A DNA stretch of 64,000 bases, from the IMG/VR virus record IMGVR_UViG_3300009370_000017, positions 1-64,000 of that record. One strand, given 5' to 3'. The position numbers and the translations under genes are program-made. Shown in pieces: positions 1 to 64,000 of this stretch. The first letter of the stretch is position 1, and every line of letters starts with the position of its first letter. The DNA comes from a virus. The notes below the pieces were generated by a model. The model saw only the letters and a list, made by a program, of their open reading frames with translations. It was not told the origin of the DNA and ran no database searches.

Positions 1-120
1 TGGAAAGGACATGAACAATTAGAAGAATTTAATAAATCAGGTAGATTAAAAGATTATAGACAATACTATACGGAAGAATCAAAGAAGATAGTTGGTTGGT
101 GGTTTAAAAGAGATTTGTAA
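1..120 (+). CDS. 3' end of a truncated gene, possibly sulfotransferase-like
   Basis: An open frame runs from the first base of the window to a TAA at 118-120, giving the last 39 residues of a protein whose start lies outside. The segment reads YYTEESKKIVGWWFKRDL at its very end. A tyrosine-rich stretch followed by an alternating hydrophobic/basic terminal helix ending in a 'KRDL'-like motif resembles the C-terminus of sulfotransferase-family proteins. That resemblance is weak on 39 residues. It would fit the APS kinase and nucleotidyltransferase genes at 28.6-29.4 kb, which could supply the PAPS cofactor. Confidence 0.5.
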   Translation, partial: WKGHEQLEEFNKSGRLKDYRQYYTEESKKIVGWWFKRDL

Positions 121-144
121 TTATTTGATTATTCCTTTTAATAT

Positions 145-216
145 GGCCCCATCGTCTAATGGTGAGGACGTCGCCCTTTCAAGGCGGAGATATGGGTTCG
201 ACTCCCGTTGGGGCTA
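145..216 (+). tRNA. trnE: tRNA-Glu (anticodon TTC)
   Basis: A cloverleaf can be drawn by hand: acceptor GGCCCCA pairs with TGGGGCT (first pair a G-U wobble), the anticodon stem is TCGCC/GGCGG with loop CTTTCAA (anticodon TTC), and the T-arm loop is TTCGACT. Discriminator A216. The CCA end is not encoded. It is the first of three tRNAs separated by single bases. Confidence 0.92.
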
Positions 217-217
217 C

Positions 218-300
218 GGGCAGGTAGCAAAGCGGTTAAATGCACCAAACCGTAAGTTTGGCGTCGTGAGACTACGGTGGTTCGAATCCATCCCTGCCCT
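218..300 (+). tRNA. trnY: tRNA-Tyr (anticodon GTA)
   Basis: The acceptor GGGCAGG pairs fully with CCTGCCC. The anticodon stem CCAAA/TTTGG holds loop CCGTAAG (anticodon GTA). A long variable arm of the class-II type follows, as expected for bacterial tRNA-Tyr, then a T-arm with loop TTCGAAT. The discriminator base is T rather than the usual A, and CCA is not encoded. Confidence 0.92.
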
Positions 301-301
301 C

Positions 302-374
302 GGGGCTGTAGCTCATTTGGGAGAGCGCTTCCCTTGCACGGAAGAGGCAGCAGGTTCGATTCCTGTCAGCTCCA
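302..374 (+). tRNA. trnA: tRNA-Ala (anticodon TGC)
   Basis: The acceptor GGGGCTG pairs with CAGCTCC (one G-U pair). The anticodon loop CTTGCAC gives TGC, and the T-loop is TTCGATT. Discriminator A374 is followed one base later by the start codon of the next gene, so that gene's ribosome-binding region would lie inside the tRNA. Confidence 0.92.
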
Positions 375-375
375 C

Positions 376-969
376 ATGAAAAATCTATCTAGATCTGAAA
401 TAAGAGAAATAAAGAATAACCAATCAGAGTTGTATATGGAAAATGATAACTTTAAAGTTATTATACCATATACACATGATGCAGTTAAGATATATGGTAA
501 AGGTACTAGTTGGTGTGTTTCTTGGGCAAAAGACGAAGACTATCAGTTTTATAATAAAACAGGTAAAATTCTTTTAATACTTAAAAAGAATGTTCATATT
601 AAAGATAATACTGAAATAGATGATGTTTGTTATAAAGTATCTATGTGGATGCCATATCAAAAATATTTACCACTATATAGAAATTTTGGAAAAGGTGGTA
701 TAGAAGATATAGCTAAAAGATATGAGTCCGATAAAGAGTTATATAAAAGCGTATTAAATGGTTATGTAAATTCGGTTGATGGTATTACTATTCATAAAAT
801 AACAGCAGATTTTGAATATTATGATGCTGATGATGCGCATTGTTTTATGCCTGTAAAGTATATAGAAGGAGATAAAGTAGTTTGCATAGATAGAGATTGG
901 GAATTAGATTGGGAAATATTTGATAGTATAAGATATAAGTATGAATATGAGTGGCAATTTGAAGGATAA
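376..969 (+). CDS. hypothetical protein with a GTxWC motif
   Basis: A 197-residue protein. The ATG at 376 is chosen because the longer open frame upstream simply reads through tRNA-Tyr and tRNA-Ala. Around residue 35 it carries YGKGTSWCVSW, a pattern I associate with uncharacterised proteins of large phages; I know no established function for it. The rest is rich in acidic and aromatic residues (for example repeated DY, DW and EY pairs), with no signal peptide or membrane segment. It sits inside the tRNA cluster with tRNAs on both sides. An alternative start is the ATG at 436. No good Shine-Dalgarno sequence is seen for the first start, so the exact start is uncertain. Confidence 0.75.
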   Translation: MKNLSRSEIREIKNNQSELYMENDNFKVIIPYTHDAVKIYGKGTSWCVSWAKDEDYQFYNKTGKILLILKKNVHIKDNTEIDDVCYKVSMWMPYQKYLPLYRNFGKGGIEDIAKRYESDKELYKSVLNGYVNSVDGITIHKITADFEYYDADDAHCFMPVKYIEGDKVVCIDRDWELDWEIFDSIRYKYEYEWQFEG

Positions 970-973
970 TAAT

Positions 974-1047
974 GTGCTGGTGCCGGAGTGGTCTAACGGG
1001 GTGGGTTGCAAACCCATTATTCACAGGTTCGAATCCTGTTCAGCACT
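974..1047 (+). tRNA. trnC: tRNA-Cys (anticodon GCA)
   Basis: The acceptor GTGCTGG pairs with TCAGCAC (last pair G-U). The anticodon stem GTGGG/CCCAT holds loop TTGCAAA (anticodon GCA). The T-loop is TTCGAAT. The discriminator is T, as is normal for tRNA-Cys. It starts four bases after the stop codon of the preceding gene. Confidence 0.92.
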
Positions 1048-1200
1048 CATAACTAAGGAGAAATACCAATGTAATATACAACACTAAATATAAGATTAGG
1101 GTTTAGCAGTACCAATATATAAACTGTCGGTGTTTAAAGTACACCACAAAATTTAGTGTACGGATGGTATCTAAAGAGGGACGGAGGCGGGAAAAAATTA
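1048..1200 (+). other. non-coding gap between tRNAs with a start-stop element and competing hairpins
   Basis: No gene is visible. A strong Shine-Dalgarno AAGGAG (1055-1060) is followed by an ATG at 1069 that is immediately stopped by TAA. Downstream, ACAC at 1141-1144 can pair in two mutually exclusive ways: GGTGT (1129-1133) with ACACC (1141-1145), or GTACAC (1139-1144) with GTGTAC (1156-1161). This could be a small RNA processed with the tRNAs, or a remnant. The folding is hand-drawn only. Confidence 0.3.
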
Positions 1201-1273
1201 GCCACTTTAGCTCAGTTGGTAGAGCAGCTCACTTGTAATGAGCAGGTCCTCAGTTCGAGTCTGAGAAGTGGCT
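1201..1273 (+). tRNA. trnT: tRNA-Thr (anticodon TGT)
   Basis: The acceptor GCCACTT pairs perfectly with AAGTGGC. The anticodon loop CTTGTAA between CTCA and TGAG gives TGT, and the T-loop is TTCGAGT. The discriminator is T and CCA is not encoded. The first copy of the repeated promoter begins two bases after it. Confidence 0.93.
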
Positions 1274-1274
1274 C

Positions 1275-1331
1275 AAAAATAATTAAAAAAAGGCTTGACT
1301 CGCATGGTCCAAAATGCCTATATTTAGGTAT
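1275..1331 (+). promoter_or_regulatory. conserved promoter, copy 1
   Basis: An A-tract (AATAATTAAAAAAA) precedes TTGACT at 1295-1300. Eighteen bases later comes TATATT at 1319-1324. The same block, including most of the spacer, recurs at about 2219, 21452 and 22001. It faces the gene pair at 1350 and 1730. The Shine-Dalgarno GAGAGG follows before the ATG at 1350. Confidence 0.85.
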
Positions 1332-1349
1332 AAATGAGAGGATATAAAA

Positions 1350-1733
1350 ATGGCACATGAAACAGTAAGAGATTTTGTAAATTGGGAAGATGTCGCTGAA
1401 TGTGATGATATAGTTGGTGCAGGAAAAGATTTTGATACCGCTGTGTCAAATCTTTTAGAAAATATTGAAGAAAAATTTGTTAAATCATTTCCTAATCATA
1501 GGGATATGATATTATCACTTGTGGCTGGTAGGAAATTTGTTAAAGTAGTACACGATAATAGTGTTTGGGGATTTGTTGCTAAAGTAAATGGTTTACATAA
1601 AGGTGAACCATATGAAGTTGGTGATGTATTTAAAGCCGCTAGTTGGAAATCACCAGCTAAGTATGTACGGGGTAGTATTTTTGATAGTAATACTGATTGG
1701 TATCATTGGACAGGTCCTAATTATTTGAAATGA
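1350..1733 (+). CDS. hypothetical protein, 127 residues
   Basis: Not recognised. A soluble acidic protein with no signal peptide or membrane segment. The centre (MILSLVAGRKFVKVVHDNSVWGFV) looks like a small beta-rich domain and the C-terminus is rich in Trp and Tyr (DWYHWTGPNYLK). It starts with a good GAGAGG ribosome site 10 bases upstream and is the first gene after promoter copy 1. It overlaps the next gene by four bases (ATGA), so the two are probably translated together. Confidence 0.8.
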   Translation: MAHETVRDFVNWEDVAECDDIVGAGKDFDTAVSNLLENIEEKFVKSFPNHRDMILSLVAGRKFVKVVHDNSVWGFVAKVNGLHKGEPYEVGDVFKAASWKSPAKYVRGSIFDSNTDWYHWTGPNYLK

Positions 1734-2239
1734 ACTATAGTATAGGAGCAAATAAACCCAAACCCGAATGGGTTAAAAAAAATAAGTCTATGTATGGTAA
1801 GAGGATAAAACAACTTGAACATATAATTAAAGATGACTCATATATTCCAAAAGGAAGTACCAATGGTTATCATGATTTTATATTTAGTATGCATCGGGCA
1901 TTGGTAACTGGTAGAAAAATAACACCAAAGATGGAATCATCTATTACCAATATTGTTAAGAAATATACAGAACATTTTAATAAAGAAAAAGATCCTGAAT
2001 ATAGAAATGAAAAATTAAGGTATATTAATACTACTTTAGAAAAATTAACAGTTATTAAAAACAATTTAAAAGAAGCTAAATACTCAAGATCTTATACAAG
2101 TAATAGTTTATACTTCTTAAATTCTATCGAAACACAAGTAAAATCACGTGGTAAATTGACTATAAAACAGAGAAAAGCCCTTAATTCGATGAATTTACAG
2201 TTCAAAAAAAGAATTAAAAATAATGAAAAAAAGGCTTGA
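1730..2239 (+). CDS. hypothetical lysine-rich protein, 169 residues
   Basis: Not recognised. Strongly basic and mostly helical in appearance, with many Lys, Asn and Tyr residues and no membrane segment. It starts within the stop codon of the preceding gene (ATGA). Its own stop codon TGA at 2237-2239 lies inside the -35 hexamer TTGACT of promoter copy 2, so the reading frame and the downstream promoter share bases. The second gene of a two-gene unit under promoter copy 1. Confidence 0.78.
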   Translation: MNYSIGANKPKPEWVKKNKSMYGKRIKQLEHIIKDDSYIPKGSTNGYHDFIFSMHRALVTGRKITPKMESSITNIVKKYTEHFNKEKDPEYRNEKLRYINTTLEKLTVIKNNLKEAKYSRSYTSNSLYFLNSIETQVKSRGKLTIKQRKALNSMNLQFKKRIKNNEKKA

Positions 2240-2277
2240 CTCGTATGGTCCTTTATGCGTATGATCAGGTGTAATGA
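2219..2277 (+). promoter_or_regulatory. conserved promoter, copy 2
   Basis: TTGACT at 2236-2241 and TATGAT at 2260-2265, separated by 18 bases that read CGTATGGTCCTTTATGCG. It is preceded by an A-tract like the other copies. It overlaps the end of the upstream gene and faces the MoxR-like ATPase gene at 2312. Confidence 0.88.
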
Positions 2278-2311
2278 GAGTTAAGTCAATTAAAAAAGAA
2301 AAGGATAATAA

Positions 2312-3478
2312 ATGAATAAAGTTGTAGTCAAAATCGAAATGTCGGGAAACCGATATAACGCTTTTGATTCTGATGGTAATAAATACACATCAGAAATTGG
2401 TACTGGAACACGTAAAAGAGCATTTGAACAAGGTATGGCTCTTGAACGTCGTGAAGGTAAAACTGGTAAAACCTATTGGTGGAAAGTTCCAATGAGTGAA
2501 TTTGAAGTATCATCAGTTCCTGAGTTTGATGTTTCTTCGGTAGAAGTACCTGAAGAACATGGTGAGATGTTGAATTTCATTCATAGTTCATATAAACTGA
2601 AACCTAAAGGTTTGGTTATGAAGGAACTGAAGTGGAAATATTTAGTTCGTTCAGGTGTTAGAGGTAAGAACATTCTAATGACAGGTCCTGCCGGATGTGG
2701 TAAAACATTGGCAGCTAAGTCGTTAGTTAACGCACTTGATCGTCCTGATTTTTACTTTAATTTGGGTGCGACTCAAGACCCTCGTTCCTCTCTAATTGGT
2801 AATACTCACTTTGATAAGTCAAATGGTACTTACTTTTCAGAATCACTTTTTGTGAAGGCGATTTCGACGCCTAACTCAGTTATTCTGTTAGATGAGTTAA
2901 GTAGGGCTCACCCTGACGCTTGGAATATTTTGATGACAGTTCTTGATGAAGGTCAGAGATATCTAAGGTTGGATGAGGCTGACGGGCAGGCGACGATTAA
3001 AGTTGCAAGTGGTGTTACTTTTGTAGCGACAGCGAACATTGGTAATGAATACACTTCTACAAGAGTTATGGATAAAGCCTTAATGGATAGATTCATTATT
3101 GTAGAAATGGATGTTCTAAACTCTGATGAGGAATATGGATTGTTACAATATATGTTTCCTCATGTGGATCCTGAGTTATTGAAAGCAGTTGCTGAGATAG
3201 CTCACGCATCAAGGTCAGAATCAAAATCAGAAGCAGGTAGGATTTCAAGTGGAATTTCGACAAGAACTTCAGTTGAAATGTCTGGTCTTCTGTATGATGG
3301 TTTTGGATTAGATGAAGCGTCTGAAGTTAGTATCTATCCTCAGTATTCTGAAGATGGTGGAATGGAATCTGAAAGAACTTACATTAGACAGTTAGTACAG
3401 AAGTTCGTTTCTGATGGTAGTTCTGAAGACCTCTTTAATGAAGACGAAATAGAATCTACAGAAGATTCTGATTCTTAA
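2312..3478 (+). CDS. MoxR/CobS-like AAA+ ATPase
   Basis: A 388-residue AAA+ ATPase of the MoxR/CobS type. Such proteins use ATP to remodel a target together with a VWA-domain partner. Visible motifs are Walker A MTGPAGCGKTLAAKS (around residues 128-142), Walker B ILLDELSRAHPDAWN (around 192-206), a sensor region VATANIGNEYTSTRV, and the arginine-finger-like DKALMDRF. The N-terminal 90 residues look like a separate small domain and the C-terminus is acidic and probably disordered. Promoter copy 2 and an AAGGAT ribosome site precede it, and a strong terminator follows. The likely partner is the VWA protein at 22063, under promoter copy 4. Its base composition is richer in G+C than its neighbours. 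Cobalamin synthesis itself is not implied. Confidence 0.9.
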   Translation: MNKVVVKIEMSGNRYNAFDSDGNKYTSEIGTGTRKRAFEQGMALERREGKTGKTYWWKVPMSEFEVSSVPEFDVSSVEVPEEHGEMLNFIHSSYKLKPKGLVMKELKWKYLVRSGVRGKNILMTGPAGCGKTLAAKSLVNALDRPDFYFNLGATQDPRSSLIGNTHFDKSNGTYFSESLFVKAISTPNSVILLDELSRAHPDAWNILMTVLDEGQRYLRLDEADGQATIKVASGVTFVATANIGNEYTSTRVMDKALMDRFIIVEMDVLNSDEEYGLLQYMFPHVDPELLKAVAEIAHASRSESKSEAGRISSGISTRTSVEMSGLLYDGFGLDEASEVSIYPQYSEDGGMESERTYIRQLVQKFVSDGSSEDLFNEDEIESTEDSDS

Positions 3479-3503
3479 TAATTGACTGACTACTAAAAAA
3501 CAG

Positions 3504-3541
3504 CGCCCGAAATAAAATACATTTTCGGGCGTTTGTTTTAT
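3504..3541 (+). terminator. intrinsic terminator after the ATPase gene
   Basis: CGCCCGAAA (3504-3512) pairs with TTTCGGGCG (3523-3531), a perfect 9-bp stem with a 10-base loop, followed by TTTGTTTTAT. It ends the transcript of the MoxR-like gene. Confidence 0.9.
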
Positions 3542-3654
3542 ATTTATAGGAGACAAAGATATAAGGTAATTATAAATTAAATTAAAATATAGAATGATTT
3601 TACTCTCTCATTCCAACGAGCCCGTTCCTCTTATAGAAGTTCGGGCTTTTTTTT
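3539..3654 (+). ncRNA. possible short RNA or attenuated leader between two terminators
   Basis: A TATATTTATA box (3539-3548) lies just after the first terminator. Downstream, GAATGA (3592-3597) pairs with TCATTC (3608-3613), and then AGCCCG (3619-3624) pairs with CGGGCT (3642-3647) followed by seven T, a second intrinsic terminator. A transcript starting near 3555 would be about 100 nt long. The second terminator ends only six bases before the GAGG ribosome site of the gene at 3673, so it may act as an attenuator. No reading frame is seen. Confidence 0.45.
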
Positions 3655-3672
3655 AATATAAAGAGGTTTTTT

Positions 3673-4512
3673 ATGAAACAATTAATAAAAGATGTATTAG
3701 AGACTCAAGCAGCTAATCAAGTAAATCTATCATCAGATGCTGCACGTGAACAAATAGCTAATGCTATCTTAGCAAAGATAAAGAATAATAATACAGGTTG
3801 GACTTTGGATCTTAGTACTTTAGACGGCAAAGCAAAGTTAACACCCGAAGAAATAGAAGAGCAGAATTATAAAGAATTTTGGACCTGTGCAATTTGTGGT
3901 GAAGATACTTCAAAAGTAGATTATGATTATATAGGCTCAGGGACTAATCATTTAGGCTGTGAACTAAAAACAGAGCAAGAGATAGAAGAGTTTGTTGAAG
4001 ATATAGATGAGCAAGCATACGCACAGGGACGTAAAAGTAGTTATGATGGAGATTCACTTCAACAAAAAGAAGATTTTGAGAAAAGATCAACCAAAGATAG
4101 ACGAAAAGGTGATAGACGAGAAAAGAATTGGGCTCAAAAGAAACATGAAGAAAAAGTTTTTGGTATTGAAGCTGAAGCATCAGCTCGTAGAACATCAAAA
4201 TCATTTGAAAAAGGTGATGCGTCTTCAATAGCAACAAAAGCTTATGTAGAAATGACTGCTGATGGATTACCTCCTGGTGGAGACGCACAAGCTGTATTAG
4301 AATCGCATAAGTTAGCAGAGGAAATAGTAGATAACCAAGAAGGTAAATGGATTTATGAATCTCCTGATGGTGGTAAAACAGTTTTTCGAAGACCATTTGG
4401 TGATTATGATATGAAGAATAAAGAAGAAATAAATTGGGAAACGAAACAACCTACAGGTAGAATGTTTACTCAATTTCCATTTCCCTCAGATGAGATAGTG
4501 AAAGAGGTGTAA
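3673..4512 (+). CDS. hypothetical protein with a possible zinc-binding pair, 279 residues
   Basis: Not recognised. The N-terminal 60 residues are helical. Around residues 77-97 WTCAICGEDT and later HLGCE supply a CxxC plus His/Cys that could hold a zinc ion. The middle is highly charged (KRSTKDRRKGDRREKNW) and probably disordered or nucleic-acid-binding. The C-terminal part has a compact Gly/Pro/Phe-rich segment. The GAGG at 3663-3666 supports the ATG at 3673. It sits directly after a terminator and is followed four bases later by the next gene. Confidence 0.75.
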   Translation: MKQLIKDVLETQAANQVNLSSDAAREQIANAILAKIKNNNTGWTLDLSTLDGKAKLTPEEIEEQNYKEFWTCAICGEDTSKVDYDYIGSGTNHLGCELKTEQEIEEFVEDIDEQAYAQGRKSSYDGDSLQQKEDFEKRSTKDRRKGDRREKNWAQKKHEEKVFGIEAEASARRTSKSFEKGDASSIATKAYVEMTADGLPPGGDAQAVLESHKLAEEIVDNQEGKWIYESPDGGKTVFRRPFGDYDMKNKEEINWETKQPTGRMFTQFPFPSDEIVKEV

Positions 4513-4516
4513 ATTG

Positions 4517-4825
4517 ATGGAAAGAAAATATTGGTCTGATTATGATGTGTATATTGAGATGGCACATTCCCATACAAATAGATTAGAAGTAAGTTATTCG
4601 GGTTTTATAAGATTTAAAAAAGTAAAAGAAGTAATAAGTTCTATAGCAAATACAAACCCAGACTCTAAACATTTTTTATATGAAGGAGAAATAGTGCCAA
4701 AAAAAATTAGTCAAACAGAAGCACTATCTATACTTGATAATATTTATAAAGGTAAGTGGGATAAAACCACTGCGAAATGTATAAGAGTTGCGAATCAAGT
4801 AGGAATTGATTTAAGAAAAGAATAA
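4517..4825 (+). CDS. hypothetical protein, 102 residues
   Basis: Not recognised. A small, soluble, mildly basic protein. The ATG at 4517 is preferred over the TTG at 4514 because AGAGGTG lies seven bases before it. There is no membrane segment. It is co-directional with its neighbours and followed by a short hairpin (4827-4844). Confidence 0.72.
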   Translation: MERKYWSDYDVYIEMAHSHTNRLEVSYSGFIRFKKVKEVISSIANTNPDSKHFLYEGEIVPKKISQTEALSILDNIYKGKWDKTTAKCIRVANQVGIDLRKE

Positions 4826-4826
4826 G

Positions 4827-4844
4827 CCGAAGACTTTTCTTCGG
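4827..4844 (+). other. intercistronic hairpin
   Basis: CCGAAGA (4827-4833) pairs with TCTTCGG (4838-4844) around a CTTT tetraloop, two bases after a stop codon. There is no U-tract, so it is not a standard terminator. It may protect or mark a processed messenger end. Confidence 0.5.
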
Positions 4845-4861
4845 TTAAACGGAGAAGAGTT

Positions 4862-5359
4862 ATGGCTAAAAAAGTAGATGTTAAAGAATATCAATGTAAG
4901 TTAATTAAGGTTTTAGATGGAGATACTATAGATTGTTTTATTGATTTAGGTTTCAATCTGAAAACTAAAAAACGTATACGATATATGGGAATAGATACTG
5001 GGGAATCAAGAACAAGAGATTTAGAAGAAAAGGCAAAAGGTTTAAAAGCTAAAGCTCGTAATAAAGAATTATTAGAAGGTGGAGTTTTTAAACTTAAATC
5101 ATTTGGTACAGGTAAGTTCGGTAGAGTGTTAGGTGAAGTGTTTGTGGATCCTGATATTGTAGGAGAACATATTCAAGAGTGCATAGTAAATGATGATAGT
5201 GATATTGATTTAGACCATGATGGTTGGGTAAGTGTTAATGATATCTTAATCGAAGAAGGACACGCTTACGAATATCATGGTGGTAAGAAAAAAGATTTCA
5301 AAAAAGAAATCAAAGAAGAAAAAGCTAACGCTAAATTAGTTAAAGGTAATGAAGTATGA
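4862..5359 (+). CDS. SNase-like (thermonuclease) nuclease with a calcium-loop insert
   Basis: A 165-residue staphylococcal-nuclease-type enzyme, expected to cleave DNA or RNA phosphodiester bonds with a calcium ion. The core is recognisable: VLDGDTIDC (17-25), RIRYMGIDTGES (38-49, giving the equivalent of catalytic Arg35, Asp40, Thr41 and Glu43), and KFGRVLGEVF (85-94, giving the equivalent of Arg87). An unusual insert follows at 114-127, DIDLDHDGWVSVND, which has the spacing of a dockerin/EF-hand calcium loop (D116, D118, D120, G121, D127). There is no signal peptide, so it acts inside the cell. It overlaps the thioredoxin gene by four bases. Confidence 0.88.
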   Translation: MAKKVDVKEYQCKLIKVLDGDTIDCFIDLGFNLKTKKRIRYMGIDTGESRTRDLEEKAKGLKAKARNKELLEGGVFKLKSFGTGKFGRVLGEVFVDPDIVGEHIQECIVNDDSDIDLDHDGWVSVNDILIEEGHAYEYHGGKKKDFKKEIKEEKANAKLVKGNEV

Positions 5360-5601
5360 AAACATTAAAATATTTTTCAGCAACTTGGTGTGGTCCTTGT
5401 AAGGCGTTTAAACCTGTTATGAATGAAATTGCATCAGAAGGGCATTTAGTAGAATTTATTGATATAGATAGATCACAGGATGTAGCATCAAAATATGGAA
5501 TTAGATCTGTACCTACTGTAATAATAGAACAAGGTGGACAAGAAGTTGACAGATTTTCAGGTGCTTTGCCAAAACAATTAGTATTGGAGAAAATAACCTA
5601 A
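5356..5601 (+). CDS. thioredoxin
   Basis: An 81-residue thioredoxin-fold protein with the classic active site WCGPC at residues 11-15 and the cis-proline segment SVPTV. It reduces disulfides using two cysteines and is expected in the cytoplasm, as no signal is present. It is shorter than host thioredoxins (about 105 residues), as is common for phage versions. The start overlaps the stop of the nuclease gene (ATGA), so the two are coupled. The specific partner, for example a ribonucleotide reductase, is not in this window. Confidence 0.93.
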   Translation: MKTLKYFSATWCGPCKAFKPVMNEIASEGHLVEFIDIDRSQDVASKYGIRSVPTVIIEQGGQEVDRFSGALPKQLVLEKIT

Positions 5602-5763
5602 ATGCCTAGAATTTTTGGTAATGAAGAACCTTCGAAAACAGGTAAGAGTACAAGACAAGGAATGGGTAGAGGAACTAAGTGGGGAACTAAACCTGCTGGT
5701 AAAGGTAATAAGAAAGCATTAACCCGTTATAAGAAAAAATATCGTGGCCAAGGAAAGAGATAA
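5602..5763 (+). CDS. small basic protein, 53 residues
   Basis: An ATG at 5602 directly after the thioredoxin stop, with GGAG at 5587-5590. The product begins MPRIFGNEEPSKTGK and ends in a cluster of Lys, Arg and Gly (KKKYRGQGKR). It is Gly/Lys-rich, has no hydrophobic stretch and is probably unstructured or nucleic-acid-binding. The last 20 bases overlap the next gene in another frame. A protein of similar size and charge lies at 53656, so this may be a family of small basic phage proteins. Because the modification cassette follows at once, a role as a substrate is conceivable but unsupported. Confidence 0.68.
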   Translation: MPRIFGNEEPSKTGKSTRQGMGRGTKWGTKPAGKGNKKALTRYKKKYRGQGKR

Positions 5764-6472
5764 AGTCGCAAATAGTTTATGGATAGGTGAGAAATTATTA
5801 CCACAAAATATAATATCTATAAAATCTTTTTTACAAAATGGATTTGATTATAACTTATATGTTTATGATGAAGTAAAAGATATTCCATCAGGAGTAAATG
5901 TTCTTGATGGTAATGATATATTACCTGATTCTGCTATATGGTACTACGGCAAAGGATTTAATAAAGGATCACCTTCAGGTTTTTCAAATGAATTTAGATT
6001 TACTTTCCTATATGATATTGGTGGATTATGGACTGATACTGATATAGTTTTATTGAAAGAATTCAATTTAGAACAACCTTTAATTTTTATAAGTCAAGAA
6101 AATCCTGATCAAAGTATAATGGCAACTACTTCTTTAATATATTCAAAACATCCAAAATTAGAAATTTTTAAAGATGCTTTAAATGAAATAACTTTTAGAA
6201 ATAAAGAAAGAATTAAACATGGAGAAACTGGTCCAGATTTACTTGATTATTTAGTAAAGAAATATCAATTAGAAGAATTTGTTTTAGGTTATAATGCGTT
6301 TTGTTCAATAGGTTGGCATGAAATAGATAAGTTAATTAATGGAACTAAACTTTCAGAAGAAGCTATAGGATTACATTTGTTTAATGCTAGATGGGAAGCT
6401 GATGGAATTGATATTGATAATTATAGTACATCTAAATCTATTCTTACTGAATTGAAGAAAAAGTATTTATGA
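5744..6472 (+). CDS. GT32-type glycosyltransferase (DXD family)
   Basis: A 242-residue glycosyltransferase of the 'sugar-binding region containing DXD motif' type. Characteristic pieces are SLWIGEKLLPQ near the N-terminus (family pattern IPkiIHqiWiG..lP), FSNEFRFTFLYDIGGLWTDTDI (around 85-105) with the metal-binding DTD, and a C-terminal HLFNARWE. Such enzymes transfer a sugar from a nucleotide-sugar donor. Start: the GTG at 5744 is the only early start that keeps the SLWIG block; it overlaps the end of the preceding small gene. First gene of the A+T-rich modification cassette, overlapping the next gene by four bases. Confidence 0.85.
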   Translation: MAKERDKVANSLWIGEKLLPQNIISIKSFLQNGFDYNLYVYDEVKDIPSGVNVLDGNDILPDSAIWYYGKGFNKGSPSGFSNEFRFTFLYDIGGLWTDTDIVLLKEFNLEQPLIFISQENPDQSIMATTSLIYSKHPKLEIFKDALNEITFRNKERIKHGETGPDLLDYLVKKYQLEEFVLGYNAFCSIGWHEIDKLINGTKLSEEAIGLHLFNARWEADGIDIDNYSTSKSILTELKKKYL

Positions 6473-7422
6473 AATTAAGTAGAGAGAAAAGAAGAGAAGT
6501 AGCATTATATCAAAGTGTTTATTTTTATGATAGGAATACAAGATTTAATACTGATATTCATCCAGATGATTTTTTTCATACAACTAAATTTAGATCTTAT
6601 TTTGATGATGATAATAGAATTAACGGTATTGTTCCTATAAATAAAATAGAGCAATCTATTTTTTTTAAAGATAAATATTATTATCCTAAAACTTATATTA
6701 AAAATCCAAAGTTAGAAGGAATTTGGTTTATTAAACCAACGGATGGGTCTTTGGGTAATGATATTGAAATAACCGATGATTTAAGTTCAGTAAAAAATAA
6801 TAAAAAAGCTATTTATCAACAATCAATTGATAATCCTTTATTACATAAAAATAAAAAAATAGATTTTAGAACTTTTTTATTATTACAAACATTTGAGGGA
6901 AAATTTAGAGCATATTTTTATAAAGATTCTATGTTAAGATGGACAACACTTGATTATAAAAAAGATGATTTTACATTGGAACGCCAAATAACAAATTATC
7001 TTGCAAAAAGAGATGGTAAATTTTTTGGTAATACTATGGTTAGGGCATATTCTAAACACACATATCATTATTATAAAGAGTTACATGAAACTATGAAAAA
7101 TATTATTGTAGATATTTCAAAAAGTATTTTTGATAGAGTGAATAATAAAACACAAAGAAATATATTTCAATTGTTTGGTGTAGATTTTATTCCTGATGAA
7201 GATAAGAATGTTTGGTTATTAGAAATGAATGGTAATCCAGGTCCTTATTTACATTTAGATAGACCATTAACAAAACAATTAAAGAATTGGACTTTAGATA
7301 TAGTTGAAGATATATTTGATTTAACAGTATATCCAATGTATTATGGAAGAAAAAAAAAGTTAGGTGAATTTGAATTAGTATTTGAAAAAGATTTACAATT
7401 TGAAAAATGGATAGAAGTATGA
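6469..7422 (+). CDS. tubulin-tyrosine-ligase-like (TTL) ATP-grasp ligase
   Basis: A 317-residue ATP-grasp enzyme of the TTL family. These use ATP to join an amino acid to a protein side chain or terminus. Motifs in order: WFIKPTDGSLGNDIEI (86-101, ATP-binding Lys and glycine loop), IDFRTFLLL (131-139, family pattern DlRvyvl), GVDFIPDEDKNVWLLEMNGNPG (237-258, magnesium-binding Asp239, Glu252 and Asn254). No membrane segment. TTL-type ligases are rare in phages and the target is unknown. It is coupled by four-base overlap to the glycosyltransferase upstream and by ATGA to the SET gene downstream. Confidence 0.88.
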   Translation: MKLSREKRREVALYQSVYFYDRNTRFNTDIHPDDFFHTTKFRSYFDDDNRINGIVPINKIEQSIFFKDKYYYPKTYIKNPKLEGIWFIKPTDGSLGNDIEITDDLSSVKNNKKAIYQQSIDNPLLHKNKKIDFRTFLLLQTFEGKFRAYFYKDSMLRWTTLDYKKDDFTLERQITNYLAKRDGKFFGNTMVRAYSKHTYHYYKELHETMKNIIVDISKSIFDRVNNKTQRNIFQLFGVDFIPDEDKNVWLLEMNGNPGPYLHLDRPLTKQLKNWTLDIVEDIFDLTVYPMYYGRKKKLGEFELVFEKDLQFEKWIEV

Positions 7423-7886
7423 ATATTAACAGAAAAAGAGATAGACATATAGTAGATTATTTAAATAATCATTTTTATTGTAAATTAGGTATATCAAAAG
7501 TTCATGGTATAGGAGTTTTTGCATTAAGAGATATACCTGCTGGTATTGATCCGTTTGTTTTACCTAAAAAAGATAGGTTGGTTACAGTATATAAAGCAAG
7601 TTTGAAAAATTTAGATGAGAATATTAAAGAATGGTTAGCTGAAAAATTTATAAATGATGATAAAGTTCAAACAATTTTACTTACTGATACTTTACAAAAA
7701 CAGTTTAAATACTATTTTAATCATAATGAAAAACCAAATTTAGAGTGGAATACACCAAAACATCGCCATCCATGTATGCCACCTTGTCCAAAATGTGGCG
7801 GACAAAATTTTATTACATTACAAGATATAAAAAAAGATGAAGAAATTTTTGTTAATTATGCTATTGACACTAATATTTATAATTGA
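7419..7886 (+). CDS. SET-domain methyltransferase-like protein
   Basis: A 155-residue SET-domain protein, a fold that methylates lysine using S-adenosylmethionine. Visible: SKVHGIGVFALRDIPAG (26-42, SAM-binding start of the domain), FNHNEKPN (100-107, matching the NHxxxPN motif), and DEEIFVNYA (140-148, matching the ELxxDY motif). An insert with C119, C123 and C126 could bind zinc. The ATG at 7419 overlapping the upstream stop (ATGA) is preferred to the in-frame ATG at 7407. It sits between a TTL-like ligase and a Hint protein, suggesting that proteins are modified here. Not proven active: the usual catalytic Tyr is kept in the NY pair. Confidence 0.85.
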   Translation: MNINRKRDRHIVDYLNNHFYCKLGISKVHGIGVFALRDIPAGIDPFVLPKKDRLVTVYKASLKNLDENIKEWLAEKFINDDKVQTILLTDTLQKQFKYYFNHNEKPNLEWNTPKHRHPCMPPCPKCGGQNFITLQDIKKDEEIFVNYAIDTNIYN

Positions 7887-7887
7887 C

Positions 7888-7896
7888 ATATTTATA
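7888..7896 (+). promoter_or_regulatory. possible promoter box ATATTTATA before the Hint gene
   Basis: ATATTTATA lies in the 32-base gap before the Hint gene, the only real gap in this cassette. Similar boxes occur in other gaps (3539, 16285, 34747, 49536). The genome is A+T-rich, so chance matches are common. Confidence 0.3.
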
Positions 7897-7918
7897 CTTA
7901 GGAATATGGAGTTAATTA

Positions 7919-9253
7919 ATGACATGGATTAATACTAAAACGGTATTCACTTGGAATACTAAGGACAAAAAGTACGAAGAAACTCTTAATGAGGGTTATG
8001 ATTATACTGGTCCTACTGCTGAATGTTTTGGTTGTTTTATAGCAGGAACAGCTGTACCTACCTCAGATGTAACATATGAGTTGATAGAAAATTTAAAAGT
8101 TGGTGATACAGTACTTACAGTTAATACAAATACAAAACCATTCACATTAGAAGAAAATAAAATACTTGAAATAGCTACACCTGTTCATGAGAATATGGTT
8201 GAGATAAAATTTGATGCTAAAATGTTCAAAGATGGTATGCCAACATATAAGTATAGTTTAGATGAAGCAAAACCATCTCCCTCTAAGATAGCAGTTGGTC
8301 CGAAGAAATTTCCAGAGTTCTGGCTTGAAGTTTCAGAACTAGATAAACTTTCTGATGATGAGAAAGAAGCAGAGTTTAATAAATATATTGACGCCACTTG
8401 GAAGGATTTAGTAAATACAAATACATTTGATCACCCATATTTGGTAAAAAATAAAGGTTGGTGTTCATATAAACCAAGTTTAACTAAAGAAACATATAGT
8501 ATGGATGTTGGTCAGCTTGAAGTTGGTGATATTTGTTATGTGCTCAATCCTGTAAGGGGAAGAAGTCCTTTTACTGAGGTAAAGATTGTTAGTATTGAAG
8601 AAAAAAATGAAGAAACCCAAACATATAACTTAGCTAGTGTTGAAAATAATCATAATTATTTAGCTAATGGTGTATTAGTTCACAATAAAGAAAGTTTGGG
8701 TGGTGAAGATGTAACTATTTTAAGTAGTTCTGTTGACCACGCTGATGGAGAAGTACATGCTTCTATGTCAATTGATGATAAAGTTTTAGCAGCTAGTATT
8801 TCAGGTTTACCTGATACAGATGTAGCATCAGAATTTTTATTGTGGGAATATACGGGCAGTGATATTGCTTCTCAAATTACATTAGTTACTGCTTCAGTTG
8901 ATTATATTATGTCTTCTTCTCGTAACAATTGGTTAAATATTGATTGTAAAAATGGTAGATCTGATACTTTTAGAATTACACCTGGACACCCATTATTAGT
9001 TAAGAGTGAAAGTTATGGTGAGGGATATGGGCTTCCTGGTTCTACAGGATCAGCAGCACTTACAGGATCTGTTTGGTATTTTGATTATGCAGGAGACATT
9101 AATACAAATTATAAACTTTTAAGTTCTTCATTGGAAGAGGTAGACATTGAATCAATTACACCATATAGTGCGTCTGAATCGTCTAGCTTTTTTAGATTTG
9201 ATATAGAACCACAGGATACATATTTCGTAGATCACATATTAATACATAATTAG
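7919..9253 (+). CDS. Hint-domain (intein-like autoprocessing) protein
   Basis: A 444-residue protein built on a Hint fold, the self-cleaving module of inteins, hedgehog and bacterial intein-like proteins. The N-terminal nucleophile is Cys39 in CFGCFIAGTAV. A block-B-like FDHPYLV lies mid-domain, and the domain closes with NHNYLANGVLVHN (about 240-252). The residue after that Asn is Lys, not Cys, Ser or Thr, so normal protein splicing is not expected; cleavage or ligation to another nucleophile is possible. A second, degenerate half-module follows, with GHPLLVK near 359 and DTYFVDHILIHN as the last residues of the protein, without its own cysteine. It may process or attach a modified peptide or virion protein. 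Located in the centre of the modification cassette. Confidence 0.82.
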   Translation: MTWINTKTVFTWNTKDKKYEETLNEGYDYTGPTAECFGCFIAGTAVPTSDVTYELIENLKVGDTVLTVNTNTKPFTLEENKILEIATPVHENMVEIKFDAKMFKDGMPTYKYSLDEAKPSPSKIAVGPKKFPEFWLEVSELDKLSDDEKEAEFNKYIDATWKDLVNTNTFDHPYLVKNKGWCSYKPSLTKETYSMDVGQLEVGDICYVLNPVRGRSPFTEVKIVSIEEKNEETQTYNLASVENNHNYLANGVLVHNKESLGGEDVTILSSSVDHADGEVHASMSIDDKVLAASISGLPDTDVASEFLLWEYTGSDIASQITLVTASVDYIMSSSRNNWLNIDCKNGRSDTFRITPGHPLLVKSESYGEGYGLPGSTGSAALTGSVWYFDYAGDINTNYKLLSSSLEEVDIESITPYSASESSSFFRFDIEPQDTYFVDHILIHN

Positions 9254-9260
9254 AGGTTAC

Positions 9261-10175
9261 ATGATATTAACTACTTCTTATACAAGTCCACCTGGATTTG
9301 GTCATAGAATTTTCGTTTGGGAATATCTTTATTTAATTAATCAATATAATGATTTCAAATTTGATTTAGTTTTATCCGATAGTGTTTATGAGGAAACTAA
9401 ATATTTAGATTTTCCAAAAACAAAAATAGTGTCGGATGATAGATATACTACTAAGAAATTTAGAGCGAAAAAAATCGTAGCTGAGATATTAGATAAACAA
9501 TTAACTTCACACGACCATATGCTCAAAGATTGGGATTGTTGTTATTACCATAACGAAAATATTTTTATACCTGATATAGATACTCTTAGACCAATTCAAG
9601 AAATTCAAATGAAAGACAAAAAACTATTACAGAAAATAAAAGATACTGTTAAAGATTGTATTGGAATTCATGTGAGACGGGGAGATTTAAAAGATGATGG
9701 TAGTGAGAATTATAAAAAATGGTTAAATAGAGATAATAACAATTGGAGATATGCATACTTAGAAGATAATTATTATCTTACAAGATTAGAAAATCATCCA
9801 AATAAAAAATTCTATTTAAGTTCAGATGCTACATTAGAAGAATTAAAATTTATTACAGATAACTATGATGTTATTATGAGTGATGATATTTTAGGAGAAA
9901 AAAAAGAAAGAATTAAATGGGGATTTAATGACAACTATTATATGCATGGTGGTCCTAAAATAGATTTACATTCAATAGTAGATTTGATGGCACTAACATA
10001 TTCTAAAAAATTTATTGCAAGTAATTCTATGTGGAGTGAATTTATTTCAAATTATAAACAAGATAGTTGGAATAATACAGATACTATTTATCCAACAAGA
10101 TGTTATAAAGTTGCACCAAGAGAAGGATTATATTATTTGGATTACGGATTTCCGTCATCTATGTTACACTCATGA
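9261..10175 (+). CDS. fucosyltransferase-like glycosyltransferase
   Basis: A 304-residue protein with GIHVRRGDL around residue 136-144, the donor-binding HxRRGD motif of alpha-1,2/1,6-fucosyltransferases and protein O-fucosyltransferases. Farther on, KKFYLSSDATLEELKFI matches the conserved 'fylsSD' segment, and the C-terminal part (MALTYSKKFIASNSMWSEF) matches the 'ls.s..fi.s.sS.fs' segment of the same families. It would transfer fucose or a related sugar from a GDP-sugar. The acceptor is unknown. It starts seven bases after the Hint gene and overlaps the next gene by four bases. Confidence 0.85.
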   Translation: MILTTSYTSPPGFGHRIFVWEYLYLINQYNDFKFDLVLSDSVYEETKYLDFPKTKIVSDDRYTTKKFRAKKIVAEILDKQLTSHDHMLKDWDCCYYHNENIFIPDIDTLRPIQEIQMKDKKLLQKIKDTVKDCIGIHVRRGDLKDDGSENYKKWLNRDNNNWRYAYLEDNYYLTRLENHPNKKFYLSSDATLEELKFITDNYDVIMSDDILGEKKERIKWGFNDNYYMHGGPKIDLHSIVDLMALTYSKKFIASNSMWSEFISNYKQDSWNNTDTIYPTRCYKVAPREGLYYLDYGFPSSMLHS

Positions 10176-10900
10176 GTTTATATAAACATCCAATAAAATT
10201 CGATCTAGATAAATTATTAAAAGAAAAAGACTATGCTGAATCAGTAGTTACATATGATTCAGGATTTAGAAATCATTGTATATCTTTGTTAGGTAGAAAA
10301 GAAGAAGAAATGGAAGGTTGGAATCTTTATTTAGCAGAAATGAATAGGCATAGAATATGGAAAGATTATAATAGACAAGTGAATGTATTATATGATACAG
10401 AAATCTTACAAGATATTCCTTTTGATAGAAAACATTTACCTTATATGAATAGTGTATTTGATATATTTAATGAAGGAACTGAAGTTTTAGTTGCTAGATT
10501 AATTCGAAGAGAATCACATTCTTCATACGGCATACATAGAGATTATGGAAAAGGTATGGAAGAACTTGAAGATTCTAAGAAGATGATGTGGAGATTTCAG
10601 ATTCCACTTATATCAAATAAAGACTGCTACTTAATTATTTTTAAAGATCATGTAGTTGACAAATGGAAAGAGTTATATGGTGAATATCAATTAGAAGATT
10701 TTTTAGATAAACCATCTGATGATTTTCAGGTTCATCATTTAGAGGATGGTTATTTATATCACTTTAAAGTTTGGAAGTATGCACACACGGTATGGAATAT
10801 GGGGGAAACAGATAGATATACATTAGTAGTTGATACAATACCAAATGAGTGGATAGAAAATTGGGCAAAGGAAAATTTAAATGAAGTTTTACCTTCATAA
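10172..10900 (+). CDS. aspartyl/asparaginyl beta-hydroxylase-like 2-oxoglutarate oxygenase
   Basis: A 242-residue protein resembling the aspartyl/asparaginyl beta-hydroxylase family, iron- and 2-oxoglutarate-dependent enzymes that hydroxylate amino-acid side chains. The metal-site pattern is visible: SSYGIHRDYG (HxD, around 118-127), WRFQIPLISNKDCYLI (the conserved RfqiPL strand), and YHFKVWKYAHTVWNMGETDRYTL (distal His, then the Arg that anchors 2-oxoglutarate). No signal or membrane segment. It overlaps the fucosyltransferase-like gene by 4 bases and the following ATP-grasp gene by 20 bases, which implies tight co-translation. Confidence 0.8.
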   Translation: MSLYKHPIKFDLDKLLKEKDYAESVVTYDSGFRNHCISLLGRKEEEMEGWNLYLAEMNRHRIWKDYNRQVNVLYDTEILQDIPFDRKHLPYMNSVFDIFNEGTEVLVARLIRRESHSSYGIHRDYGKGMEELEDSKKMMWRFQIPLISNKDCYLIIFKDHVVDKWKELYGEYQLEDFLDKPSDDFQVHHLEDGYLYHFKVWKYAHTVWNMGETDRYTLVVDTIPNEWIENWAKENLNEVLPS

Positions 10901-11849
10901 AGATATTTTATATGAAGATCAAGCGTGGAAAACTGTTAAGTTTTTATTAGATGTAAAAAAAATATCTAATGAGGTTGTAGATATGCACAATATAGAATCT
11001 ATAAAGCAATTAAATGTTTCAAGTGATGATATATGTTTTGCTAGATTTGGTCATCATTTTGATGATAAGATAGCAACTAATAAAGCATATGATGTATTAA
11101 CTCAAAAATTTAATAAAATATATCCTTCAAAAGACGCATATTATTATTATGATGATAAATTAAAGCAATATGAATTTATGTTAGAAAATGATATACCTTG
11201 TTTGAAAACATATTATGTAGGTAGTAAAGAAGAGATAGAAAAATTAAATATAAAATTTCCTATAGTTACTAAAAAAACTTGGGGGGCTGGAACTGAACAA
11301 GTTAATAAGTGGGATGATTATGAATCTATTGTTGATAATAAAGATACTCGAAGTTGGACAGGGGGATCTATATTTCCATGTTTAGTTCAAGAATATAAAG
11401 ATGTAGATTATGATATTAGAGTTAGAATTTTAAACTCTAAAGTTTTCTTTACTAAAAGAATGCACGAGTTTAAAACAAAAAATAAAGATAATTTTCCATA
11501 TGGTACAAAAGAGATTCTTAAAAAAGATAGAATAAAATATCATTTACCACCATATGAAGTTCCTGTAGCATTACCAATAAATGATTTAGCAGAAGTAGAA
11601 GATATTATACCTATAGTAGAAAAATTACATAAGATTCAAAATGAAAAATTGAATAGTAATTTTGTGGTGTGGGATATTCTTAGAACAAATGAAGGAATAA
11701 AAATTCTTGAATTTAGTCATGTTACAGTATATAAAAGTTTTCCACAAATTTATTATGATATAGAATATAAAGAAGCAAATAAATTAACAATAAAAAATCG
11801 TGAACATTTTTTTTATTTGTATAACGAAATATTAAAAGGATTAATATGA
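10881..11849 (+). CDS. RimK-like ATP-grasp ligase
   Basis: A 322-residue ATP-grasp protein. The core reads KQYEFMLENDIPCLKTYYV (about 95-113, domain start), FPIVTKKTWGAGTEQV (about 127-142, ATP-binding Lys and glycine loop), CLVQEYKDVDYDIRVRIL (about 172-189, the QEY and DxR motifs), and NFVVWDILRTNEGIKILEF near 265-283 (metal-binding Asp and Glu; the usual final Asn is replaced). These enzymes join an amine to an activated carboxylate, as in RimK-type glutamylation or amino-acid ligation. It is the second ATP-grasp ligase in the cassette and, unlike the TTL-like one, resembles the RimK branch. Confidence 0.82.
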   Translation: MKFYLHKDILYEDQAWKTVKFLLDVKKISNEVVDMHNIESIKQLNVSSDDICFARFGHHFDDKIATNKAYDVLTQKFNKIYPSKDAYYYYDDKLKQYEFMLENDIPCLKTYYVGSKEEIEKLNIKFPIVTKKTWGAGTEQVNKWDDYESIVDNKDTRSWTGGSIFPCLVQEYKDVDYDIRVRILNSKVFFTKRMHEFKTKNKDNFPYGTKEILKKDRIKYHLPPYEVPVALPINDLAEVEDIIPIVEKLHKIQNEKLNSNFVVWDILRTNEGIKILEFSHVTVYKSFPQIYYDIEYKEANKLTIKNREHFFYLYNEILKGLI

Positions 11850-13411
11850 AGAAAGTTATTATAGTTGGTGGTGGATTTGCAGGTTACTTAACAGCGTTGT
11901 TTTTAAATAAAAAATTTCCTAAATTAAAAATTGATATAATAAAATCATCAGATAAAGAACAAATTTCTGCTGGAGAACAAACAGGCAAAGAACAACTACA
12001 ATTGTTTTTTGAATCATTAGGAATTGAAGAAACTGAATGGTTTAGTAGAACAAAATCTTTTTTAAAAATAGGTAATTCTTTTGTTGGGTGGGGAAACCGT
12101 GAAAATTTTGATCCTCGAGTTGGTGGACCAGATGTAGTTAATCATAGTTTTGTAATGGAAAATAAATTATTACCTTTACTTAGGAATGGTGGTGGTATGA
12201 AATCCGTAAAGGATTCTATGAAATATAATGATAAGTTACATACTGAATTATATCAAAATAGTTTTTTAGAAACACCCATAGATAATACGGATGATTATAT
12301 AGATAGTTTTAAAAAACACTTTAAAAATAGTTTTTTTAATAGAAAGAATAATAGAGCCATAGCTCATATGCATGATTGGTTAGAGATAGGTAAATTTATA
12401 GAAACTAAGTTTGATGATAATGTTAAAATAATTACTGATCATATAACTGATGTGGTTGTAGATAAAAAAAATAATACTATAGAATATCTTGTTAATAAAG
12501 ATAAAGAAAAGATTAAAGCAGATCACTACGTAGATTGTACAGGTATTAGTAGAATTTTGATTTCTAAACTTAGTAAAGTTGTAGATATTAGTGATGAATA
12601 TCCTGTAAATAGTGCCGTATTTGGTCCAGTAGAATATATAGATAGAACTAAAGAGATGGTGCCAACCTTATATACTACTGCTTTTAAAAATGGTTATTCA
12701 TTTAAAACACCATTACAACATAGGATAGGAACAGGATATGTCTATTCAGATAAGTATATTAGTAAAGATGAAGCAATAGATGAGATAAATGATTATTGGG
12801 ATGGTAGATTTAAGTCAGATCAAGTTAATCATTTAAAATGGACTCCATCTTATGTAGTTAAACCTTTTCAGAAAAATTGTAGCGCTGTAGGATTAGCAGG
12901 ACAATTTGATTGTCCAATGGAATCTACAGTATTTACTCAGATATCAACTGCTCTTCAACAATTAGGAAATTATTTAAATAGAGATAATAAATTATTATAC
13001 ATGAATCGTTCTGATATAAGAGATGAAGATATGTTAAATTATTGTAATACTTGGACTGAATATACTTTTCATAATACAAGACATTTTAAACAAATGATGT
13101 TTTATACTACAAATAGAGATGATAGCGAATTTTGGAAGAATATTAAAACACTTAATTATTCTGATATTTTTTATAAAAAATTAAGTTTCTTTTTAGACAA
13201 TTCATTTGATTATATAATAGAAAATAGAAATAAGTTTCCTGATTATACTCCACCAACAAATTTTAATATTAATGAAGATAGATTTTGGAGAGTATATCAA
13301 AAAGGATTTAAAGGATATTTTGATTATATGGGAATAAGGGGTGTAGGACATAGTATGATATTAGATGTTCATAATTGGTTAATGATTCTTGCGTATAAAA
13401 AATACATTTAA
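11846..13411 (+). CDS. tryptophan-halogenase-family flavoprotein
   Basis: A 521-residue FAD-dependent protein of the tryptophan-halogenase family. The N-terminus has the dinucleotide-binding loop VGGGFAG (7-13), followed by SAGEQTGKEQL in the place of the family's 'GEat.p' segment. DCTGISRIL (FAD contact) and NGYSFKTPLQHRIGTGYVYS (the ipl/r.g.GyvYs segment) follow. The usual WxWxIP signature is not intact (YSFKTPL). Halogenases of this family are known in cyanophages (for example VirX1). It could halogenate an aromatic residue or small molecule, or act as another flavin oxygenase. Overlaps the preceding gene by four bases; last gene of the cassette. Confidence 0.87.
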   Translation: MKKVIIVGGGFAGYLTALFLNKKFPKLKIDIIKSSDKEQISAGEQTGKEQLQLFFESLGIEETEWFSRTKSFLKIGNSFVGWGNRENFDPRVGGPDVVNHSFVMENKLLPLLRNGGGMKSVKDSMKYNDKLHTELYQNSFLETPIDNTDDYIDSFKKHFKNSFFNRKNNRAIAHMHDWLEIGKFIETKFDDNVKIITDHITDVVVDKKNNTIEYLVNKDKEKIKADHYVDCTGISRILISKLSKVVDISDEYPVNSAVFGPVEYIDRTKEMVPTLYTTAFKNGYSFKTPLQHRIGTGYVYSDKYISKDEAIDEINDYWDGRFKSDQVNHLKWTPSYVVKPFQKNCSAVGLAGQFDCPMESTVFTQISTALQQLGNYLNRDNKLLYMNRSDIRDEDMLNYCNTWTEYTFHNTRHFKQMMFYTTNRDDSEFWKNIKTLNYSDIFYKKLSFFLDNSFDYIIENRNKFPDYTPPTNFNINEDRFWRVYQKGFKGYFDYMGIRGVGHSMILDVHNWLMILAYKKYI

Positions 13412-13420
13412 CCTTATCTA

Positions 13421-13436
13421 ATTAGAAGAGTCTAAT
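13421..13436 (+). other. short hairpin after the modification cassette
   Basis: ATTAGA (13421-13426) pairs with TCTAAT (13431-13436) around an AGAG tetraloop, ten bases after the halogenase-like gene. It has no U-tract. It resembles the hairpin at 4827 and may mark a processed messenger end. Confidence 0.4.
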
Positions 13437-13441
13437 ATAGT

Positions 13442-13585
13442 ATGATAGATACAGAAAAATTTATAAAAAACCTACATAAAGAAATAAAACGTAGAAAAGA
13501 ACGTAAACAACGTGTATTCAATACTATTTATTTAGTAGGAGTGTTTATCTTTGATTTTATAATAGACACAGGAGAATGGATATGA
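13442..13585 (+). CDS. small single-span membrane protein, 47 residues
   Basis: An ATG at 13442 opens a 47-residue frame: a basic N-terminal half (KEIKRRKERKQR) followed by one hydrophobic segment (TIYLVGVFIFDFII) and a short polar tail. The positive N-terminal side suggests the N-terminus stays inside. It overlaps the next gene by four bases (ATGA), which supports it as real. Function unknown; first of a run of small envelope proteins. Confidence 0.65.
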   Translation: MIDTEKFIKNLHKEIKRRKERKQRVFNTIYLVGVFIFDFIIDTGEWI

Positions 13586-13917
13586 AAAAATATTTATTAA
13601 TGTTTGCTTTTATTTTACCATTAATGGCTCAAGAAGTTGAAGTTAAAGAAACAGATGGTAAGACAGAAGTTACCGTTAAGAAACAACACGATAAGAAAAA
13701 ATGGGATCGTGGCAGTATGAAGCGCGGTATGGACAGACGTGATAAACGAATGATGATGGCTAAACGAAAAAAGATGCAAAGGAAGAGATTCTGGCGCTCA
13801 GCAGTTCGTGTAGTTGTTATTGGTGGAGTAGCTTATTATGTTGGATATACTCAAGGCCAAAAGCATGAACATAAACGTGGTTGGAATAAAAAACCATATA
13901 TGGGTGATAGAAAATAA
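13582..13917 (+). CDS. small secreted or membrane protein, very basic
   Basis: A 111-residue protein. The ATG at 13582 has GGAG seven bases upstream, whereas the ATG at 13576 is too close to it. A signal peptide MKKYLLMFAFILPLMAQ is followed by an acidic/polar stretch, then a highly basic Met/Arg/Lys block (KRKKMQRKRFWR) and a second hydrophobic segment (VVVIGGVAYYVGY). It would lie in or across the inner membrane or periplasm. Function unknown; possible lysis-associated protein, given its neighbours. Shares its stop region with the next gene's start. Confidence 0.72.
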   Translation: MKKYLLMFAFILPLMAQEVEVKETDGKTEVTVKKQHDKKKWDRGSMKRGMDRRDKRMMMAKRKKMQRKRFWRSAVRVVVIGGVAYYVGYTQGQKHEHKRGWNKKPYMGDRK

Positions 13918-14501
13918 TGAAACTTAAAAAAATATTAATGAGTTGTGTATTACTTTTTGGGAGCTTGTCTCTATCGGGATGTTATACGCAACTCTCTATG
14001 TTTTATCCTGAACCAGAAATCGAAAATGATGATAGTGAACAGTTCTACGAAACTTATTCAAGAGCAGTTCCAAGACCTCTTAACGTAGGTATTTACGCAC
14101 AAGACGGAGCAGGAACACCATTGAGTTTAGCTTATAGTTCAATGTATAATAGATTTCAACCATACTATGGATTTGGTTATGGTTATGGTAGAAGTGGGTA
14201 CTATAATAGCTATGGAACTTATTATGGATATGATTCGTATCTAATAGGTGGGTATACAATGTATGTTCCAGTTAATACAGGTGAAAGAAAACCAAGAACA
14301 TTTTCTACAAGTAGAGATAGTGATGGTTCACCTGGAACAAATTTAAATGTTACAAGAACAAGAAGTTCCAACACTTCACAATCAAGTAATAGTGGTTATA
14401 GTAATAGTTCGAATGTATCAAGTACAAGAAGTTCTTCAGGGCGCTCGTCAAGTTCTTCCTCAAGTTCTAATTCAGGAAGAAGAGTAACCAAGAGGAATTA
14501 A
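13917..14501 (+). CDS. predicted lipoprotein with Gly/Tyr- and Ser-rich repeats
   Basis: A 194-residue protein with a lipoprotein signal: MKLKKILMSCVLLFGSLSLSGC, lipobox LSGC with the modified Cys at residue 22. The mature part has a Tyr/Gly-rich region (GFGYGYGRSGYYNSYG) and a long Ser/Asn/Arg-rich tail. It is expected to be anchored in a membrane, probably the outer one. Such low-complexity tails suggest a surface or cell-wall contact. Function unknown. Possibilities include a spanin-like lysis protein or a lipoprotein that blocks superinfection. It overlaps the stop of the preceding gene. Confidence 0.8.
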   Translation: MKLKKILMSCVLLFGSLSLSGCYTQLSMFYPEPEIENDDSEQFYETYSRAVPRPLNVGIYAQDGAGTPLSLAYSSMYNRFQPYYGFGYGYGRSGYYNSYGTYYGYDSYLIGGYTMYVPVNTGERKPRTFSTSRDSDGSPGTNLNVTRTRSSNTSQSSNSGYSNSSNVSSTRSSSGRSSSSSSSSNSGRRVTKRN

Positions 14502-14502
14502 T

Positions 14503-14793
14503 ATGATATTAGAATTATTATTTAGCTTTGTACTCTTTATTACTGGTGGACATTTAATAGATACTAAATTTAAAGTACATCATTATAGTGATGAGGATTA
14601 TAAGGAAATTTTCTTTCTACAAGCTAAAAAGGAAATTTCTAAGGAATGTATAAAACACTCTGTAGTGGAAACTATTACTTATAAAAATAGTTATCGTGAA
14701 GGTAAGCAACAGAGGGATTATACAATATCTAATCCATATCCAATACAAGATACACCACAACAAGATACTTTTAATAGTCAAAGGAGAAATTAG
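14503..14793 (+). CDS. membrane-anchored hypothetical protein, 96 residues
   Basis: Begins with a hydrophobic segment (MILELLFSFVLFITGGHLI) that can act as a membrane anchor or uncleaved signal, then a polar, charged domain of about 70 residues. Placed directly after the lipoprotein gene with a one-base gap, and before another membrane protein. A lipoprotein followed by an N-anchored protein is the kind of pair seen in two-component spanins, but no spanin motif is recognised. Function unknown. Confidence 0.7.
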   Translation: MILELLFSFVLFITGGHLIDTKFKVHHYSDEDYKEIFFLQAKKEISKECIKHSVVETITYKNSYREGKQQRDYTISNPYPIQDTPQQDTFNSQRRN

Positions 14794-14795
14794 TT

Positions 14796-15047
14796 ATGAG
14801 TAGTTTAGCAAAAATAATTGGAGCTATTTTAGCTGCATTAGGGTTAAGTTCTTTAGTATCAGGAAAGAAAAAAGCTGCAGTTAAGAAGATAGATGCCAAG
14901 AAAAAAGTTGTAAAGAAAAAAGTTAAAAAAATTGATAAGGAACTAAAACAGGTTAAGAAAGCACAAACAAAAGCTAAAAAACCTACTAAGAGAAAAAAAG
15001 TAAAAGACTCTGATAAGTTTCTGAAAGATTTTGCAAAGAAAAAATGA
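14796..15047 (+). CDS. lysine-rich protein with hydrophobic N-terminus, 83 residues
   Basis: Residues 4-22 (LAKIIGAILAALGLSSLVS) form an amphipathic or membrane helix. The remaining 60 residues are almost entirely Lys, Val, Ala and Ile repeats (KKKVVKKKVKKIDK), like histone H1 tails. There is no clear signal cleavage site. It may bind DNA or acidic membrane surfaces. A holin- or antiholin-like role is possible but not shown. AAGGAG precedes the start, and the gene overlaps the next by four bases. Confidence 0.72.
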   Translation: MSSLAKIIGAILAALGLSSLVSGKKKAAVKKIDAKKKVVKKKVKKIDKELKQVKKAQTKAKKPTKRKKVKDSDKFLKDFAKKK

Positions 15048-15412
15048 AGAAAACAAAAATGATTAGTTGGGTTGTTGGTTTCATGTTATTTTGTGGATGG
15101 GCCGATTTAGTATGGGGTCAAACAACTTTAACTAAAGAACAAGCAGACAATCTTGCAAATAATATACAAGAGTTACAAATCAAAGCGGATTCTCTATCTA
15201 CTTCAGATAGCTTAAAGACTATTGAAATAGATTTACTTAATGAGAAAATTGATTCGTTAGAAGAAGATTTAACTCTTACAGAAAAGAAAGCTAAGTTAGT
15301 TAAGCCAAGTTGGTATGAGAATAAGTGGTTATATTTCGGATATGGTTCAGTACTAACATATGCAGTACTTACACTTGTTGAACAAGCTGGTCACGCTATA
15401 AATATTTTTTAA
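15044..15412 (+). CDS. secreted coiled-coil protein with C-terminal membrane helix, 122 residues
   Basis: Starts with a signal-like segment (MISWVVGFMLFCGWADLVWGQ, residues 6-26), followed by a coiled-coil stretch (about 30-90, with leucine/isoleucine heptads and many Glu/Lys/Asp), then a hydrophobic C-terminal segment (LYFGYGSVLTYAVLTLVEQ). This layout, a periplasmic coiled coil between membrane contacts, is reminiscent of spanins or tail-length-like periplasmic rods. Function unknown. Last gene of the small-envelope-protein run; its 3' end overlaps a convergent minus-strand frame. Confidence 0.72.
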   Translation: MKKTKMISWVVGFMLFCGWADLVWGQTTLTKEQADNLANNIQELQIKADSLSTSDSLKTIEIDLLNEKIDSLEEDLTLTEKKAKLVKPSWYENKWLYFGYGSVLTYAVLTLVEQAGHAINIF

Positions 15413-15620
15413 ATATTTCTTTCCCTTTAATATAATATTTTTCATATACACTTAAAATCTTTTCAGGAAGATTGTGTTTTAAGCAAGCATATAAAGTTAA
15501 AACAACAATTAACTTTTTTATATGAGGATTTGGTGGCAAAGACATTTCTACTGCCATAATTATACAGATTAGGATCATCAATGTCCAACGTATTTGCTCT
15601 TTTAGTATGTGAAAATTCAA
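15396..15620 (-). CDS. possible minus-strand membrane protein, 74 residues
   Basis: A minus-strand frame whose TTG at 15620 is preceded, on that strand, by AAGGA with a suitable gap. The product has a hydrophobic stretch WTLMILICIIMAVEMSL and a second one LIVVLTLYACL, then a basic tail ending KEIFKKYL. The frame can be extended to an ATG at 15725, but the added part is low-complexity and lacks a ribosome site. It converges on and overlaps the 3' end of the plus-strand gene by 17 bases. Function unknown; it could be a false frame. Confidence 0.42.
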   Translation of the reverse strand: MNFHILKEQIRWTLMILICIIMAVEMSLPPNPHIKKLIVVLTLYACLKHNLPEKILSVYEKYYIKGKEIFKKYL

Positions 15621-15729
15621 TTTTTTTCCTTTTTTTTTAAATAAAATGTATTTTAGACTTTTATGTTTATATATATACATATAAAGTTTTTTGAAAATTT
15701 GAAATGGGAACGCATCAGCAGGCATGTTG

Positions 15730-16117
15730 ATGTGGGGTTGACTGAATAACAGGTTGTGTTAAAGGCTTGTAATGTATCCTAATCCCTCTTGTGGTAGAGG
15801 AGTATTCACCTAAATGTTGGTAATACTGAAAGACATTTCGTGCGGGAGTTTGAGTCAATATAATTAGAAAAAGAAGCCTACTTTTTCACTTCATTGGGAG
15901 TACCCGAAAGGAAATCTCCCTGTAAACTGACCGAATAAACTTTTCTTTGAGAGTTAAGGTAGTTGTTTAGAAGTTGTATTCGCCTCAACGGTGTTAATAG
16001 CATTGAGAGAGAATCGAAGTAACTTTCGGAAATAACGTGTGAAGCTATAAAATCAGAGTGATTCAATGCGAAATGGCATTTTCGCACCCCCAAAATTTCA
16101 AAACTTTTTTACGAGGA
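15730..16117 (+). ncRNA. candidate large structured RNA
   Basis: No credible coding frame. The stretch is richer in G+C than its surroundings and full of helices that can be drawn by hand. From 5' to 3': CCTCT/AGAGG (15785-15789, 15796-15800); AGTATT-c-ACC with GGT-AATACT (15801-15810, 15819-15827); GAAAAAG/CTTTTTC (15867-15873, 15881-15887); GGGAG/CTCCC (15896-15900, 15916-15920); an 11-bp helix with one bulge, CGAATAAACTT with AAGTTgTATTCG (15932-15942, 15971-15982); and TGCGAAA/TTTCGCA (16067-16073, 16080-16086), followed at 16104-16110 by a T-run. A long-range GCATTGA/TCAATGC pairing (16000-16006, 16063-16069) competes with the last. TTGACT (15738-15743) can pair with AGTCAA (15853-15858). 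Not recognised as tmRNA, RNase P or 6S RNA. Phage large ornate RNAs (GOLLD, ROOL, HEARO) are the families to compare. Confidence 0.55.
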
Positions 16118-16260
16118 AGCCTCTTTATTCTCACTTTTATTATTTTAAATTATACTATCGAATATATGCTTCCTCAAACTTTTAATATGAGGCTCGAAAA
16201 TTTTTAGTTTCCACTTGAAATAAACAACTTAAAAATGAGGGCCTCATATTTTTTAAAAAA
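16113..16260 (+). repeat. cluster of inverted repeats built on GAGG/CCTC
   Basis: GAGGAAGC (16113-16120) is inverted as GCTTCCTC (16168-16175). AATATGAGGC (16184-16193) is inverted as GCCTCATATT (16241-16250), a 10-bp match followed by a T-run. TGAGGGCCTCA at 16235-16245 is itself an inverted repeat around one base, and GAGGAAGCCTC (16113-16123) around three. This could be a terminator, an operator array or part of a replication origin. No gene is present from 15621 to 16369 on the plus strand. Confidence 0.55.
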
Positions 16261-16284
16261 AAATGTATTTTTATGAAAAAACAT

Positions 16285-16294
16285 TATATTTATA
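16285..16294 (+). promoter_or_regulatory. possible promoter box TATATTTATA before hsp20
   Basis: TATATTTATA lies 76 bases before the Hsp20 start, in an otherwise empty gap, and matches the boxes at 3539 and 34747 exactly. Its complement contains TATAAATA, the T4 late-promoter box, so orientation is uncertain. Confidence 0.35.
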
Positions 16295-16369
16295 AGTAAT
16301 AAAGGTTTGATATCGCTCAATTGAGGATATCAATGTTTGACTAAATAGTAAACAAAACAGGAGAAAACA

Positions 16370-16846
16370 ATGACTAAAATCGCATTTCGTACAAACATCC
16401 CTTACTTCGATAGGGATTCTTTTTTGACCCCGTTTGATAAAATATTCGATCAAATGGTTGAAACTCATTATCCAGAAATAACAAAATCCGTTGGTGTAAA
16501 ACCATATGGTAATACTGCATATCCAAAAGTTAACGTATATGAATACGACGACAAAGTGGGTATTGTAGCAGAGATTCCTGGATTAAACAAGAAACAACTC
16601 AAAGTAGATGTTGAAGATGGAACTCTTACAATATCTGGAGATAAACACGGTTCTTTAATGAAAGATCAAGGTGCTAGAGTTATCCGTAAGGAATTAAAGC
16701 AATCTTCATTTAAAAGACAATTTGAATTGGGTGAGTTGTTAGATGGTGAGAACATTTCAGCCAATTTTAAGGATGGAATTTTATCTGTCTCAATTCCTAA
16801 GATGGAGCAGGAACAACCGAAGAAGACTACTGTAAAAATATCCTAA
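16370..16846 (+). CDS. small heat-shock protein (Hsp20 / alpha-crystallin)
   Basis: A 158-residue small heat-shock protein that would hold unfolded proteins as an ATP-independent chaperone. The alpha-crystallin domain runs from about residue 45 to 145: YPKVNVYEYDDKVGIVAEIPGL (start), KVDVEDGTLTISGD (middle), FKRQFELGELLDGENI and SANFKDGILSVSIPK (end). This is the standard strand pattern with the conserved A-x-x-x-G-I-L motif (ANFKDGIL). Hsp20 genes are known from cyanophages. An ACAGGAG ribosome site precedes the ATG. The next gene begins immediately after the stop. Confidence 0.95.
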   Translation: MTKIAFRTNIPYFDRDSFLTPFDKIFDQMVETHYPEITKSVGVKPYGNTAYPKVNVYEYDDKVGIVAEIPGLNKKQLKVDVEDGTLTISGDKHGSLMKDQGARVIRKELKQSSFKRQFELGELLDGENISANFKDGILSVSIPKMEQEQPKKTTVKIS

Positions 16847-17047
16847 ATGAAGGAAATGATACGCATCGGAGATGATGTGTATGTTCTACTTGGAACTGTA
16901 TCGGTAAGTTCTGGTTACACAATTGATGAACTAAAAAATATGTATTCACTTGCGGATACAGTTCTGAGAAAGAATGATTTGTGGTATATTACCCATAAAA
17001 CCATAGTTGCTGAATTTGAAGATATTATAGATAAAAAAGACAGTTAA
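16847..17047 (+). CDS. hypothetical protein, 66 residues
   Basis: Not recognised. A short, soluble, acidic protein beginning MKEMIRIGDDVYVLLGT. The ATG follows the Hsp20 stop codon directly, so it is translated from the same message. There is no membrane segment or metal motif. Confidence 0.68.
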   Translation: MKEMIRIGDDVYVLLGTVSVSSGYTIDELKNMYSLADTVLRKNDLWYITHKTIVAEFEDIIDKKDS

Positions 17048-17104
17048 GTAAATATATATTCTATTTATAATTGTATTAATAAACAGATATTAAAGGAGAA
17101 TTTT

Positions 17105-17290
17105 GTGGATGATTTTTTTGATAAATTATTTCAAAAAATAGCAGAATTTCATGAAAGAGAAATTCATATGAGTCAATCTTTAGCAGAGAATGATGAAGAC
17201 ATACCAATGTATGTTTTAGAGAAGGCAAGACAAGATTTTCATCTTAAAGAATATTTGTGGTTTAATAGAGATAAGATACCTAGTGCATAA
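17105..17290 (+). CDS. hypothetical protein, 61 residues
   Basis: Not recognised. The GTG at 17105 is chosen because AAAGGAG lies six bases before it. The product is acidic and helical, with many Glu, Asp and Lys residues and no membrane segment. It is followed closely by another small helical protein. Confidence 0.68.
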   Translation: MDDFFDKLFQKIAEFHEREIHMSQSLAENDEDIPMYVLEKARQDFHLKEYLWFNRDKIPSA

Positions 17291-17307
17291 TAACATTAAG
17301 GAGTTAC

Positions 17308-17487
17308 ATGAAATATCAACGTACTGTAGAAGAAAGACTTGATCAATTATTACAAGTTATTGAAAGACTCATTGAAAGAGTAACAGATAATACTATTGAT
17401 AGAGATGATCTTTCTAATCAATTAAGTAATTTACATGAAAGATTAGAACAAGTACATGGGTTAGTAGAATTGGAAGATGAAGATTAG
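17308..17487 (+). CDS. small coiled-coil protein, 59 residues
   Basis: An ATG at 17308 with AAGGAG upstream opens a 59-residue frame to a TAG at 17485. The sequence has clear heptads of leucine, valine and isoleucine (RLDQLLQVIERLIERV and later LSNLHERLEQVHGLVEL) and is very likely a coiled coil. It precedes a membrane protein that also contains a coiled coil, so the two could interact. Confidence 0.72.
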   Translation: MKYQRTVEERLDQLLQVIERLIERVTDNTIDRDDLSNQLSNLHERLEQVHGLVELEDED

Positions 17488-17502
17488 AGAACTAAATATT
17501 AT

Positions 17503-18336
17503 ATGCTTGAACGATTTAAAAACTTTAAATTATTAATCGGTATATCTGCTTTAACAGTAGCAGGGTCAGCAGCGTTCTTTTCAGTATTTGGTTTATCAAA
17601 GTTATTTTCAGGAGCACAAACTTCAGTAATTATAATGGCAGGTTCATTAGAGTTTACTAAACTTGTAGCCGCTTCATTTTTATATCAGTATTGGTATAGA
17701 GCCAGTAAGATATTAAAAACTTATTTGGGTATTGGTGTGGTTACTTTAGTGTTAATAACTTCAGCAGGTATATTCGGATATCTATCAAATGCCTATCAAG
17801 GCGCAACAATTAATTTCGAAAAACAATCCACAACTTTATTATATAAAGAAGATAGATTAGAACAATTAGAAGATGATAAAACTTATCTAAAAGAAGAGTT
17901 AGAACAATCTATTGCTTCTTTACCAGAAAATTATATTACAGCAAAAAGAAAACTTCGTGAAGATTATAATCCAAAAGTATTAGCAGTCAATGATGAGATA
18001 TTAAAAATTAAACAAGAGATTGGTGATTTAAAAGTTGAATTAATAGAAACTGGGGTGGATGTGGGTCCCGCAATTTATTTGGCAAGAGTATTTGGAACTG
18101 ATGTAGATACAGTTGTAAAGTTCTTTATATTCATTTTAATTTTTGTATTCGATCCAATGGCATTAGCTATGGTATTAGCATGGAATACTGCACTTGGTAG
18201 AAGAAGTTTTGAAGTATATGAAGAGGGTGATAAAAAGGAAAAAGAAAAGGGTGATAAAAATAAAAAAGAAAGAAAAGTCCTAACAGGCCCCGAATTTGAT
18301 GATAGACCACGAAAGGGAAGTGTAAAAATTGTATAA
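17503..18336 (+). CDS. multi-span membrane protein with central coiled coil
   Basis: A 277-residue protein. Four hydrophobic segments: about 11-30 (LIGISALTVAGSAAFFSVFG), 40-60 (SVIIMAGSLEFTKLVAASFL), 73-95 (TYLGIGVVTLVLITSAGIFGY) and 208-230 (FFIFILIFVFDPMALAMVL). A charged coiled-coil region of about 100 residues (105-195) separates the third and fourth. The tail is very basic (KKEKEKGDKNKKERK). Similar proteins occur in marine tailed phages as unknowns. It is expected in the inner membrane; its role is unknown. Confidence 0.8.
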   Translation: MLERFKNFKLLIGISALTVAGSAAFFSVFGLSKLFSGAQTSVIIMAGSLEFTKLVAASFLYQYWYRASKILKTYLGIGVVTLVLITSAGIFGYLSNAYQGATINFEKQSTTLLYKEDRLEQLEDDKTYLKEELEQSIASLPENYITAKRKLREDYNPKVLAVNDEILKIKQEIGDLKVELIETGVDVGPAIYLARVFGTDVDTVVKFFIFILIFVFDPMALAMVLAWNTALGRRSFEVYEEGDKKEKEKGDKNKKERKVLTGPEFDDRPRKGSVKIV

Positions 18337-18372
18337 TAAAAATTTCACATACCGCGGGGGTGATAACCGAAA

Positions 18373-18436
18373 ACAGGCAGTTGACGCACCTGTAGAAAAA
18401 TGCGTCTTACACTAAAAAAAAACGAGGAGACGTTTC
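18373..18436 (+). promoter_or_regulatory. H-type pseudoknot and ribosome-site hairpin in the receptor leader
   Basis: ACAGG (18373-18377) pairs with CCTGT (18389-18393). Inside its loop, GACGCA (18383-18388) pairs with TGCGTC (18401-18406). This is an H-type pseudoknot with stems of 5 and 6 bp, no bases between the stems, and an A-rich seven-base third loop (AGAAAAA). Farther on, AAACG (18420-18424) and CGTTT (18431-18435) can form a stem displaying AGGAGA, the ribosome site, in the loop, one base before the ATG. It could be a riboswitch or translational operator for the TonB-dependent receptor. TTGACG at 18382-18387 could instead be a -35 element. Confidence 0.5.
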
Positions 18437-21229
18437 ATGAAAAACAAACGTAATCTAATCTCATTGGTAATAACATTTCTAATGCCTATGTTCATTTATG
18501 GACAAAGTGTTAGTGGTACGGTTGCTGATGAGGCAGGGAATCCTTTGGCTGGAGCTAATGTAGTTGTACAAGGAACTGATTTGGGTGCCGCTTCTTTGGA
18601 AGATGGTACTTATTCGATTAAAATCGGAGAAGGTTCACATACACTAATAGCTTCTGTTATCGGGTATGAATCATCTTCACAAACAGTAGATGTTAGTGGA
18701 GATATTAGTCTCGACTTTAGCTTAGCGGTTTCCGCAGTCGAGATGTCAGCATTGGAAGTTTTGGCTTCCCGTGCAGGCGAAAAAACACCTGTTGCTTATA
18801 CTACGGTAGAAAAAGCAGATATGGAATTCCGTCTTGGTAGTCAAGACCTTCCAATGGCGCTTAATCTAACACCATCAGTATATGCTACGCAACAAGGTGG
18901 TGGTGCGGGTGATGCTCGTATCAATGTTCGAGGTTTTAATCAACGGAATGTAGCAGTAATGATTAATGGAGTACCACAAAATGATATGGAAAACGGTTGG
19001 GTTTATTGGTCCAATTGGGATGGTGTAGCAGATGCTGCACATTCTATCCAGATGCAACGTGGTTTAAGTGCTGTTAATTTAGCTACACCTTCCATTGGTG
19101 GAACTATGAACATAATTACAGACCCTACCTCTCACATAAAGGGTGGTAAGGTAAAACAAGAAGTTGGTGCTGGTGATTTTCTTAAAACTACAGTAAACTA
19201 TAATACTGGCTTGATAGGTGATAAATTTGCCTTGAGTGGTACAGTAGTACGTAAAACTGGTGGTGGAATCATTGACAAAACGTGGACAGATGCTTGGGCA
19301 TATTACTTTGGTGCAAGTTACGCACTAAATGCTGATAACCGATTTGAATTATACGCAATCGGTGCGCCACAGCGACACGCACACAATCTATATAAACAGA
19401 ATATTGGTGCATATGATGCTGATTTTGCTGCAAGTATAGATGGATATGATACTGAAGCACTTGGTGAAGATGGTAAGTTCAAGGATGTTGGACGTACATT
19501 TAATCAAAATTGGTCTCCAGTAGACCCATCATATACAGGTAAACAATACTATTATATGTATGGTGCTAAAACAGTAGCAAGACACGATCCCAACTTTATT
19601 AACGAAAGAGAAAATTTCTTTCACAAGCCTTTAGTAAACCTAAATCATTTTCTAACTATTAATGACAAAACAATGTTAAGTTCAGTATTGTATTGGAGTG
19701 GTGGTTCAGGTGGTGGTACAGGTACTTATGGTAGGATTCCTACTATGGATGCTGATGGTAATCTTGGTGATGATGACTATAAATTTTATTATGGTCGTTC
19801 TCCCTGGACACGTGATTGGAATGCTCTTATCGCTATGAATAGTGGTGATTCTGATACAGTTTATGTAGACAAAAGAGTAATCACACGCACACATGGTATT
19901 GATAATAATCAATCTGTAGGTATTTTGAGAAATAGCATTAATCGTCAGAATACATATGGCCTTATTTCTAAACTTAATTATGATGTAAGTGATGAACTTC
20001 AATTACAATTAGGTATAGATTGGAGAACTGCTGGTATAGAACACGCACGTGAAGTACGTGATCTAATGGGTGGTGATTATTATGTGGATTATGCTGATGA
20101 TAATGTACCTGATGGTAAAAGAGTTGGATTAGGTGATATAATCGCTTATCATAACTCAACCACAGTTGATTGGTTAGGTGGATTCTTACAAGGAGCTTAT
20201 GCTTCAGGTCCACTTTCAGCCTATGGTATGGTAGGATTATCACAGATTGGATATTCATATCAAGACCATTTTACTGTAGCCGATGAGAAGATTGTAGCAG
20301 ATCCTATTTCCACTTTACAATGGAAAGGTGGGGCAATGTATGATGTTACTGATAACGTTTCAGTTTTTGGTAATTTTGGTATTGTTGAAAAGCCACCAAT
20401 TATGGATAATGTAATCTATTATGATGGTACGGTTGCTTCAGATCCTGCAAATGAAAGATTTGTAAGTTCAGAAGCTGGTGCTCACTACGCGACGGATAAA
20501 GTAGCAGTTAAAGTGTCTGCATATAATACAGATTGGAAAGACAGAAACCTTACCAAATCTGTAACAAGCGGACAAGGTTCAAGCGGTGATACTGATGTGA
20601 TTTTCCTTTCGGGGATAAATCAGAATCATAAAGGTGTTGAAGTTGAAGCTTCTACACAAGTACTTGATGTACTTAACTTACAAGCTATAGTAAGTCTTGG
20701 TACTTGGAAGTTTGTAGGTGATGCAGCAGGTAACTATCAAGAAGATGAGTTTAACGAAGAAGGTCAAGTTATCGGACAGACAACTACACCTTATTCTTAC
20801 GCACTTGATGGTTTGTTTGTTGGTGATATGCCTCAAACATCTTACGCACTTGTTGGAACGCTTACACCAATTAAAGGTCTAAAAATGCAAGCAGTATACA
20901 AACAGTATGATAATAATTATGCTGATTGGAGTCCTGACGCTCGTGAGTATGATGGCTCAGATGCTGGTGCAGATAGAGAACAAGTATGGATGGCACCTGG
21001 ATATTCCAGAGTTGACTTACATGCTTCATATGCTCTACCTTCAATTGGTGGTATGGATTTTACCGCATTTGCTCATGTATTTAATGCAACAGATGCAACA
21101 TACATTCAAGATGCAGTAGATCATAGTCAGTATAATAGCTACGGAGATAAAACTCACGCAGCACACAACGCTGAAGTTTTTCTTGGAACACCAAGATACT
21201 TTAACGCAGGAATTTCTGTAAATTTCTAA
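18437..21229 (+). CDS. TonB-dependent outer-membrane receptor (SusC/CarboxypepD-reg type)
   Basis: A full-length 930-residue TonB-dependent receptor, an energised outer-membrane channel for siderophores, vitamins, glycans or peptides. Signal peptide MKNKRNLISLVITFLMPMFIYGQ (1-23). A carboxypeptidase-regulatory-like domain follows at 24-100 (SGTVADEAGNPLAGANVV). The plug lies at about 115-235 (LNLTPSVYATQQGGGAGDARINVRGF, then IGGTMNIITDP), and the barrel at about 240-930 ends in a terminal Phe (GISVNF), as outer-membrane barrels do. No frameshift or gap is seen. It is richer in G+C than nearby phage genes, so recent capture from the host is likely. A structured leader precedes it and a G+C-rich hairpin follows. 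TonB, ExbB and ExbD are not in the window, so host energy would be used. Confidence 0.95.
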   Translation: MKNKRNLISLVITFLMPMFIYGQSVSGTVADEAGNPLAGANVVVQGTDLGAASLEDGTYSIKIGEGSHTLIASVIGYESSSQTVDVSGDISLDFSLAVSAVEMSALEVLASRAGEKTPVAYTTVEKADMEFRLGSQDLPMALNLTPSVYATQQGGGAGDARINVRGFNQRNVAVMINGVPQNDMENGWVYWSNWDGVADAAHSIQMQRGLSAVNLATPSIGGTMNIITDPTSHIKGGKVKQEVGAGDFLKTTVNYNTGLIGDKFALSGTVVRKTGGGIIDKTWTDAWAYYFGASYALNADNRFELYAIGAPQRHAHNLYKQNIGAYDADFAASIDGYDTEALGEDGKFKDVGRTFNQNWSPVDPSYTGKQYYYMYGAKTVARHDPNFINERENFFHKPLVNLNHFLTINDKTMLSSVLYWSGGSGGGTGTYGRIPTMDADGNLGDDDYKFYYGRSPWTRDWNALIAMNSGDSDTVYVDKRVITRTHGIDNNQSVGILRNSINRQNTYGLISKLNYDVSDELQLQLGIDWRTAGIEHAREVRDLMGGDYYVDYADDNVPDGKRVGLGDIIAYHNSTTVDWLGGFLQGAYASGPLSAYGMVGLSQIGYSYQDHFTVADEKIVADPISTLQWKGGAMYDVTDNVSVFGNFGIVEKPPIMDNVIYYDGTVASDPANERFVSSEAGAHYATDKVAVKVSAYNTDWKDRNLTKSVTSGQGSSGDTDVIFLSGINQNHKGVEVEASTQVLDVLNLQAIVSLGTWKFVGDAAGNYQEDEFNEEGQVIGQTTTPYSYALDGLFVGDMPQTSYALVGTLTPIKGLKMQAVYKQYDNNYADWSPDAREYDGSDAGADREQVWMAPGYSRVDLHASYALPSIGGMDFTAFAHVFNATDATYIQDAVDHSQYNSYGDKTHAAHNAEVFLGTPRYFNAGISVNF

Positions 21230-21244
21230 AATAGTATAATATGT

Positions 21245-21273
21245 GGGGGCTGGGGAAACTGGCCCCCCTATTT
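21245..21273 (+). terminator. G+C-rich terminator-like hairpin after the receptor
   Basis: GGGGGC (21245-21250) pairs with GCCCCC (21262-21267) around an 11-base loop, 16 bases after the receptor stop. Only a short T-run follows (TATTT). Its G+C-rich stem is unlike the other phage terminators and fits import together with the receptor gene. Confidence 0.6.
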
Positions 21274-21276
21274 ACT

Positions 21277-21462
21277 ATGTTAAAACAGAAAGATATACCA
21301 AATAAAGATTTTGATTGTAATCCAAAAGGTGATTGTTGGTGTAGAAAAAAACCATTTCCACAATTACCATATTCAGGATCTATTACTTTTATAGGTGATG
21401 CACCCGACATATGTTATTCACCAAAAGAGCTAGAATTAATCATTAAAGAGCAAAAAAAATAA
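21277..21462 (+). CDS. small cysteine-rich CWC-type protein, 61 residues
   Basis: The ATG at 21277 lies after the terminator-like hairpin; the ATG at 21241 would place that hairpin inside the gene. The product contains DFDCNPKGDCWCRKKPFP near residues 11-28 and a later Cys (DICYSPKEL). This matches the outline of the small cysteine-rich CWC family, probably a metal-binding protein of unknown role. Similar short proteins are mostly bacterial, so it may have arrived with the receptor gene. Promoter copy 3 overlaps its 3' end. Confidence 0.68.
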   Translation: MLKQKDIPNKDFDCNPKGDCWCRKKPFPQLPYSGSITFIGDAPDICYSPKELELIIKEQKK

Positions 21463-21511
21463 TTAAAAAAAGGCTTGACTCGTATTGCATTTTATCCTTA
21501 TGATCAGGATG
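21452..21511 (+). promoter_or_regulatory. conserved promoter, copy 3
   Basis: The A-tract AATAATTAAAAAAAGGC is followed by TTGACT at 21475-21480, 18 bases, and TATGAT at 21499-21504. The spacer (CGTATTGCATTTTATCCT) is less conserved than in copies 2 and 4. It faces the gene at 21523. Confidence 0.85.
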
Positions 21512-21522
21512 AAAGGGAAATT

Positions 21523-21882
21523 ATGAGAATATACGACAAATATGATGCAGTGAAAAAAGCGGCATCTTCTTTACGATCAGAAATGAATCGTATTCTAAAA
21601 CCCAAAGGGTTTAAATTAAACATAAAAACAAATGCAAATTATTACTATAAATATGAGTTAATTGCTACGATTTGTACACCAAATTGGTTCGATGATTATA
21701 CTGATCCTAATGACCGATGGTCAGTAACGCCTAAATTAGAAAGCCTCAGGGATTCCATTACAAAGCGTTTTATACACATATTACACGATATAGTTAAGGA
21801 TATGGATGAAATTACAGATTGGGTTGAAGAAGATGATGTTAGTGCTGATATTAGGTTTAGTTACAACGTAGGTAGTTGGTAA
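21523..21882 (+). CDS. hypothetical protein, 119 residues
   Basis: Not recognised. The ATG at 21523 with AAAGGG upstream is chosen; a longer frame that opens with TTG at 21475 would read through the promoter. The product is soluble, with a basic helical first half and an acidic second half (DMDEITDWVEEDDV). It is the first gene after promoter copy 3 and shares one base with the next start (TAATG). Confidence 0.75.
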   Translation: MRIYDKYDAVKKAASSLRSEMNRILKPKGFKLNIKTNANYYYKYELIATICTPNWFDDYTDPNDRWSVTPKLESLRDSITKRFIHILHDIVKDMDEITDWVEEDDVSADIRFSYNVGSW

Positions 21883-22001
21883 TGGCTGATTTAAGATTAC
21901 TCAGAGATAATTTTATGGAGTTTTTTATAGGTATTATGAGTGTTTGTTTATTGAGTAGTTTAATACCATTAGTATTCTATATAATGAGACTTATTAAGTG
22001 A
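21882..22001 (+). CDS. small single-span membrane protein, 39 residues
   Basis: An ATG at 21882 overlapping the preceding stop by one base. One hydrophobic segment (FFIGIMSVCLLSSLIPLVFYIM) lies between short charged ends. Its stop codon is followed at once by the A-tract of promoter copy 4. Function unknown. Several similar tiny membrane proteins occur across the window. Confidence 0.6.
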   Translation: MADLRLLRDNFMEFFIGIMSVCLLSSLIPLVFYIMRLIK

Positions 22002-22060
22002 AAAAAATAATTAAAAAAAGGCTTGACTTGTATGGTCCTTTATCCTTATATTTAGGTACA
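22001..22060 (+). promoter_or_regulatory. conserved promoter, copy 4
   Basis: AATAATTAAAAAAAGGC, then TTGACT at 22023-22028, 18 bases, and TATATT at 22047-22052. The spacer nearly matches copy 2. The expected start of transcription, near 22059, is only a few bases before the ATG at 22063, so the message may be almost leaderless. Confidence 0.88.
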
Positions 22061-22062
22061 AA

Positions 22063-24279
22063 ATGAGTGATAAAGAAAAAGTTCTGAAACATTTTAATCC
22101 CATGAAACTTCGTGAAAAATATAGTGCGAAGAATTTTTCTAATAATAGAGGAAATAATTATTCTTCATTTTGGTTAGATAATGATTGGGATAGGTCATCT
22201 TCATTTTTTGATGATGAAGAAGAAAAACCTAAAGGACCAGATTTAATTGCATTAGCATCTTATAGAAGAGCTATTGCAAATTTTGTTAATATTGTAACAA
22301 GTAAAAATATTCCTGTTACTTTTAATTCAAGTGGAGATTCTTATACTGATGGTAAAAAAGTTGTTATATCATCGAAGTTAGATGATAAACTATTTGATAG
22401 TACAGTTGGATTAGCACTTCATGAAGGTTCTCATATTTTACTTTCAGATTTTGATTTTTTGAAACAACTTGAAGTTAATATTCCTAAAGAATATTATGAT
22501 AGAGGTTTTGTTAAGGGTTATAATCAACATGAAGTTAAAGTTCATATTAAAAACTTATTAAACTTTGTAGAAGATAGACGAATTGATTATCATATCTTTA
22601 AAAACTCTCCTGGTTATAAAGGTTATTATCATTCAATGTATGATAAATATTTTAGAGCTAAAGTTGTTGATAAAGCATTAAAATCTGATGAATATACTGA
22701 TGAGAATTGGGATTCATATATTTTCAGAATTATTAATCTTACTAATACAAATACTAATTTAAAAGCAGTTAAGGGTTTAAAAAGTATTTGGAAAGTTGTT
22801 GATTTAAAAAACATTAATAGGTTAAAAAATACTGAAGATGCTTTTAATGTGGCTCTTGAAGTTTATAGTGTTATTTTAGATAATGTTCCTGATGGAAATG
22901 AAAAAACTAATAAAGATACTGGCGAAGTTTCTTATGAAAGAGCTGATGGAAGCGGTTCTACAGAAGGAAAAAATTCAGATTCTTCTGAAAACGCTCCTGA
23001 ATCAAAAGAAATGTCAGATAAAGAATTTAAAGATTTTCTTGAAGCGGTAGAAGAAGGTAATACAGATTTTAATGAATCTTCAATGAGTGGTGGTAGTGGT
23101 TCTGATGAAGGTAAGGAAAGTGGTAAAAAAGTTGGTGGTAGTAAAGTTTCTAATTCATCAAAATCTTCTGATGAAAGAACTCTTTCAGATTCACAGAAAA
23201 AACAATTAGAAAAAGCTATTACAAAACAAAAGAAATTTATGGAAGGTGAAATAACCAAAAAGAAAGTTTCTAAAAAAGATAAAGCTGCTATTGACGCCAT
23301 AGAATCAGCAGGAATGAGTTATAAAGAAGTTGGTAAAGATTATAAAGAAAATTCTTATAGTGAAGGTGTTTCTAAAACCAAATGTATTGTAGTTAAAAAT
23401 CTTACTAAAGAACTTGTAGATAGTAGTACTATTGATATGTTGAGAAAATATTATTATAGAGAAGAAGAACAAGACGAAAATATTTCTGAAGGTTTAAGAC
23501 TTGGAACTATTCTTGGTAGAAAACTTTCTGTTAGAACTGAATCAAGAGATACTAAGTATACAAGAAAGAATACAGGAAGAATTGATAAAAGATTAATTGC
23601 TGAATTGGGTTTTGGTAGTGATAATGTTTTTAGTCAAACTTTCGTGGATAGTTATCCTGACGCTTTTCTTCACATTTCAGTTGACGCTAGTGGTTCTATG
23701 GGTGGAGATAAATGGAATAAAACTATTAAGTCAGTTGTAGCGATGGTTAAAGCTATTGATATGATTGAGGGTGTGGATGTGGTTGTTTCTTTCCGTTCTA
23801 CTCAGAGAAATAGTTCGAATAGAAGAAGAAGTAGTAGTAGTGGTGATTATCCTATTATGTTAATCGCTTATGATTCTCGTAAAGATAGTTTGGTTAAAGT
23901 TAAAACTTTATGGAAATATATTTCAATTTGTGGAACTACTCCTGAAGGATTATGTTTTGAAGCGGTTATGGATGAAATGGTAGAAGGTATGAATGATAGA
24001 GAATCTTACTTTCTAAACTTTTCAGATGGAATGCCAATGTTTAGTAATGATGAAGTTAGTTATTATTATGATTCGGCTTTAAATCATACTAAGTCAATGG
24101 TAAAGAAAATTAAAGAACGTGGTGTTCAGGTTCTGTCTTATTACATTGGAGATTCTTATGATAGACGGGATAACATGAAAGATTTTAAAACAATGTATGG
24201 TAAAGATTCACAATTTGTAGATGTAACTTCCGTAACGGCTGTTGCAAGAACAATGAATAAAAAATTCTTAGAAAAATAA
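22063..24279 (+). CDS. VWA-domain protein, CobT-like partner of the MoxR ATPase
   Basis: A 738-residue protein with a C-terminal von Willebrand A domain. The metal-ion-dependent adhesion site reads VDASGSMGG (DxSxS, about residue 543-551), with ICGTTPEG and NFSDGMPMF giving the other metal contacts. The N-terminal half has ALHEGSHILLSDFDF near residue 124, a zinc-protease-like HEGSH, and an acidic low-complexity middle with many Ser, Glu and Lys. This N-terminal peptidase-like fold plus VWA resembles CobT and other VWA partners of MoxR/CobS ATPases. The ATPase gene is at 2312 and carries the same promoter. No normal ribosome site precedes the ATG. Target of the pair unknown. Confidence 0.88.
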   Translation: MSDKEKVLKHFNPMKLREKYSAKNFSNNRGNNYSSFWLDNDWDRSSSFFDDEEEKPKGPDLIALASYRRAIANFVNIVTSKNIPVTFNSSGDSYTDGKKVVISSKLDDKLFDSTVGLALHEGSHILLSDFDFLKQLEVNIPKEYYDRGFVKGYNQHEVKVHIKNLLNFVEDRRIDYHIFKNSPGYKGYYHSMYDKYFRAKVVDKALKSDEYTDENWDSYIFRIINLTNTNTNLKAVKGLKSIWKVVDLKNINRLKNTEDAFNVALEVYSVILDNVPDGNEKTNKDTGEVSYERADGSGSTEGKNSDSSENAPESKEMSDKEFKDFLEAVEEGNTDFNESSMSGGSGSDEGKESGKKVGGSKVSNSSKSSDERTLSDSQKKQLEKAITKQKKFMEGEITKKKVSKKDKAAIDAIESAGMSYKEVGKDYKENSYSEGVSKTKCIVVKNLTKELVDSSTIDMLRKYYYREEEQDENISEGLRLGTILGRKLSVRTESRDTKYTRKNTGRIDKRLIAELGFGSDNVFSQTFVDSYPDAFLHISVDASGSMGGDKWNKTIKSVVAMVKAIDMIEGVDVVVSFRSTQRNSSNRRRSSSSGDYPIMLIAYDSRKDSLVKVKTLWKYISICGTTPEGLCFEAVMDEMVEGMNDRESYFLNFSDGMPMFSNDEVSYYYDSALNHTKSMVKKIKERGVQVLSYYIGDSYDRRDNMKDFKTMYGKDSQFVDVTSVTAVARTMNKKFLEK

Positions 24280-24293
24280 AAAAAGGAAATAAC

Positions 24294-24374
24294 ATGGAAA
24301 GACTAAAAGAGTTTGGAACATTATTATTTATGTTTTTTGTATTTTATGTTTTTATAGTTATTGGAAACGTGTAG
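24294..24374 (+). CDS. tiny membrane peptide, 26 residues
   Basis: An ATG at 24294 preceded by AAAAGGAAA. The product is almost wholly hydrophobic (LLFMFFVFYVFIVIGNV) after a short charged start, so it would be a single membrane helix. Function unknown. The next gene starts nine bases after its stop. Confidence 0.55.
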   Translation: MERLKEFGTLLFMFFVFYVFIVIGNV

Positions 24375-24382
24375 GAGTTAAA

Positions 24383-24577
24383 ATGACAAAAGAAGAGATT
24401 CTAACAGAATTAGAATCAATTGGTTATCAACTAGATTCAACATCTAATGGTTTTGTTGAAAATGATTCTGATTTAAGTGGTGCAAAAACTGATTTAAATT
24501 GTTTGATTGACAATTTAGAAAAAAAAGTGATCGCAGAAAATTTAAAATATGAAGATATTCAGATAGATGGGTGCTGA
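24383..24577 (+). CDS. hypothetical protein, 64 residues
   Basis: Not recognised. Acidic, soluble and helical. AGGAG precedes the ATG. The C-terminus overlaps the next frame by up to 11 bases. No motif or membrane segment is visible. Confidence 0.65.
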   Translation: MTKEEILTELESIGYQLDSTSNGFVENDSDLSGAKTDLNCLIDNLEKKVIAENLKYEDIQIDGC

Positions 24578-24989
24578 TATGAGATTACCAAGTAAAAAAG
24601 AAGTAAAAGCTATTAAAGAATCTAGTAGAAAAAAAGTTTATTCGAAATCTGATAAAGTTGTAGCACAGATGGAAGAAGAATGGCCAGAAATGACTAAAGA
24701 GTTTAAAAGATTACAACATGAACAATATGTGTTGTTCTTACATAAGCAACATGATTATGGTCCAGGTAATATAAGTGTTGGCACACAATTAAAAACAGCT
24801 GAAGATATTAAACTATCTTTAATGGGTTTGTGGTTTAGAATGAATGATAAGATTCAAAGATTGAAAACTTTATTGATGAGTGGTAGAAATAATGCAGTAG
24901 AGGGCGAACCTATGGAAGATGCTTTTCTCGATGTATCTAATTATGGTATAATGGCAACAATTGTAAAAAATGGAAAGTGGGGTAAATAA
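24567..24989 (+). CDS. DUF1599 / Nmad1-like protein
   Basis: A 140-residue protein resembling the 'nucleotide modification associated domain 1' (DUF1599) family. The family-like segments are LFLHKQHDYGPGNISVGTQL (about 56-75), LSLMGLWFRMNDKIQRLKTLL (about 83-103), and EPMEDAFLDVSNYGIMATI (about 113-131). Members are found next to phage nucleotide- or base-modification genes, but the reaction is not settled. The start could be the ATG at 24567 or the one at 24579; the first overlaps the previous gene. It agrees with other hints of DNA modification in this genome. Confidence 0.75.
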   Translation: MGADMRLPSKKEVKAIKESSRKKVYSKSDKVVAQMEEEWPEMTKEFKRLQHEQYVLFLHKQHDYGPGNISVGTQLKTAEDIKLSLMGLWFRMNDKIQRLKTLLMSGRNNAVEGEPMEDAFLDVSNYGIMATIVKNGKWGK

Positions 24990-25432
24990 TGGTACGTAAA
25001 CAGAAAATAACATATCATAGTTATTATGAAGGTAGTATAAGATATTTGGCTTGTAGTGTATGTGGACATTATCAAAGTGTGGGTGAAGAAGCAGTTGCAG
25101 TAAAATGTAGTAATTGTACTGCAAGATATATGATGTCTAAGTTTCCACCTGAAGAAAATAAGTCAACATATAAACCTACAGGTCGTCCACCAGGATGGCA
25201 TTGGATGGCAGAGTTTGTTGATAAAGATGGTAATGTATTTCATAGAGGTAAAGAACAACCTAAGTTAAAAGGTACTTTAGCGCCAACTAAAGTGAAAGAA
25301 CCAAAGAAAAAAACTAAGCGTCGTTCACAGGATGAGATACTTGTAGCAAAGTATAAAGAAAAACAAGCATTGAAAAGAGCAATTAAGAAACAGAAGAAGT
25401 TTCTTAATCATGATATAGATAAGAATAAATAA
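24989..25432 (+). CDS. zinc-ribbon protein with basic tail, 147 residues
   Basis: The first 45 residues carry LACSVCGHYQS and VKCSNCTARY, two CxxC pairs that form a zinc ribbon. The rest has a Trp/Pro-rich segment (RPPGWHWMAEFVD) and a long Lys/Arg tail. It is likely to bind nucleic acid. Function unknown. It shares the final A of the previous stop as its first base, and its own stop overlaps the next gene's start in the same way (TAATG). Confidence 0.75.
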   Translation: MVRKQKITYHSYYEGSIRYLACSVCGHYQSVGEEAVAVKCSNCTARYMMSKFPPEENKSTYKPTGRPPGWHWMAEFVDKDGNVFHRGKEQPKLKGTLAPTKVKEPKKKTKRRSQDEILVAKYKEKQALKRAIKKQKKFLNHDIDKNK

Positions 25433-26016
25433 TGACAAAAGAAGAATTACAATTGTCGTGGACTAAATCACAATATAATCCTATGTCAAATAATGAGATT
25501 CTTATAGATCAGTTGTTGTTTGAAATTGCTAATGATTCAAATTCATCTTCTTTTAGAGAAGGAGTAACCAAATTACAATTAGGATTATTGAAATCGGAAT
25601 CAAAGCATGGGTATGATGATGATTTTTCAGCTATTGAAGTGAAACCACAAAACTTTTCTGGTAAAAGTAAAGTTAATGGGGCTGGAAATTTTAATGATAT
25701 GACTTGGAGGCGGCATAAGAAATATTTAAATGAAGAAATGATTTTATTAAAATCTGGATTTTATTATGGAAAATTAATTTTCATTACAAAATTTAAATAT
25801 GAAATAATTGCACCTAAAATAGAACAACGTTTAATGAAATTTCTTCCTGATGGTGATCAAGTTGGAAAGTATGATAGGTGGGGAACATTTACAGTAGATG
25901 ATTGGAAATTAGATTATAAATTAGAATATCTTTCCCCAAATATTGAAAAGTATCAGAGTGGAATGACAGGTAAGTTATATAACATACTTAATGAAAGGAA
26001 TTATAATGGCTCGTAA
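25432..26016 (+). CDS. possible PD-(D/E)XK nuclease, 194 residues
   Basis: Contains KHGYDDDFSAIEVKPQNFSG around residues 59-78. An acidic cluster followed by a strand ending in ExK is the core of PD-(D/E)XK nucleases, as in restriction enzymes and resolvases. GAGNFNDMTWRRHKKY follows and could be part of the same active-site region. No membrane segment or signal. The family is too diverse for a firm call by eye. It overlaps the next gene by 11 bases. Confidence 0.55.
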   Translation: MTKEELQLSWTKSQYNPMSNNEILIDQLLFEIANDSNSSSFREGVTKLQLGLLKSESKHGYDDDFSAIEVKPQNFSGKSKVNGAGNFNDMTWRRHKKYLNEEMILLKSGFYYGKLIFITKFKYEIIAPKIEQRLMKFLPDGDQVGKYDRWGTFTVDDWKLDYKLEYLSPNIEKYQSGMTGKLYNILNERNYNGS

Positions 26017-26215
26017 AAAGAAAAAGAAAGTTATACCGTTTCACATAAAACATAATTTAAAACAATATATGTTATTAGATGGTACTAGATATTGGGCAGC
26101 GGATGATGAAGATGCTTTGTTATATAGAAATTTTGTTTTAAAGTTAAAGGGACCTGAAGTGGCAGGGATTTTCACAAATGGAATGTTATTTAAGGAAGTA
26201 GGAGTAGATGTATAA
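26006..26215 (+). CDS. hypothetical protein with basic N-terminus, 69 residues
   Basis: The ATG at 26006 has AAAGGAA before it and starts MARKKKKKVIPF, overlapping the end of the previous gene. The rest is a compact segment with YWAADDEDALLYRNFVLKL. Not recognised. Its stop overlaps the next start. Confidence 0.68.
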   Translation: MARKKKKKVIPFHIKHNLKQYMLLDGTRYWAADDEDALLYRNFVLKLKGPEVAGIFTNGMLFKEVGVDV

Positions 26216-26499
26216 TGCCACCAGATTATAATACACATGGGTCTTGGGTAAAGAGTAACCCAAGAAAAGGTGTGGATAGGATCTTAAAAAAGATTAAACA
26301 TTTAAGAACAACTTTTTTACAATTTGCTCAAGAAAGATCAATGCCTGGCGCATGGACATCTGAAATGAATAGAGATTTTGAATTTATTGAGCAAATGGAA
26401 ACAGATTATGCAATTCGCCACAAATTACTTCCAGGTGATATGCGACATTGTAATAAACTATATAATTACTATAGTATAATTTATGCAAAAAATAATTAA
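26215..26499 (+). CDS. hypothetical protein, 94 residues
   Basis: Not recognised. A soluble, basic, helical protein starting MPPDYNTHGSWVKSNP. It overlaps the previous gene by one base and the deformylase gene by 17 bases. No motif seen. Confidence 0.68.
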   Translation: MPPDYNTHGSWVKSNPRKGVDRILKKIKHLRTTFLQFAQERSMPGAWTSEMNRDFEFIEQMETDYAIRHKLLPGDMRHCNKLYNYYSIIYAKNN

Positions 26500-27076
26500 T
26501 TGTTTCAAAGAAGACAATCCAGTTATAAATAAAAAACTGAGGAAGGTTTCAATAGATGAAGGACTTAAAATTGCCGAGATTTTATTCACTACACTCAATG
26601 AGAGGAAAGATGGAATTGGTCTTGCGGCTAACCAAGTGGGTATTGATGCTAGTGTTGCTGTGGTTAATGTTAGGGAGCCGCTTATTCTAATTAATCCTGT
26701 TATTAAAGAACAATGGGATGAGATAGATTATTATGAGGGTTGTTTAAGTTATCCAAAAAAAGGTGTACACACTAAACGATATAAAAATGTAGTTATTAAA
26801 ACTGAACAAGAAGAATGTGATTGGTATTTTAGTGGTGCAGAAAATCCGTCAAAGGGAACAGGTAGTTGGGAAGAATTAGATAATAATAAACAAGATGAGG
26901 AATTACGAATACTTGAATCAGTTTGTATTCAACATGAAATTGATCATTTAAATGGTGTATCTTGTATTGATAAAGCAATAGATATTACTGTTAAAGTTGA
27001 AAAGAAGCCAGGTAGAAATGAACCTTGTCATTGTGGTAGTGGTAAGAAATATAAAAAATGTTGTATAAAAAAATGA
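26483..27076 (+). CDS. def: peptide deformylase fused to a SEC-C zinc motif
   Basis: A 197-residue peptide deformylase, the metal enzyme that removes formyl from nascent protein N-termini. All three motifs are present: GIGLAANQ (44-51), EGCLS (85-89) and QHEIDHLNG (150-158), with Cys87, His151 and His155 as metal ligands and Glu152 as the catalytic residue. A C-terminal SEC-C motif follows at 177-194 (RNEPCHCGSGKKYKKCC), a zinc knuckle better known from the end of SecA. Phage deformylases are known, but this fusion is unusual; it might help bind the ribosome. The insert at about 108-140 is also unusual. It overlaps the next gene by four bases. Confidence 0.93.
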   Translation: MQKIINCFKEDNPVINKKLRKVSIDEGLKIAEILFTTLNERKDGIGLAANQVGIDASVAVVNVREPLILINPVIKEQWDEIDYYEGCLSYPKKGVHTKRYKNVVIKTEQEECDWYFSGAENPSKGTGSWEELDNNKQDEELRILESVCIQHEIDHLNGVSCIDKAIDITVKVEKKPGRNEPCHCGSGKKYKKCCIKK

Positions 27077-27219
27077 ATAAAGTTATTTGGATAATATGGT
27101 TATTGTTAACAATAGCATGGCATTATTATTTTCCAAATGCTATACCATTTGATGATGTGGCTGTTGCAACTATTTTATCTATATTCGCAATTTATGTACA
27201 TAGGAATTTCACATCTTAG
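27073..27219 (+). CDS. small membrane protein, 48 residues
   Basis: An ATG at 27073 overlaps the deformylase stop (ATGA). The product has two short hydrophobic stretches (VIWIIWLLLTIAWHYYF and VAVATILSIFAIYV). Function unknown. The next open frame begins in a different register around its stop and lacks an ordinary start until 27342. Confidence 0.6.
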   Translation: MNKVIWIIWLLLTIAWHYYFPNAIPFDDVAVATILSIFAIYVHRNFTS

Positions 27220-27341
27220 AAAGAGAAAAATTAATAATAAAATTAGAAGATTTACGAACACGAATAGAAACGTGGGCGGCTGAATATGGTTATGAAAATA
27301 TCAGTAACGCTAATGAGACTCGTAATGATGAAGGTGAAATA

Positions 27342-27527
27342 GTGTGGAGTCGTACTGATTGGGCATATGTTGATGACTTACATAATGGTCTTATTAATAA
27401 TGACGAATATTATTATGGTAAAAAAACATTGGAAGATTTAAATAGATTGTGGAAAAAATATTCAATGGTAGAAACTTGGAAAAGAGAAGAAGTATTTAGA
27501 AAAGCAAAAAAAGAAGTTTTTGATTGA
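27342..27527 (+). CDS. hypothetical protein, start uncertain
   Basis: From the GTG at 27342 the product has 61 residues, but coding-like sequence in the same frame continues upstream to 27204. That upstream part reads LEREKLIIKLEDLRTRIETW and looks helical and protein-like, yet has no ATG, GTG or TTG. Either the gene uses a rare start, or it is joined by a -1 frameshift to the membrane protein ending at 27219, or the sequence has an error. The frame ends in TTGA, which also provides the next gene's TTG. Function unknown. Confidence 0.55.
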   Translation: MWSRTDWAYVDDLHNGLINNDEYYYGKKTLEDLNRLWKKYSMVETWKREEVFRKAKKEVFD

Positions 27528-27712
27528 TTAAATGGGTTATAAACAAGTGGTATAAACATAGTCCTATGTGTGTATGTGGATATAGAATGAAACCTAATGA
27601 TAAAAGAAAATTCCAAACAGAAGATAGTTGGGAATGTTTATTTACTAAAAAATGTGGTTGGGAAACATATCAGACTTTAAATGGTAAATTACATTGGTTG
27701 AGAAAAAATTGA
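27524..27712 (+). CDS. possible zinc-binding protein, 62 residues
   Basis: A TTG start at 27524 overlaps the preceding stop. The product has CVCGYRM near residue 16, then a Cys in WECLF and another in KKCGWE, an arrangement that could bind one zinc ion. Basic, with several Trp. Function unknown. Its stop overlaps the next TTG start in the same TTGA fashion. Confidence 0.6.
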   Translation: MIKWVINKWYKHSPMCVCGYRMKPNDKRKFQTEDSWECLFTKKCGWETYQTLNGKLHWLRKN

Positions 27713-28518
27713 AGATAGCTATTTGTGGAGATAGTTTTGGTGCTACTGTATCTGAACGGTCATGGCCTTCATTATTACAAGAAGAATATGATGCAGAAAT
27801 AGTATGTAGAGGAGAAAAAGGTTGGAGTTTATTTCATGCATATGAGAGATTATTAGAAAATATTGATGGAGTAGATTATATTATATTTTGTATTACAGAC
27901 CCAAGTAGATTATCTAGTCCTTTTAAAGTACCAATTTCAGTTGGCGACATTTATGATAATAAAGCTTATGAACATTTTGATAAGAAAAAATTTCATATTC
28001 ATAAACATGGAATTCCATCTACAAGATTTAATGCTGAAGAATTACGAACTGCTATAAAATATTATTATAAAATGTTATATGATGATACTTATATGGAAAT
28101 TGTACAAAAAGGATTATTGAAAGAAATAGAAGATGTTGTAAAAGATTATAAATGTATATTTTTAAAAAGTTTTAATACTAGCTTTCCAAGTGATTATATT
28201 CCAAAAAAAGTAGTTTGGGGAAATTTAAATTTATATCAAGATATTTCTTTAAAAGAAGTTGGGTTAATGTCAAAAGAAGAAATAGAATTTATGGGTGATA
28301 AAGGATTATATTTTATGGGCGATCCAAGATTAAATCATATAAATGAAGAAAATAATTATAATTTGTTTTCCGTTTTGAGAGATATTATAGATGAAGATAA
28401 TTGGGATTCAAGAGAAGTGAATATGGATAAATACTTTTCACATTTAGATGGAGTTACAGAAAAACAAATTAAAAATGCAGTTAATAAAATTTCAAAGAAA
28501 AGTAGGATTAAACATTGA
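27709..28518 (+). CDS. SGNH-hydrolase-like protein
   Basis: A protein of about 269 residues beginning KIAICGDSFGATVSERSWPSLL, with the GDSxG block that carries the nucleophilic Ser in SGNH/GDSL esterases. A later DPRLNHINEENNY supplies the Asp-x-x-His pair expected near the C-terminal end. Such enzymes remove acetyl or acyl groups from glycans or lipids. It is cytoplasmic, with no signal. The TTG at 27709 is preferred because it overlaps the preceding stop and has GAG at a suitable distance; the TTG at 27694 would add five residues. It may serve glycan or lipid modification. Confidence 0.75.
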   Translation: MKIAICGDSFGATVSERSWPSLLQEEYDAEIVCRGEKGWSLFHAYERLLENIDGVDYIIFCITDPSRLSSPFKVPISVGDIYDNKAYEHFDKKKFHIHKHGIPSTRFNAEELRTAIKYYYKMLYDDTYMEIVQKGLLKEIEDVVKDYKCIFLKSFNTSFPSDYIPKKVVWGNLNLYQDISLKEVGLMSKEEIEFMGDKGLYFMGDPRLNHINEENNYNLFSVLRDIIDEDNWDSREVNMDKYFSHLDGVTEKQIKNAVNKISKKSRIKH

Positions 28519-28634
28519 TAAAAACATTTTTTATTAGCACAGTAGTTTTAATTATAGTATTAACATGGCTTACTGAAAGAGATTGGGGTAAGAAAAAAAC
28601 AAAGTGGAATAAAAGAAAGAAGAGATACGAATGA
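28515..28634 (+). CDS. small membrane protein, 39 residues, TTG start
   Basis: A TTG at 28515 overlaps the previous stop (TTGA). One hydrophobic segment (FFISTVVLIIVLTWL) is followed by a strongly basic tail (KKKTKWNKRKKRYE). Its stop overlaps the ATG of the kinase gene. Function unknown. Confidence 0.55.
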   Translation: MIKTFFISTVVLIIVLTWLTERDWGKKKTKWNKRKKRYE

Positions 28635-29098
28635 TATTGTGGTTTACAGGACAGCCAGGTAGTGGTAAAACAACATTGGCAAAAAGATTTATAGATGATA
28701 AGTTAATTAATTTTATGAAAGTGAATCCAAAAGATATTATTCATATTGATGGTGAAGAATTGCGAAACGTAACAAATAATAAAAATTTAACAAAACCAGG
28801 TCGTATATGGAATATAAAATTAGCTATTAATATGGCAAGGTTTTTAGATAATAAAGGTTATATAGTAATAGCATCATTAGTTTCACCATATAGAGATTTA
28901 CGAGAAGAATTAAAAATGGAAAGAAATATAGCAGAGTTCTATTTACATACAACAGAAATACGCGGAAAAGAATCTTATTTTGTAAGTGATTATGAACCAC
29001 CATTACATAACTTTACAGATTTAGATACAGATAAACCAATAGAGGAATGTTTAGATGAAATACTCGCTGTTTATAGGAAAATGGCAGCCGTGGCATAA
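28631..29098 (+). CDS. adenylylsulfate (APS) kinase-like protein
   Basis: A 155-residue P-loop kinase resembling APS kinase (CysC), which phosphorylates APS to PAPS, the sulfate donor of sulfotransferases. Walker A GQPGSGKT is at 7-14, HIDGEELRNV (about 42-51) is the family's substrate-binding segment, and VIASLVSPYRDLREEL (about 79-94) matches the second conserved block. It is slightly shorter than CysC (about 200). Its last 44 bases overlap the next gene, so the C-terminus may be dispensable. With the neighbouring nucleotidyltransferase it could form a sulfate-activation pair, though related phage kinases may act on other substrates. Confidence 0.82.
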   Translation: MILWFTGQPGSGKTTLAKRFIDDKLINFMKVNPKDIIHIDGEELRNVTNNKNLTKPGRIWNIKLAINMARFLDNKGYIVIASLVSPYRDLREELKMERNIAEFYLHTTEIRGKESYFVSDYEPPLHNFTDLDTDKPIEECLDEILAVYRKMAAVA

Positions 29099-29387
29099 AG
29101 GTCATAAGTGGTTGATAGAACAAAGATTAAAGTTAGGTAAAAATATTTTGATAGGAATAAGAGAAATAGAAAATCCTAAATATACGCCAAGAGAAATTAT
29201 GATACAAATATTTCATGAGTTTCCAAATGAAGTAAATGATGGAACGATTGATTTTGTAGAATTACCTGATATAGAGTCTATTAATTATGGAAGAGAAGTT
29301 GGATACGATATAATTGAGCATGAACCACCTGAAGATATAAAAAGAATCTCGGGAACAAAAATAAGGAATCAACGTGGAGATAAATGA
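29055..29387 (+). CDS. HxGH-type nucleotidyltransferase
   Basis: A 110-residue protein with FIGKWQPWHKGHKWLI at residues 6-21, the HxGH nucleotide-binding motif of the cytidylyltransferase/NMNAT/ATP-sulfurylase superfamily, and a C-terminal ISGTKIRNQ that matches the family's ISST.IR block. It would join a nucleotide to a phosphate- or sulfate-bearing partner. Placed against an APS kinase, the simplest idea is a small ATP-sulfurylase-like role, but an NMN or glycerol-phosphate substrate is equally possible. The ATG at 29055 is required to keep the motif and overlaps the kinase gene by 44 bases. Confidence 0.8.
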   Translation: MKYSLFIGKWQPWHKGHKWLIEQRLKLGKNILIGIREIENPKYTPREIMIQIFHEFPNEVNDGTIDFVELPDIESINYGREVGYDIIEHEPPEDIKRISGTKIRNQRGDK

Positions 29388-29517
29388 AATTAAAGAAAAA
29401 TTAGAAGAAGCTTTGGAAGCAGAAAATTGGGATATTATAATTGAAATAATTGGTGATCTTGAAACACAAGAGCATTATGTAAACCCATATGACGCTTATG
29501 ATGAAGATGAAATATAG
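29374..29517 (+). CDS. small acidic protein, 47 residues
   Basis: A GTG at 29374 with AAGGA seven bases upstream opens a 47-residue frame overlapping the end of the nucleotidyltransferase gene. It is acidic and helical (EIKEKLEEALEAENWDIIIEI). Function unknown. Confidence 0.58.
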   Translation: MEINEIKEKLEEALEAENWDIIIEIIGDLETQEHYVNPYDAYDEDEI

Positions 29518-29576
29518 AAGAATAATTGGCAAATTAGAAATGTTAAATGATAATTATTAATAATAAGGAGTTAAAT

Positions 29577-30086
29577 ATGAACAATGTTAAGTGGTTCACA
29601 ATATTAGCTATGTCAATGTTAATCGTTAATATAGTTGGACTAGAAAAAATATTAAGTTTATATAAAGAGAGGGAGTTAAAAGTTATTGAATCATTAGTGA
29701 TGAAAAGTGATTCTTTAACACAAGAACTTAGGAAATACGAGGAGTATGGAGTGGCTGTTAAAGTAACTATGTACCAACCTGTTCGTTATCAGACCGATTC
29801 TACACCGAACATTCTCGCAGATGGAACGCGCATTCGAGCACAAAGTGCTTCAGATTACAAATATATAGCGGTGAGTAGAAATCTTCTGAAACGATGGGGT
29901 GGTTTTTTAGATTATGGTGATTTTGTACTTTTAAAAGGAACTGATAATAAAGATGGTGTATATCAAGTTAGAGATACTATGGCAGCACGTTGGGTAAATC
30001 GTATTGATATTTTGGAATCAGTACACGTTGATCCATATATGTATCCTAAAGCTGAGATAGTTAGATTAAATTGGACTATGAATTAA
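29577..30086 (+). CDS. membrane-anchored 3D/RlpA-like domain protein
   Basis: A 169-residue protein. The ATG at 29577 has AAGGAG seven bases upstream; the longer frame from 29547 does not. An N-terminal hydrophobic segment (about 5-23, WFTILAMSMLIVNIVGL) anchors it, and a coiled-coil stretch follows. Residues 60-165 form a double-psi beta-barrel of the 3D/RlpA type: VAVKVTMYQPV, then YIAVSRNLLKRWGGFLDYGDFVLL and VYQVRDTMAARWVNRIDIL. Such domains act on or bind peptidoglycan in the periplasm. It may be a lysis or cell-wall enzyme. The paired Asp residues typical of 3D domains (GDFV, NRIDI) are present. Confidence 0.8.
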   Translation: MNNVKWFTILAMSMLIVNIVGLEKILSLYKERELKVIESLVMKSDSLTQELRKYEEYGVAVKVTMYQPVRYQTDSTPNILADGTRIRAQSASDYKYIAVSRNLLKRWGGFLDYGDFVLLKGTDNKDGVYQVRDTMAARWVNRIDILESVHVDPYMYPKAEIVRLNWTMN

Positions 30087-30112
30087 ATCAATAATAAAAT
30101 AAAGGTTGTAAT

Positions 30113-31315
30113 TTGGGATTTAACATAGAAGGTTTTTTCGATATTTCTACAGATTTTCCTTATGATGAGGAAAAACAATCGTTTATTGATCACATGAACT
30201 CATTAAAAGAAATGACAGTTCAAGAACAAACACTTTATAAAAAATGGAAAGAGTGGAATTATGATCCTTATGGTATGACACAAAAGGGTACTAAGATAGA
30301 TTTAGCTAAAAAACAATTGTGGATGCCAAAAGATATTAATGATTTAGAGGGAACTTTTGAAGAGATAAAAAGTATAATACCAATAGCAATACCTGTAAAA
30401 CAAGGTGATGCTAAAGCAAATGATGCTTGGTCAGTTACACGAAGATTAATTCACACAATGGAATTCACAGCCAATCCTGGCAGAAATCTTAAATTTTATG
30501 TTAAAGATAAAACAACAAACAAAATACTTGGGTTAATATGTTTAGGTAGTGATGTTATTGCATTAAGAGTTAGAGATAAATGGATTGGTTGGTCAAAAGA
30601 AAATAGATTAGATGGTGGGTTATTAAATCATACTGCTATTGCTACTACAATTTGTTCTACACAACCATTCGGATATAATTTCTTAGGTGGTAAGTTGATT
30701 GCTACTATGGTAAATTCTAAAGTAGTTCGTGATGAATGGGAAAAAGTTTATAATCAAAAATTAGTTGGATTTACAACAACATCACTTTATGGTATACATT
30801 CGATGTATAATGGAATTCCACATTGGAAGGGATTAGGAGAATCTACAGGAAGAATTGGTTTAAAACCTGATGATGAATATTATGATAAGTGGCATGAATG
30901 GATTAAAGAAAATAGAGCAGAAGAATATAAAAAGAAAATAGAATCTAAAGGTGGAAAATCAGGACCTGTAACAGGAATCAAACAAAGAATTTTAAGTATT
31001 ATATTAAATGAAATTGGTATATCACAAACTAAATACCAACATGGATTTAAACGTGGTGTATTTTTTTCAGAGTTATATGATAATACAAGACCATTTCTAA
31101 GAGGTGAGATAAAAGAAGATGAATTGGTTTTGAAAAAAAGATTAGAAAATGATGTAGATGGTATAACAAAATGGTGGTGTAAAAAGGGATTAAAAAGATA
31201 TTTTAAGTTATACGAACAAAATAGATTAAAACCTGAAATGTTATTCTATGCAGATATGATAGGTAAATCTTGGGAAGAAGCAAAAGAAAAATACTTAGGA
31301 GAAGTTGGTAGATGA
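30113..31315 (+). CDS. DUF4338 protein, DruA-like
   Basis: A 400-residue protein resembling DUF4338, the domain of DruA from the Druantia anti-phage system. The family-like block runs from about residue 120 to 260: FTANPGRNLKFYVKDKTTN, GLICLGSDVIALRVRDKWIG, then HSMYNGIPHWKGLGESTGRI. The biochemical role of DruA is unknown. The start is a TTG at 30113 with AAAGG upstream; no ATG is close. It overlaps the next gene by four bases (ATGA). In a phage it could serve inter-phage competition or an unrelated role; other Druantia proteins are not in the window. Confidence 0.8.
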   Translation: MGFNIEGFFDISTDFPYDEEKQSFIDHMNSLKEMTVQEQTLYKKWKEWNYDPYGMTQKGTKIDLAKKQLWMPKDINDLEGTFEEIKSIIPIAIPVKQGDAKANDAWSVTRRLIHTMEFTANPGRNLKFYVKDKTTNKILGLICLGSDVIALRVRDKWIGWSKENRLDGGLLNHTAIATTICSTQPFGYNFLGGKLIATMVNSKVVRDEWEKVYNQKLVGFTTTSLYGIHSMYNGIPHWKGLGESTGRIGLKPDDEYYDKWHEWIKENRAEEYKKKIESKGGKSGPVTGIKQRILSIILNEIGISQTKYQHGFKRGVFFSELYDNTRPFLRGEIKEDELVLKKRLENDVDGITKWWCKKGLKRYFKLYEQNRLKPEMLFYADMIGKSWEEAKEKYLGEVGR

Positions 31316-32538
31316 GTAAACCCACAAATTATATAGGTTATCACGTAGGTGATGTTGATGATGAATATGATGGTTCAGCTGAACATCCAAATTGGGAAGA
31401 TATTTACAACAACTCAAATAAATTAGAATGTATCTTAGGTAATGAACCAATCTCATATCAAGCATTTGTTTATGAATATGTATACGATTATGTAACTAAT
31501 AATATGCAAAGAACCATAATAGAATATGGGACAAAAGAAGATATGTACAATTTAGAAAGAGATTTGCATAATAAGTTCGATGTGGCAAAATCAGAAAAGT
31601 ATTTTAATTTAGTAAAAAGTGGTGGTGCATATAAGACAATCAAAGTAGATGACTTGGAAGAATTAAAAAAACGTATTAAAAAAGGTGAATTTACAAAAAA
31701 TAAAAAAGAAAAGATAGAAGATTTATATAATGAATTAATTCCAAAAAGACTTCAAAACAGAACATCAGAAGACGCTTCGTTTGTAAGGGATATTAGAGAT
31801 GATATTAAATTTGAAGAGAGTACAGACTATTGTGAACCAATTAGAGTAAAAGTTAATATAGATGGTTCAAGAAAAATGTTTGATGGTAACACTACTATTA
31901 TGGCTGCTTATACTGCAAGAAAAAAGGTAAAAGATGGAAGCATTAGGGTAGATGAAATACCTTATGAGATTGCAAAGCTATATACAGATGATGAGTTTAA
32001 CGAATTGGGTGTTTTATTAAATGAGAAACCAAAAGTAAGAAAACGACACGCTTCAAAAGAAGACGTTGCTAGTGTGATATGGAAAAGATTTATGAATAAT
32101 CATACACCAATCAAAGACAAAAAAAATAAAGAATATATTGTAAAGACTGGACATAGAACAACAGATATTTATAAAATTGTTAATTCTTGGTTTCAAAAAG
32201 GTGGACAAGTTGGAACTTACATTAATTATCAACTTGAACATTACAAAAAGAAATTGGAAGAGGTGGTAAAAAATGCTACAAATTCTGAAACAAAAGTTTT
32301 TTCTTTTTCATCTGCTAAATTTAGAGACGAGGATGTAAATAAATGGTTAGGTGAAAACACTAATTATGGAAATAAAAAACCAGAAAAAAATAAACTATTA
32401 ATAGTAATTTACCATTCTAATTCAGTAGCAGAAACTAAATGGGATGATGCTATGGCACAAAAGAAAAAAGAAATTAAGTATTTAGCCAGATTAACAGGTG
32501 TTAATTTTATTGGTTTTAAATATATGGATACACAATAA
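31312..32538 (+). CDS. GIY-YIG-like plus ParB-like domain protein
   Basis: A 408-residue protein. Its first 110 residues look like a GIY-YIG nuclease-type domain: NYIGYHVGDVDDEYDGSAEH, then YNLERDLHNKFDVAKSEKYF, then NLVKSGG. Around residue 180-205, IRVKVNIDGSRKMFDGNTTI resembles the ParB/sulfiredoxin-like nucleotide-binding segment (DGNxR/T). The C-terminal 200 residues are basic and helical. A DNA-targeting role is plausible. It is translationally coupled to the DruA-like gene, so the two may work together. Catalytic residues of GIY-YIG cannot be confirmed by eye. Confidence 0.62.
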   Translation: MSKPTNYIGYHVGDVDDEYDGSAEHPNWEDIYNNSNKLECILGNEPISYQAFVYEYVYDYVTNNMQRTIIEYGTKEDMYNLERDLHNKFDVAKSEKYFNLVKSGGAYKTIKVDDLEELKKRIKKGEFTKNKKEKIEDLYNELIPKRLQNRTSEDASFVRDIRDDIKFEESTDYCEPIRVKVNIDGSRKMFDGNTTIMAAYTARKKVKDGSIRVDEIPYEIAKLYTDDEFNELGVLLNEKPKVRKRHASKEDVASVIWKRFMNNHTPIKDKKNKEYIVKTGHRTTDIYKIVNSWFQKGGQVGTYINYQLEHYKKKLEEVVKNATNSETKVFSFSSAKFRDEDVNKWLGENTNYGNKKPEKNKLLIVIYHSNSVAETKWDDAMAQKKKEIKYLARLTGVNFIGFKYMDTQ

Positions 32539-32554
32539 TAATAAAGGTTACAAT

Positions 32555-33346
32555 ATGAAACAACTTACAGCAGAACAAATCCAAGAGAATTGGATTGCAC
32601 TTCTAAATTTAATAAAAGATACATTTGAAGGTGAACGACTTGAAAAGTTGTTAAAAATGTATGAGTATTTTGAAGAGAGAATGATAGTAGCGCCAGCAAG
32701 TGGTAAAGAACATTATCACAATGCACACGTTGGTGGTTATGTAGAACACGTCATTCATGTTACAGATTTGGCAGTGAAGTTAAGAAAAATGTGGGAAGCA
32801 GAAGGGGCTACAATAGATTTTACAGAAGAAGAAGTTATCTTTGCAGCTTTACATCACGACTTAGGTAAAGTAGGTGATATGGATAATGATTACTATGTAC
32901 CACAAGATTCAGAGTGGCATAGAAAAAATCGTGGTGAAATCTTTACACATAATGGTCAACTATCTTATATGACAGTTACAGATAGAGCCATTTTCTTGTT
33001 GAATCAGTTTGGTATCACAATGAGTGAAAATGAATACATTGGTTTAAGACTTACTGATGGTTTGTATGAAGAAGCTAATAAAAACTATTATATTAGTTGG
33101 AATCCTGATTGGGCATTGAAGTCTAATATAGCATATGTACTTCATGCAGCAGATAGTATGGCTACTCATATTGAATATGATGTGTGGAAACGTGGTGATA
33201 TAGAAGAAGTTGAAGCTAAACAGGAAAAATTAACTTCATTAAAGAAAGCATTGACGGTTGATGATAATGAAAAGAAACCACAATCGCCTGAATTATCAAA
33301 AAAATCTCAAGATTTATTTGATGAACTATTTGGAGATAAAAAATGA
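32555..33346 (+). CDS. HD-domain phosphohydrolase
   Basis: A 263-residue HD-domain protein. Metal ligands are visible in AHVGGYVEHVIHVTDLAV (about 60-77), ALHHDLGKVGDMD (about 102-114, the HD pair) and VLHAADSMATHIEYD (about 198-212). HD enzymes cleave phosphate esters of nucleotides or RNA. The ATG at 32555 is chosen because the preceding 19 codons of the longer frame overlap the previous gene and lack a ribosome site. It lies just before the late sigma gene and could act in nucleotide turnover or host takeover. Confidence 0.85.
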   Translation: MKQLTAEQIQENWIALLNLIKDTFEGERLEKLLKMYEYFEERMIVAPASGKEHYHNAHVGGYVEHVIHVTDLAVKLRKMWEAEGATIDFTEEEVIFAALHHDLGKVGDMDNDYYVPQDSEWHRKNRGEIFTHNGQLSYMTVTDRAIFLLNQFGITMSENEYIGLRLTDGLYEEANKNYYISWNPDWALKSNIAYVLHAADSMATHIEYDVWKRGDIEEVEAKQEKLTSLKKALTVDDNEKKPQSPELSKKSQDLFDELFGDKK

Positions 33347-33627
33347 TTATAGAAATATTATTAGGAATATTCGTTACTGCATTTTTAACTAGCTGTTTTA
33401 CTATTTGGAATCTAATGAAAAAACAAGAGCTAACAGAAGATTGGTTAATAGCTGTAGAAAATAGATTAACAAATATAATTACTGAAACTAAAGACATAGA
33501 TGAAAAAGGTATGTTTGAAGCAGATGATGAAGTTGGATCTATTTTTGAACAAATTAATACACTAATACAAACATTAAATGATTTTGTAACAATAGAAGGG
33601 GAAGAGGAAGACAATGCCAGTAGTTAA
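33343..33627 (+). CDS. membrane-anchored hypothetical protein, 94 residues
   Basis: An N-terminal hydrophobic anchor (IIEILLGIFVTAFLTSCFTIW) is followed by an acidic helical region (EDWLIAVENRLTNIITETK and SIFEQINTLIQTLNDFV). It overlaps the HD-domain gene by four bases (ATGA) and the sigma gene by 14 bases. Function unknown; position suggests a role near late transcription. Confidence 0.7.
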   Translation: MIIEILLGIFVTAFLTSCFTIWNLMKKQELTEDWLIAVENRLTNIITETKDIDEKGMFEADDEVGSIFEQINTLIQTLNDFVTIEGEEEDNASS

Positions 33628-34345
33628 AAAGAAAAAGAGGAAAATGTATTTTGGACAAGTAACTGAAGATGCTATCGTAAGATATAATAAATCAGAAGAT
33701 CCTATTTTAAGAAATACAATTTATAATGACTATATTCGAAAACCATTTGAGAAATTGGCAGAGAATATCATCCACACTTTTAAGTTTTATTACTTTGATG
33801 TTCCAAGTGAAGATGTAAAACATGAAGTAGTTTCATTTCTTGTTATGAATATGCACAAATATAAAGAGGGTAAAGGAAAAGCATTTTCTTACTTCAGTAT
33901 TGTTGCTAAGAATTATTTAATTCTACATAACAATAATAATTACAAAAAAATGAAAGCTACCGATGATCTAGATGTTTTAGATTTTTCAAGAAACATTAGT
34001 AGTGAGCAAGAACAAAAAGTAGTTAAAGATTACTATGAAGTTTTCTTTGATGAAATGTTAGAGTATTGGGATGTTCATCTTACAGAATTATTTAAACGCA
34101 AAAAAGATTTAAATGTTGCTGATTCTGTAATTTATTTGTTTAAGAATAGAGATAACATAGAAAACTTTAATAAGAAAGCTTTGTATATCTTGATCAGAGA
34201 ACGAACAGGTTCTAATACTCAACATATTACTAGAGTAATAAATCAAATGAAAAAACAATATACTAAGATGCAAAAAGTATTTCAAGCATCAGGTTCTGTT
34301 ACTAATATGACTACGGGATCGTATATGAATGTTTTATTTTCTTAA
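33614..34345 (+). CDS. 55: late sigma factor, T4 gp55-like
   Basis: A 243-residue sigma-like protein resembling T4 gp55, which directs host RNA polymerase to late promoters. The recognisable part is YKEGKGKAFSYFSIVAKNYL at about 94-113 (region-2-like helix of phage late sigma factors), preceded by FKFYYFDVPSEDVKHEVVSFL and followed by a basic, helical C-terminus (NTQHITRVINQMKKQYTKM). It lies just before the structural genes it would switch on and ends before a bidirectional terminator. The promoter box it recognises here is not known. Confidence 0.85.
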   Translation: MPVVKKKKRKMYFGQVTEDAIVRYNKSEDPILRNTIYNDYIRKPFEKLAENIIHTFKFYYFDVPSEDVKHEVVSFLVMNMHKYKEGKGKAFSYFSIVAKNYLILHNNNNYKKMKATDDLDVLDFSRNISSEQEQKVVKDYYEVFFDEMLEYWDVHLTELFKRKKDLNVADSVIYLFKNRDNIENFNKKALYILIRERTGSNTQHITRVINQMKKQYTKMQKVFQASGSVTNMTTGSYMNVLFS

Positions 34346-34364
34346 TTAGAGAATAACATATAAT

Positions 34365-34393
34365 AAAAAAGGGGACCACATGGTCCCCTTTTT
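34365..34393. terminator. bidirectional terminator between convergent genes
   Basis: GGGGACC (34371-34377) pairs with GGTCCCC (34382-34388), flanked by A6 on the left and T5 on the right. It can therefore terminate transcription in both directions, and it sits between the convergent sigma gene and the minus-strand gene. Confidence 0.93.
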
Positions 34394-34434
34394 ATGTGTC
34401 CTATATTTGTAGGAAATATAAGACGTATTCCGTC

Positions 34435-34656
34435 CTACTTGCGGAATAAACCCACCAACACCAATAAGGCGACAAGTCCAGCGAAACCAGACTCGCCAAA
34501 CGTATTTATGATGGATGTCAGGTTACCTATAACATTCACACCAAAGACACCTGTTCCAAATATTACTTCAGAAACAGCACCTATGGCGACAAAAGACATG
34601 AGTAAATGAGCTAAGTCATCAACCCACCCTTTAACTTGTGTTATGATTTCCTTCAT
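34435..34656 (-). CDS. minus-strand holin-like membrane protein, 73 residues
   Basis: The ATG at 34656 has GGGAG seven bases upstream on the minus strand. The product (MKEIITQVKGWVDDLAHLLM...) has two hydrophobic segments, LLMSFVAIGAVSEVIFGTGVF and FAGLVALLVLVGLF, and a short basic end (FRK). Size and topology fit a phage holin or a small membrane regulator. One of very few minus-strand genes here, boxed by terminators on both sides, so it is transcribed on its own. Function is inferred from shape only. Confidence 0.72.
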   Translation of the reverse strand: MKEIITQVKGWVDDLAHLLMSFVAIGAVSEVIFGTGVFGVNVIGNLTSIINTFGESGFAGLVALLVLVGLFRK

Positions 34657-34679
34657 CGGTTTTCTCCCGTTAGTTAACA

Positions 34680-34770
34680 AAAAAAAGGTTGCTCAGTTGG
34701 AATAACCAAGCAACCTCTACAATAACTATGTAAAATCTTATAATTTTATATTTATATAATGAAACATCTT
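34680..34770 (-). promoter_or_regulatory. minus-strand leader: promoter-like box and terminator hairpin
   Basis: On the minus strand, TATAAATATA (34747-34756) matches the T4 late-promoter box. Downstream of it, AGGTTGC pairs with GCAACCT (34710-34716 and 34686-34692 on this window) followed by a run of T on the minus strand, a terminator placed just before the ribosome site of the gene ending at 34435. This would attenuate that gene. The same box reads TATATTTATA toward the tail genes on the plus strand, so direction is unproven. Confidence 0.45.
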
Positions 34771-34820
34771 TTGGAAATTACAATAGGTTAAATCTTAACT
34801 GAATATAAAACGGAGTTTAA

Positions 34821-35210
34821 ATGGCTACAGATTATGAAGTATTTGAAGGTAAATCTCTATCTGACGTATTCAAAGATATTTACGACAATACTGAGAAAAA
34901 TAGAAAGCAATTAGATGTATTAACAAGGGAACTTGTATCCTTTATTAAAGATGGTGATACTGCAGTTCAAATTGTTCCTATGTTAAAAGAATACCTCGAA
35001 ATCAACGTAAAAAATGATGATCAGTTGGTTAAAATAGCAGGTATAGTTCAAAGATTAATTGCAGCAGATGGAAAAGTTGGCTCTGAAGATGCCTTTGCAT
35101 TATCAGATACAGAGAAAGAACAGTTAATGAAAGCTGTAGAGTCTACCGTAGAAGATGTACAAAAATATTCTGATAAAATTTCGACGGAAATAAATTCATT
35201 GGAAGATTAA
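34821..35210 (+). CDS. hypothetical structural-region protein, 129 residues
   Basis: Not recognised. An acidic helical protein with coiled-coil character (SDVFKDIYDNTEKNRKQLDVL) and a middle that could be a small all-alpha domain. CGGAG precedes its ATG. It is the first gene of the tail block and ends immediately before the gp5-like gene, so it is likely to be a tail or baseplate component or a chaperone. Confidence 0.72.
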   Translation: MATDYEVFEGKSLSDVFKDIYDNTEKNRKQLDVLTRELVSFIKDGDTAVQIVPMLKEYLEINVKNDDQLVKIAGIVQRLIAADGKVGSEDAFALSDTEKEQLMKAVESTVEDVQKYSDKISTEINSLED

Positions 35211-36632
35211 ATGTCTAAAATCACAATACCTGATAGCTTACTATCACAAGTTGGATATACAAATATCTATGACGTTGATAATCAGGTTAGAAAAATATTA
35301 ACACCAGTTGTTAATCAAATCAATTCTTTATTTAGTCAAACAGCTGGAGAGTTGGCTGAAGTAAGAGAAGTGTATGCTATTGAGAATCAACTACCATTAA
35401 CTGAAGAAGGTTTACCAAATTATAAATTACTTGGTGCAATAAAAATACGAACTGTTTTACAAGATCAATATTTAAGTGAAGAAGAATTACCTATAGCCGT
35501 ACCATTAGATCCTAATATTAAAAGTTTTCCTGTAAAAGGAGAATATGTTTTTGTTGAAAGTATTTTTGGAGATAAGTTTTATTCGAGAAGAATAAATATA
35601 CACAATAATCCTAATAACTCATCACATACAGGATTAAGTAGCAAGTTTAGTATAAGTTCTAAAAACAGTTCAGATAAGAAAACATTAGAGACTGCTAATA
35701 CGGGAATAGCAAAAAATGTAGATGATGCTGAAGTAATTCCATTAGGAGACTTTTTTCAATCTGATTTTAATTTTAGACAGTTAATTCCAAACGAAGGTGA
35801 TGTAATTGTAAGTGGTAGATTTGGAAATTCTGTTAGGTTGGGTAGTAATATTGTAAATGGGGTTCAAAATTCGCCAAATGTAAAATTGAGAGCAGGACAA
35901 TTACAAGATGCTGTAAAATTTGATGAAGAAGGTTTGGTAGAATCTTTAAATGAATCACGTTTTGTACCTGTAACAGAAAATATAAATTCTGATGGATCTT
36001 CATTGTGGATGACTACTGATGAAGTTATTCCATTAAAACCTGCTACATTCGATTCCACAGATTTCTATTTATCTACAGTAAAGGAAAAGGATAGAATTGA
36101 AGAGTTTGGTGGTAAGCAAGTTGTATTGAATTCTGGTAGATTGATATTTAATAGTAAGGAAAGTGGAATATATGGATTTAGTAATGGGCCAGTAGAGATA
36201 TCTACCTTAAATGGTTTTGGTATATCTGCTCAGCAATATGTAGATATTAACAGTCCAATAATAGAATTTGGTAGAGGTGAAGAAAAAACCAAAGCAGTTA
36301 ATGTTAGAACAGTTAATTTTGATGTTGAGAATACAAAAGGTTACTCTACATTAGCAAGTAAAGGAATACGTTTAGGGCAGGGAAATTATGAACCTGCTGT
36401 AAAAGGAAATGAATTACAGGATATACTTACTGATATGATGGATACTATAAGTGATTTAGCATCAGCAGTAACTACGATAGCAGTAACACCTATTACGATT
36501 CCTGTATTAGTAACACCAACACCACAAGCATATGCATCTGAAGCAGCAAAAACTGCACAGGTCATGAGTTTATTAGCAGGGTTACAGATTAAGTTAAATA
36601 GAATGTTAAGTCGTGTGGTTGAAGTAGAATAA
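35211..36632 (+). CDS. baseplate hub/puncturing protein, T4 gp5-like without lysozyme
   Basis: A 473-residue protein. An OB-fold-like part spans about 75-210: KSFPVKGEYVFVESIFGDKF, then IPNEGDVIVSGRFGNSVRLG, which resembles the gp5/VgrG 'GRfGnsiriGs' segment. No lysozyme domain is inserted, unlike T4 gp5. The C-terminal part (LDILTDMMDTISDLA region onwards) is helical. It would sit at the centre of the baseplate. It directly follows the preceding gene without a gap. Confidence 0.75.
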   Translation: MSKITIPDSLLSQVGYTNIYDVDNQVRKILTPVVNQINSLFSQTAGELAEVREVYAIENQLPLTEEGLPNYKLLGAIKIRTVLQDQYLSEEELPIAVPLDPNIKSFPVKGEYVFVESIFGDKFYSRRINIHNNPNNSSHTGLSSKFSISSKNSSDKKTLETANTGIAKNVDDAEVIPLGDFFQSDFNFRQLIPNEGDVIVSGRFGNSVRLGSNIVNGVQNSPNVKLRAGQLQDAVKFDEEGLVESLNESRFVPVTENINSDGSSLWMTTDEVIPLKPATFDSTDFYLSTVKEKDRIEEFGGKQVVLNSGRLIFNSKESGIYGFSNGPVEISTLNGFGISAQQYVDINSPIIEFGRGEEKTKAVNVRTVNFDVENTKGYSTLASKGIRLGQGNYEPAVKGNELQDILTDMMDTISDLASAVTTIAVTPITIPVLVTPTPQAYASEAAKTAQVMSLLAGLQIKLNRMLSRVVEVE

Positions 36633-36647
36633 AACAAGAGGTATAAA

Positions 36648-37136
36648 ATGAAGAAATCAGATCTCATTAAAGTTATAAGAAAAATAGTTAGTGAAGAGGT
36701 TAAAAAAGAAGTAAATAAGATATTTATTAAAGAGAATAAGTCAATATCTGAAAAAACGTTCAAAGAACCTATCAGAAAACAATATAAAACTAAACCTAAG
36801 AAAAAAGTTCGTTATACATCAAATGAATCTTTAAATAAGGTTTTGAATGAAACTGTTGGTGGACTTCCACAAGAAGGTGGAATGATGAGCGGAGCAAGTA
36901 TATCTGAAGAAGAATATCCTGATATGGGTGGTAAACAATATACTACACAAAATATGGCTGATGTTTTAGGTTATGGTGATATAGTATCAGCAGATCCACA
37001 ACATGGTAGAGATAAACTAGCAGCACAAACTTTAGCAGAAAAAGGTGTAACACCTGATCAAGTAGGTGATGGTGTTGTAAAAGCACTCACAAGAGATTAT
37101 AGTGGTTTAATGAAAGTAATGAATAAGGGTAAATAA
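36648..37136 (+). CDS. hypothetical protein between baseplate genes, 162 residues
   Basis: Begins with a basic helix (MKKSDLIKVIRKIVSEEVKKEV), then a Lys-rich linker and a Gly/Met-rich part (GGLPQEGGMMSGAS). Similar 'MKKxxLxxxIxxEV' proteins lie among tail genes of marine T4-like phages. Function unknown. It overlaps gene 25 by one base (TAATG). Similar N-termini occur in the proteins at 53808 and 54145. Confidence 0.72.
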   Translation: MKKSDLIKVIRKIVSEEVKKEVNKIFIKENKSISEKTFKEPIRKQYKTKPKKKVRYTSNESLNKVLNETVGGLPQEGGMMSGASISEEEYPDMGGKQYTTQNMADVLGYGDIVSADPQHGRDKLAAQTLAEKGVTPDQVGDGVVKALTRDYSGLMKVMNKGK

Positions 37137-37543
37137 TGTCATCTATAGCAAACGATTTAAATCCTGATACCTTTGTAGGTTTATCTTTTCCATTAGGAAG
37201 AGATACATCAGGAACTTGGTTTAAAAGGCACAAGACTCTTTTAGAACAAGCTAGAGATAATTTAAAAAATTTGTTATTAACTAATGTTGGAGAAAGACCA
37301 GCTCAGCCAGAATTTGGTTCTCGACTATTATCAGTTGTTTTTGAGTTTAAAGATGATAGTTTAATTGAAGAAGTTATAAATGAAGCAGTAGATAGATGGC
37401 TACCTTATATTAATATAAAAGCAATAAATACTACAGTAGAACCAAGAAATCCAAATCAACTTAATGTTGAAATAAAATTCGGAGTAACTACTGATCCTGA
37501 AGCAACGGAACAAATTACATTAGATTTTGCTCAAGGTGAATAG
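37136..37543 (+). CDS. 25: baseplate wedge protein gp25-like
   Basis: A 135-residue protein of the gp25/Pvc9 family, a structural wedge of contractile-tail baseplates (related to type VI secretion TssE). The hallmark is NLLLTNVGERPAQPEFGSRL at about 43-62, with the conserved ERP...FGS, followed by EEVINEAVDRWLPYI and a C-terminal ribbon (NVEIKFGVTTD). It lies between the hub gene and gene 6, as in T4-like phages. Confidence 0.93.
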   Translation: MSSIANDLNPDTFVGLSFPLGRDTSGTWFKRHKTLLEQARDNLKNLLLTNVGERPAQPEFGSRLLSVVFEFKDDSLIEEVINEAVDRWLPYINIKAINTTVEPRNPNQLNVEIKFGVTTDPEATEQITLDFAQGE

Positions 37544-37553
37544 GAGAATATAA

Positions 37554-39233
37554 ATGCCAACAAATACCGTAGGGCCAAAAACAGATATTAGCAAAGATGT
37601 TAAATATCTTAATAAAGATTTTCAAGGATTTAGAAATGATTTGATAGAATTTGCTAAAACTTATTTTCCAACAAGTTATACGGATTTTAATGAATCAAGT
37701 CCTGGAATGATGTTTATAGAAATGGCAGCTTATATTGGTGATGTTCTTTCTTATTATGTAGATAATCAATTTAAAGAATCTTTAATGGCATATGCTGAAG
37801 AAAAAAGAACTATATTGGATATAGCACAATCTTTAGGATATAAACCAAAAATTAGTTATCCATCATTTGTAACTTTAGATGTTTATCAAACTGTACCAGC
37901 TGTTGGTGCTGCAGATGCTGTTAGACCAAATATGAATTATGCTTTAACTGTTAAAAGTAATACGAGAGCAAAATCAGTTACTACAGGAAAAACTTTTAGA
38001 TTTTTAGATGATGTTAATTTTAAATATTCAAGTTCTTACGATTCTACTACAGTTTCTATTTTTGAAACAAATAGTAATGTTCCTACAAAATATTTGTTAA
38101 AGAAAAGAGTTAGGGCTGTTAGTGGTGAAATAAAAGAAGAATTGTTTACTTTCGTAACAGCAGTTAAGTATGATAAAGTAGTATTATCTAATCCAAAAGT
38201 TATTGATATAATTTCAGTAACCGATAGTGATGGAAACTTATGGTATGAAGTTCCTTTCTTAGCACAAGATACAATATATGATGAAGTGGAGAATGTATCA
38301 GCAAATGATTCTGATTTAACTCAATATAATGATACTGCACCTTATCTATTAAAGTTAAGAAAGACACCACGAAGATTTACAACATATGTTAGAGATGATA
38401 ATAGAACTGAGTTAAGATTTGGTGCAGGTGTTTCGGATAATCCTGATGAGGAGATAGTTCCAAATCCAGATAACGTTGGTTCTAGTTTACCAGGAGGTGT
38501 TTCAAAATTAGACCAAGCGTTTGATCCAGCAAACTTTCTTAATACAAGAACTTATGGATTAGCACCAGCCAACACAACATTGACAATTAAGTATACTGTA
38601 GGTGGTGGTATCGAAGATAATGTTTTTTCTAATGATATTAAAAATTTAAGTGATATTTCATATGAAATAGACGAATCTAATTTAGTAGCTGGTACTGTTA
38701 CACAAGTTAAAGAATCTGTAGCAGTTAACAATCCTGATCCTGCTACAGGTGGTAGATCGGGTGAATCATTGACTGAAATTAAACAAAATTCTTTAGCATA
38801 TTTTCAAGCACAAAGTAGAGCAGTTACGAAAGAGGATTATATGGTAAGAGCATTATCATTACCACAAAGATTTGGGAACATAGCAAAAGTATATCTTGTT
38901 CAAGATGAACAACTAAATCAATCTGAAGAACAAGTTCAAGAGCCAGAAGTTAGTGTACAAGATGCAGCACCAGCACTTGAACAACAAATTGAAGAAATTT
39001 CACCTATAAGACAAGTTAAAGCAGACATGAAATCTGCAGCAGCTACACCAGCTTTAGAATCACCTGTTAAAGTTAGAAAAACTATAGCAAAAGCTAGAAA
39101 AGTATCACGTTCACAGAAAGTTCAAGCAAGAAAAGGTAAAGGTAGACCTGCTAGTAATATAAGAAAAGGTGGAATTAGTCGTGGTCGTCCAATGTCAGAT
39201 AAAGGTGCAACAAAAGGTAAAAGGGGAGGATAG
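37554..39233 (+). CDS. 6: baseplate wedge gp6-like, N-terminal part
   Basis: A 559-residue gp6/GpJ-like wedge protein. Typical segments: DFNESSPGMMFIEMAAYIGDVLSYY (about 40-65), DIAQSLGYKPK, and later LTEIKQNSLAYFQAQSRAVTKEDYM, the conserved 'a..ayf..q.RavT..Dy' block at about 400-425. After PQRFGNIAKVYLV, where other gp6 proteins continue, this one runs into a disordered Gln/Glu-rich then Lys/Arg/Gly-rich tail of about 110 residues and stops. The expected C-terminal half is the next gene. Confidence 0.88.
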   Translation: MPTNTVGPKTDISKDVKYLNKDFQGFRNDLIEFAKTYFPTSYTDFNESSPGMMFIEMAAYIGDVLSYYVDNQFKESLMAYAEEKRTILDIAQSLGYKPKISYPSFVTLDVYQTVPAVGAADAVRPNMNYALTVKSNTRAKSVTTGKTFRFLDDVNFKYSSSYDSTTVSIFETNSNVPTKYLLKKRVRAVSGEIKEELFTFVTAVKYDKVVLSNPKVIDIISVTDSDGNLWYEVPFLAQDTIYDEVENVSANDSDLTQYNDTAPYLLKLRKTPRRFTTYVRDDNRTELRFGAGVSDNPDEEIVPNPDNVGSSLPGGVSKLDQAFDPANFLNTRTYGLAPANTTLTIKYTVGGGIEDNVFSNDIKNLSDISYEIDESNLVAGTVTQVKESVAVNNPDPATGGRSGESLTEIKQNSLAYFQAQSRAVTKEDYMVRALSLPQRFGNIAKVYLVQDEQLNQSEEQVQEPEVSVQDAAPALEQQIEEISPIRQVKADMKSAAATPALESPVKVRKTIAKARKVSRSQKVQARKGKGRPASNIRKGGISRGRPMSDKGATKGKRGG

Positions 39234-39802
39234 TGGCAACAAAAAAACAAGCATCAAGAATACCTAATCCATTAGCATTGAATATGTATGTGTTAGGATA
39301 TGATGCAAATAAAAAATTAACAAATTTAAATCAAGCCGTTAAAGAAAATTTACAAACTTATCTTGGTCAATACAGAATGGTTACTGATGCGATTAATATT
39401 AAAAACGCTTATGTAATAAACATTGGTGTTCAGTTTAGTATTATGACAAGAGCAAATTATAATAAGAGTGAAGTTTTATTAAGATCTATTCAAACAGTTA
39501 AAACATTTTTTGATATTGATAGGTGGCAAGTAAATCAACCAATTATATTATCAGATTTAGTTTATCAATTAAGTTTAGTAGATGGTGTAGCATCAGTAGT
39601 TCCACCTGTAGAAGATAATTCACAATCTCTGCCAATTGTAATAAAAAACAAATATAAAGTAGCAAATGGTTATTCTGGTAATCTATATGATATGGCTGCA
39701 GCTACAAAGAATGGTGTTATTTATCCATCATTAGATCCTTCAATTTTTGAATTAAAATATCCATCTACAGATATTGAAGGTAGGGTAGTAGGAGATCAAT
39801 AA
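39233..39802 (+). CDS. baseplate wedge gp6-like, C-terminal part as a separate gene
   Basis: A 189-residue protein that starts with GTG at 39233, overlapping the preceding TAG (TAGTG). It reads NPLALNMYVLGYDANKKLTN, then LGQYRMVTDAINIKNAYV and DIDRWQVNQPIILSDLVYQL. This is the pattern of the C-terminal half of gp6-like wedge proteins. The one-base overlap predicts coupled, near equal production. So gene 6 is split in two, with an unusual basic tail on the first piece. Confidence 0.85.
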   Translation: MATKKQASRIPNPLALNMYVLGYDANKKLTNLNQAVKENLQTYLGQYRMVTDAINIKNAYVINIGVQFSIMTRANYNKSEVLLRSIQTVKTFFDIDRWQVNQPIILSDLVYQLSLVDGVASVVPPVEDNSQSLPIVIKNKYKVANGYSGNLYDMAAATKNGVIYPSLDPSIFELKYPSTDIEGRVVGDQ

Positions 39803-40941
39803 TGAATTATTTTGAATTTGCTACAGCAGACGCAACATTATATGAGGGTGAAGCAACCCAATCAGTAAACACAGGTTTAGATCCTATACTTGAAGTTCGT
39901 AAAGATATGAATGATTCGGGGACAGTAATTGCTGTTTCTCGTGCTTTAATTAAATTTGATTTATCATATATTAAAAGTTCAGTAACAAATGGTTTAATAC
40001 CAAAAAGTGCAAAGTATTATTTAAATTTATATGATGCAGGTTCTTCAGAATTACCATCATCACAAACACTTTATGGTTATCCCGTAAGTCAATCATGGGT
40101 ACAAGGAGATGGAACTTATGGTGATAATCCAAAAACAACTGAAGGTGTTAGTTGGAGATATCGTGATGGAGAAACATCAGGTACACAATGGATTTTGTCA
40201 AGTAATGATACGGGTGGAACTTGGTTTAGTGGTAGTTATGCAGGTGGAACAAGAAACTTAACTTGTTCTGCTTCTTTATCATACGAAACTACAGATATTA
40301 GAATGGATGTAACTGATATTGTTCATGGTTGGATATATAGTAGTTCTGCTTTTCCAAATGAAGGATTTATGATAAAGAGAAGTGGTAGTGTAGGAAATGC
40401 AAATTCAAGTGTAGATGAAGGAAGTACTACTGCTTTTGGACAATTAAAATTCTTTTCAAGAGACACATCTACAATTTATCCGCCAAAGTTAGAAGCAGAA
40501 TGGAATAGTAGCGCTTGGAGTACAGGTTCTTTAGCACCACTTACAGGTTCTGCATTAGAAGATACTGTAGTTTATTTTACAGGAATGAGAGGTGAATATA
40601 AACAAAACAGTAAAATTAAATTTAAACTTGTAGGAAGAGAAAGATATCCTAAGAAAACATTTTCTACAACTTCTCAAAATTTAGTTGTAAAACATTTTCC
40701 AAGTGCTAGTGTTTGGTTTTCTGTTAAAGACGCTTTGACAGAAGATGTAATAATTCCATTTGGAACAGGATCGTATATATCATGTGATTCTTCAGGACAT
40801 TATTTTAATATGTGGATGAATGGACTTCAAGCAGAAAGATATTATAAGTTTGAAATAAAAGTTCAGAGTGGTTCAAAAACAGATGCTAATCAAATTGTAA
40901 ATTATTATGATGATGATTGGACATTTAAAGTGGTTAGATAA
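39802..40941 (+). CDS. tail/baseplate protein with DNRLRE-like domain
   Basis: A 379-residue protein. The first half looks like a DNRLRE/CBM-like beta domain: FATADATLYEGEATQSVNTG, SRALIKFDLSYIKSS and RMDVTDIVHGWIYSS. These domains occur in surface and carbohydrate-binding proteins. The C-terminal half is beta-rich (FKLVGRERYPKKTF and EIKVQSGSKT). It follows the split gp6 genes with a one-base overlap and is probably a peripheral baseplate or fibre-attachment component. Confidence 0.75.
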   Translation: MNYFEFATADATLYEGEATQSVNTGLDPILEVRKDMNDSGTVIAVSRALIKFDLSYIKSSVTNGLIPKSAKYYLNLYDAGSSELPSSQTLYGYPVSQSWVQGDGTYGDNPKTTEGVSWRYRDGETSGTQWILSSNDTGGTWFSGSYAGGTRNLTCSASLSYETTDIRMDVTDIVHGWIYSSSAFPNEGFMIKRSGSVGNANSSVDEGSTTAFGQLKFFSRDTSTIYPPKLEAEWNSSAWSTGSLAPLTGSALEDTVVYFTGMRGEYKQNSKIKFKLVGRERYPKKTFSTTSQNLVVKHFPSASVWFSVKDALTEDVIIPFGTGSYISCDSSGHYFNMWMNGLQAERYYKFEIKVQSGSKTDANQIVNYYDDDWTFKVVR

Positions 40942-42017
40942 TGCCTTATACGCCAGAACAATTAGCAAATAATTCATATTTTGAAAAAGTTTTAGAATCT
41001 AATCGAAAAGAGCAAGTAGATAGTTTTCTAAGAGAAAAGTTAAAAACGGATGCTTCAGGTTCTAATGCTGCAGCTTCGGAAACTATTAGAATGAAAACAG
41101 GAGAATTTGTATCTATTCCTGAATTAGAAGATGCAGGTTCTACTTCACAGCAAGTAACAATTTCAAATAGAACTAGACACATTTCATCTGATGAAAAAGT
41201 TTTTGTAGATAAAGAAATAAAAGAATTATTAAATAATGAACCAGCAAAGGTACTTTCAGTAGAAGAATTTTTTACTGAATATGAAAGATTGAAAACAGTT
41301 ATGTCTGCAGAAGGTAATAGAGATTCGCACAGATATCTTGTAGATACTTCTAAAACATTTATTAATACAGATGATGATGAAGTAGCAAAATTAAAAGCAA
41401 GATTACAAGAAGAATTAGATAAGTTACAGGCAATACAAAAAAGATTAGAAGAAACTACTTTAGCAATTATTGCAGAACAAGAGGCAGAAGCTGCAGAGGA
41501 TGCGGCATATGAGTTATATTATTCAACAATGAGTTCACAATTTTTGAATACAGCTAGACCATATACAAGACAAGAATGGGATGCACATGGAATGCCAGAG
41601 GCTGCAGAAAATAATGGATGGGGCAAATTAAGATTTATAAGAGATGCAGCAGGAAATTATAAAGGTAGTCAACATACTAAAAATAGCATTTCTGTTACAT
41701 ATTATGGTCGTGGTCGAAAGAAAAATAAAAAAGTTCGTAAAGGAAATCAATATTTAGAGGCATCAGTTGAGGCTGTAGGAGATCCTAATTTAACTTACGA
41801 TTGGGTAGATAATAAAACAGGAGTAAGTTTACAATATGATTCTGACGCAGATCATTTTTCGGGTATAGATACACCAACTTTGTCTGTTACACAAGGAAGT
41901 AAATACAAAAATAGTTTTAGTTGTCCAACATTCAAATGTAAAATAAAAGATTCTTCAGGGGAAGTATTCTCTAAATCGGTAGACATTTATAGAAGAACTA
42001 TCTATGGTGGGAGTTAA
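40941..42017 (+). CDS. tail protein with coiled coil and Ig-like C-terminus
   Basis: A 358-residue protein. A long coiled-coil segment lies at about 150-190 (VAKLKARLQEELDKLQAIQ) with an alanine/glutamate-rich continuation. A beta-rich C-terminal domain (about 255-358) with YLEASVEAVGDPNLTYDW and TFKCKIKDSSGEVFSKS looks like an immunoglobulin or PKD fold. Placed among baseplate genes with one-base overlaps, so likely a structural tail component. Exact counterpart in T4 not identified. Confidence 0.75.
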   Translation: MPYTPEQLANNSYFEKVLESNRKEQVDSFLREKLKTDASGSNAAASETIRMKTGEFVSIPELEDAGSTSQQVTISNRTRHISSDEKVFVDKEIKELLNNEPAKVLSVEEFFTEYERLKTVMSAEGNRDSHRYLVDTSKTFINTDDDEVAKLKARLQEELDKLQAIQKRLEETTLAIIAEQEAEAAEDAAYELYYSTMSSQFLNTARPYTRQEWDAHGMPEAAENNGWGKLRFIRDAAGNYKGSQHTKNSISVTYYGRGRKKNKKVRKGNQYLEASVEAVGDPNLTYDWVDNKTGVSLQYDSDADHFSGIDTPTLSVTQGSKYKNSFSCPTFKCKIKDSSGEVFSKSVDIYRRTIYGGS

Positions 42018-42019
42018 TA

Positions 42020-43063
42020 ATGCCAATTCCAGGATTCGCAGGCGGAAAACAAGCTAGTGCTGAAATAAGACCTGTAGCAAATACTGCTACAAATACTAGT
42101 ACTGCAAAAAGTAGAGCTGGTTATGTGCCACCAATTACTGTTGATTTTAAAAATGATTTTGGAGAAAAATCAGGAGATTTTATAGAATATTATGTTTATG
42201 ACATGGATGGTAATTTTATAGGATCTGAAATTAGAGAAGGTGGTGTTTCAGGAGATAAAGTAAATTTAAATCCTGGTGAAGATATAAGAGCATTAGGTTT
42301 AATAGCAGGAAAATATAGAATAGTATATAATTTTTTACGACAAAGAGGTGGTAAACCAAGAGTATTTTTCATTGATAGTGATAATGACATTTGGAATGGT
42401 ACAGTTAGAGAAGAAGATGGTAAGTGGTTTAAAGGTGCTGAGTTAGATTTAACTAATCCAACTACAAGAGAAGAAGTTTTTGTTTTTGATGACAATTATT
42501 TAATTCAAGATATATCACCATCAAGAACTGAAGTAAGAGTTATACCAAAGAGTTCTGAAATTGGTGAATATAAAAATGGATTTGCGTCTCTTCAATTTAA
42601 AGAAATACAATATGATCCTGTACTTACTGACATTACAGGAGATATAAGTGTAGATAGTACTGATTCAACAAAACTTGTTGCTAATTTAGACGATTCTGAT
42701 AGTGGTTTTAATGAGAATATGGTTGGTGGAGAATTAATAATTAAAAACGCATTTATAACGGGATATAATACTGATATTATATATAAAAAACATCCAAATC
42801 CAAATTGGGAAGGTCCTCCACCTGAAAATAAAGTAGAAGATGCTAAAACTACAGCAAAAGAAGAAGCAATTCAAAGGCGAGAAAATGCTAAAACTGACCC
42901 ATTACCTCCTGAATCAAAATATGGAGAAGATCCTATAACAGAGATAGATCCAAATGTATTATCTATGCAAGATACAGCTGATGCTAGAGGTGGTGGTTAT
43001 GATCCTGTTACTAACTATGGAGACGGTGAAGGTTGGGAAGGTGATATGGGTGGAGATATATAG
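42020..43063 (+). CDS. structural tail protein, 347 residues
   Basis: Not matched to a named family. Beta-rich first 230 residues with repeated YYVYDMDGNFIGSEIR-type strands, then a Pro/Glu/Lys-rich linker and a Gly/Asp-rich end (GGGYDPVTNYGDGEGWEG). No signal. It lies between the Ig-like protein and the giant LamG protein and is presumably part of the baseplate periphery. Confidence 0.72.
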   Translation: MPIPGFAGGKQASAEIRPVANTATNTSTAKSRAGYVPPITVDFKNDFGEKSGDFIEYYVYDMDGNFIGSEIREGGVSGDKVNLNPGEDIRALGLIAGKYRIVYNFLRQRGGKPRVFFIDSDNDIWNGTVREEDGKWFKGAELDLTNPTTREEVFVFDDNYLIQDISPSRTEVRVIPKSSEIGEYKNGFASLQFKEIQYDPVLTDITGDISVDSTDSTKLVANLDDSDSGFNENMVGGELIIKNAFITGYNTDIIYKKHPNPNWEGPPPENKVEDAKTTAKEEAIQRRENAKTDPLPPESKYGEDPITEIDPNVLSMQDTADARGGGYDPVTNYGDGEGWEGDMGGDI

Positions 43064-43065
43064 TT

Positions 43066-46000
43066 ATGGCTAGACGACGTTTACCTGGAATCTTTGGAAG
43101 AAGAATAACAAAAAGAAAAAAGAAGTCTTCTGATGTAGCAGCGCAACAAGCAGCTCAAGCTGCTAGTACGTCTACACAAGGAACTAGACCAGAACCACGT
43201 CGTTTTAGAACAATAGGAGATGAATCAAGAACTATAGTAGATGTTGTTGAACAAGTAACAGAACAAAAACAAGTTACAGTTGATTCTGAAGGATCAGCGG
43301 TAACTGAATTACCTGATAGTCTTGAATCAGCAAAAGGGAAACCAGTACCTAAAGAAATTAAAGTTGCAGATGAAGTTAAAGAAGTAAAATCTAGAAACGA
43401 ACCACCTATTGTAGAAAATCCGCCGGCGCCTGAACCAGAATTTATTACTGAAGAAATTAAAATCGTTACACCTATATATGCAGATTTTCACGCAGATATA
43501 GTAGAAGTTGTAAATAAAAATACAGTAAAAGTAAATCAAGATTGGAATAGTTTAGCACAATCGCTTGGAAGTCTTGATGGAGATTATGAGGGTACTAATC
43601 CAAGAAGTAGATTAACTTTTAATGTTACGTATCCACATTTTGATTTAACAGAATTAAAAACTCATTTAATGTTTGATGAAGATAATGAAGCATTAGTAAC
43701 TAATTTACAACTTGATAAAGATACAATTAAAGAATATCCATATTCATATGTTTTAAAATTGATGGATCCTCTTGATGAAGAAGTTCAAAAAACGGATGAA
43801 GTTATATTTGCAGATAAAATGTTGGAAACATATTCTGAAGATGTGGTTTTAGTTCCACCTGCAGAAGATGAAGAATATGTAGTTCTTAGATCGCCTGATG
43901 TAGATTCTTTAGAATCTCCTGTAAGAGATAGACAAACAAGTTATATTACAGAAGATAGTTTAAAAACCACTGATCCAAAAATTAAAAAAGATTTTGAAGA
44001 TACTCTTATATCTGCAAGTTTAGCTAGTACAGATTTAAATGTTGATTTTTCTCAATATTCTAATTTCGTAAATTATAGTTCAGCTGAACAAAGATTAAAG
44101 AATTTTAAATATAAAGTTTCTCAAATAGATTCATATACTGCTGAAAGTTCTTCTATGATAACTACTAGCGGTTCTTCTGCAGATAAAAGAAAATGGGATA
44201 GAAAGATAAGAGAAGTTAAACAAGGATTTACGCTTTATGAAAAATATTTGTGGAATACTTCTACTTCTTTCGTTTCGGGTTCAGTAATACAAGATACAGT
44301 TAGATATAATAGTGCGTGGCCAAAGTCGGGTGGTTCAGGAACTTATTCAAGTCCTTATATAAATTATCCTGTTACTGCTTCGCAAGCAGTTTCTTGGTAT
44401 GATGGACAAATAGCAAGTGCTAGTGCATTTGATAAAGTTAATTTAAATAGTATAAAAAATCTTTTACCACAATTTGTAAAAGAAGATAGTTCTAATAATG
44501 ACTTTTTTAAATTTGCAGGAATGGTTGGAGAGTTTTATGATAATATATGGTTATACATTACTCATATGACTAAGGTGCATGATAGAAATGAAGGGTTAGA
44601 AGATAGAAATGAAGGTTTTGCTGATGAGTTAGTTTTTGATGTAGCAAAATCTTTAGGATTAAATATAAAATCAAACAAAGATTTGATTTCGTTAGAAAGA
44701 TGGCATTTAGGTCAATATCTATCAGGTTCAACTTATGTTCAGTATTCATCTAAACCAGAAAAAGATATACAAGCAGAAATACAAAAAAGACTTATTAACA
44801 ACTTACCTTTCTTCCTTAAAACGAAAGGTACAATAAGAGCATTAAAAGGTATTATAAATTGTTATGGTATACCATCTACGATATTAAGAGTTAGAGAGTT
44901 TGGAGGTCCTGATGTTAAAGGGAAACCAAATTTTTTAATAACAAAGAAATTTACAAAAGCATTAGATTTTAAAGGTGAACAATATATTATAACACCATGG
45001 CCAAAAGATACAGTAGATGGTAAAAGACCAGATACAGTAGAGTTTAGGTTTAGAGGTGTTAATAGTGGTAGTGGATTAAATAATAGATATTTAATTGAAG
45101 CACAAGATTCGGGCTCTGATACATTTAAATGGGGTGTTGTATTAAGAGATAATGGTTCTACAGATTCAAGAGGACACATAGATTTTGTATTATCAGGCTC
45201 TAATGGATTCCTATCAGCATCAGTTCAAAACTTTCCTGTATATGACGGTGATTACATTTCAGTAATGTTATCAAGAGTATCACAAAGTGGTGCTGAAATG
45301 ACAGTTGACAATCCTGCTTTAAAAACAAGATATGATTTATATGCAAAACGATATGATGCAGGTAGAAGTAAAATATTTTTAGAACAAACAGCTTCACTTA
45401 ATATAACAGCTTCTTCTTATAATACTTCATTTCAAACTGGTTCAAATATAATGTATATTGGTGGATTAGCAAATGCCTCAGGACTTCAAGGTGGTTATAA
45501 TAAATTTACAGGTTCTATGATGGAGTTTAGATATTGGACTGCACCATTAAGTGAATCAGCATTTGATAATCATGTAGCGGCACCAGGAGCATATAATGGT
45601 AATCATGCATCTGCTTCTTATACTGATTTAATTTTAAGATATTCTTTTAACGATAATCAAAATTTACAAAGTAATACATCAATAGCCGATACTAGTGGTG
45701 ATGTTCACTATGTACAGACAGGTAGTGCAGTAGGATTTACAGGAAACTTTTTTAATAGTGTAGTAGATGAACATAAAATGAAAGTTCCAAATCTTGGACC
45801 AAATAGAATGATGAGTACTAAAATTAGAATAGAAGATTCTAAATTAGTTGGTAATTTAAATCCTAAGAAAAAAATGGAACAATCTACTTTTGATTTAGCA
45901 CCTGTAGACTCACCAAAGGTTGGAATATATTTTGCACCATCCGATGTTATTAATGAGGATATTATTCGTTCTGTAGCAGATTTAGATTTTGATCAATATA

Positions 46001-46806
46001 TTGGTGATCCAAGAGATGAATATAAATACAAATATCGTGGTTTAAAAAAGATAGCAGATTCTTATTGGCAGAAGTATAGTTCACCAAATAGCTTTTGGGA
46101 TTATATGAGATTGATTAAATATTATGATAATTCTATATTTGAATTAGCAAGAAAATTTACACCTTTTAGGTCTAGTAAAACATATGGAATAGTTATAGAA
46201 CCTAATATATTTGAAAGAAGTAAAGAAGTATTAGGAAAAGCACCTAGTTTTGATAATAAATCTTATAGAGGTGAAATAGATTTAACAGAATATGCCGCAG
46301 AAACACTCTTTTCTGCTAGTGCTGAATATTTAACTTATAGAGGAATAATTGGTTATGATGATAATCATTCTGGGTCATTTGAAGCAGATATTTTTAGAAG
46401 ATCATCTTTATATAAATTGGAATCAATAGATAATCTTGGGGGTTATGGTGCAAATTATCATACAGCTTCAGTAACAAGAGGTGGTCCAAATTATATTTTT
46501 TCAGAAGGACTTTCACCGTTTATAAGTGGTTCTAGAATATCTGAACATAATTATGAACATAGATTCTTCTTTAGTAGTTCAATAAGTGAATCTAAAGGAA
46601 ATTCTTATTCTTCTTCGCTTGCAGCGTCAGAATATGATGCTAAGTATAATCATTATTCAAATTTATTTAATTTGTTTTATGATGGGTGTAAACAAACAAT
46701 TGAAACAACTCCTGATGGTTTTTCACCCATAGAAACAACCGATGTAAAACAAACAAGACTTGTGGTTCAGGAGCCTGGCAAGTCAAGATTAAAAACAGAG
46801 AGATAA
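43066..46806 (+). CDS. large baseplate/tail protein with LamG-like domain
   Basis: A 1246-residue protein, the longest complete one in the window. A basic N-terminus and acidic linker (1-130) lead to a mostly helical part. Around residue 570-620, EIQKRLINNLPFFLKTKGTI and ALKGIINCYGIPSTILRVRE form a block I recognise from marine T4-like phage structural proteins. A LamG/concanavalin-type beta domain lies at about 635-890 (FRFRGVNSGSGLNNRYLIEA, YIGGLANASGLQGGY, MEFRYWTAPLSES), expected to bind glycans. The C-terminus is helical. Probably a wedge-to-fibre connector. A weak hairpin follows it. Confidence 0.78.
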   Translation: MARRRLPGIFGRRITKRKKKSSDVAAQQAAQAASTSTQGTRPEPRRFRTIGDESRTIVDVVEQVTEQKQVTVDSEGSAVTELPDSLESAKGKPVPKEIKVADEVKEVKSRNEPPIVENPPAPEPEFITEEIKIVTPIYADFHADIVEVVNKNTVKVNQDWNSLAQSLGSLDGDYEGTNPRSRLTFNVTYPHFDLTELKTHLMFDEDNEALVTNLQLDKDTIKEYPYSYVLKLMDPLDEEVQKTDEVIFADKMLETYSEDVVLVPPAEDEEYVVLRSPDVDSLESPVRDRQTSYITEDSLKTTDPKIKKDFEDTLISASLASTDLNVDFSQYSNFVNYSSAEQRLKNFKYKVSQIDSYTAESSSMITTSGSSADKRKWDRKIREVKQGFTLYEKYLWNTSTSFVSGSVIQDTVRYNSAWPKSGGSGTYSSPYINYPVTASQAVSWYDGQIASASAFDKVNLNSIKNLLPQFVKEDSSNNDFFKFAGMVGEFYDNIWLYITHMTKVHDRNEGLEDRNEGFADELVFDVAKSLGLNIKSNKDLISLERWHLGQYLSGSTYVQYSSKPEKDIQAEIQKRLINNLPFFLKTKGTIRALKGIINCYGIPSTILRVREFGGPDVKGKPNFLITKKFTKALDFKGEQYIITPWPKDTVDGKRPDTVEFRFRGVNSGSGLNNRYLIEAQDSGSDTFKWGVVLRDNGSTDSRGHIDFVLSGSNGFLSASVQNFPVYDGDYISVMLSRVSQSGAEMTVDNPALKTRYDLYAKRYDAGRSKIFLEQTASLNITASSYNTSFQTGSNIMYIGGLANASGLQGGYNKFTGSMMEFRYWTAPLSESAFDNHVAAPGAYNGNHASASYTDLILRYSFNDNQNLQSNTSIADTSGDVHYVQTGSAVGFTGNFFNSVVDEHKMKVPNLGPNRMMSTKIRIEDSKLVGNLNPKKKMEQSTFDLAPVDSPKVGIYFAPSDVINEDIIRSVADLDFDQYIGDPRDEYKYKYRGLKKIADSYWQKYSSPNSFWDYMRLIKYYDNSIFELARKFTPFRSSKTYGIVIEPNIFERSKEVLGKAPSFDNKSYRGEIDLTEYAAETLFSASAEYLTYRGIIGYDDNHSGSFEADIFRRSSLYKLESIDNLGGYGANYHTASVTRGGPNYIFSEGLSPFISGSRISEHNYEHRFFFSSSISESKGNSYSSSLAASEYDAKYNHYSNLFNLFYDGCKQTIETTPDGFSPIETTDVKQTRLVVQEPGKSRLKTER

Positions 46807-46813
46807 ATATGAA

Positions 46814-46855
46814 AAGTATATATTTATTAGAGAAGTATACTTATCTTATTTTATC
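46814..46855 (+). terminator. weak terminator-like hairpin
   Basis: AAGTATA (46814-46820) pairs with TATACTT (46836-46842), followed by a T-rich stretch (ATCTTATTTTATCC). It lies in the only sizeable gap between 34.8 and 49.5 kb. The stem is A+T-rich, so termination would be partial. The loop holds a TATTTATT box. Confidence 0.4.
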
Positions 46856-46877
46856 CAATCCTATAGGAGATTAAAAA

Positions 46878-47516
46878 ATGGGTTATCTTGATAACACAAC
46901 AACAACCGTAGACGCTATATTAACAAAAAAAGGTCGTGAGTTATTAGCTCGTGGTGGTGATGAATTCAAAATATCCAAATTTGCTTTAGGTGATGATGAA
47001 GTTGACTATTCCCTTTGGGATGTAACTCATCCAAATGGTACTAATTCTTATGGTTCTGCCATAGAAAATTTACCATTATTGGAAGCATTTCCTGATGAAA
47101 ATCAGATTATGAGATACAAATTGGTTAGTTTACCAAAAGGTACAACCAAAATGCCTATTCTTGAATTGGCAATTCCTTCTACAGGATACACCTTTTCAAG
47201 TGCAGGACAAAAAACTTCACTTTCACCTGATACAAAAAATGGATCAGATGGACAATTAGGATATACAGTTATCCTTCACAATTCAGATGCAGCAGATTTA
47301 ACTGTAGCACAGGGTGGTGAAGTAGTAGTTGGTGGTGCAACTACGCCAGTTTTTCTTAGTGATGCTGAAAGAAAGAAAAGTTTATCAGTTATTGGTAAAA
47401 CATTTTCTATCGTAGCAAGAAGCACTACTACTAAGATTGTAACACAAGTTACAATTATTGGAAATGAAACTGGTGCAGTAGTTACCGTTCCTATAACAGT
47501 TAAGGCTAACGCTTAG
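46878..47516 (+). CDS. structural protein, 212 residues
   Basis: Starts MGYLDNTTTTVDAILTKKGR, a pattern I associate with conserved marine phage structural proteins, continuing ELLARGGDEFKISKFALGDD. The second half is beta-rich with a repeated Thr/Val pattern. TAGGAGA precedes its start. It heads a set of three related-position genes before the envelope island. Likely tail or collar fibre component. Confidence 0.78.
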   Translation: MGYLDNTTTTVDAILTKKGRELLARGGDEFKISKFALGDDEVDYSLWDVTHPNGTNSYGSAIENLPLLEAFPDENQIMRYKLVSLPKGTTKMPILELAIPSTGYTFSSAGQKTSLSPDTKNGSDGQLGYTVILHNSDAADLTVAQGGEVVVGGATTPVFLSDAERKKSLSVIGKTFSIVARSTTTKIVTQVTIIGNETGAVVTVPITVKANA

Positions 47517-47526
47517 GAGATAAATC

Positions 47527-48540
47527 ATGGCTGAAATTTTTACAAGATTTAATCCCGCTGATGATATGGTGTCTAATTTAAGACAAACAGTTTCTTCAGG
47601 TATGTGGAGTGGTGGTGTTGGCACATTAACTACAATGTATACTTCTTCAATTCAAAGTTCAAGTAATGGACAATATTACTATGACGTGTATAAAACAAAT
47701 CCAGCTTCAGACTCAGAAGCAGAAATTCAACTTTCTGTTGCATATGGGCATGTAAATGGTAGTGGTTCATTAGGTCAGACAGGAAACTATCCAAGTAAAG
47801 CAATTTACAGGCAATATAGAAATTTACTATTAACGCCTGGAGATTCTAAATTTACATTTGGTGGTTCTGTAGATGCTGATGATGTATACGTTATTAGTGT
47901 TGCTAGAGCAAGACTTCGTGAAAAAATGGATCCAGGTAATTGGGAATTACATTTAACAGGAAGCAGCAACAAAAAAGTTAAACTAATTGATGATAGTGGT
48001 GCTACTACAAATCCTTCTGTTAATGCAGGTGGAAGAGTATTTAATGTAGTTAGTGGTTCTATAGCAACGGGAACAGCAGTAACTAAAACTGCGGCATCAG
48101 CTCAACCAGGTGGTGGATATGGATTATTTTATCCTGATTTAGGAATTATCGTATTAAATGCTCCTGTAACTGCAACATCAGCTTCTTTTTCAAGAACAGT
48201 AGGTGCGGCAGGAACAGATTCAAATAATGCAGGTGCTTTCTTTAATTCAGTATCTAATGGTGTGTATTTTGTTTCTCGACGTGAGGAACAATTGAATACA
48301 ACTCACTATTTTGCAAGAGTAACAAATAAGAAATTTAACTTTAGTAATAATCCAACGTTCTTTACTGCTTCTGATGGTGCATTAGTGCAACCTTCATTTA
48401 AGTCAGACCCTAAAACATATATTACTACAGTTGGTTTGTATAACGATTCTAATGAACTTTTAGCAGTTGCTAAACTTAGTAAACCAATATTGAAAAGTTT
48501 TAGTAGAGAAGCTATAATTAAAGTTAAATTAGATTACTAA
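47527..48540 (+). CDS. structural protein, 337 residues, with shared C-terminal motif
   Basis: A beta-rich, Gly/Ser/Thr-rich protein without signal. The last 40 residues (YITTVGLYNDSNELLAVAKL) closely match the corresponding part of the next protein. This suggests that both attach to the virion through a common C-terminal segment. GGAG precedes the ATG. Confidence 0.75.
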   Translation: MAEIFTRFNPADDMVSNLRQTVSSGMWSGGVGTLTTMYTSSIQSSSNGQYYYDVYKTNPASDSEAEIQLSVAYGHVNGSGSLGQTGNYPSKAIYRQYRNLLLTPGDSKFTFGGSVDADDVYVISVARARLREKMDPGNWELHLTGSSNKKVKLIDDSGATTNPSVNAGGRVFNVVSGSIATGTAVTKTAASAQPGGGYGLFYPDLGIIVLNAPVTATSASFSRTVGAAGTDSNNAGAFFNSVSNGVYFVSRREEQLNTTHYFARVTNKKFNFSNNPTFFTASDGALVQPSFKSDPKTYITTVGLYNDSNELLAVAKLSKPILKSFSREAIIKVKLDY

Positions 48541-48558
48541 TACAGGAAGGAGACTAGG

Positions 48559-49533
48559 GTGTTTAAAAACATAGACCCTTCCGACGTATCTATAAAACCA
48601 TACAAATCCCATAAATCGTATACGATTTCTGATGCGGATAGTGGTAGTGGTGCTTTTGGTATTGCAGGTATATCATCAAGTGGATATGCTTTTGCAGTAG
48701 ATACTGCGGCTAAAACAGACTTTACAAATTCTGTCTATCCTTATAGTCAGTCGTTTTTTCATATGCCAATTTTTAGGCAGGTGAAACATATGTACTATAG
48801 AGATTGGCCTGCACCATACAATTCTTATTGTTTTGATTCATCTTCTATTAGAGAACTTCATGGATCTTGTACTGTACTTACAATTCCTCGTCAATTTTTT
48901 GGAGAAAGGGTAAATCCATATTCTATTAAATTAGTAGACGATTCAGCTAATTCAACTTTTACAATTAAAGATGATGGTAAGGGTAATTTATATGACCAAG
49001 CTTTTTCATCAAGTTTTGCAGCAAGAACACCAAATGCAAATAATTCAGGATCACAAGTTGGAAATATTTTTTATGAACATGGCGTAATGGTTATTACAGA
49101 TACGGGTAGTTATTCTAATGTTGGAACAGGAAATGGTGGTGATGGATTTCAATTAACTTTTGAAGGTACACATACTCATTATGAATATGAAATTGGCGTA
49201 ACTGCAAATGAAGGTGAATTTAATTCCACAACAAACATTTCTATAACTCAAGATAGAAGTGGTTCTATGCAAGTTGTTCAGGGAGTTGGTAATATACATT
49301 CTATATTTGCGCCAGGTGATAACCCAACAAATGGAACAGGTAGTTTAAAATTATTTTATAATCCTACTGAAAATGTAATAGGGCCAGCAACACATTCTGA
49401 GTTTCGACCATATATAACTACTATAGGACTTTATAGTGATAATAATGAACTCTTAGCTGCAGGTAAATTAGCCCAACCTATAAAGAATGATGATGAATTA
49501 TCTTTGAAGTTTATAGTCAGATTTGATGTGTAA
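48559..49533 (+). CDS. structural protein, 324 residues, paralogous end
   Basis: The GTG at 48559 with AAGGAG upstream is the start. The final segment reads YITTIGLYSDNNELLAAGKL, about three-quarters identical to the end of the preceding protein over 20 residues. The middle is unrelated by eye, and includes VKHMYYRDWPAPYNSYCF and a Gly/Asn-rich loop region. Probably a second structural protein of the same kind, duplicated and diverged. Confidence 0.75.
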   Translation: MFKNIDPSDVSIKPYKSHKSYTISDADSGSGAFGIAGISSSGYAFAVDTAAKTDFTNSVYPYSQSFFHMPIFRQVKHMYYRDWPAPYNSYCFDSSSIRELHGSCTVLTIPRQFFGERVNPYSIKLVDDSANSTFTIKDDGKGNLYDQAFSSSFAARTPNANNSGSQVGNIFYEHGVMVITDTGSYSNVGTGNGGDGFQLTFEGTHTHYEYEIGVTANEGEFNSTTNISITQDRSGSMQVVQGVGNIHSIFAPGDNPTNGTGSLKLFYNPTENVIGPATHSEFRPYITTIGLYSDNNELLAAGKLAQPIKNDDELSLKFIVRFDV

Positions 49534-49534
49534 C

Positions 49535-49544
49535 GATATTTATA
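49535..49544 (+). promoter_or_regulatory. possible promoter box GATATTTATA before the envelope island
   Basis: GATATTTATA begins two bases after the last tail gene and 35 bases before the ATG at 49579. It resembles the boxes at 3539, 7887, 16285 and 34747. A+T-rich by nature, so weak evidence. Confidence 0.3.
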
Positions 49545-49578
49545 ATTGTATAAAACTATATTATTTTGGAGAATAAAA

Positions 49579-50862
49579 ATGCGAAACCTTTTGATTACGA
49601 TGTTATTATTAATGTCTACTCTATTTGGTCAAATAGAAGGGGCGTTTTCCAACTTTTTTAAATACTCAACTGTTTATGCAGGATTTAATATGCATTCGCC
49701 AATGCACCAGGATGATAGATATAAACTGTCAATGATTGACCCTGAAACAGGATTAGAAAATTGGTTAAATGGTGAATTAACTGTACATAAAGAAAAAAGA
49801 GAATTAAAACCTGATTATGATATAGCATTTGGTATAAGAAAAATTGCACGATTTCATTATGAAGGAAAACGTGGTGTAAAAAATGCTGGTGTGGGTGGAG
49901 ATTGGTATAAAGGTATGCAAGACGCAAGTCCAAATGAAGCCGCAACAGTTGGTAGAGTAAAAGGATTTGAATACTTAGTAAAGTATATGGAACACCGTCG
50001 TTGGGATATGAAACACGCAAGTAAAGAATATCAATTGAGATATCTTGGTGATTGGTTTATTTTTAAATTAAGATATGCTGATTTGGGTTTAGAAGAAATA
50101 AAATATGGTCAAAGTGATTTAAGATTACGAAAAGAATTTGTAACTGATAATGGTAGTTTTAATATTTCAGTTGGCGTTGGAGCAAGAACACATCCAGCAT
50201 ACGGATTCGCACCAACTGTTATTGATAGTTCATGGTATACTTCTGCATGGTGGGATTTTGCAGAAGATGAATTTGGTGTAGATGATAAAAGATACTCAGG
50301 TGATATAGACGGAGATGGAATTGGAGATGGTGGAATATCAATTTATGATAATGCAACGGGTGAATATATAGGATATGTAGGAGACGATTGGAGATGGTTT
50401 GACGCTGATGGTAATTTAATGGCAATGAGTGATAGAGAATTTTATCAATATCATTTTCCAGGATTATTAGAAAATTGGTTTAATAAACAATTAAGAGCAT
50501 TAGGAAATCAACGAGAAGTATCTATATCAGTTGGTTTAGATTGGTATCAATATACAGAAAATTTTTGGATTCACGCATGGGGAAGTTTATATCCTTATCA
50601 TTATGGGTTAGACAAGTATTCTTATCATAACGCAGTTGCGTGGAAAGAACATGAAGAAGATGGAAAAGAACCTGAAGAATTTATGTTTATGGATCCGATG
50701 TGGAATGATTGGTATGATTACGATTTAGGTGCAGTAATTGGATTTAAATTACAAGAAAATTTAGGATTTTATGTAGAAGGAAAGTATCTAAATTATTGGG
50801 ATAGACCAGCTTATGACATTAAAGTTGGATTAAATTATCAATTTGTAGGATTTGGTTTGTAG
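49579..50862 (+). CDS. predicted outer-membrane protein with signal peptide
   Basis: A 427-residue protein. The ATG at 49579 has GGAGAAT upstream and begins a signal peptide MRNLLITMLLLMSTLFGQ. The mature part has many alternating aromatic/polar strands (YAGFNMHSPMHQDD, FIFKLRYADLGLEEI, EVSISVGLDWYQYTENFWIH), an Asp/Gly calcium-like loop DIDGDGIGDGG near residue 240, and ends in YQFVGFGL. This looks like an outer-membrane beta-barrel or surface protein. It is not a virion-type sequence and could alter the host surface, for example to block superinfection. Its family is not recognised. Confidence 0.75.
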   Translation: MRNLLITMLLLMSTLFGQIEGAFSNFFKYSTVYAGFNMHSPMHQDDRYKLSMIDPETGLENWLNGELTVHKEKRELKPDYDIAFGIRKIARFHYEGKRGVKNAGVGGDWYKGMQDASPNEAATVGRVKGFEYLVKYMEHRRWDMKHASKEYQLRYLGDWFIFKLRYADLGLEEIKYGQSDLRLRKEFVTDNGSFNISVGVGARTHPAYGFAPTVIDSSWYTSAWWDFAEDEFGVDDKRYSGDIDGDGIGDGGISIYDNATGEYIGYVGDDWRWFDADGNLMAMSDREFYQYHFPGLLENWFNKQLRALGNQREVSISVGLDWYQYTENFWIHAWGSLYPYHYGLDKYSYHNAVAWKEHEEDGKEPEEFMFMDPMWNDWYDYDLGAVIGFKLQENLGFYVEGKYLNYWDRPAYDIKVGLNYQFVGFGL

Positions 50863-50863
50863 A

Positions 50864-51271
50864 ATGAAATATTTATTGTTAAGCTTAGTATTACTGTTTG
50901 GATTATCTGATGTAACATACAGTCAAAGTAGAACAGATAAATTTAAAGCAATGATGAAAAAAATTGAAGAGGCGGCAAAAAAAGCAGAACAGAGAAAAGG
51001 AAGATCCGCACCAAAACCACAAAGTGCAAGAGGTACTCATACACCATCAGTAAGTGGTATTAAACACATGAAAGATACTTCGAAGGCTGATTTTGTAAAT
51101 GGTAAAAATAAGCAACTTGTTATACCATACGCAGTTGGACTTAGTGTAAAATTTGGTGTGGGTAATTATATTAAAGAAAAGAACGGTTACAGATATGTAG
51201 TTTCAAGAAACACAGGCATATCTGCAGATGGTGAAACATATGACCGTTGGAAAAAAAGAATGAAATGGTAA
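50864..51271 (+). CDS. secreted basic protein, 135 residues
   Basis: The ATG at 50864 follows the previous stop by one base. A signal peptide MKYLLLSLVLLFGLSDVTYSQ is followed by a coiled, Lys/Ala-rich stretch (MMKKIEEAAKKAEQRKGR) and a beta-rich C-terminus (LVIPYAVGLSVKFGVGNYI). Expected in the periplasm. Function unknown. It pairs in position with the outer-membrane-like protein upstream. Confidence 0.72.
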   Translation: MKYLLLSLVLLFGLSDVTYSQSRTDKFKAMMKKIEEAAKKAEQRKGRSAPKPQSARGTHTPSVSGIKHMKDTSKADFVNGKNKQLVIPYAVGLSVKFGVGNYIKEKNGYRYVVSRNTGISADGETYDRWKKRMKW

Positions 51272-51283
51272 TTGGAGAAAACA

Positions 51284-51352
51284 ATGTTAAACGCATGTGA
51301 AAATCCGAATTGTGAATGTGTAGATTGCAATTGTGAAAATTGCGATTGTTAA
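51284..51352 (+). CDS. 22-residue cysteine-rich peptide, metallothionein-like
   Basis: An ATG at 51284 with GGAGAAA upstream opens a 22-codon frame ending in TAA. The peptide has seven Cys in 22 residues, reading CENPNCECVDCNCENCDC at its end (C5, C10, C12, C15, C17, C20, C22). The CxC and CxxC spacing is typical of metal-thiolate clusters. There is no signal. It sits between a secreted protein and a lipoprotein, upstream of the haem sensor. Metal or nitric-oxide buffering is possible. The good ribosome site argues against chance. Confidence 0.62.
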   Translation: MLNACENPNCECVDCNCENCDC

Positions 51353-51366
51353 TTAGGAGAGGAAAA

Positions 51367-51990
51367 ATGATTAAGAAAATTTTATTGGCTTTATCTATGA
51401 TGTTTGTATTCAGTTGTGAATTATTTGAAGAAGTAGATGAACCTACAATGAAATTGTGGCTCGATGGTGTTGAAATAGATGTTGAAGCAGAATATAAACA
51501 AATAACAACTTATGGTGAAGAAGTTGAATATTTTAATGATGGGGATAGTACTACATATAAGAAAAAGATATTAGTCATCCACTTTCAAAAAGATGCTGGT
51601 AGAGTAGAATTGAATAAAGAACATTATGCTGTAGTGTTTACAGATTGGGAAGGTGATGCATCAAATGGTCAACCTATTGATTTGGGTAGTTATGTTTGGC
51701 CGAGTGTATGTCCAGTATGTCCAAGAAAATGTATTCATGGAGCAGAAAGTAAATGGGTAAGAATGGAAATCCCTGGAGATGGTGATATATCTATTTCAGG
51801 AACAGCACATATAGATGATATTACTCCAGTGATATCTGTAAATTATGATTGGGTAATAAGTGGTGAAGGTGAAGGAACATTTTATAATCCATTTGCAGAA
51901 GCTAATATGCACGGTAAGATAGAATTTACTGATTTGAGAGTATCTTCAAATTCAGAAGATTCACCTTATTACAATTACGGTGGGAGATAA
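51367..51990 (+). CDS. predicted lipoprotein, 207 residues
   Basis: The ATG at 51367 has AGGAGAGG upstream. A lipoprotein signal MIKKILLALSMMFVFSC places the lipidated Cys at residue 17. The mature part is beta-rich and acidic with a cysteine cluster SVCPVCPRKCIHGAE near residue 125, a possible metal site. It would be anchored in the envelope. Function unknown. Phage lipoproteins often block superinfection, but nothing specific shows that here. Confidence 0.75.
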   Translation: MIKKILLALSMMFVFSCELFEEVDEPTMKLWLDGVEIDVEAEYKQITTYGEEVEYFNDGDSTTYKKKILVIHFQKDAGRVELNKEHYAVVFTDWEGDASNGQPIDLGSYVWPSVCPVCPRKCIHGAESKWVRMEIPGDGDISISGTAHIDDITPVISVNYDWVISGEGEGTFYNPFAEANMHGKIEFTDLRVSSNSEDSPYYNYGGR

Positions 51991-51993
51991 TAA

Positions 51994-52545
51994 ATGTACG
52001 GAATGATAAATAAGGCAATAAGAACCTTAGTTATACGAGAAGCAGGAGAAGAGGTTTGGGATCAAGTACTTGAAACTTCTGGAATAGACGAAGATGTTTA
52101 TGAGGATTTAGAAGGATATGATGATGGAGTAACATTCTCATTAGTTGGAGCAGTTTCAGAAACATTAGGAGTTCCACCTGGAGATGTGTTAGAAATGTTC
52201 GGTGTTTATTGGGCTACAGATGTAGCACCAAAAGGATACGGAGAATATTTCAACGCGTTTGGGAATGACTTTAAGAGTTTCGTAGCAGGTTTAGATGAAA
52301 TGCACGTAAGGATTACAAGTATGTTACCAAGTTTAGTTCCACCTGCATTTAGTATAGAAGAATTGGAAGAAGATCATTTCAAGATACATTATGTATCACA
52401 ACGAGATGGATTAGCACCATTAGCAGTGGGTATGTTAAAGGGAATTGCTCAACACTTTGGTGGAGAGGCAGACATAACACAAATAGAATATAAAGGTACT
52501 GATGACCATGATGTGTTTGAGGTACGATTTAAAGAGAATGAATAA
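51994..52545 (+). CDS. H-NOX (haem nitric-oxide/oxygen binding) domain protein
   Basis: A 183-residue stand-alone H-NOX protein, a haem-based sensor of nitric oxide or oxygen. The N-terminus MYGMINKAIRTLVIREAGEE matches the family start. The proximal haem ligand is His104 in LDEMHVRITSMLPSLVPPAF (100-119). The haem-propionate contact motif YxSxR is Tyr133, Ser135 and Arg137 in HYVSQRDGL. Length is as in bacterial H-NOX (about 180). In bacteria, H-NOX usually signals to cyclic-di-GMP enzymes or kinases. It shares one base with the MshEN-type gene that follows, a likely partner. I know of no described phage system of this kind. Confidence 0.93.
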   Translation: MYGMINKAIRTLVIREAGEEVWDQVLETSGIDEDVYEDLEGYDDGVTFSLVGAVSETLGVPPGDVLEMFGVYWATDVAPKGYGEYFNAFGNDFKSFVAGLDEMHVRITSMLPSLVPPAFSIEELEEDHFKIHYVSQRDGLAPLAVGMLKGIAQHFGGEADITQIEYKGTDDHDVFEVRFKENE

Positions 52546-53213
52546 TGGCATTAAATGGACATAGATTAGGTGAAATATTATTAGAAGGTGATGTTTTAAC
52601 TAAAAGACAACTCAACAAAGCTCTTGCTATGCAAACAGCAGGTGATAAAAGAAAGTTGGGTGAAATCTTAGTTGATTTAGGATATATTACTGTTGAGGAT
52701 ATTACTGATGTTATGATGGAGCAAGCCAAAAAGGTTAAGGTAGAAAGTGAAAAATCAAAAAGAGATTTTGTATTACAACAACAAATTCTTAAACAGAAAA
52801 CAAAACCTAAATTAAAACCAGCTGCACCAACACCAGCTGCACCGACATCACAACCAAAACCAATAGATATAAGTGAAGATGCGGTAATGAAAACAAAGTT
52901 TGCATTAGATGTTAAAACTATGATTAGTGCAGCAGTTGGTATTGCATCATTAGTTGGTATGTGGTATGCATTACAAGCAGATATTCAAGAAGCAAAAGAA
53001 CTTCCAAGTTTAGAAACTTTATATCAAGAAGAATATCCATCAAGACCAGAAGGATACAATTGGCCAAGGTCTTACGAACAATATAAAGATAATGTCGAAG
53101 GTTTACAAGATGAAATGGATGATGCTTACGGAAGAATAGAAGAACTTGAAGAGATTATCAAAGAATTGCAACAAGACATAAAATCACTTGAGCGAAGAAA
53201 GAGGGATAAATAG
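52545..53213 (+). CDS. MshEN-like domain membrane protein with coiled coil
   Basis: A 222-residue protein. Residues 6-60 match the MshEN/GspE N-terminal domain, which in MshE binds cyclic-di-GMP: HRLGEILLEGDVLTKRQLNK, then KLGEILVDLGYITVEDITDV, with the RLG at 7-9 and the LxxxQ end (LAMQ). An Ala/Pro-rich linker follows, a membrane segment at about 125-144 (TMISAAVGIASLVGMWYAL), and a C-terminal coiled coil (YGRIEELEEIIKELQQDIKSL). No ATPase domain is present. It is a plausible effector that links cyclic-di-GMP or the H-NOX protein to the membrane. Overlaps the H-NOX gene by one base. Confidence 0.8.
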   Translation: MALNGHRLGEILLEGDVLTKRQLNKALAMQTAGDKRKLGEILVDLGYITVEDITDVMMEQAKKVKVESEKSKRDFVLQQQILKQKTKPKLKPAAPTPAAPTSQPKPIDISEDAVMKTKFALDVKTMISAAVGIASLVGMWYALQADIQEAKELPSLETLYQEEYPSRPEGYNWPRSYEQYKDNVEGLQDEMDDAYGRIEELEEIIKELQQDIKSLERRKRDK

Positions 53214-53215
53214 TT

Positions 53216-53656
53216 ATGAATAGGTCAAAATTAATTAAGTTGAGTTTTAAATTATTATGTATTGTGGGATTGTCATTTATATTATGTGGAAATGTTGTAA
53301 ATGGTCAAGACAAAAAACCAAAGGTAGAGATTATCAATGATGATAACTTTAAGAAAAAAGTGGCAAAGGGATTTGTTCTTATTAAATTTACAGCTCCATA
53401 TCAAATGGCTAAACTTGATAATAAATTATTTGATGGTGTAAAGGGATTTGAAGGATGTGTTATTTATATAGTTGACAATTCAGAAGTTAAAAAAGTGGTT
53501 AAGAAACTTAGAATACGAAATTATCCATCAATTGCGTTATTCCATAACGGAAAAAAGAAAGAAGTTTGGAAGGCTGATATGGATGGTGTTGTGGATATTA
53601 ATAATAAAGGAATTAAAAAGGCAATATCAGATGCAATGGCAGGAGATGTATTCTAA
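53216..53656 (+). CDS. periplasmic thioredoxin-fold protein lacking the CxxC
   Basis: A 146-residue protein with a signal peptide (LCIVGLSFILCGNVVNGQ) and a thioredoxin fold: VEIINDDNFKKKVAKGFVLI, then KLRIRNYPSIALFHNGKKKE with the cis-Pro. Where the active site should be, the sequence is FTAPYQMAKL, with no cysteines. It is therefore redox-dead and more likely a binding or chaperone module in the periplasm. Last gene of the envelope and signalling island; its stop overlaps the start of the next small gene. Confidence 0.82.
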   Translation: MNRSKLIKLSFKLLCIVGLSFILCGNVVNGQDKKPKVEIINDDNFKKKVAKGFVLIKFTAPYQMAKLDNKLFDGVKGFEGCVIYIVDNSEVKKVVKKLRIRNYPSIALFHNGKKKEVWKADMDGVVDINNKGIKKAISDAMAGDVF

Positions 53657-53808
53657 TGCCAAACAGAAAAGCAAAAGATAGAAAAAGAAAAAGAATGCTT
53701 CTTAATAAGAAGTTGGCTACTGAAGGTAGAACTGCAGTTCAACATAAAAAATATTTAGCTAAACAAGCTGAAAAAGGTACACAATTACCTGTATGGGGAA
53801 GACGATAA
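53656..53808 (+). CDS. small basic protein, 50 residues
   Basis: An ATG at 53656 overlapping the preceding stop (TAATG). It starts MPNRKAKDRKRKRMLL and is Lys/Arg-rich throughout, ending PVWGRR. It recalls the 53-residue basic protein at 5602. Probably nucleic-acid-binding or virion-associated. Its stop overlaps the next gene's start. Confidence 0.65.
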   Translation: MPNRKAKDRKRKRMLLNKKLATEGRTAVQHKKYLAKQAEKGTQLPVWGRR

Positions 53809-54143
53809 TGATTAAATTAAAAAACATAATAATGGAACGAGTGAGTCCAACTATAGTACGAAAAGTTATGCAGTTTAGTAATCCTAAATTTATAGAGGCT
53901 GAATATATTCTAACACGTGCTACACCACCTAGAAAAGAAAAAGAAAAATTTAAAGTTAAGAAAACATATGAAAATGATAGTTTTTATTTTATAAATGTAG
54001 GTAGAGTAAAATCAAGACCAAAAGAATTTAATAATTTTGAGTTTGTAATAGATAAAAAGAAACTTAATATTAGGTTTAGAGCTAAAATGGGAATGATGCC
54101 AAATCAACTATCTGATAAAATTTTAAGTATTAAAGTGAGATAA
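53808..54143 (+). CDS. hypothetical protein, 111 residues
   Basis: The ATG at 53808 overlaps the previous stop (TAATG) and has GGGGAAG upstream; the ATG at 53793 is an unlikely earlier start. It begins MIKLKNIIMERVSPT and has a beta-rich, basic body. Not recognised. It shares its start pattern with the next gene, as is common for small virion-region proteins of this phage type. Confidence 0.68.
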   Translation: MIKLKNIIMERVSPTIVRKVMQFSNPKFIEAEYILTRATPPRKEKEKFKVKKTYENDSFYFINVGRVKSRPKEFNNFEFVIDKKKLNIRFRAKMGMMPNQLSDKILSIKVR

Positions 54144-54144
54144 A

Positions 54145-54417
54145 ATGATTAAGTTAAAAAAATTATTAGAAAGAAACTCTGTTAAAATAGAAAAGTTAGA
54201 TGATACTTTTACTGCACATATGAAAGTAATAAAAGGTGGTCATGGTGGACAAGCTGAAGCAGATTTTCATAAGTTGGAAAGAGCGGTTTCTAAAACTAAA
54301 GATAGATTAATAATAAGAAAATTTCAAGAATTTAAAAAAGCTCGTAAAAAAGCAGGATATGCAGGATCTATATTAACAAGAGCAATAAATATGCAAAAAG
54401 ATGTGTGGAACAGATGA
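54145..54417 (+). CDS. hypothetical basic helical protein, 90 residues
   Basis: Begins MIKLKKLLERNSVKIEKL and is Lys/Arg-rich and helical. No motif recognised. It overlaps the zincin gene by four bases (ATGA). Confidence 0.68.
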   Translation: MIKLKKLLERNSVKIEKLDDTFTAHMKVIKGGHGGQAEADFHKLERAVSKTKDRLIIRKFQEFKKARKKAGYAGSILTRAINMQKDVWNR

Positions 54418-54980
54418 GTAAATTAGCAAATTTGTTAGAGGATATAAATATTCCTGTAAAAGTTGGTGATACTATTCTTACAGGTAGATTCAAAAATAAA
54501 AAAACTGTAATTAAAAAGATTGGTAAAGATGAACATGGAATGCCAACTATTAATGGTAGAAAGGTTGTTACCTTTAGAATGGGTAAGAAAGCTAATGTTT
54601 TTAATAAAGAAAATATTACTATTAATGAGAGAGTTGATTTTTTAGATAATGCTCAACAAATTGTTAATAAGCAAGGACTTAAATCAAAAGTTAAATTTGG
54701 AAAAGGTCCTAATAGAGGTGATTATGATTGGAATAAAGATATTATATATTTAAAACGATCTTATAAAAGTTATAAAGAGTTCATCACTACTGTATTTCAT
54801 GAGATAGATCATGCTAAAGATAGAAAAAAATATGGTGCAAAAAAATTCGAAAAACTATATCAGAAGGCTGGAGACTTAGCAGTTCATTATGGAAAAGACT
54901 TTCATGATGATAATAAGTTTGAAGAGAAGGCTGAAAGATATGGTAGAAGCATGGCAAGTAAATTTATAAAAAAAAGTTGA
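54414..54980 (+). CDS. small zincin metalloprotease-like protein
   Basis: A 188-residue protein with an HExxH zinc site, TVFHEIDHAKDRKKYG at about 123-138 (H126, E127, H130), and a possible third ligand Glu in KFEEKAERYG near 174-180. The first 70 residues form a separate beta-rich part (VGDTILTGRFKNKKTVI). Cytoplasmic. The ATG at 54414 overlapping the preceding stop is the natural start. Such zincins in phages may mature virion proteins or cleave host targets. Its stop TGA lies within the TTGACA that follows. Confidence 0.78.
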   Translation: MSKLANLLEDINIPVKVGDTILTGRFKNKKTVIKKIGKDEHGMPTINGRKVVTFRMGKKANVFNKENITINERVDFLDNAQQIVNKQGLKSKVKFGKGPNRGDYDWNKDIIYLKRSYKSYKEFITTVFHEIDHAKDRKKYGAKKFEKLYQKAGDLAVHYGKDFHDDNKFEEKAERYGRSMASKFIKKS

Positions 54981-55151
54981 CATTTTTTAATTTGTAATTG
55001 ATATATATTACTACTGATAGTAACGTTACGATATATGGAAAGAGTTTTTAATCTGAGTGTTCAGACCAATTCCCTTTTGCCTATAATCAAATCATAATGT
55101 TATTACCTGGTAAGTTTAAAAGATCAAAAGATCAAAGCTTTTAAAGATCAA
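54977..55151 (+). promoter_or_regulatory. promoter, palindrome and repeat-bearing leader of the replication genes
   Basis: TTGACA (54977-54982) and TATATA (55002-55007, spacing 19) look like a sigma-70-type promoter. The -35 shares bases with the upstream stop codon. A perfect 10-bp palindrome GTAACGTTAC (55020-55029) lies just downstream of the expected start and may be an operator. AGATCAAA occurs three times at 55121-55128, 55129-55136 and 55145-55152, the last touching the ATG; no Shine-Dalgarno sequence is present. A 20-codon frame from 55036 is probably incidental. Confidence 0.55.
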
Positions 55152-55484
55152 ATGAAAACAAGATCAAGAAAAAACAAAGGTAAAAGACTTCAAAACGAAT
55201 TCCGAAATCTTTTATTAGAGACATTCAAACAATTAGAACCCGATGACATTCGTTCAGCAATAATGGGAGAATCGGGTGAAGATATCAAATTATCACCAGC
55301 AGCTCGTAAACTCATTCCATATTCATTCGAATGTAAGAATCAAGAAAAACTTAATATATGGGAAGCATTATCTCAAGCTGAAGAAAATAGTGGTATTTCA
55401 TCTCCTGTTTTGATATTTAAAAGAAACAGGAGTAAGACATACGCAGTTTTAGAAATAAAGGATTTTATAGACCTTATTAAATGA
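55152..55484 (+). CDS. PD-(D/E)XK nuclease, Holliday-junction-resolvase-like
   Basis: A 110-residue protein: a basic start (MKTRSRKNKGKRLQNEF), an acidic strand SGEDIKLSPAARKLIPYSFE, and the ExK-type core FECKN (about 71-75) followed by a helix and NIWEALSQAEENS. The order (Asp, then E-x-K on a strand) is that of PD-(D/E)XK nucleases; phage members are often labelled resolvases. It overlaps the primase gene by four bases, which suits a role in DNA replication or recombination. Catalysis is inferred. Confidence 0.78.
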   Translation: MKTRSRKNKGKRLQNEFRNLLLETFKQLEPDDIRSAIMGESGEDIKLSPAARKLIPYSFECKNQEKLNIWEALSQAEENSGISSPVLIFKRNRSKTYAVLEIKDFIDLIK

Positions 55485-56416
55485 GTCAAAAGCTATTAAA
55501 TTTACTGTCTAGGGTTTTAAATAGTGAAGCAAGAAAAACAGGACAACAAGACGAATATCTGTTTTGGTCTCCTTTTATAACCCACCATAAACCGAAATTA
55601 CAACTTAACACAAAAACTTATAAGTGGCATTGTTGGGTTTCAGATCAAGGTGGATATAATTTTTATCAATTATTCAAAAAGATTGGTGCTTTACAGAAAC
55701 ACTTTGATGAATTGCGTGATATTGTTGGTAAACCTTCATATAAACGACAAAGTTATAAAACCGACGTTTCTAAAAAAGAAGTTAAAATAGAATTACCAAA
55801 AGAATTTATTCCATTAAGTAATGGTTCAAATAAAGATCCAGAATATAAAAATGCTGTGAGATATTTGAAACGAAGAGATATCACAAAAAGAGAAATATTG
55901 AAATATAATATTGGTTATTGTGAGGAAGGTTTATATAGATATAGAATTATAATTCCATCTTATGATAAAGATAATGAATTAAATTATTATGTTGGAAGAG
56001 ATTATTATGATGGAACTATGAAATATAAAAATCCAAGAGTGAGTAAAGATGTAGTTGGATTTGAATCTATGGTTGATTGGAATCAACCTGTTATATTATG
56101 TGAGGGTGTATTTGATGCTATAGCAATAAAAAGAAATGCTATTCCATTATTCGGTAAAACCTTACCACCAAAATTATTAAAAAGATTTATTGAACATAAA
56201 GTGAAAAGTGTTTATTTGATTTTAGATTCAGACGCTTTTAAAAATAGTATTAAAATTGTGAATAAATTAAAATCTATTGAAGTTGAAGTACATTTAATAA
56301 GATTGGAAGATAAAGATCCAAGTGAACTTGGTTTTGAAAAAACTATGAATCTTATAAAACAAACAGATACACCATTATCGTTTTCAGATTTAATGAAACT
56401 TAGATTGGGTGCTTAG
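55481..56416 (+). CDS. DnaG-like primase (TOPRIM)
   Basis: A 311-residue primase-like protein that would lay RNA primers for lagging-strand synthesis, like T4 gp61. The N-terminus has a degenerate CHC2-type zinc-ribbon region (FWSPFITHHKPKLQL, then WHCWVSDQGGYNFYQL). A helical linker and YRIIIPSYDKDNELNYYVGR (about 158-177) follow. The TOPRIM fold has ILCEGVFDAIAI at about 204-215 (catalytic Glu) and VYLILDSDAF near 245 (DxD). The cysteine set of the zinc site is incomplete. Next to a nuclease and the Mre11-Rad50 gene. Confidence 0.88.
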   Translation: MSQKLLNLLSRVLNSEARKTGQQDEYLFWSPFITHHKPKLQLNTKTYKWHCWVSDQGGYNFYQLFKKIGALQKHFDELRDIVGKPSYKRQSYKTDVSKKEVKIELPKEFIPLSNGSNKDPEYKNAVRYLKRRDITKREILKYNIGYCEEGLYRYRIIIPSYDKDNELNYYVGRDYYDGTMKYKNPRVSKDVVGFESMVDWNQPVILCEGVFDAIAIKRNAIPLFGKTLPPKLLKRFIEHKVKSVYLILDSDAFKNSIKIVNKLKSIEVEVHLIRLEDKDPSELGFEKTMNLIKQTDTPLSFSDLMKLRLGA

Positions 56417-57750
56417 TGAACATATACGATTTTTCAAAACAAAAAGATGTTGATAAGGAATACAAGTATAAAATTCTTGTATATCCAAACATTACTTATA
56501 TGCAAGATTTGGAAAAGGATTCGTATGTAGTAGTTTTACGTAATGTTATAAAAGAATTAAACAAGATTCGAGATGATATTCATTGGACTATCTTATCACC
56601 TACTGAAATACAATCATTAGTATTTGAAAATACAACTCAGATACCTATAAATCTTCCATCATATCCAAACGCTATGAGAACACATTTTAATTTTACAGAA
56701 ATCAAAAATGTATTAAAATGGAAGTCTACTGATTATGATGTTTTATATTCTCATCTTCCCGAACATACTGATCAGTTAGTAAATCTATTTCATAATAATA
56801 CAAATCTAACACCGAAAGTAGTTGGGTATTGTCATTGGTATGAAGTTCCAGAAAATACTGCTTATAATAAAACTATGTTGATGGCAAACTTTGCAGGTAT
56901 GTTACGTATGGATGAGTGTGGTGTTAATTCTGAATGGTTAAAGAGTCTTGTGTTAGAAAAAGCAAGTGATGTTTATCAAGATACCTATGTTAATATGTTA
57001 AAAGATATTATACAACCACATTATTTAGGTATTGATAAAGTAGATATGAAATCTAAACCAAAAGGTAAGAGTATTATATTCAATCATAGAGATAATGAAT
57101 ATACAGGATTTAGGTGGTTTATTAAACAGATGGATAAGCTGTATGAAAAACGACAAGACTTTACAGTATACACAACATTAGCAGATATAAATAGACCATA
57201 TGCTAATAGAATGAGAATACATAGTAGAGACGAGTATTTAAAGTTTTTAAAGACTATGAGAGTGGGTGTAGGTTGTTTTAATAAGTACTCAGCGTGGAGT
57301 ATAGCTACGACAGATTCATTGAGCATGGGTGTTCCATATGTGTTACCAAACAAGTTATGTTATCCTGAGATGGTTGGTAAAGACTATCCGTTGTTGTATG
57401 ATAATGATTTTTTAGATAAGATAGAAAAAGTTTTAGATAGTGATAATGCTAGAGATAATGTAGTTAATTATCTTAAAAAAGATATAGAAACTTTTAAATG
57501 GGAATCAAGAGTTCCAACTTGGTTTAATAATTGGAAGTTTTTAGAACCAAATAGTTTTGATATGATTGGTGATGGTAGCGAATCATATAAAAAAATAGTA
57601 GATTATATACACAAAGAAAATTCAGTTACTAAAAAACAAATATTGGAATATATGGGTTGGGGTGTTAGAATTTCATTTAATTCATATAGAAATAGGCTTA
57701 GAACTGAAAAAACCATTAAATTTACAAAGGATAGATATGAAGTTATATAA
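56416..57750 (+). CDS. GT-B-type glycosyltransferase with winged-helix C-terminus
   Basis: A 444-residue protein with GTG start at 56416 overlapping the primase stop. The layout of two Rossmann-like halves, with VVGYCHWYEVPENTAYN (about 137-153), IIFNHRDNEYTGFRW (about 219-233) and the donor-side block WSIATTDSLSMGVPYVLP (about 294-311), resembles GT-B glycosyltransferases. The last 55 residues (SYKKIVDYIHKENSVTKKQI, then FNSYRNRLRTEKTIKF) look like a winged-helix DNA-binding domain. A sugar transferase with a DNA-binding tail suggests glycosylation of modified DNA bases, as in T4. No base-hydroxymethylating enzyme is in the window. Confidence 0.75.
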   Translation: MNIYDFSKQKDVDKEYKYKILVYPNITYMQDLEKDSYVVVLRNVIKELNKIRDDIHWTILSPTEIQSLVFENTTQIPINLPSYPNAMRTHFNFTEIKNVLKWKSTDYDVLYSHLPEHTDQLVNLFHNNTNLTPKVVGYCHWYEVPENTAYNKTMLMANFAGMLRMDECGVNSEWLKSLVLEKASDVYQDTYVNMLKDIIQPHYLGIDKVDMKSKPKGKSIIFNHRDNEYTGFRWFIKQMDKLYEKRQDFTVYTTLADINRPYANRMRIHSRDEYLKFLKTMRVGVGCFNKYSAWSIATTDSLSMGVPYVLPNKLCYPEMVGKDYPLLYDNDFLDKIEKVLDSDNARDNVVNYLKKDIETFKWESRVPTWFNNWKFLEPNSFDMIGDGSESYKKIVDYIHKENSVTKKQILEYMGWGVRISFNSYRNRLRTEKTIKFTKDRYEVI

Positions 57751-57798
57751 TAAAATTATACCAAGTACATATATATTACAAAATAGGGAGAAATATAT

Positions 57799-58023
57799 AT
57801 GTCTAACGATATTTGGGAATTTGGGGAAGGATATCATAAGGTTCATACGGAATCTATTGATGTTGCCAAAAAAATTGCCAAAATATGTAATACTGACAGT
57901 TCTACCGAATACGTTAAAGATGGAAACGTCTTTGCTTGGGACTTTGTAGTCGAAGATTCTTTACTTCCAAAAGTTAAGAAAATCGTAAGAGGACATATTG
58001 CAGCTAAAAGTTCCGTTTCGTAA
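57799..58023 (+). CDS. hypothetical protein, 74 residues
   Basis: An acidic, soluble protein starting MSNDIWEFGEGYHKV, with GGGAG upstream. Not recognised. Its last 26 bases overlap the start of the Mre11-Rad50 gene in another frame. The neighbouring genes are all in DNA metabolism. Confidence 0.72.
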   Translation: MSNDIWEFGEGYHKVHTESIDVAKKIAKICNTDSSTEYVKDGNVFAWDFVVEDSLLPKVKKIVRGHIAAKSSVS

Positions 58024-61000
58024 GCTAAAGTATATACATCACATATCGGATATACAAATCCGAAATCTTAAAAGACATAAAGAATATGAAATAGTCTTTA
58101 ATCGTCTTTATGAAAAGATAAAAGAAAATAGTGATAATGCAGTAGCATATATTGGTGGCGATATAGCGCACTCTAAATGTGATATGTCTCCTGAGTTAGT
58201 AGACCAATTATCAAGGTTATTCAAGAATCTTTCTGATATTGTTCCTACTATTATTATTGCGGGTAATCATGATTGTAATCTAAACAATCGTTCACGTCTT
58301 GATGTTCTAACACCTATAGTTAATAATCTTAATCATCCAAATTTACATTACTTAAAAGATACAGGTATATATAAATGTGCAGATACTTCATTTGTAGTAT
58401 GGGATTGTTGGACAAATGAAAAAGATTTTATAGAAGCTAAAGATGTAGAAGGTGATACTAAAGTAGTTTTATTTCATGGAACGGTAGACAAAGCAGAAAC
58501 AGATTTAGGTTTTAAATTACCCTCTGATGTACATATAAAAAAGTTTAAAGGTTATGATTTAGGATTACTTGGTGATATTCATAAACGCCAATTTATTAAC
58601 AAAGAAGAAACTATTGCATATTGTGGTTCTTTAGTTCAACAAAATCATGGAGAAGATATTGGTAAAGGTTATTTACTTTGGGATGTTCCAAATAGAAAAT
58701 CAGAGTATATTGAAATACCAAATGATTTTGGATATTATACAATAAACATTGACAATGGAAAACTACCAACAGATTTACATGATCTTCCAAAGAAAGCTAG
58801 ATTAAGAGTAAGGGTTTCTAATACATCAGGAACACAACTTAAAAAATGTTTAGCAGTAATACAACACAAGCATGGTATACAAGAAGTAGTAGTTAATAGA
58901 ACAGATATATTAACTGATAGAGTTAGAGATGGCAATAAATTAGATTTAGGTGATGTAAATAATCCTGATTTTCAATATGAAATGATTGAAGAATATCTTA
59001 ATAATAATTTTTTAGTTGATAATGAAACACTTAAAAAAATAAAAGATATTAATGATGAATTAAATGGTTCTTTACCTATAGATAATATAACAAGAAATGT
59101 AGATTGGGTACTTAAACGATTTGAATTTTCTAATATGTTTAGTTATGGTGAAGATAACATAGTAGACTTTACTGCATTAAATGGTACGATTGGTTTGTTT
59201 GCTGCAAATGCAAGTGGTAAATCATCTTTATTAGATGCATTATGTTTTTGTTTATTTGATACATCAACAAGAACTTATACTGCAAATTCAGTTTTAAATA
59301 ATAAAAGAAAGTCTTTTAAATGTAAAGTGTGGTTTGAAGTTAATAATCAAGAGTATGTAATTGAGAGAATAGCAAAGAAAAAAAGAAATGGTCATGTGAA
59401 AGTTAATGTAGATTTTTATACAATTGATGATAGTGGTGATCTAATTTCACTTAATGGAGATCAAAGAAGAACAACTAATTTAAATATTCGACAAGTTGTA
59501 GGAACATTTGATGATTTTATATTAACAACTCTTTCAGCACAAAATGCAAATACTGTTTTTATAGATAAAACTCAAAAAGAAAGAAAAGAATTACTTGCTC
59601 AGTTTATGGGATTGGGTATTTTTGATAAATTATATACTATGGCAAATGAAGAGATATCTGAAGTTCAAGCAGTATTAAAAAACTTTAGTAAAACAAATTA
59701 TGATGAACAACTTGCTGATGCAGAAAATCAAATTGTAATATTAAAAGATGATTTAAAACAAAAAAGAAGTAATTATAGGGAAATAGAAAAGAAAGTACAT
59801 AAGTTACAAGAAGGAATATTAAATAAAAGTAAAAAAATTAGACCAATAGATGAAACTTTAACTGATATAAATCTTTTACAATCTGAATTAAAAGATAATC
59901 AAGAATTACACACACAAACTCAAATTTTATTTCAAGAGGCTTTACATCAAATTTCTCATATTGAGGAAACCAAAGAATTTACTATTAAACAATTAGAAGA
60001 ATTAAAAAAAGAAAATGTATTACAGAAATATAGTGAATTAGAATCTTTTAAATATGATTATGAACAAATTAATATTGATATAGAAAATTTGAAAAAAGAA
60101 GTTAAACATAAGTTAGATAAGATTAGAAAGCTTGGTGATTTAGAATACGATCCTGATTGTAAATTTTGTATGAATAATGTCTTTGTGAAAGATGCAAGAG
60201 AAACAAAAAAATTATTACAAGAAGATAAAGTTAAATCAGGTAAATTAATATCAAAAATAAATCAGTTAGACTCTCAAATAAAAGATTATGAACCGATTGA
60301 AAAAAAGAAAGAACAATATGATAAGTGTGGAGAATTATTTGAACAATTAAATAATGAATTAACAACAATTGAAGTAAAGAGAGATCATTTAGGAGAAAAG
60401 ACTTCTTATCTTGATGAAAAAATTGAAAATGTACAAGAGAATATTCAAAAATATTATGGACAAGAGAAAGATATTATTTTTAATAATACAATAAAAACAG
60501 AAATTGAAGTATTAGAAACTAAACTTGATACGGAAAGTTTAGAATTAAAAGGTGCAGATAAAAAATTAAAAGAAACAGAGATAGAACTTAAAGTTTCAGA
60601 GAATCAAAAGAAAGAAATTATTAAGTTTATAGAAGAAGTTCAAGAATTAGAAGAAAAGCATGGAGCATATAAATACTATCTTGAAGCAGTTAAAAGAGAT
60701 GGTGTTCCATATGAGTTAATTAGTAAAGCATTACCTGCTATTGAGGGTGAGGTAAATAATATACTATCACAGTTAGTTGATTTCACAATGACTTTTGAAA
60801 TGGATGGTAAAAATATTAATAACTATATTGTATATGATACAGACAATACTTGGCCTCTTGATTTGAGTAGTGGTATGGAACGATTTATATCATCACTTGC
60901 TATTCGTGTAGGATTAATAAACGTATCTAACTTACCAAGAGGTAACTTCCTTGCTATTGACGAGGGCTGGGGAACGATGGATAGTGAGAATATTAATTCA

Positions 61001-61156
61001 GTATATAATTTATTTCAATATCTTAAAACACAATTTCAATTTACATTGATTGTATCTCATATTGATACAATGAGAGATGCAGTAGATACTTTATTAGAAA
61101 TATCAAAAGAAGGAGATTACAGTTCTGTATATTTTGAACCTGTAAAATCAGCCTGA
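57998..61156 (+). CDS. single-chain Mre11-Rad50 (SbcD-SbcC) recombination nuclease
   Basis: A 1052-residue fusion of the two subunits that T4 encodes separately as gp47 and gp46, used in double-strand-end processing. The nuclease half has HHISDIQIRNLKRHKEY (13-29), IGGDIAH, IIAGNHDC (about 87-94), VLFHGTVD and LLGDIHKRQ. The ATPase half starts near 365: Walker A FAANASGKSS (about 402-411), a long coiled coil with a zinc-hook CKFC (about 719-722), signature DLSSGMERFISSL (about 953-965) and Walker B FLAIDEGWGTMD (about 984-995). The first metal motif has Gln where His is usual (DIQ). TTG start at 57998 with AGAGG upstream, overlapping the previous gene. Confidence 0.93.
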   Translation: MQLKVPFRKLKYIHHISDIQIRNLKRHKEYEIVFNRLYEKIKENSDNAVAYIGGDIAHSKCDMSPELVDQLSRLFKNLSDIVPTIIIAGNHDCNLNNRSRLDVLTPIVNNLNHPNLHYLKDTGIYKCADTSFVVWDCWTNEKDFIEAKDVEGDTKVVLFHGTVDKAETDLGFKLPSDVHIKKFKGYDLGLLGDIHKRQFINKEETIAYCGSLVQQNHGEDIGKGYLLWDVPNRKSEYIEIPNDFGYYTINIDNGKLPTDLHDLPKKARLRVRVSNTSGTQLKKCLAVIQHKHGIQEVVVNRTDILTDRVRDGNKLDLGDVNNPDFQYEMIEEYLNNNFLVDNETLKKIKDINDELNGSLPIDNITRNVDWVLKRFEFSNMFSYGEDNIVDFTALNGTIGLFAANASGKSSLLDALCFCLFDTSTRTYTANSVLNNKRKSFKCKVWFEVNNQEYVIERIAKKKRNGHVKVNVDFYTIDDSGDLISLNGDQRRTTNLNIRQVVGTFDDFILTTLSAQNANTVFIDKTQKERKELLAQFMGLGIFDKLYTMANEEISEVQAVLKNFSKTNYDEQLADAENQIVILKDDLKQKRSNYREIEKKVHKLQEGILNKSKKIRPIDETLTDINLLQSELKDNQELHTQTQILFQEALHQISHIEETKEFTIKQLEELKKENVLQKYSELESFKYDYEQINIDIENLKKEVKHKLDKIRKLGDLEYDPDCKFCMNNVFVKDARETKKLLQEDKVKSGKLISKINQLDSQIKDYEPIEKKKEQYDKCGELFEQLNNELTTIEVKRDHLGEKTSYLDEKIENVQENIQKYYGQEKDIIFNNTIKTEIEVLETKLDTESLELKGADKKLKETEIELKVSENQKKEIIKFIEEVQELEEKHGAYKYYLEAVKRDGVPYELISKALPAIEGEVNNILSQLVDFTMTFEMDGKNINNYIVYDTDNTWPLDLSSGMERFISSLAIRVGLINVSNLPRGNFLAIDEGWGTMDSENINSVYNLFQYLKTQFQFTLIVSHIDTMRDAVDTLLEISKEGDYSSVYFEPVKSA

Positions 61157-61330
61157 TAGAATTTTTTTAGAGGGTTGACTTTTAAGAACATTAGTCGGTT
61201 TTTCTAATAAACAATTTTTCTTTATAAGTTGCTCAACAAGAGCATACATTTTATATCCATTTTCTTTACAATATATTTTTAGAATATCTCTATATTCTTT
61301 TCTTATTTTTATATCTACAAGTTTTTCCAT
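61148..61330 (-). CDS. minus-strand small ribbon-helix-helix-like protein, 60 residues
   Basis: The ATG at 61330 on the minus strand opens a 60-residue frame beginning MEKLVDIKIRKEYRDILKIY, followed by CKENGYKMYALVEQLIKKN. A short strand followed by two helices is the pattern of ribbon-helix-helix DNA-binding regulators. There is no Shine-Dalgarno sequence; TATATTTAT lies close upstream. It converges on the Mre11-Rad50 gene and overlaps its end by nine bases. Possibly a small transcription factor; it may control the large structural gene that starts on the other side. Confidence 0.6.
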   Translation of the reverse strand: MEKLVDIKIRKEYRDILKIYCKENGYKMYALVEQLIKKNCLLEKPTNVLKSQPSKKILSG

Positions 61331-61431
61331 GTAAATAAATATAAAATCATAAAATTTTCATACTTTTTTATGAAGTTGAAAACAAAAAGAGGTATATATG
61401 ATATTTATTAAAGAATCAAAACGGAACTTTT
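61331..61431 (+). promoter_or_regulatory. divergent intergenic region before the PKD protein
   Basis: The gap separates the minus-strand regulator-like gene from the PKD gene. AATAAATATAAA (61334-61345) contains ATAAATA, the core of the T4 late-promoter box, toward the PKD gene. AGAGG at 61388-61392 precedes an ATG at 61398 that opens an 18-codon frame ending just inside the next gene; this may be a short leader peptide. GGAA at 61423-61426 serves the ATG at 61432. Confidence 0.35.
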
Positions 61432-64000
61432 ATGATATTAGAACGCAGAGTTAGAAAACAAAACCTACATAAGTTAGACATTCTAATTCAAGATACCACC
61501 AATGAATTTTTACAAATTCTTGATATCCCTGACACTTTGCCAGAAGGTCGAAGTTCGTTTTTAATTAATGGTTCACCATTTTTAAAATTAACTACAGACG
61601 TTTTAGTTGAAATATTAGATAGGGATAACAATACTGTATTTGTAAACCCTGTATTTGATCCTCATTTTGTTGCGATGGAAGGAACTGCTAGGGCTATTAC
61701 AACTGAAATCTATCAAAGTACTCCTGGTGGAAGAGCATTATTAACAGTTGTTGGAGAACTTGATCATACTAAATTTTTAGGTGAAGTTCCTTTGACTCCT
61801 GATTTATTAGATCAATTAGCTGTAGAATCAGATCCACTTTTTACAGGTAATGTTTCTTTTGCTCAAGCAGTTTCAGAAAATTATTTAATACCTGAAGAGT
61901 TCAGAGGAGTTTATAATGTTAAATATACAAAAGTATTACATATAAATCCCAAAGCAAGAAATACACAACCTATAAAATTTTATAGAGCACCACAGATACA
62001 AGCTAGAGAAATTATTAGAACAGAAGTATCACCATCAGAATCAATTTTTATAAAAAATGTAGTTGTGTCTGATGGACAAATGAAAGGGTCTAGAGTAAAT
62101 CCTTCTGATGGTTCTTTAAGATTAGTAGATCCTGCAGAAATAGCTCCTGTAAGATCTGTAATTGCTTGTGATAATAACGCACAAGGAACTAATAAAGTAA
62201 TAGGAACAATATATAATAGACAGTATCCAATTACATTAACTTCTGCTGATTCTTTTGGTAGTATTATTAGAAGAGATTGGGAGTTTGGAGATCCACACGT
62301 AACGGCATCTCAGTATTTGGATACGTTACCAGCACAAACTTATACTTATACCAAAGCTGGAATTTATAATGCTAAATTAGTTGTACATAGTCCTACAGGA
62401 CAATATGATTTAGATAGACAATCAATAACAATTTCTAATCCACCTGCTCCAGTTGCAGATTTTACTTCACTTGACCCAACCACAAATACGGGAGAAACAG
62501 TTAAAATTACAGGTAGTATGGAGGATCCAAATTCAAGGACTTTTAGATTTAAAGATACTACCACTAATGTAGTGGATATTGTAGATCCGTTAATATTTGG
62601 AACAAAGTTTAGTAATTTAAATGATACAGAGTATAGTTGGTCTTTTGGTGATGGTAATACATTTAATGGTATTGGTAACACTGCAAGAAATCCTGAAAAT
62701 ACATATGTACAATCGGGTTCATATAATGTAGCACTTACTGTTAAGAATGCATATGGTACTCAAACTAATACTAAAACGAGTAACAATCATATTTTAATTC
62801 AACCTTCTTTACCAACGGTAGATTTTTCTGTTGATTCAGGAAGTATTAGTCAAGCACAAGCATTATCTGCGGCATCCGCAACTGTACAATTTACTAATAA
62901 TTCAGTTTATTATGGAGATTCTATTTCATATGCTTGGACTTTTAATTCAAGTGGAAGTACCTCAACGGCTGTAAGTCCAACTTGTATTTATACAGGTTCA
63001 TATGCGGCAGATACTACTTTTAATGTAACATTAACTGCTACAGATAATTTTGGTAGAAGTGTAACTGTAACTAAACCAAATATGATTAGTATTACACCTT
63101 CTATTCCTGTTCCTGATTTTAGTGCAAATATAAGAGAATTTACTTTAGGACTTGGTGGTTCACAACAAGTACAGTTTACAGACGAATCTACTTCAGAAAC
63201 TAACTTAACATATGATTGGTATTTTAATGGTGCTACGACAGGAAGTAGTTTATTGACTAGTAATAGTTCTACTATTGAAGGTGGATTGACTGGAACTGTT
63301 TGGGGAAATGGGGCAAGTGATGGTGCAACTTTAGATGCATCTACAGCAACATATCGTTCAGGTAATAAATCTTTAAGATTAAGAAATCTTACTGCTGCAG
63401 ATTTAACTGATGTTTATACTTTTGGTTATGATATTGGTAATTCTGGAATATCTGATTTAAATACGTGGAAAGCACAGTATAGTTTAGCTGATATTACTCA
63501 AGGTGATTCTTATACTATGGAATTTTGGGCTAAATCTGATTTACCCTGGTTATCACCAACTATTCTTGCAGGAATGTTTGGTGCTAATGCAAATGGTAAT
63601 ATTTTTGGAGCAGGTCCTACAGAAGATACTTGGGTTATAAAAGAATTTCCTGTTACTAATAAATGGCAGAAATATAATTTTACTTTTACTTTTAAGCACC
63701 CAAATAGTAAATACCTTACAACTCGTTTAGGTGTTAATGAATTAGGTCAAGGAAGTGGTCATATTTATTTTGATGATATCTATGTTTATAAAGCTAATTC
63801 TACATTACAAAATCCAAAAGTAACTTATAGATCAAGAACTGATGGATCAAGGGGAACGGTTAGATTATCTGTAACAAATACAGCTGGAATTGAAAGATCT
63901 GAAACAAGAAGTAATTATATAAATACTTTAGTTGGAAAACCATCCGCTTCATTTACAATAGATGATACTACGGTACAAACTCAAGTTCCTATAACATTTA
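61432..64000 (+). CDS. large structural protein with PKD repeats, 3' end beyond the window
   Basis: An open frame from the ATG at 61432 to the window end (856 codons so far). The N-terminal 330 residues (MILERRVRKQNLHKLDILIQ, then LPEGRSSFLINGSPFLKLTT) look like a virion-attachment part. From about residue 340 come PKD/Ig-like repeats, seen from cores such as YSWSFGDGNTF, YAWTFNSSGS and YDWYFNGATT. At about 615-790 a carbohydrate-binding-like module follows (YRSGNKSLRLRN, then YTMEFWAKSDLPW and IYFDDIYVYK). PKD and such modules occur on phage fibres and bind glycans. It would be a late structural gene separated from the main tail cluster by the replication genes. Confidence 0.85.
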   Translation, partial: MILERRVRKQNLHKLDILIQDTTNEFLQILDIPDTLPEGRSSFLINGSPFLKLTTDVLVEILDRDNNTVFVNPVFDPHFVAMEGTARAITTEIYQSTPGGRALLTVVGELDHTKFLGEVPLTPDLLDQLAVESDPLFTGNVSFAQAVSENYLIPEEFRGVYNVKYTKVLHINPKARNTQPIKFYRAPQIQAREIIRTEVSPSESIFIKNVVVSDGQMKGSRVNPSDGSLRLVDPAEIAPVRSVIACDNNAQGTNKVIGTIYNRQYPITLTSADSFGSIIRRDWEFGDPHVTASQYLDTLPAQTYTYTKAGIYNAKLVVHSPTGQYDLDRQSITISNPPAPVADFTSLDPTTNTGETVKITGSMEDPNSRTFRFKDTTTNVVDIVDPLIFGTKFSNLNDTEYSWSFGDGNTFNGIGNTARNPENTYVQSGSYNVALTVKNAYGTQTNTKTSNNHILIQPSLPTVDFSVDSGSISQAQALSAASATVQFTNNSVYYGDSISYAWTFNSSGSTSTAVSPTCIYTGSYAADTTFNVTLTATDNFGRSVTVTKPNMISITPSIPVPDFSANIREFTLGLGGSQQVQFTDESTSETNLTYDWYFNGATTGSSLLTSNSSTIEGGLTGTVWGNGASDGATLDASTATYRSGNKSLRLRNLTAADLTDVYTFGYDIGNSGISDLNTWKAQYSLADITQGDSYTMEFWAKSDLPWLSPTILAGMFGANANGNIFGAGPTEDTWVIKEFPVTNKWQKYNFTFTFKHPNSKYLTTRLGVNELGQGSGHIYFDDIYVYKANSTLQNPKVTYRSRTDGSRGTVRLSVTNTAGIERSETRSNYINTLVGKPSASFTIDDTTVQTQVPITF

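Follow-up and report, generated by a model that had tools for sequence, protein, structure and literature searches.

Which molecule receives the sugar from a glycosyltransferase that a phage encodes among genes for DNA transactions? The question arises from a 64-kb stretch of DNA (the window), which comes from a virus record of 69.5 kb (G000). The product of its reading frame at 56416..57750 (plus strand, 444 amino acids, GTG start) had been described as a GT-B-like enzyme with a winged-helix C-terminus, placed between primase and recombination genes and possibly glycosylating phage DNA as the T4 glucosyltransferases do.

The gene family and its enzyme fold

Judged from its sequence, the frame is a real gene, far above chance. 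The GTG start overlaps the TAG stop of the preceding gene by one base (TAGTG), and the placement given in the original prediction was confirmed: the upstream neighbour encodes a DNA primase (55481..56416, plus strand; phrog_47, E 1.3e-37) and the downstream neighbour encodes a recombination nuclease (57998..61156, plus strand; phrog_100 and phrog_77). In the latter, SbcD and SbcC form a single frame of 1052 amino acids, i.e. a fused nuclease-ATPase.

Relatives of the glycosyltransferase in IMG/VR numbered 58 in one scan and at least 358 in another, with approximately 45-78% identity, mostly across the full length, and the contigs that carry them here are viral only and reach 174 kb. By these comparisons the family is cohesive, widespread among phages and previously without a name. 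The usual profile libraries returned only a chance match (Pfam, the sole match at E up to 1, with E 0.6), a best match that was not significant (PHROGs, E 0.073) or zero matches (NCBIfam). A tblastn search of 50,697 phage records also gave zero matches, and thus no relative from an isolate phage, and relatives were not found in a profile-guided scan of 84,980 bacterial and archaeal genomes. Literature searches turned up nothing on the family, on any fusion of a glycosyltransferase with a winged helix, or on the glycosyltransferase of phage HY126 (9ir0). Sequence and architecture suggest that the family is new, yet it appears to be a variant of an already known kind of enzyme.

The GT-B assignment held up in an AlphaFold2 model built with an alignment of 30 relatives (pLDDT 89.3, pTM 0.87). 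The closest solved structures are GT-B enzymes of the GT4 type (7qsg, Z 27.9; BshA, 25.8; MshA, 25.7), and the matches with Z scores of 24-28 cover approximately 320-340 residues within the range 15-381 at 10-15% identity. As modelled, the enzyme part is a GT-B fold of the GT4 type with two Rossmann-like domains. The structural alignment range, the invariant residues and a profile alignment with 7qsg place this catalytic part at residues ~16-381 (56461..57558, plus strand). The profile alignment pairs YSAWSISATDGLSVGVPY with YEGFSLPAVEAMASGTPI, the GT4 EX7E region, in which the second acid corresponds to D300 and is invariant across the aligned members, and the first position varies among them (S, E, D, G or A). 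Also invariant are H113-L-P-E116, H140-W141, N223-H224-R225 and E318. Given the alignment of the EX7E region and the invariance of D300, H140, N223-H224-R225 and E318, the protein likely has an active sugar-transferring core.

Many phage GT4-like enzymes, whose targets are unproven, match the protein structurally as well, which is consistent with a target among the phage virion proteins (baseplate or fibre) or with a surface glycan, the winged helix then serving protein contacts only. We regard such a target as unlikely, and the evidence bearing on it is taken up below with the tail and the gene neighbourhoods.

The C-terminal winged helix

The second part of the protein comprises residues 386-444 (57571..57747, plus strand), delimited by the fold model, structural matches and conservation. 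Structure prediction of the C-terminus bore out the proposed winged helix: when residues 380-444 were modelled alone (47 relatives), the pLDDT was 88 and the order of elements was H-H-H-E-E, and comparison of this model with solved structures (Foldseek, VIA-align) gave matches that are almost all winged-helix domains. Their scores are modest (Foldseek E ~0.05-0.3, Z up to 7.5); values in this range are common for domains of 60 residues. Among them are a Sulfolobus DNA-binding protein, Z-alpha/Z-beta domains, MarR, ROK, FtsK gamma and TFIIF. On the strength of the model, a winged helix makes up the last ~60 residues. Querying solved structures with the sequence profile of the tail was unproductive, and a search of the fetched loci with that profile found no second protein bearing such a tail.

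The tail was found in all 89 of the distinct full-length relatives examined. Its mean net charge is +6.7 (range +2 to +12) versus about -8 for the rest of the protein, and its positional entropy of 1.16 (enzyme part: 1.32) indicates that it is conserved at least equally. The invariant residues W415, Y424, R425, L428, R429, I434 and Y441 include a Y-R-x-x-L-R helix. A conserved positive tail with such an invariant helix argues against a virion protein or surface glycan as the target. Since winged helices bind RNA or proteins too, besides DNA, contact of the tail with DNA is something that we infer.

For this reason an RNA target, e.g. a modified tRNA base, was weighed as well. SelB bound to SECIS RNA is also among the structural matches of the tail, and tRNA queuosine is a known substrate of some GT-B enzymes. 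Against this, the neighbours of the gene are DNA enzymes and not tRNA enzymes, and no QueC was found in 12 records, so we hold RNA to be a highly improbable target.

Gene neighbourhoods in the window and in the relatives

The primase and SbcCD genes were not found near the glycosyltransferase in any fetched relative. These surroundings are, by the gene orders compared, peculiar to the window genome, and as support for a DNA target the primase/recombination context did not survive the comparison.

In most relatives, gene order indicates that the glycosyltransferase is the closing gene of a variable slot. The gene directly after it is, in 73 loci, a homologue of window 32498-33343, and the usual 5' border is a DruA-like (DUF4338) gene, found in the window at 30113..31315 (plus strand; Pfam DruA, 2e-28). 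There the slot is occupied by a gene for a protein that is GIY-YIG/ParB-like by eye (31312..32538, plus strand; homologues in relatives, no Pfam match), and the glycosyltransferase is located elsewhere. Homologues of this protein adjoin the glycosyltransferase in L031, L057, L058, L193 and other loci. Of 32 related records, 30 contain the DruA-like gene. It is no more than three genes away from the glycosyltransferase in 52 of the 101 distinct members, and many of the remaining members are on truncated contigs. In the 44 loci where it can be seen upstream, the two are separated by no gene (10), one (22), two (8) or three (4).

The slot between them holds 37 gene clusters, most without a Pfam match. 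Those with a match comprise DNA-modifying enzymes (N6_N4 and D12 methylases, such proteins also matching UPF0020, and Mom), nucleases and other proteins (EcoRI, GmrSD_N, HNH, endonuclease VII, GHKL ATPase) and glycosyltransferases (the TET-associated TAGT, GT_PLOD and Glycos_transf_1); PADLOC recognized type II methylases among others. In L085, the slot gene that precedes the family glycosyltransferase by two positions encodes TAGT.

Both flanks are constant and the middle varies, as would be seen if the glycosyltransferase and the DruA-like gene were simply core genes on either side of an insertion hot spot, with functions unrelated to the inserts. As the slot may just separate two core genes, its contents need not act together with the glycosyltransferase. 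In isolate cyanophages and pelagiphages, the DruA-like gene lies in or near the replication cassette, and none of the four regions viewed has an annotated glycosyltransferase beside it, which also fits an incidental order. Recurrence of the Mom and PolB association outside the slot (L173, L184 and the L193 clade) speaks against it, and we consider the incidental order, which is compatible with any target, somewhat unlikely.

Two ideas about the DruA-like gene were discarded. An obligatory functional pair with the glycosyltransferase does not hold because, in the four regions viewed, the isolates have the DruA-like gene and no annotated glycosyltransferase next to it, and hhalign gave no support for a relationship between the DruA-like and Mom families, one isolate record labelling its DruA-like gene "mom".

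Of 101 distinct members, 14 carry Mom no more than two genes away from the glycosyltransferase, a distribution that requires at least seven changes on the FastTree phylogeny, and 15 carry PolB at a distance of up to three genes. The L193 clade has the order Mom, glycosyltransferase, GIY-YIG/ParB-like gene (by eye) and PolB. The glycosyltransferase is accompanied by Mom, PolB and a clamp-like gene in L173, and by a DNA methylase, the DruA-like gene and PolB in L184. In L070, the member most closely related to the window protein, Mom and an endonuclease VII-like gene are neighbours of the glycosyltransferase. Separately, we noted three Mom-family genes in a 164.8-kb virus record (G001, the record of L006).

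The Nmad1-like gene cited in the original prediction is present at 24567..24989 (plus strand; DUF1599, PF07659, 27.2 bits at a cut-off of 25, 44 of 61 positions), 31 kb from the glycosyltransferase. In L115, a homologue that scores slightly under the cut-off (23.6 bits) immediately precedes the glycosyltransferase, and in L022 one lies four genes ahead of it; these two placements fit a nucleic-acid target. PF07659 was found in 4 of 18 records.

Other neighbours would suit a virion protein or a glycan as the target. In most relatives, baseplate genes follow the glycosyltransferase at a distance of some genes. Downstream of the family gene in the L099 clade are other glycosyltransferases (by eye), as in glycan loci, and in the L024 clade the gene follows sugar-nucleotide genes (a nucleotidyltransferase, RmlD, a C-methyltransferase and a dTDP-glucose-4,6-dehydratase-like gene). 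Set against these are the recurrent DNA-modification genes and PolB nearby and, in the window, the primase and SbcCD.

Taken together, a nucleic-acid target fits a tail that is universally conserved and positive and DNA-modification neighbours that recur, and since the family often lies beside DNA-modifying and DNA-copying genes, the enzyme probably adds sugar to the phage's own DNA. We therefore favor, as the probable though by no means settled reading, a phage glycosyltransferase directed at nucleic acid, probably DNA. Such an enzyme would draw on a nucleotide-sugar donor, either of host origin or, in one clade, made by a phage-encoded pathway of the dTDP-sugar type, and would transfer the sugar, during or after replication, to a hydroxyl or amine of a base that already carries a modification. 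The winged helix would dock it on the DNA, and the sugar might protect the phage genome against nucleases, among them the restriction-type ones of the same locus.

Several further genes of the window were recorded. A Haem-NO-binding (HNOB/H-NOX) protein is encoded at 51994-52545 (Pfam, 2.3e-45), with no relative in 50,697 phage records, and a thioredoxin-like protein at 53216-53656 (1.9e-8) has a signal-like start and, by eye, no CxxC. The protein at 7919-9253 combines a match to the Ataxin-1 AXH module (1.2e-15) with intein/Hint matches. An ATP-grasp protein of the tubulin-tyrosine-ligase type (6469-7422, 3.6e-26) and a tryptophan halogenase-like gene (11846-13411, phrog_2928, 6.1e-72) are also present. 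The N-terminal part of a 930-aa protein (18437-21229) matches SusC/RagA TonB-linked outer membrane proteins (5.4e-15). From 61432, an open frame of at least 2704 amino acids runs past the window end at 64000 to position 69543 of the record (L060); it has repeats that look PKD-like by eye, and a Hint/intein-like stretch is embedded in it.

Possible acceptors and comparison with known systems

A DNA glycosyltransferase requires a chemical handle on the base. T4 glucosyltransferases act on hydroxymethylcytosine in DNA, and the original prediction drew on this analogy. Genes for a T4-type acceptor were searched for in 12-28 records, which are possibly incomplete. The thymidylate synthase (TS) family (PF00303) was not found in the window record or in the 164.8-kb relative, both of which may be incomplete, and these two records likewise yielded no C5 cytosine methylase, TET/JBP or QueC. 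No C5 cytosine methylase (PF00145) was found in 28 records, with good controls, and TET/JBP (PF12851) gave no match in the records searched, but no control gave a signal there. A 2OG-Fe(II) oxygenase (PF13640) was present in two records only, and Mom in 14 of 32.

In its exact form, the T4 mode would use 5-hydroxymethylcytosine or 5-hydroxymethyluracil made by an enzyme of the thymidylate-synthase type, a narrower version of the DNA reading. It draws support from TS-family genes in five L024-clade records and from upstream genes resembling dNMP kinases in the L024 and L099 clades. The single TS sequence inspected by eye (L061, of the L024 clade) is canonical-looking and keeps the Asn expected of a dUMP enzyme and not of a dCMP hydroxymethylase, so it is probably not a dCMP hydroxymethylase. 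With the TS family not found in the two records named above, and in view of the results for C5 methylase, TET and QueC, the T4 route is unsupported for the window clade, and we consider it quite unlikely. Of the proposed glycosylation of phage DNA, then, the part that finds support is a nucleic-acid target, in keeping with the tail and with neighbours such as Mom, methylases, restriction nucleases, the TET-associated glycosyltransferase and PolB. The T4-type version does not: there was no match to AGT, BGT or TAGT, and no hydroxymethylase of the thymidylate-synthase type was found in the window record or the 164.8-kb relative.

A different handle can be imagined. The glycosyltransferase might perform the constant second step of an undescribed hypermodification whose acceptor is not a hydroxymethylpyrimidine, e.g. 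a Mom adduct or the product of a step linked to Nmad1 or to a DruA-like protein; the winged helix would then present the DNA. In this specific form, we find the proposal very doubtful.

Large-genome environmental phages appear to pair interchangeable DNA-modifying and restriction-type slot genes with one constant glycosyltransferase whose tail is of a DNA-binding type. If it acts on DNA, as we favor, the protein would represent a new family of DNA glycosyltransferases missed by the usual profile libraries, would hint at undescribed base modifications by which common environmental phages are protected against restriction, and might become a tool enzyme for DNA labelling.

Compared with known GT4 enzymes (MshA, BshA, PimA and the 7qsg mannosyltransferase), the window protein shares the GT-B fold over residues 15-381 (Z 24-28) and retains the second acid of EX7E and the PE motif. 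It differs from them in its low identity (10-15%), in the first Glu of EX7E, which is not conserved, and in that its family adds a winged helix and is seen in viral contigs only. T4 AGT and BGT also have the GT-B fold, and share with the protein the proposed role of placing sugar on phage DNA. Unlike them, the window protein has no Pfam match to either family, and hydroxymethylase was not found in its clade; T4 BGT and AGT are absent among the structural matches listed, which excludes nothing. We know of no winged-helix tail in T4 AGT or BGT. TAGT (PF20691) shares the slot with a family member in L085, whereas the window protein has no PF20691 match. In T4-like phages of the RB69/NP type, sugar-modifying genes lie beside a putative DNA glycosyltransferase, and the DNA arabinosyltransferases use an acceptor from a 5-hydroxy-dCMP synthase of the TS family (PMC13390438). 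The 164.8-kb relative differs from these phages in having no TS-family gene, whereas the L024 clade resembles them in that its sugar-nucleotide genes stand beside the glycosyltransferase.
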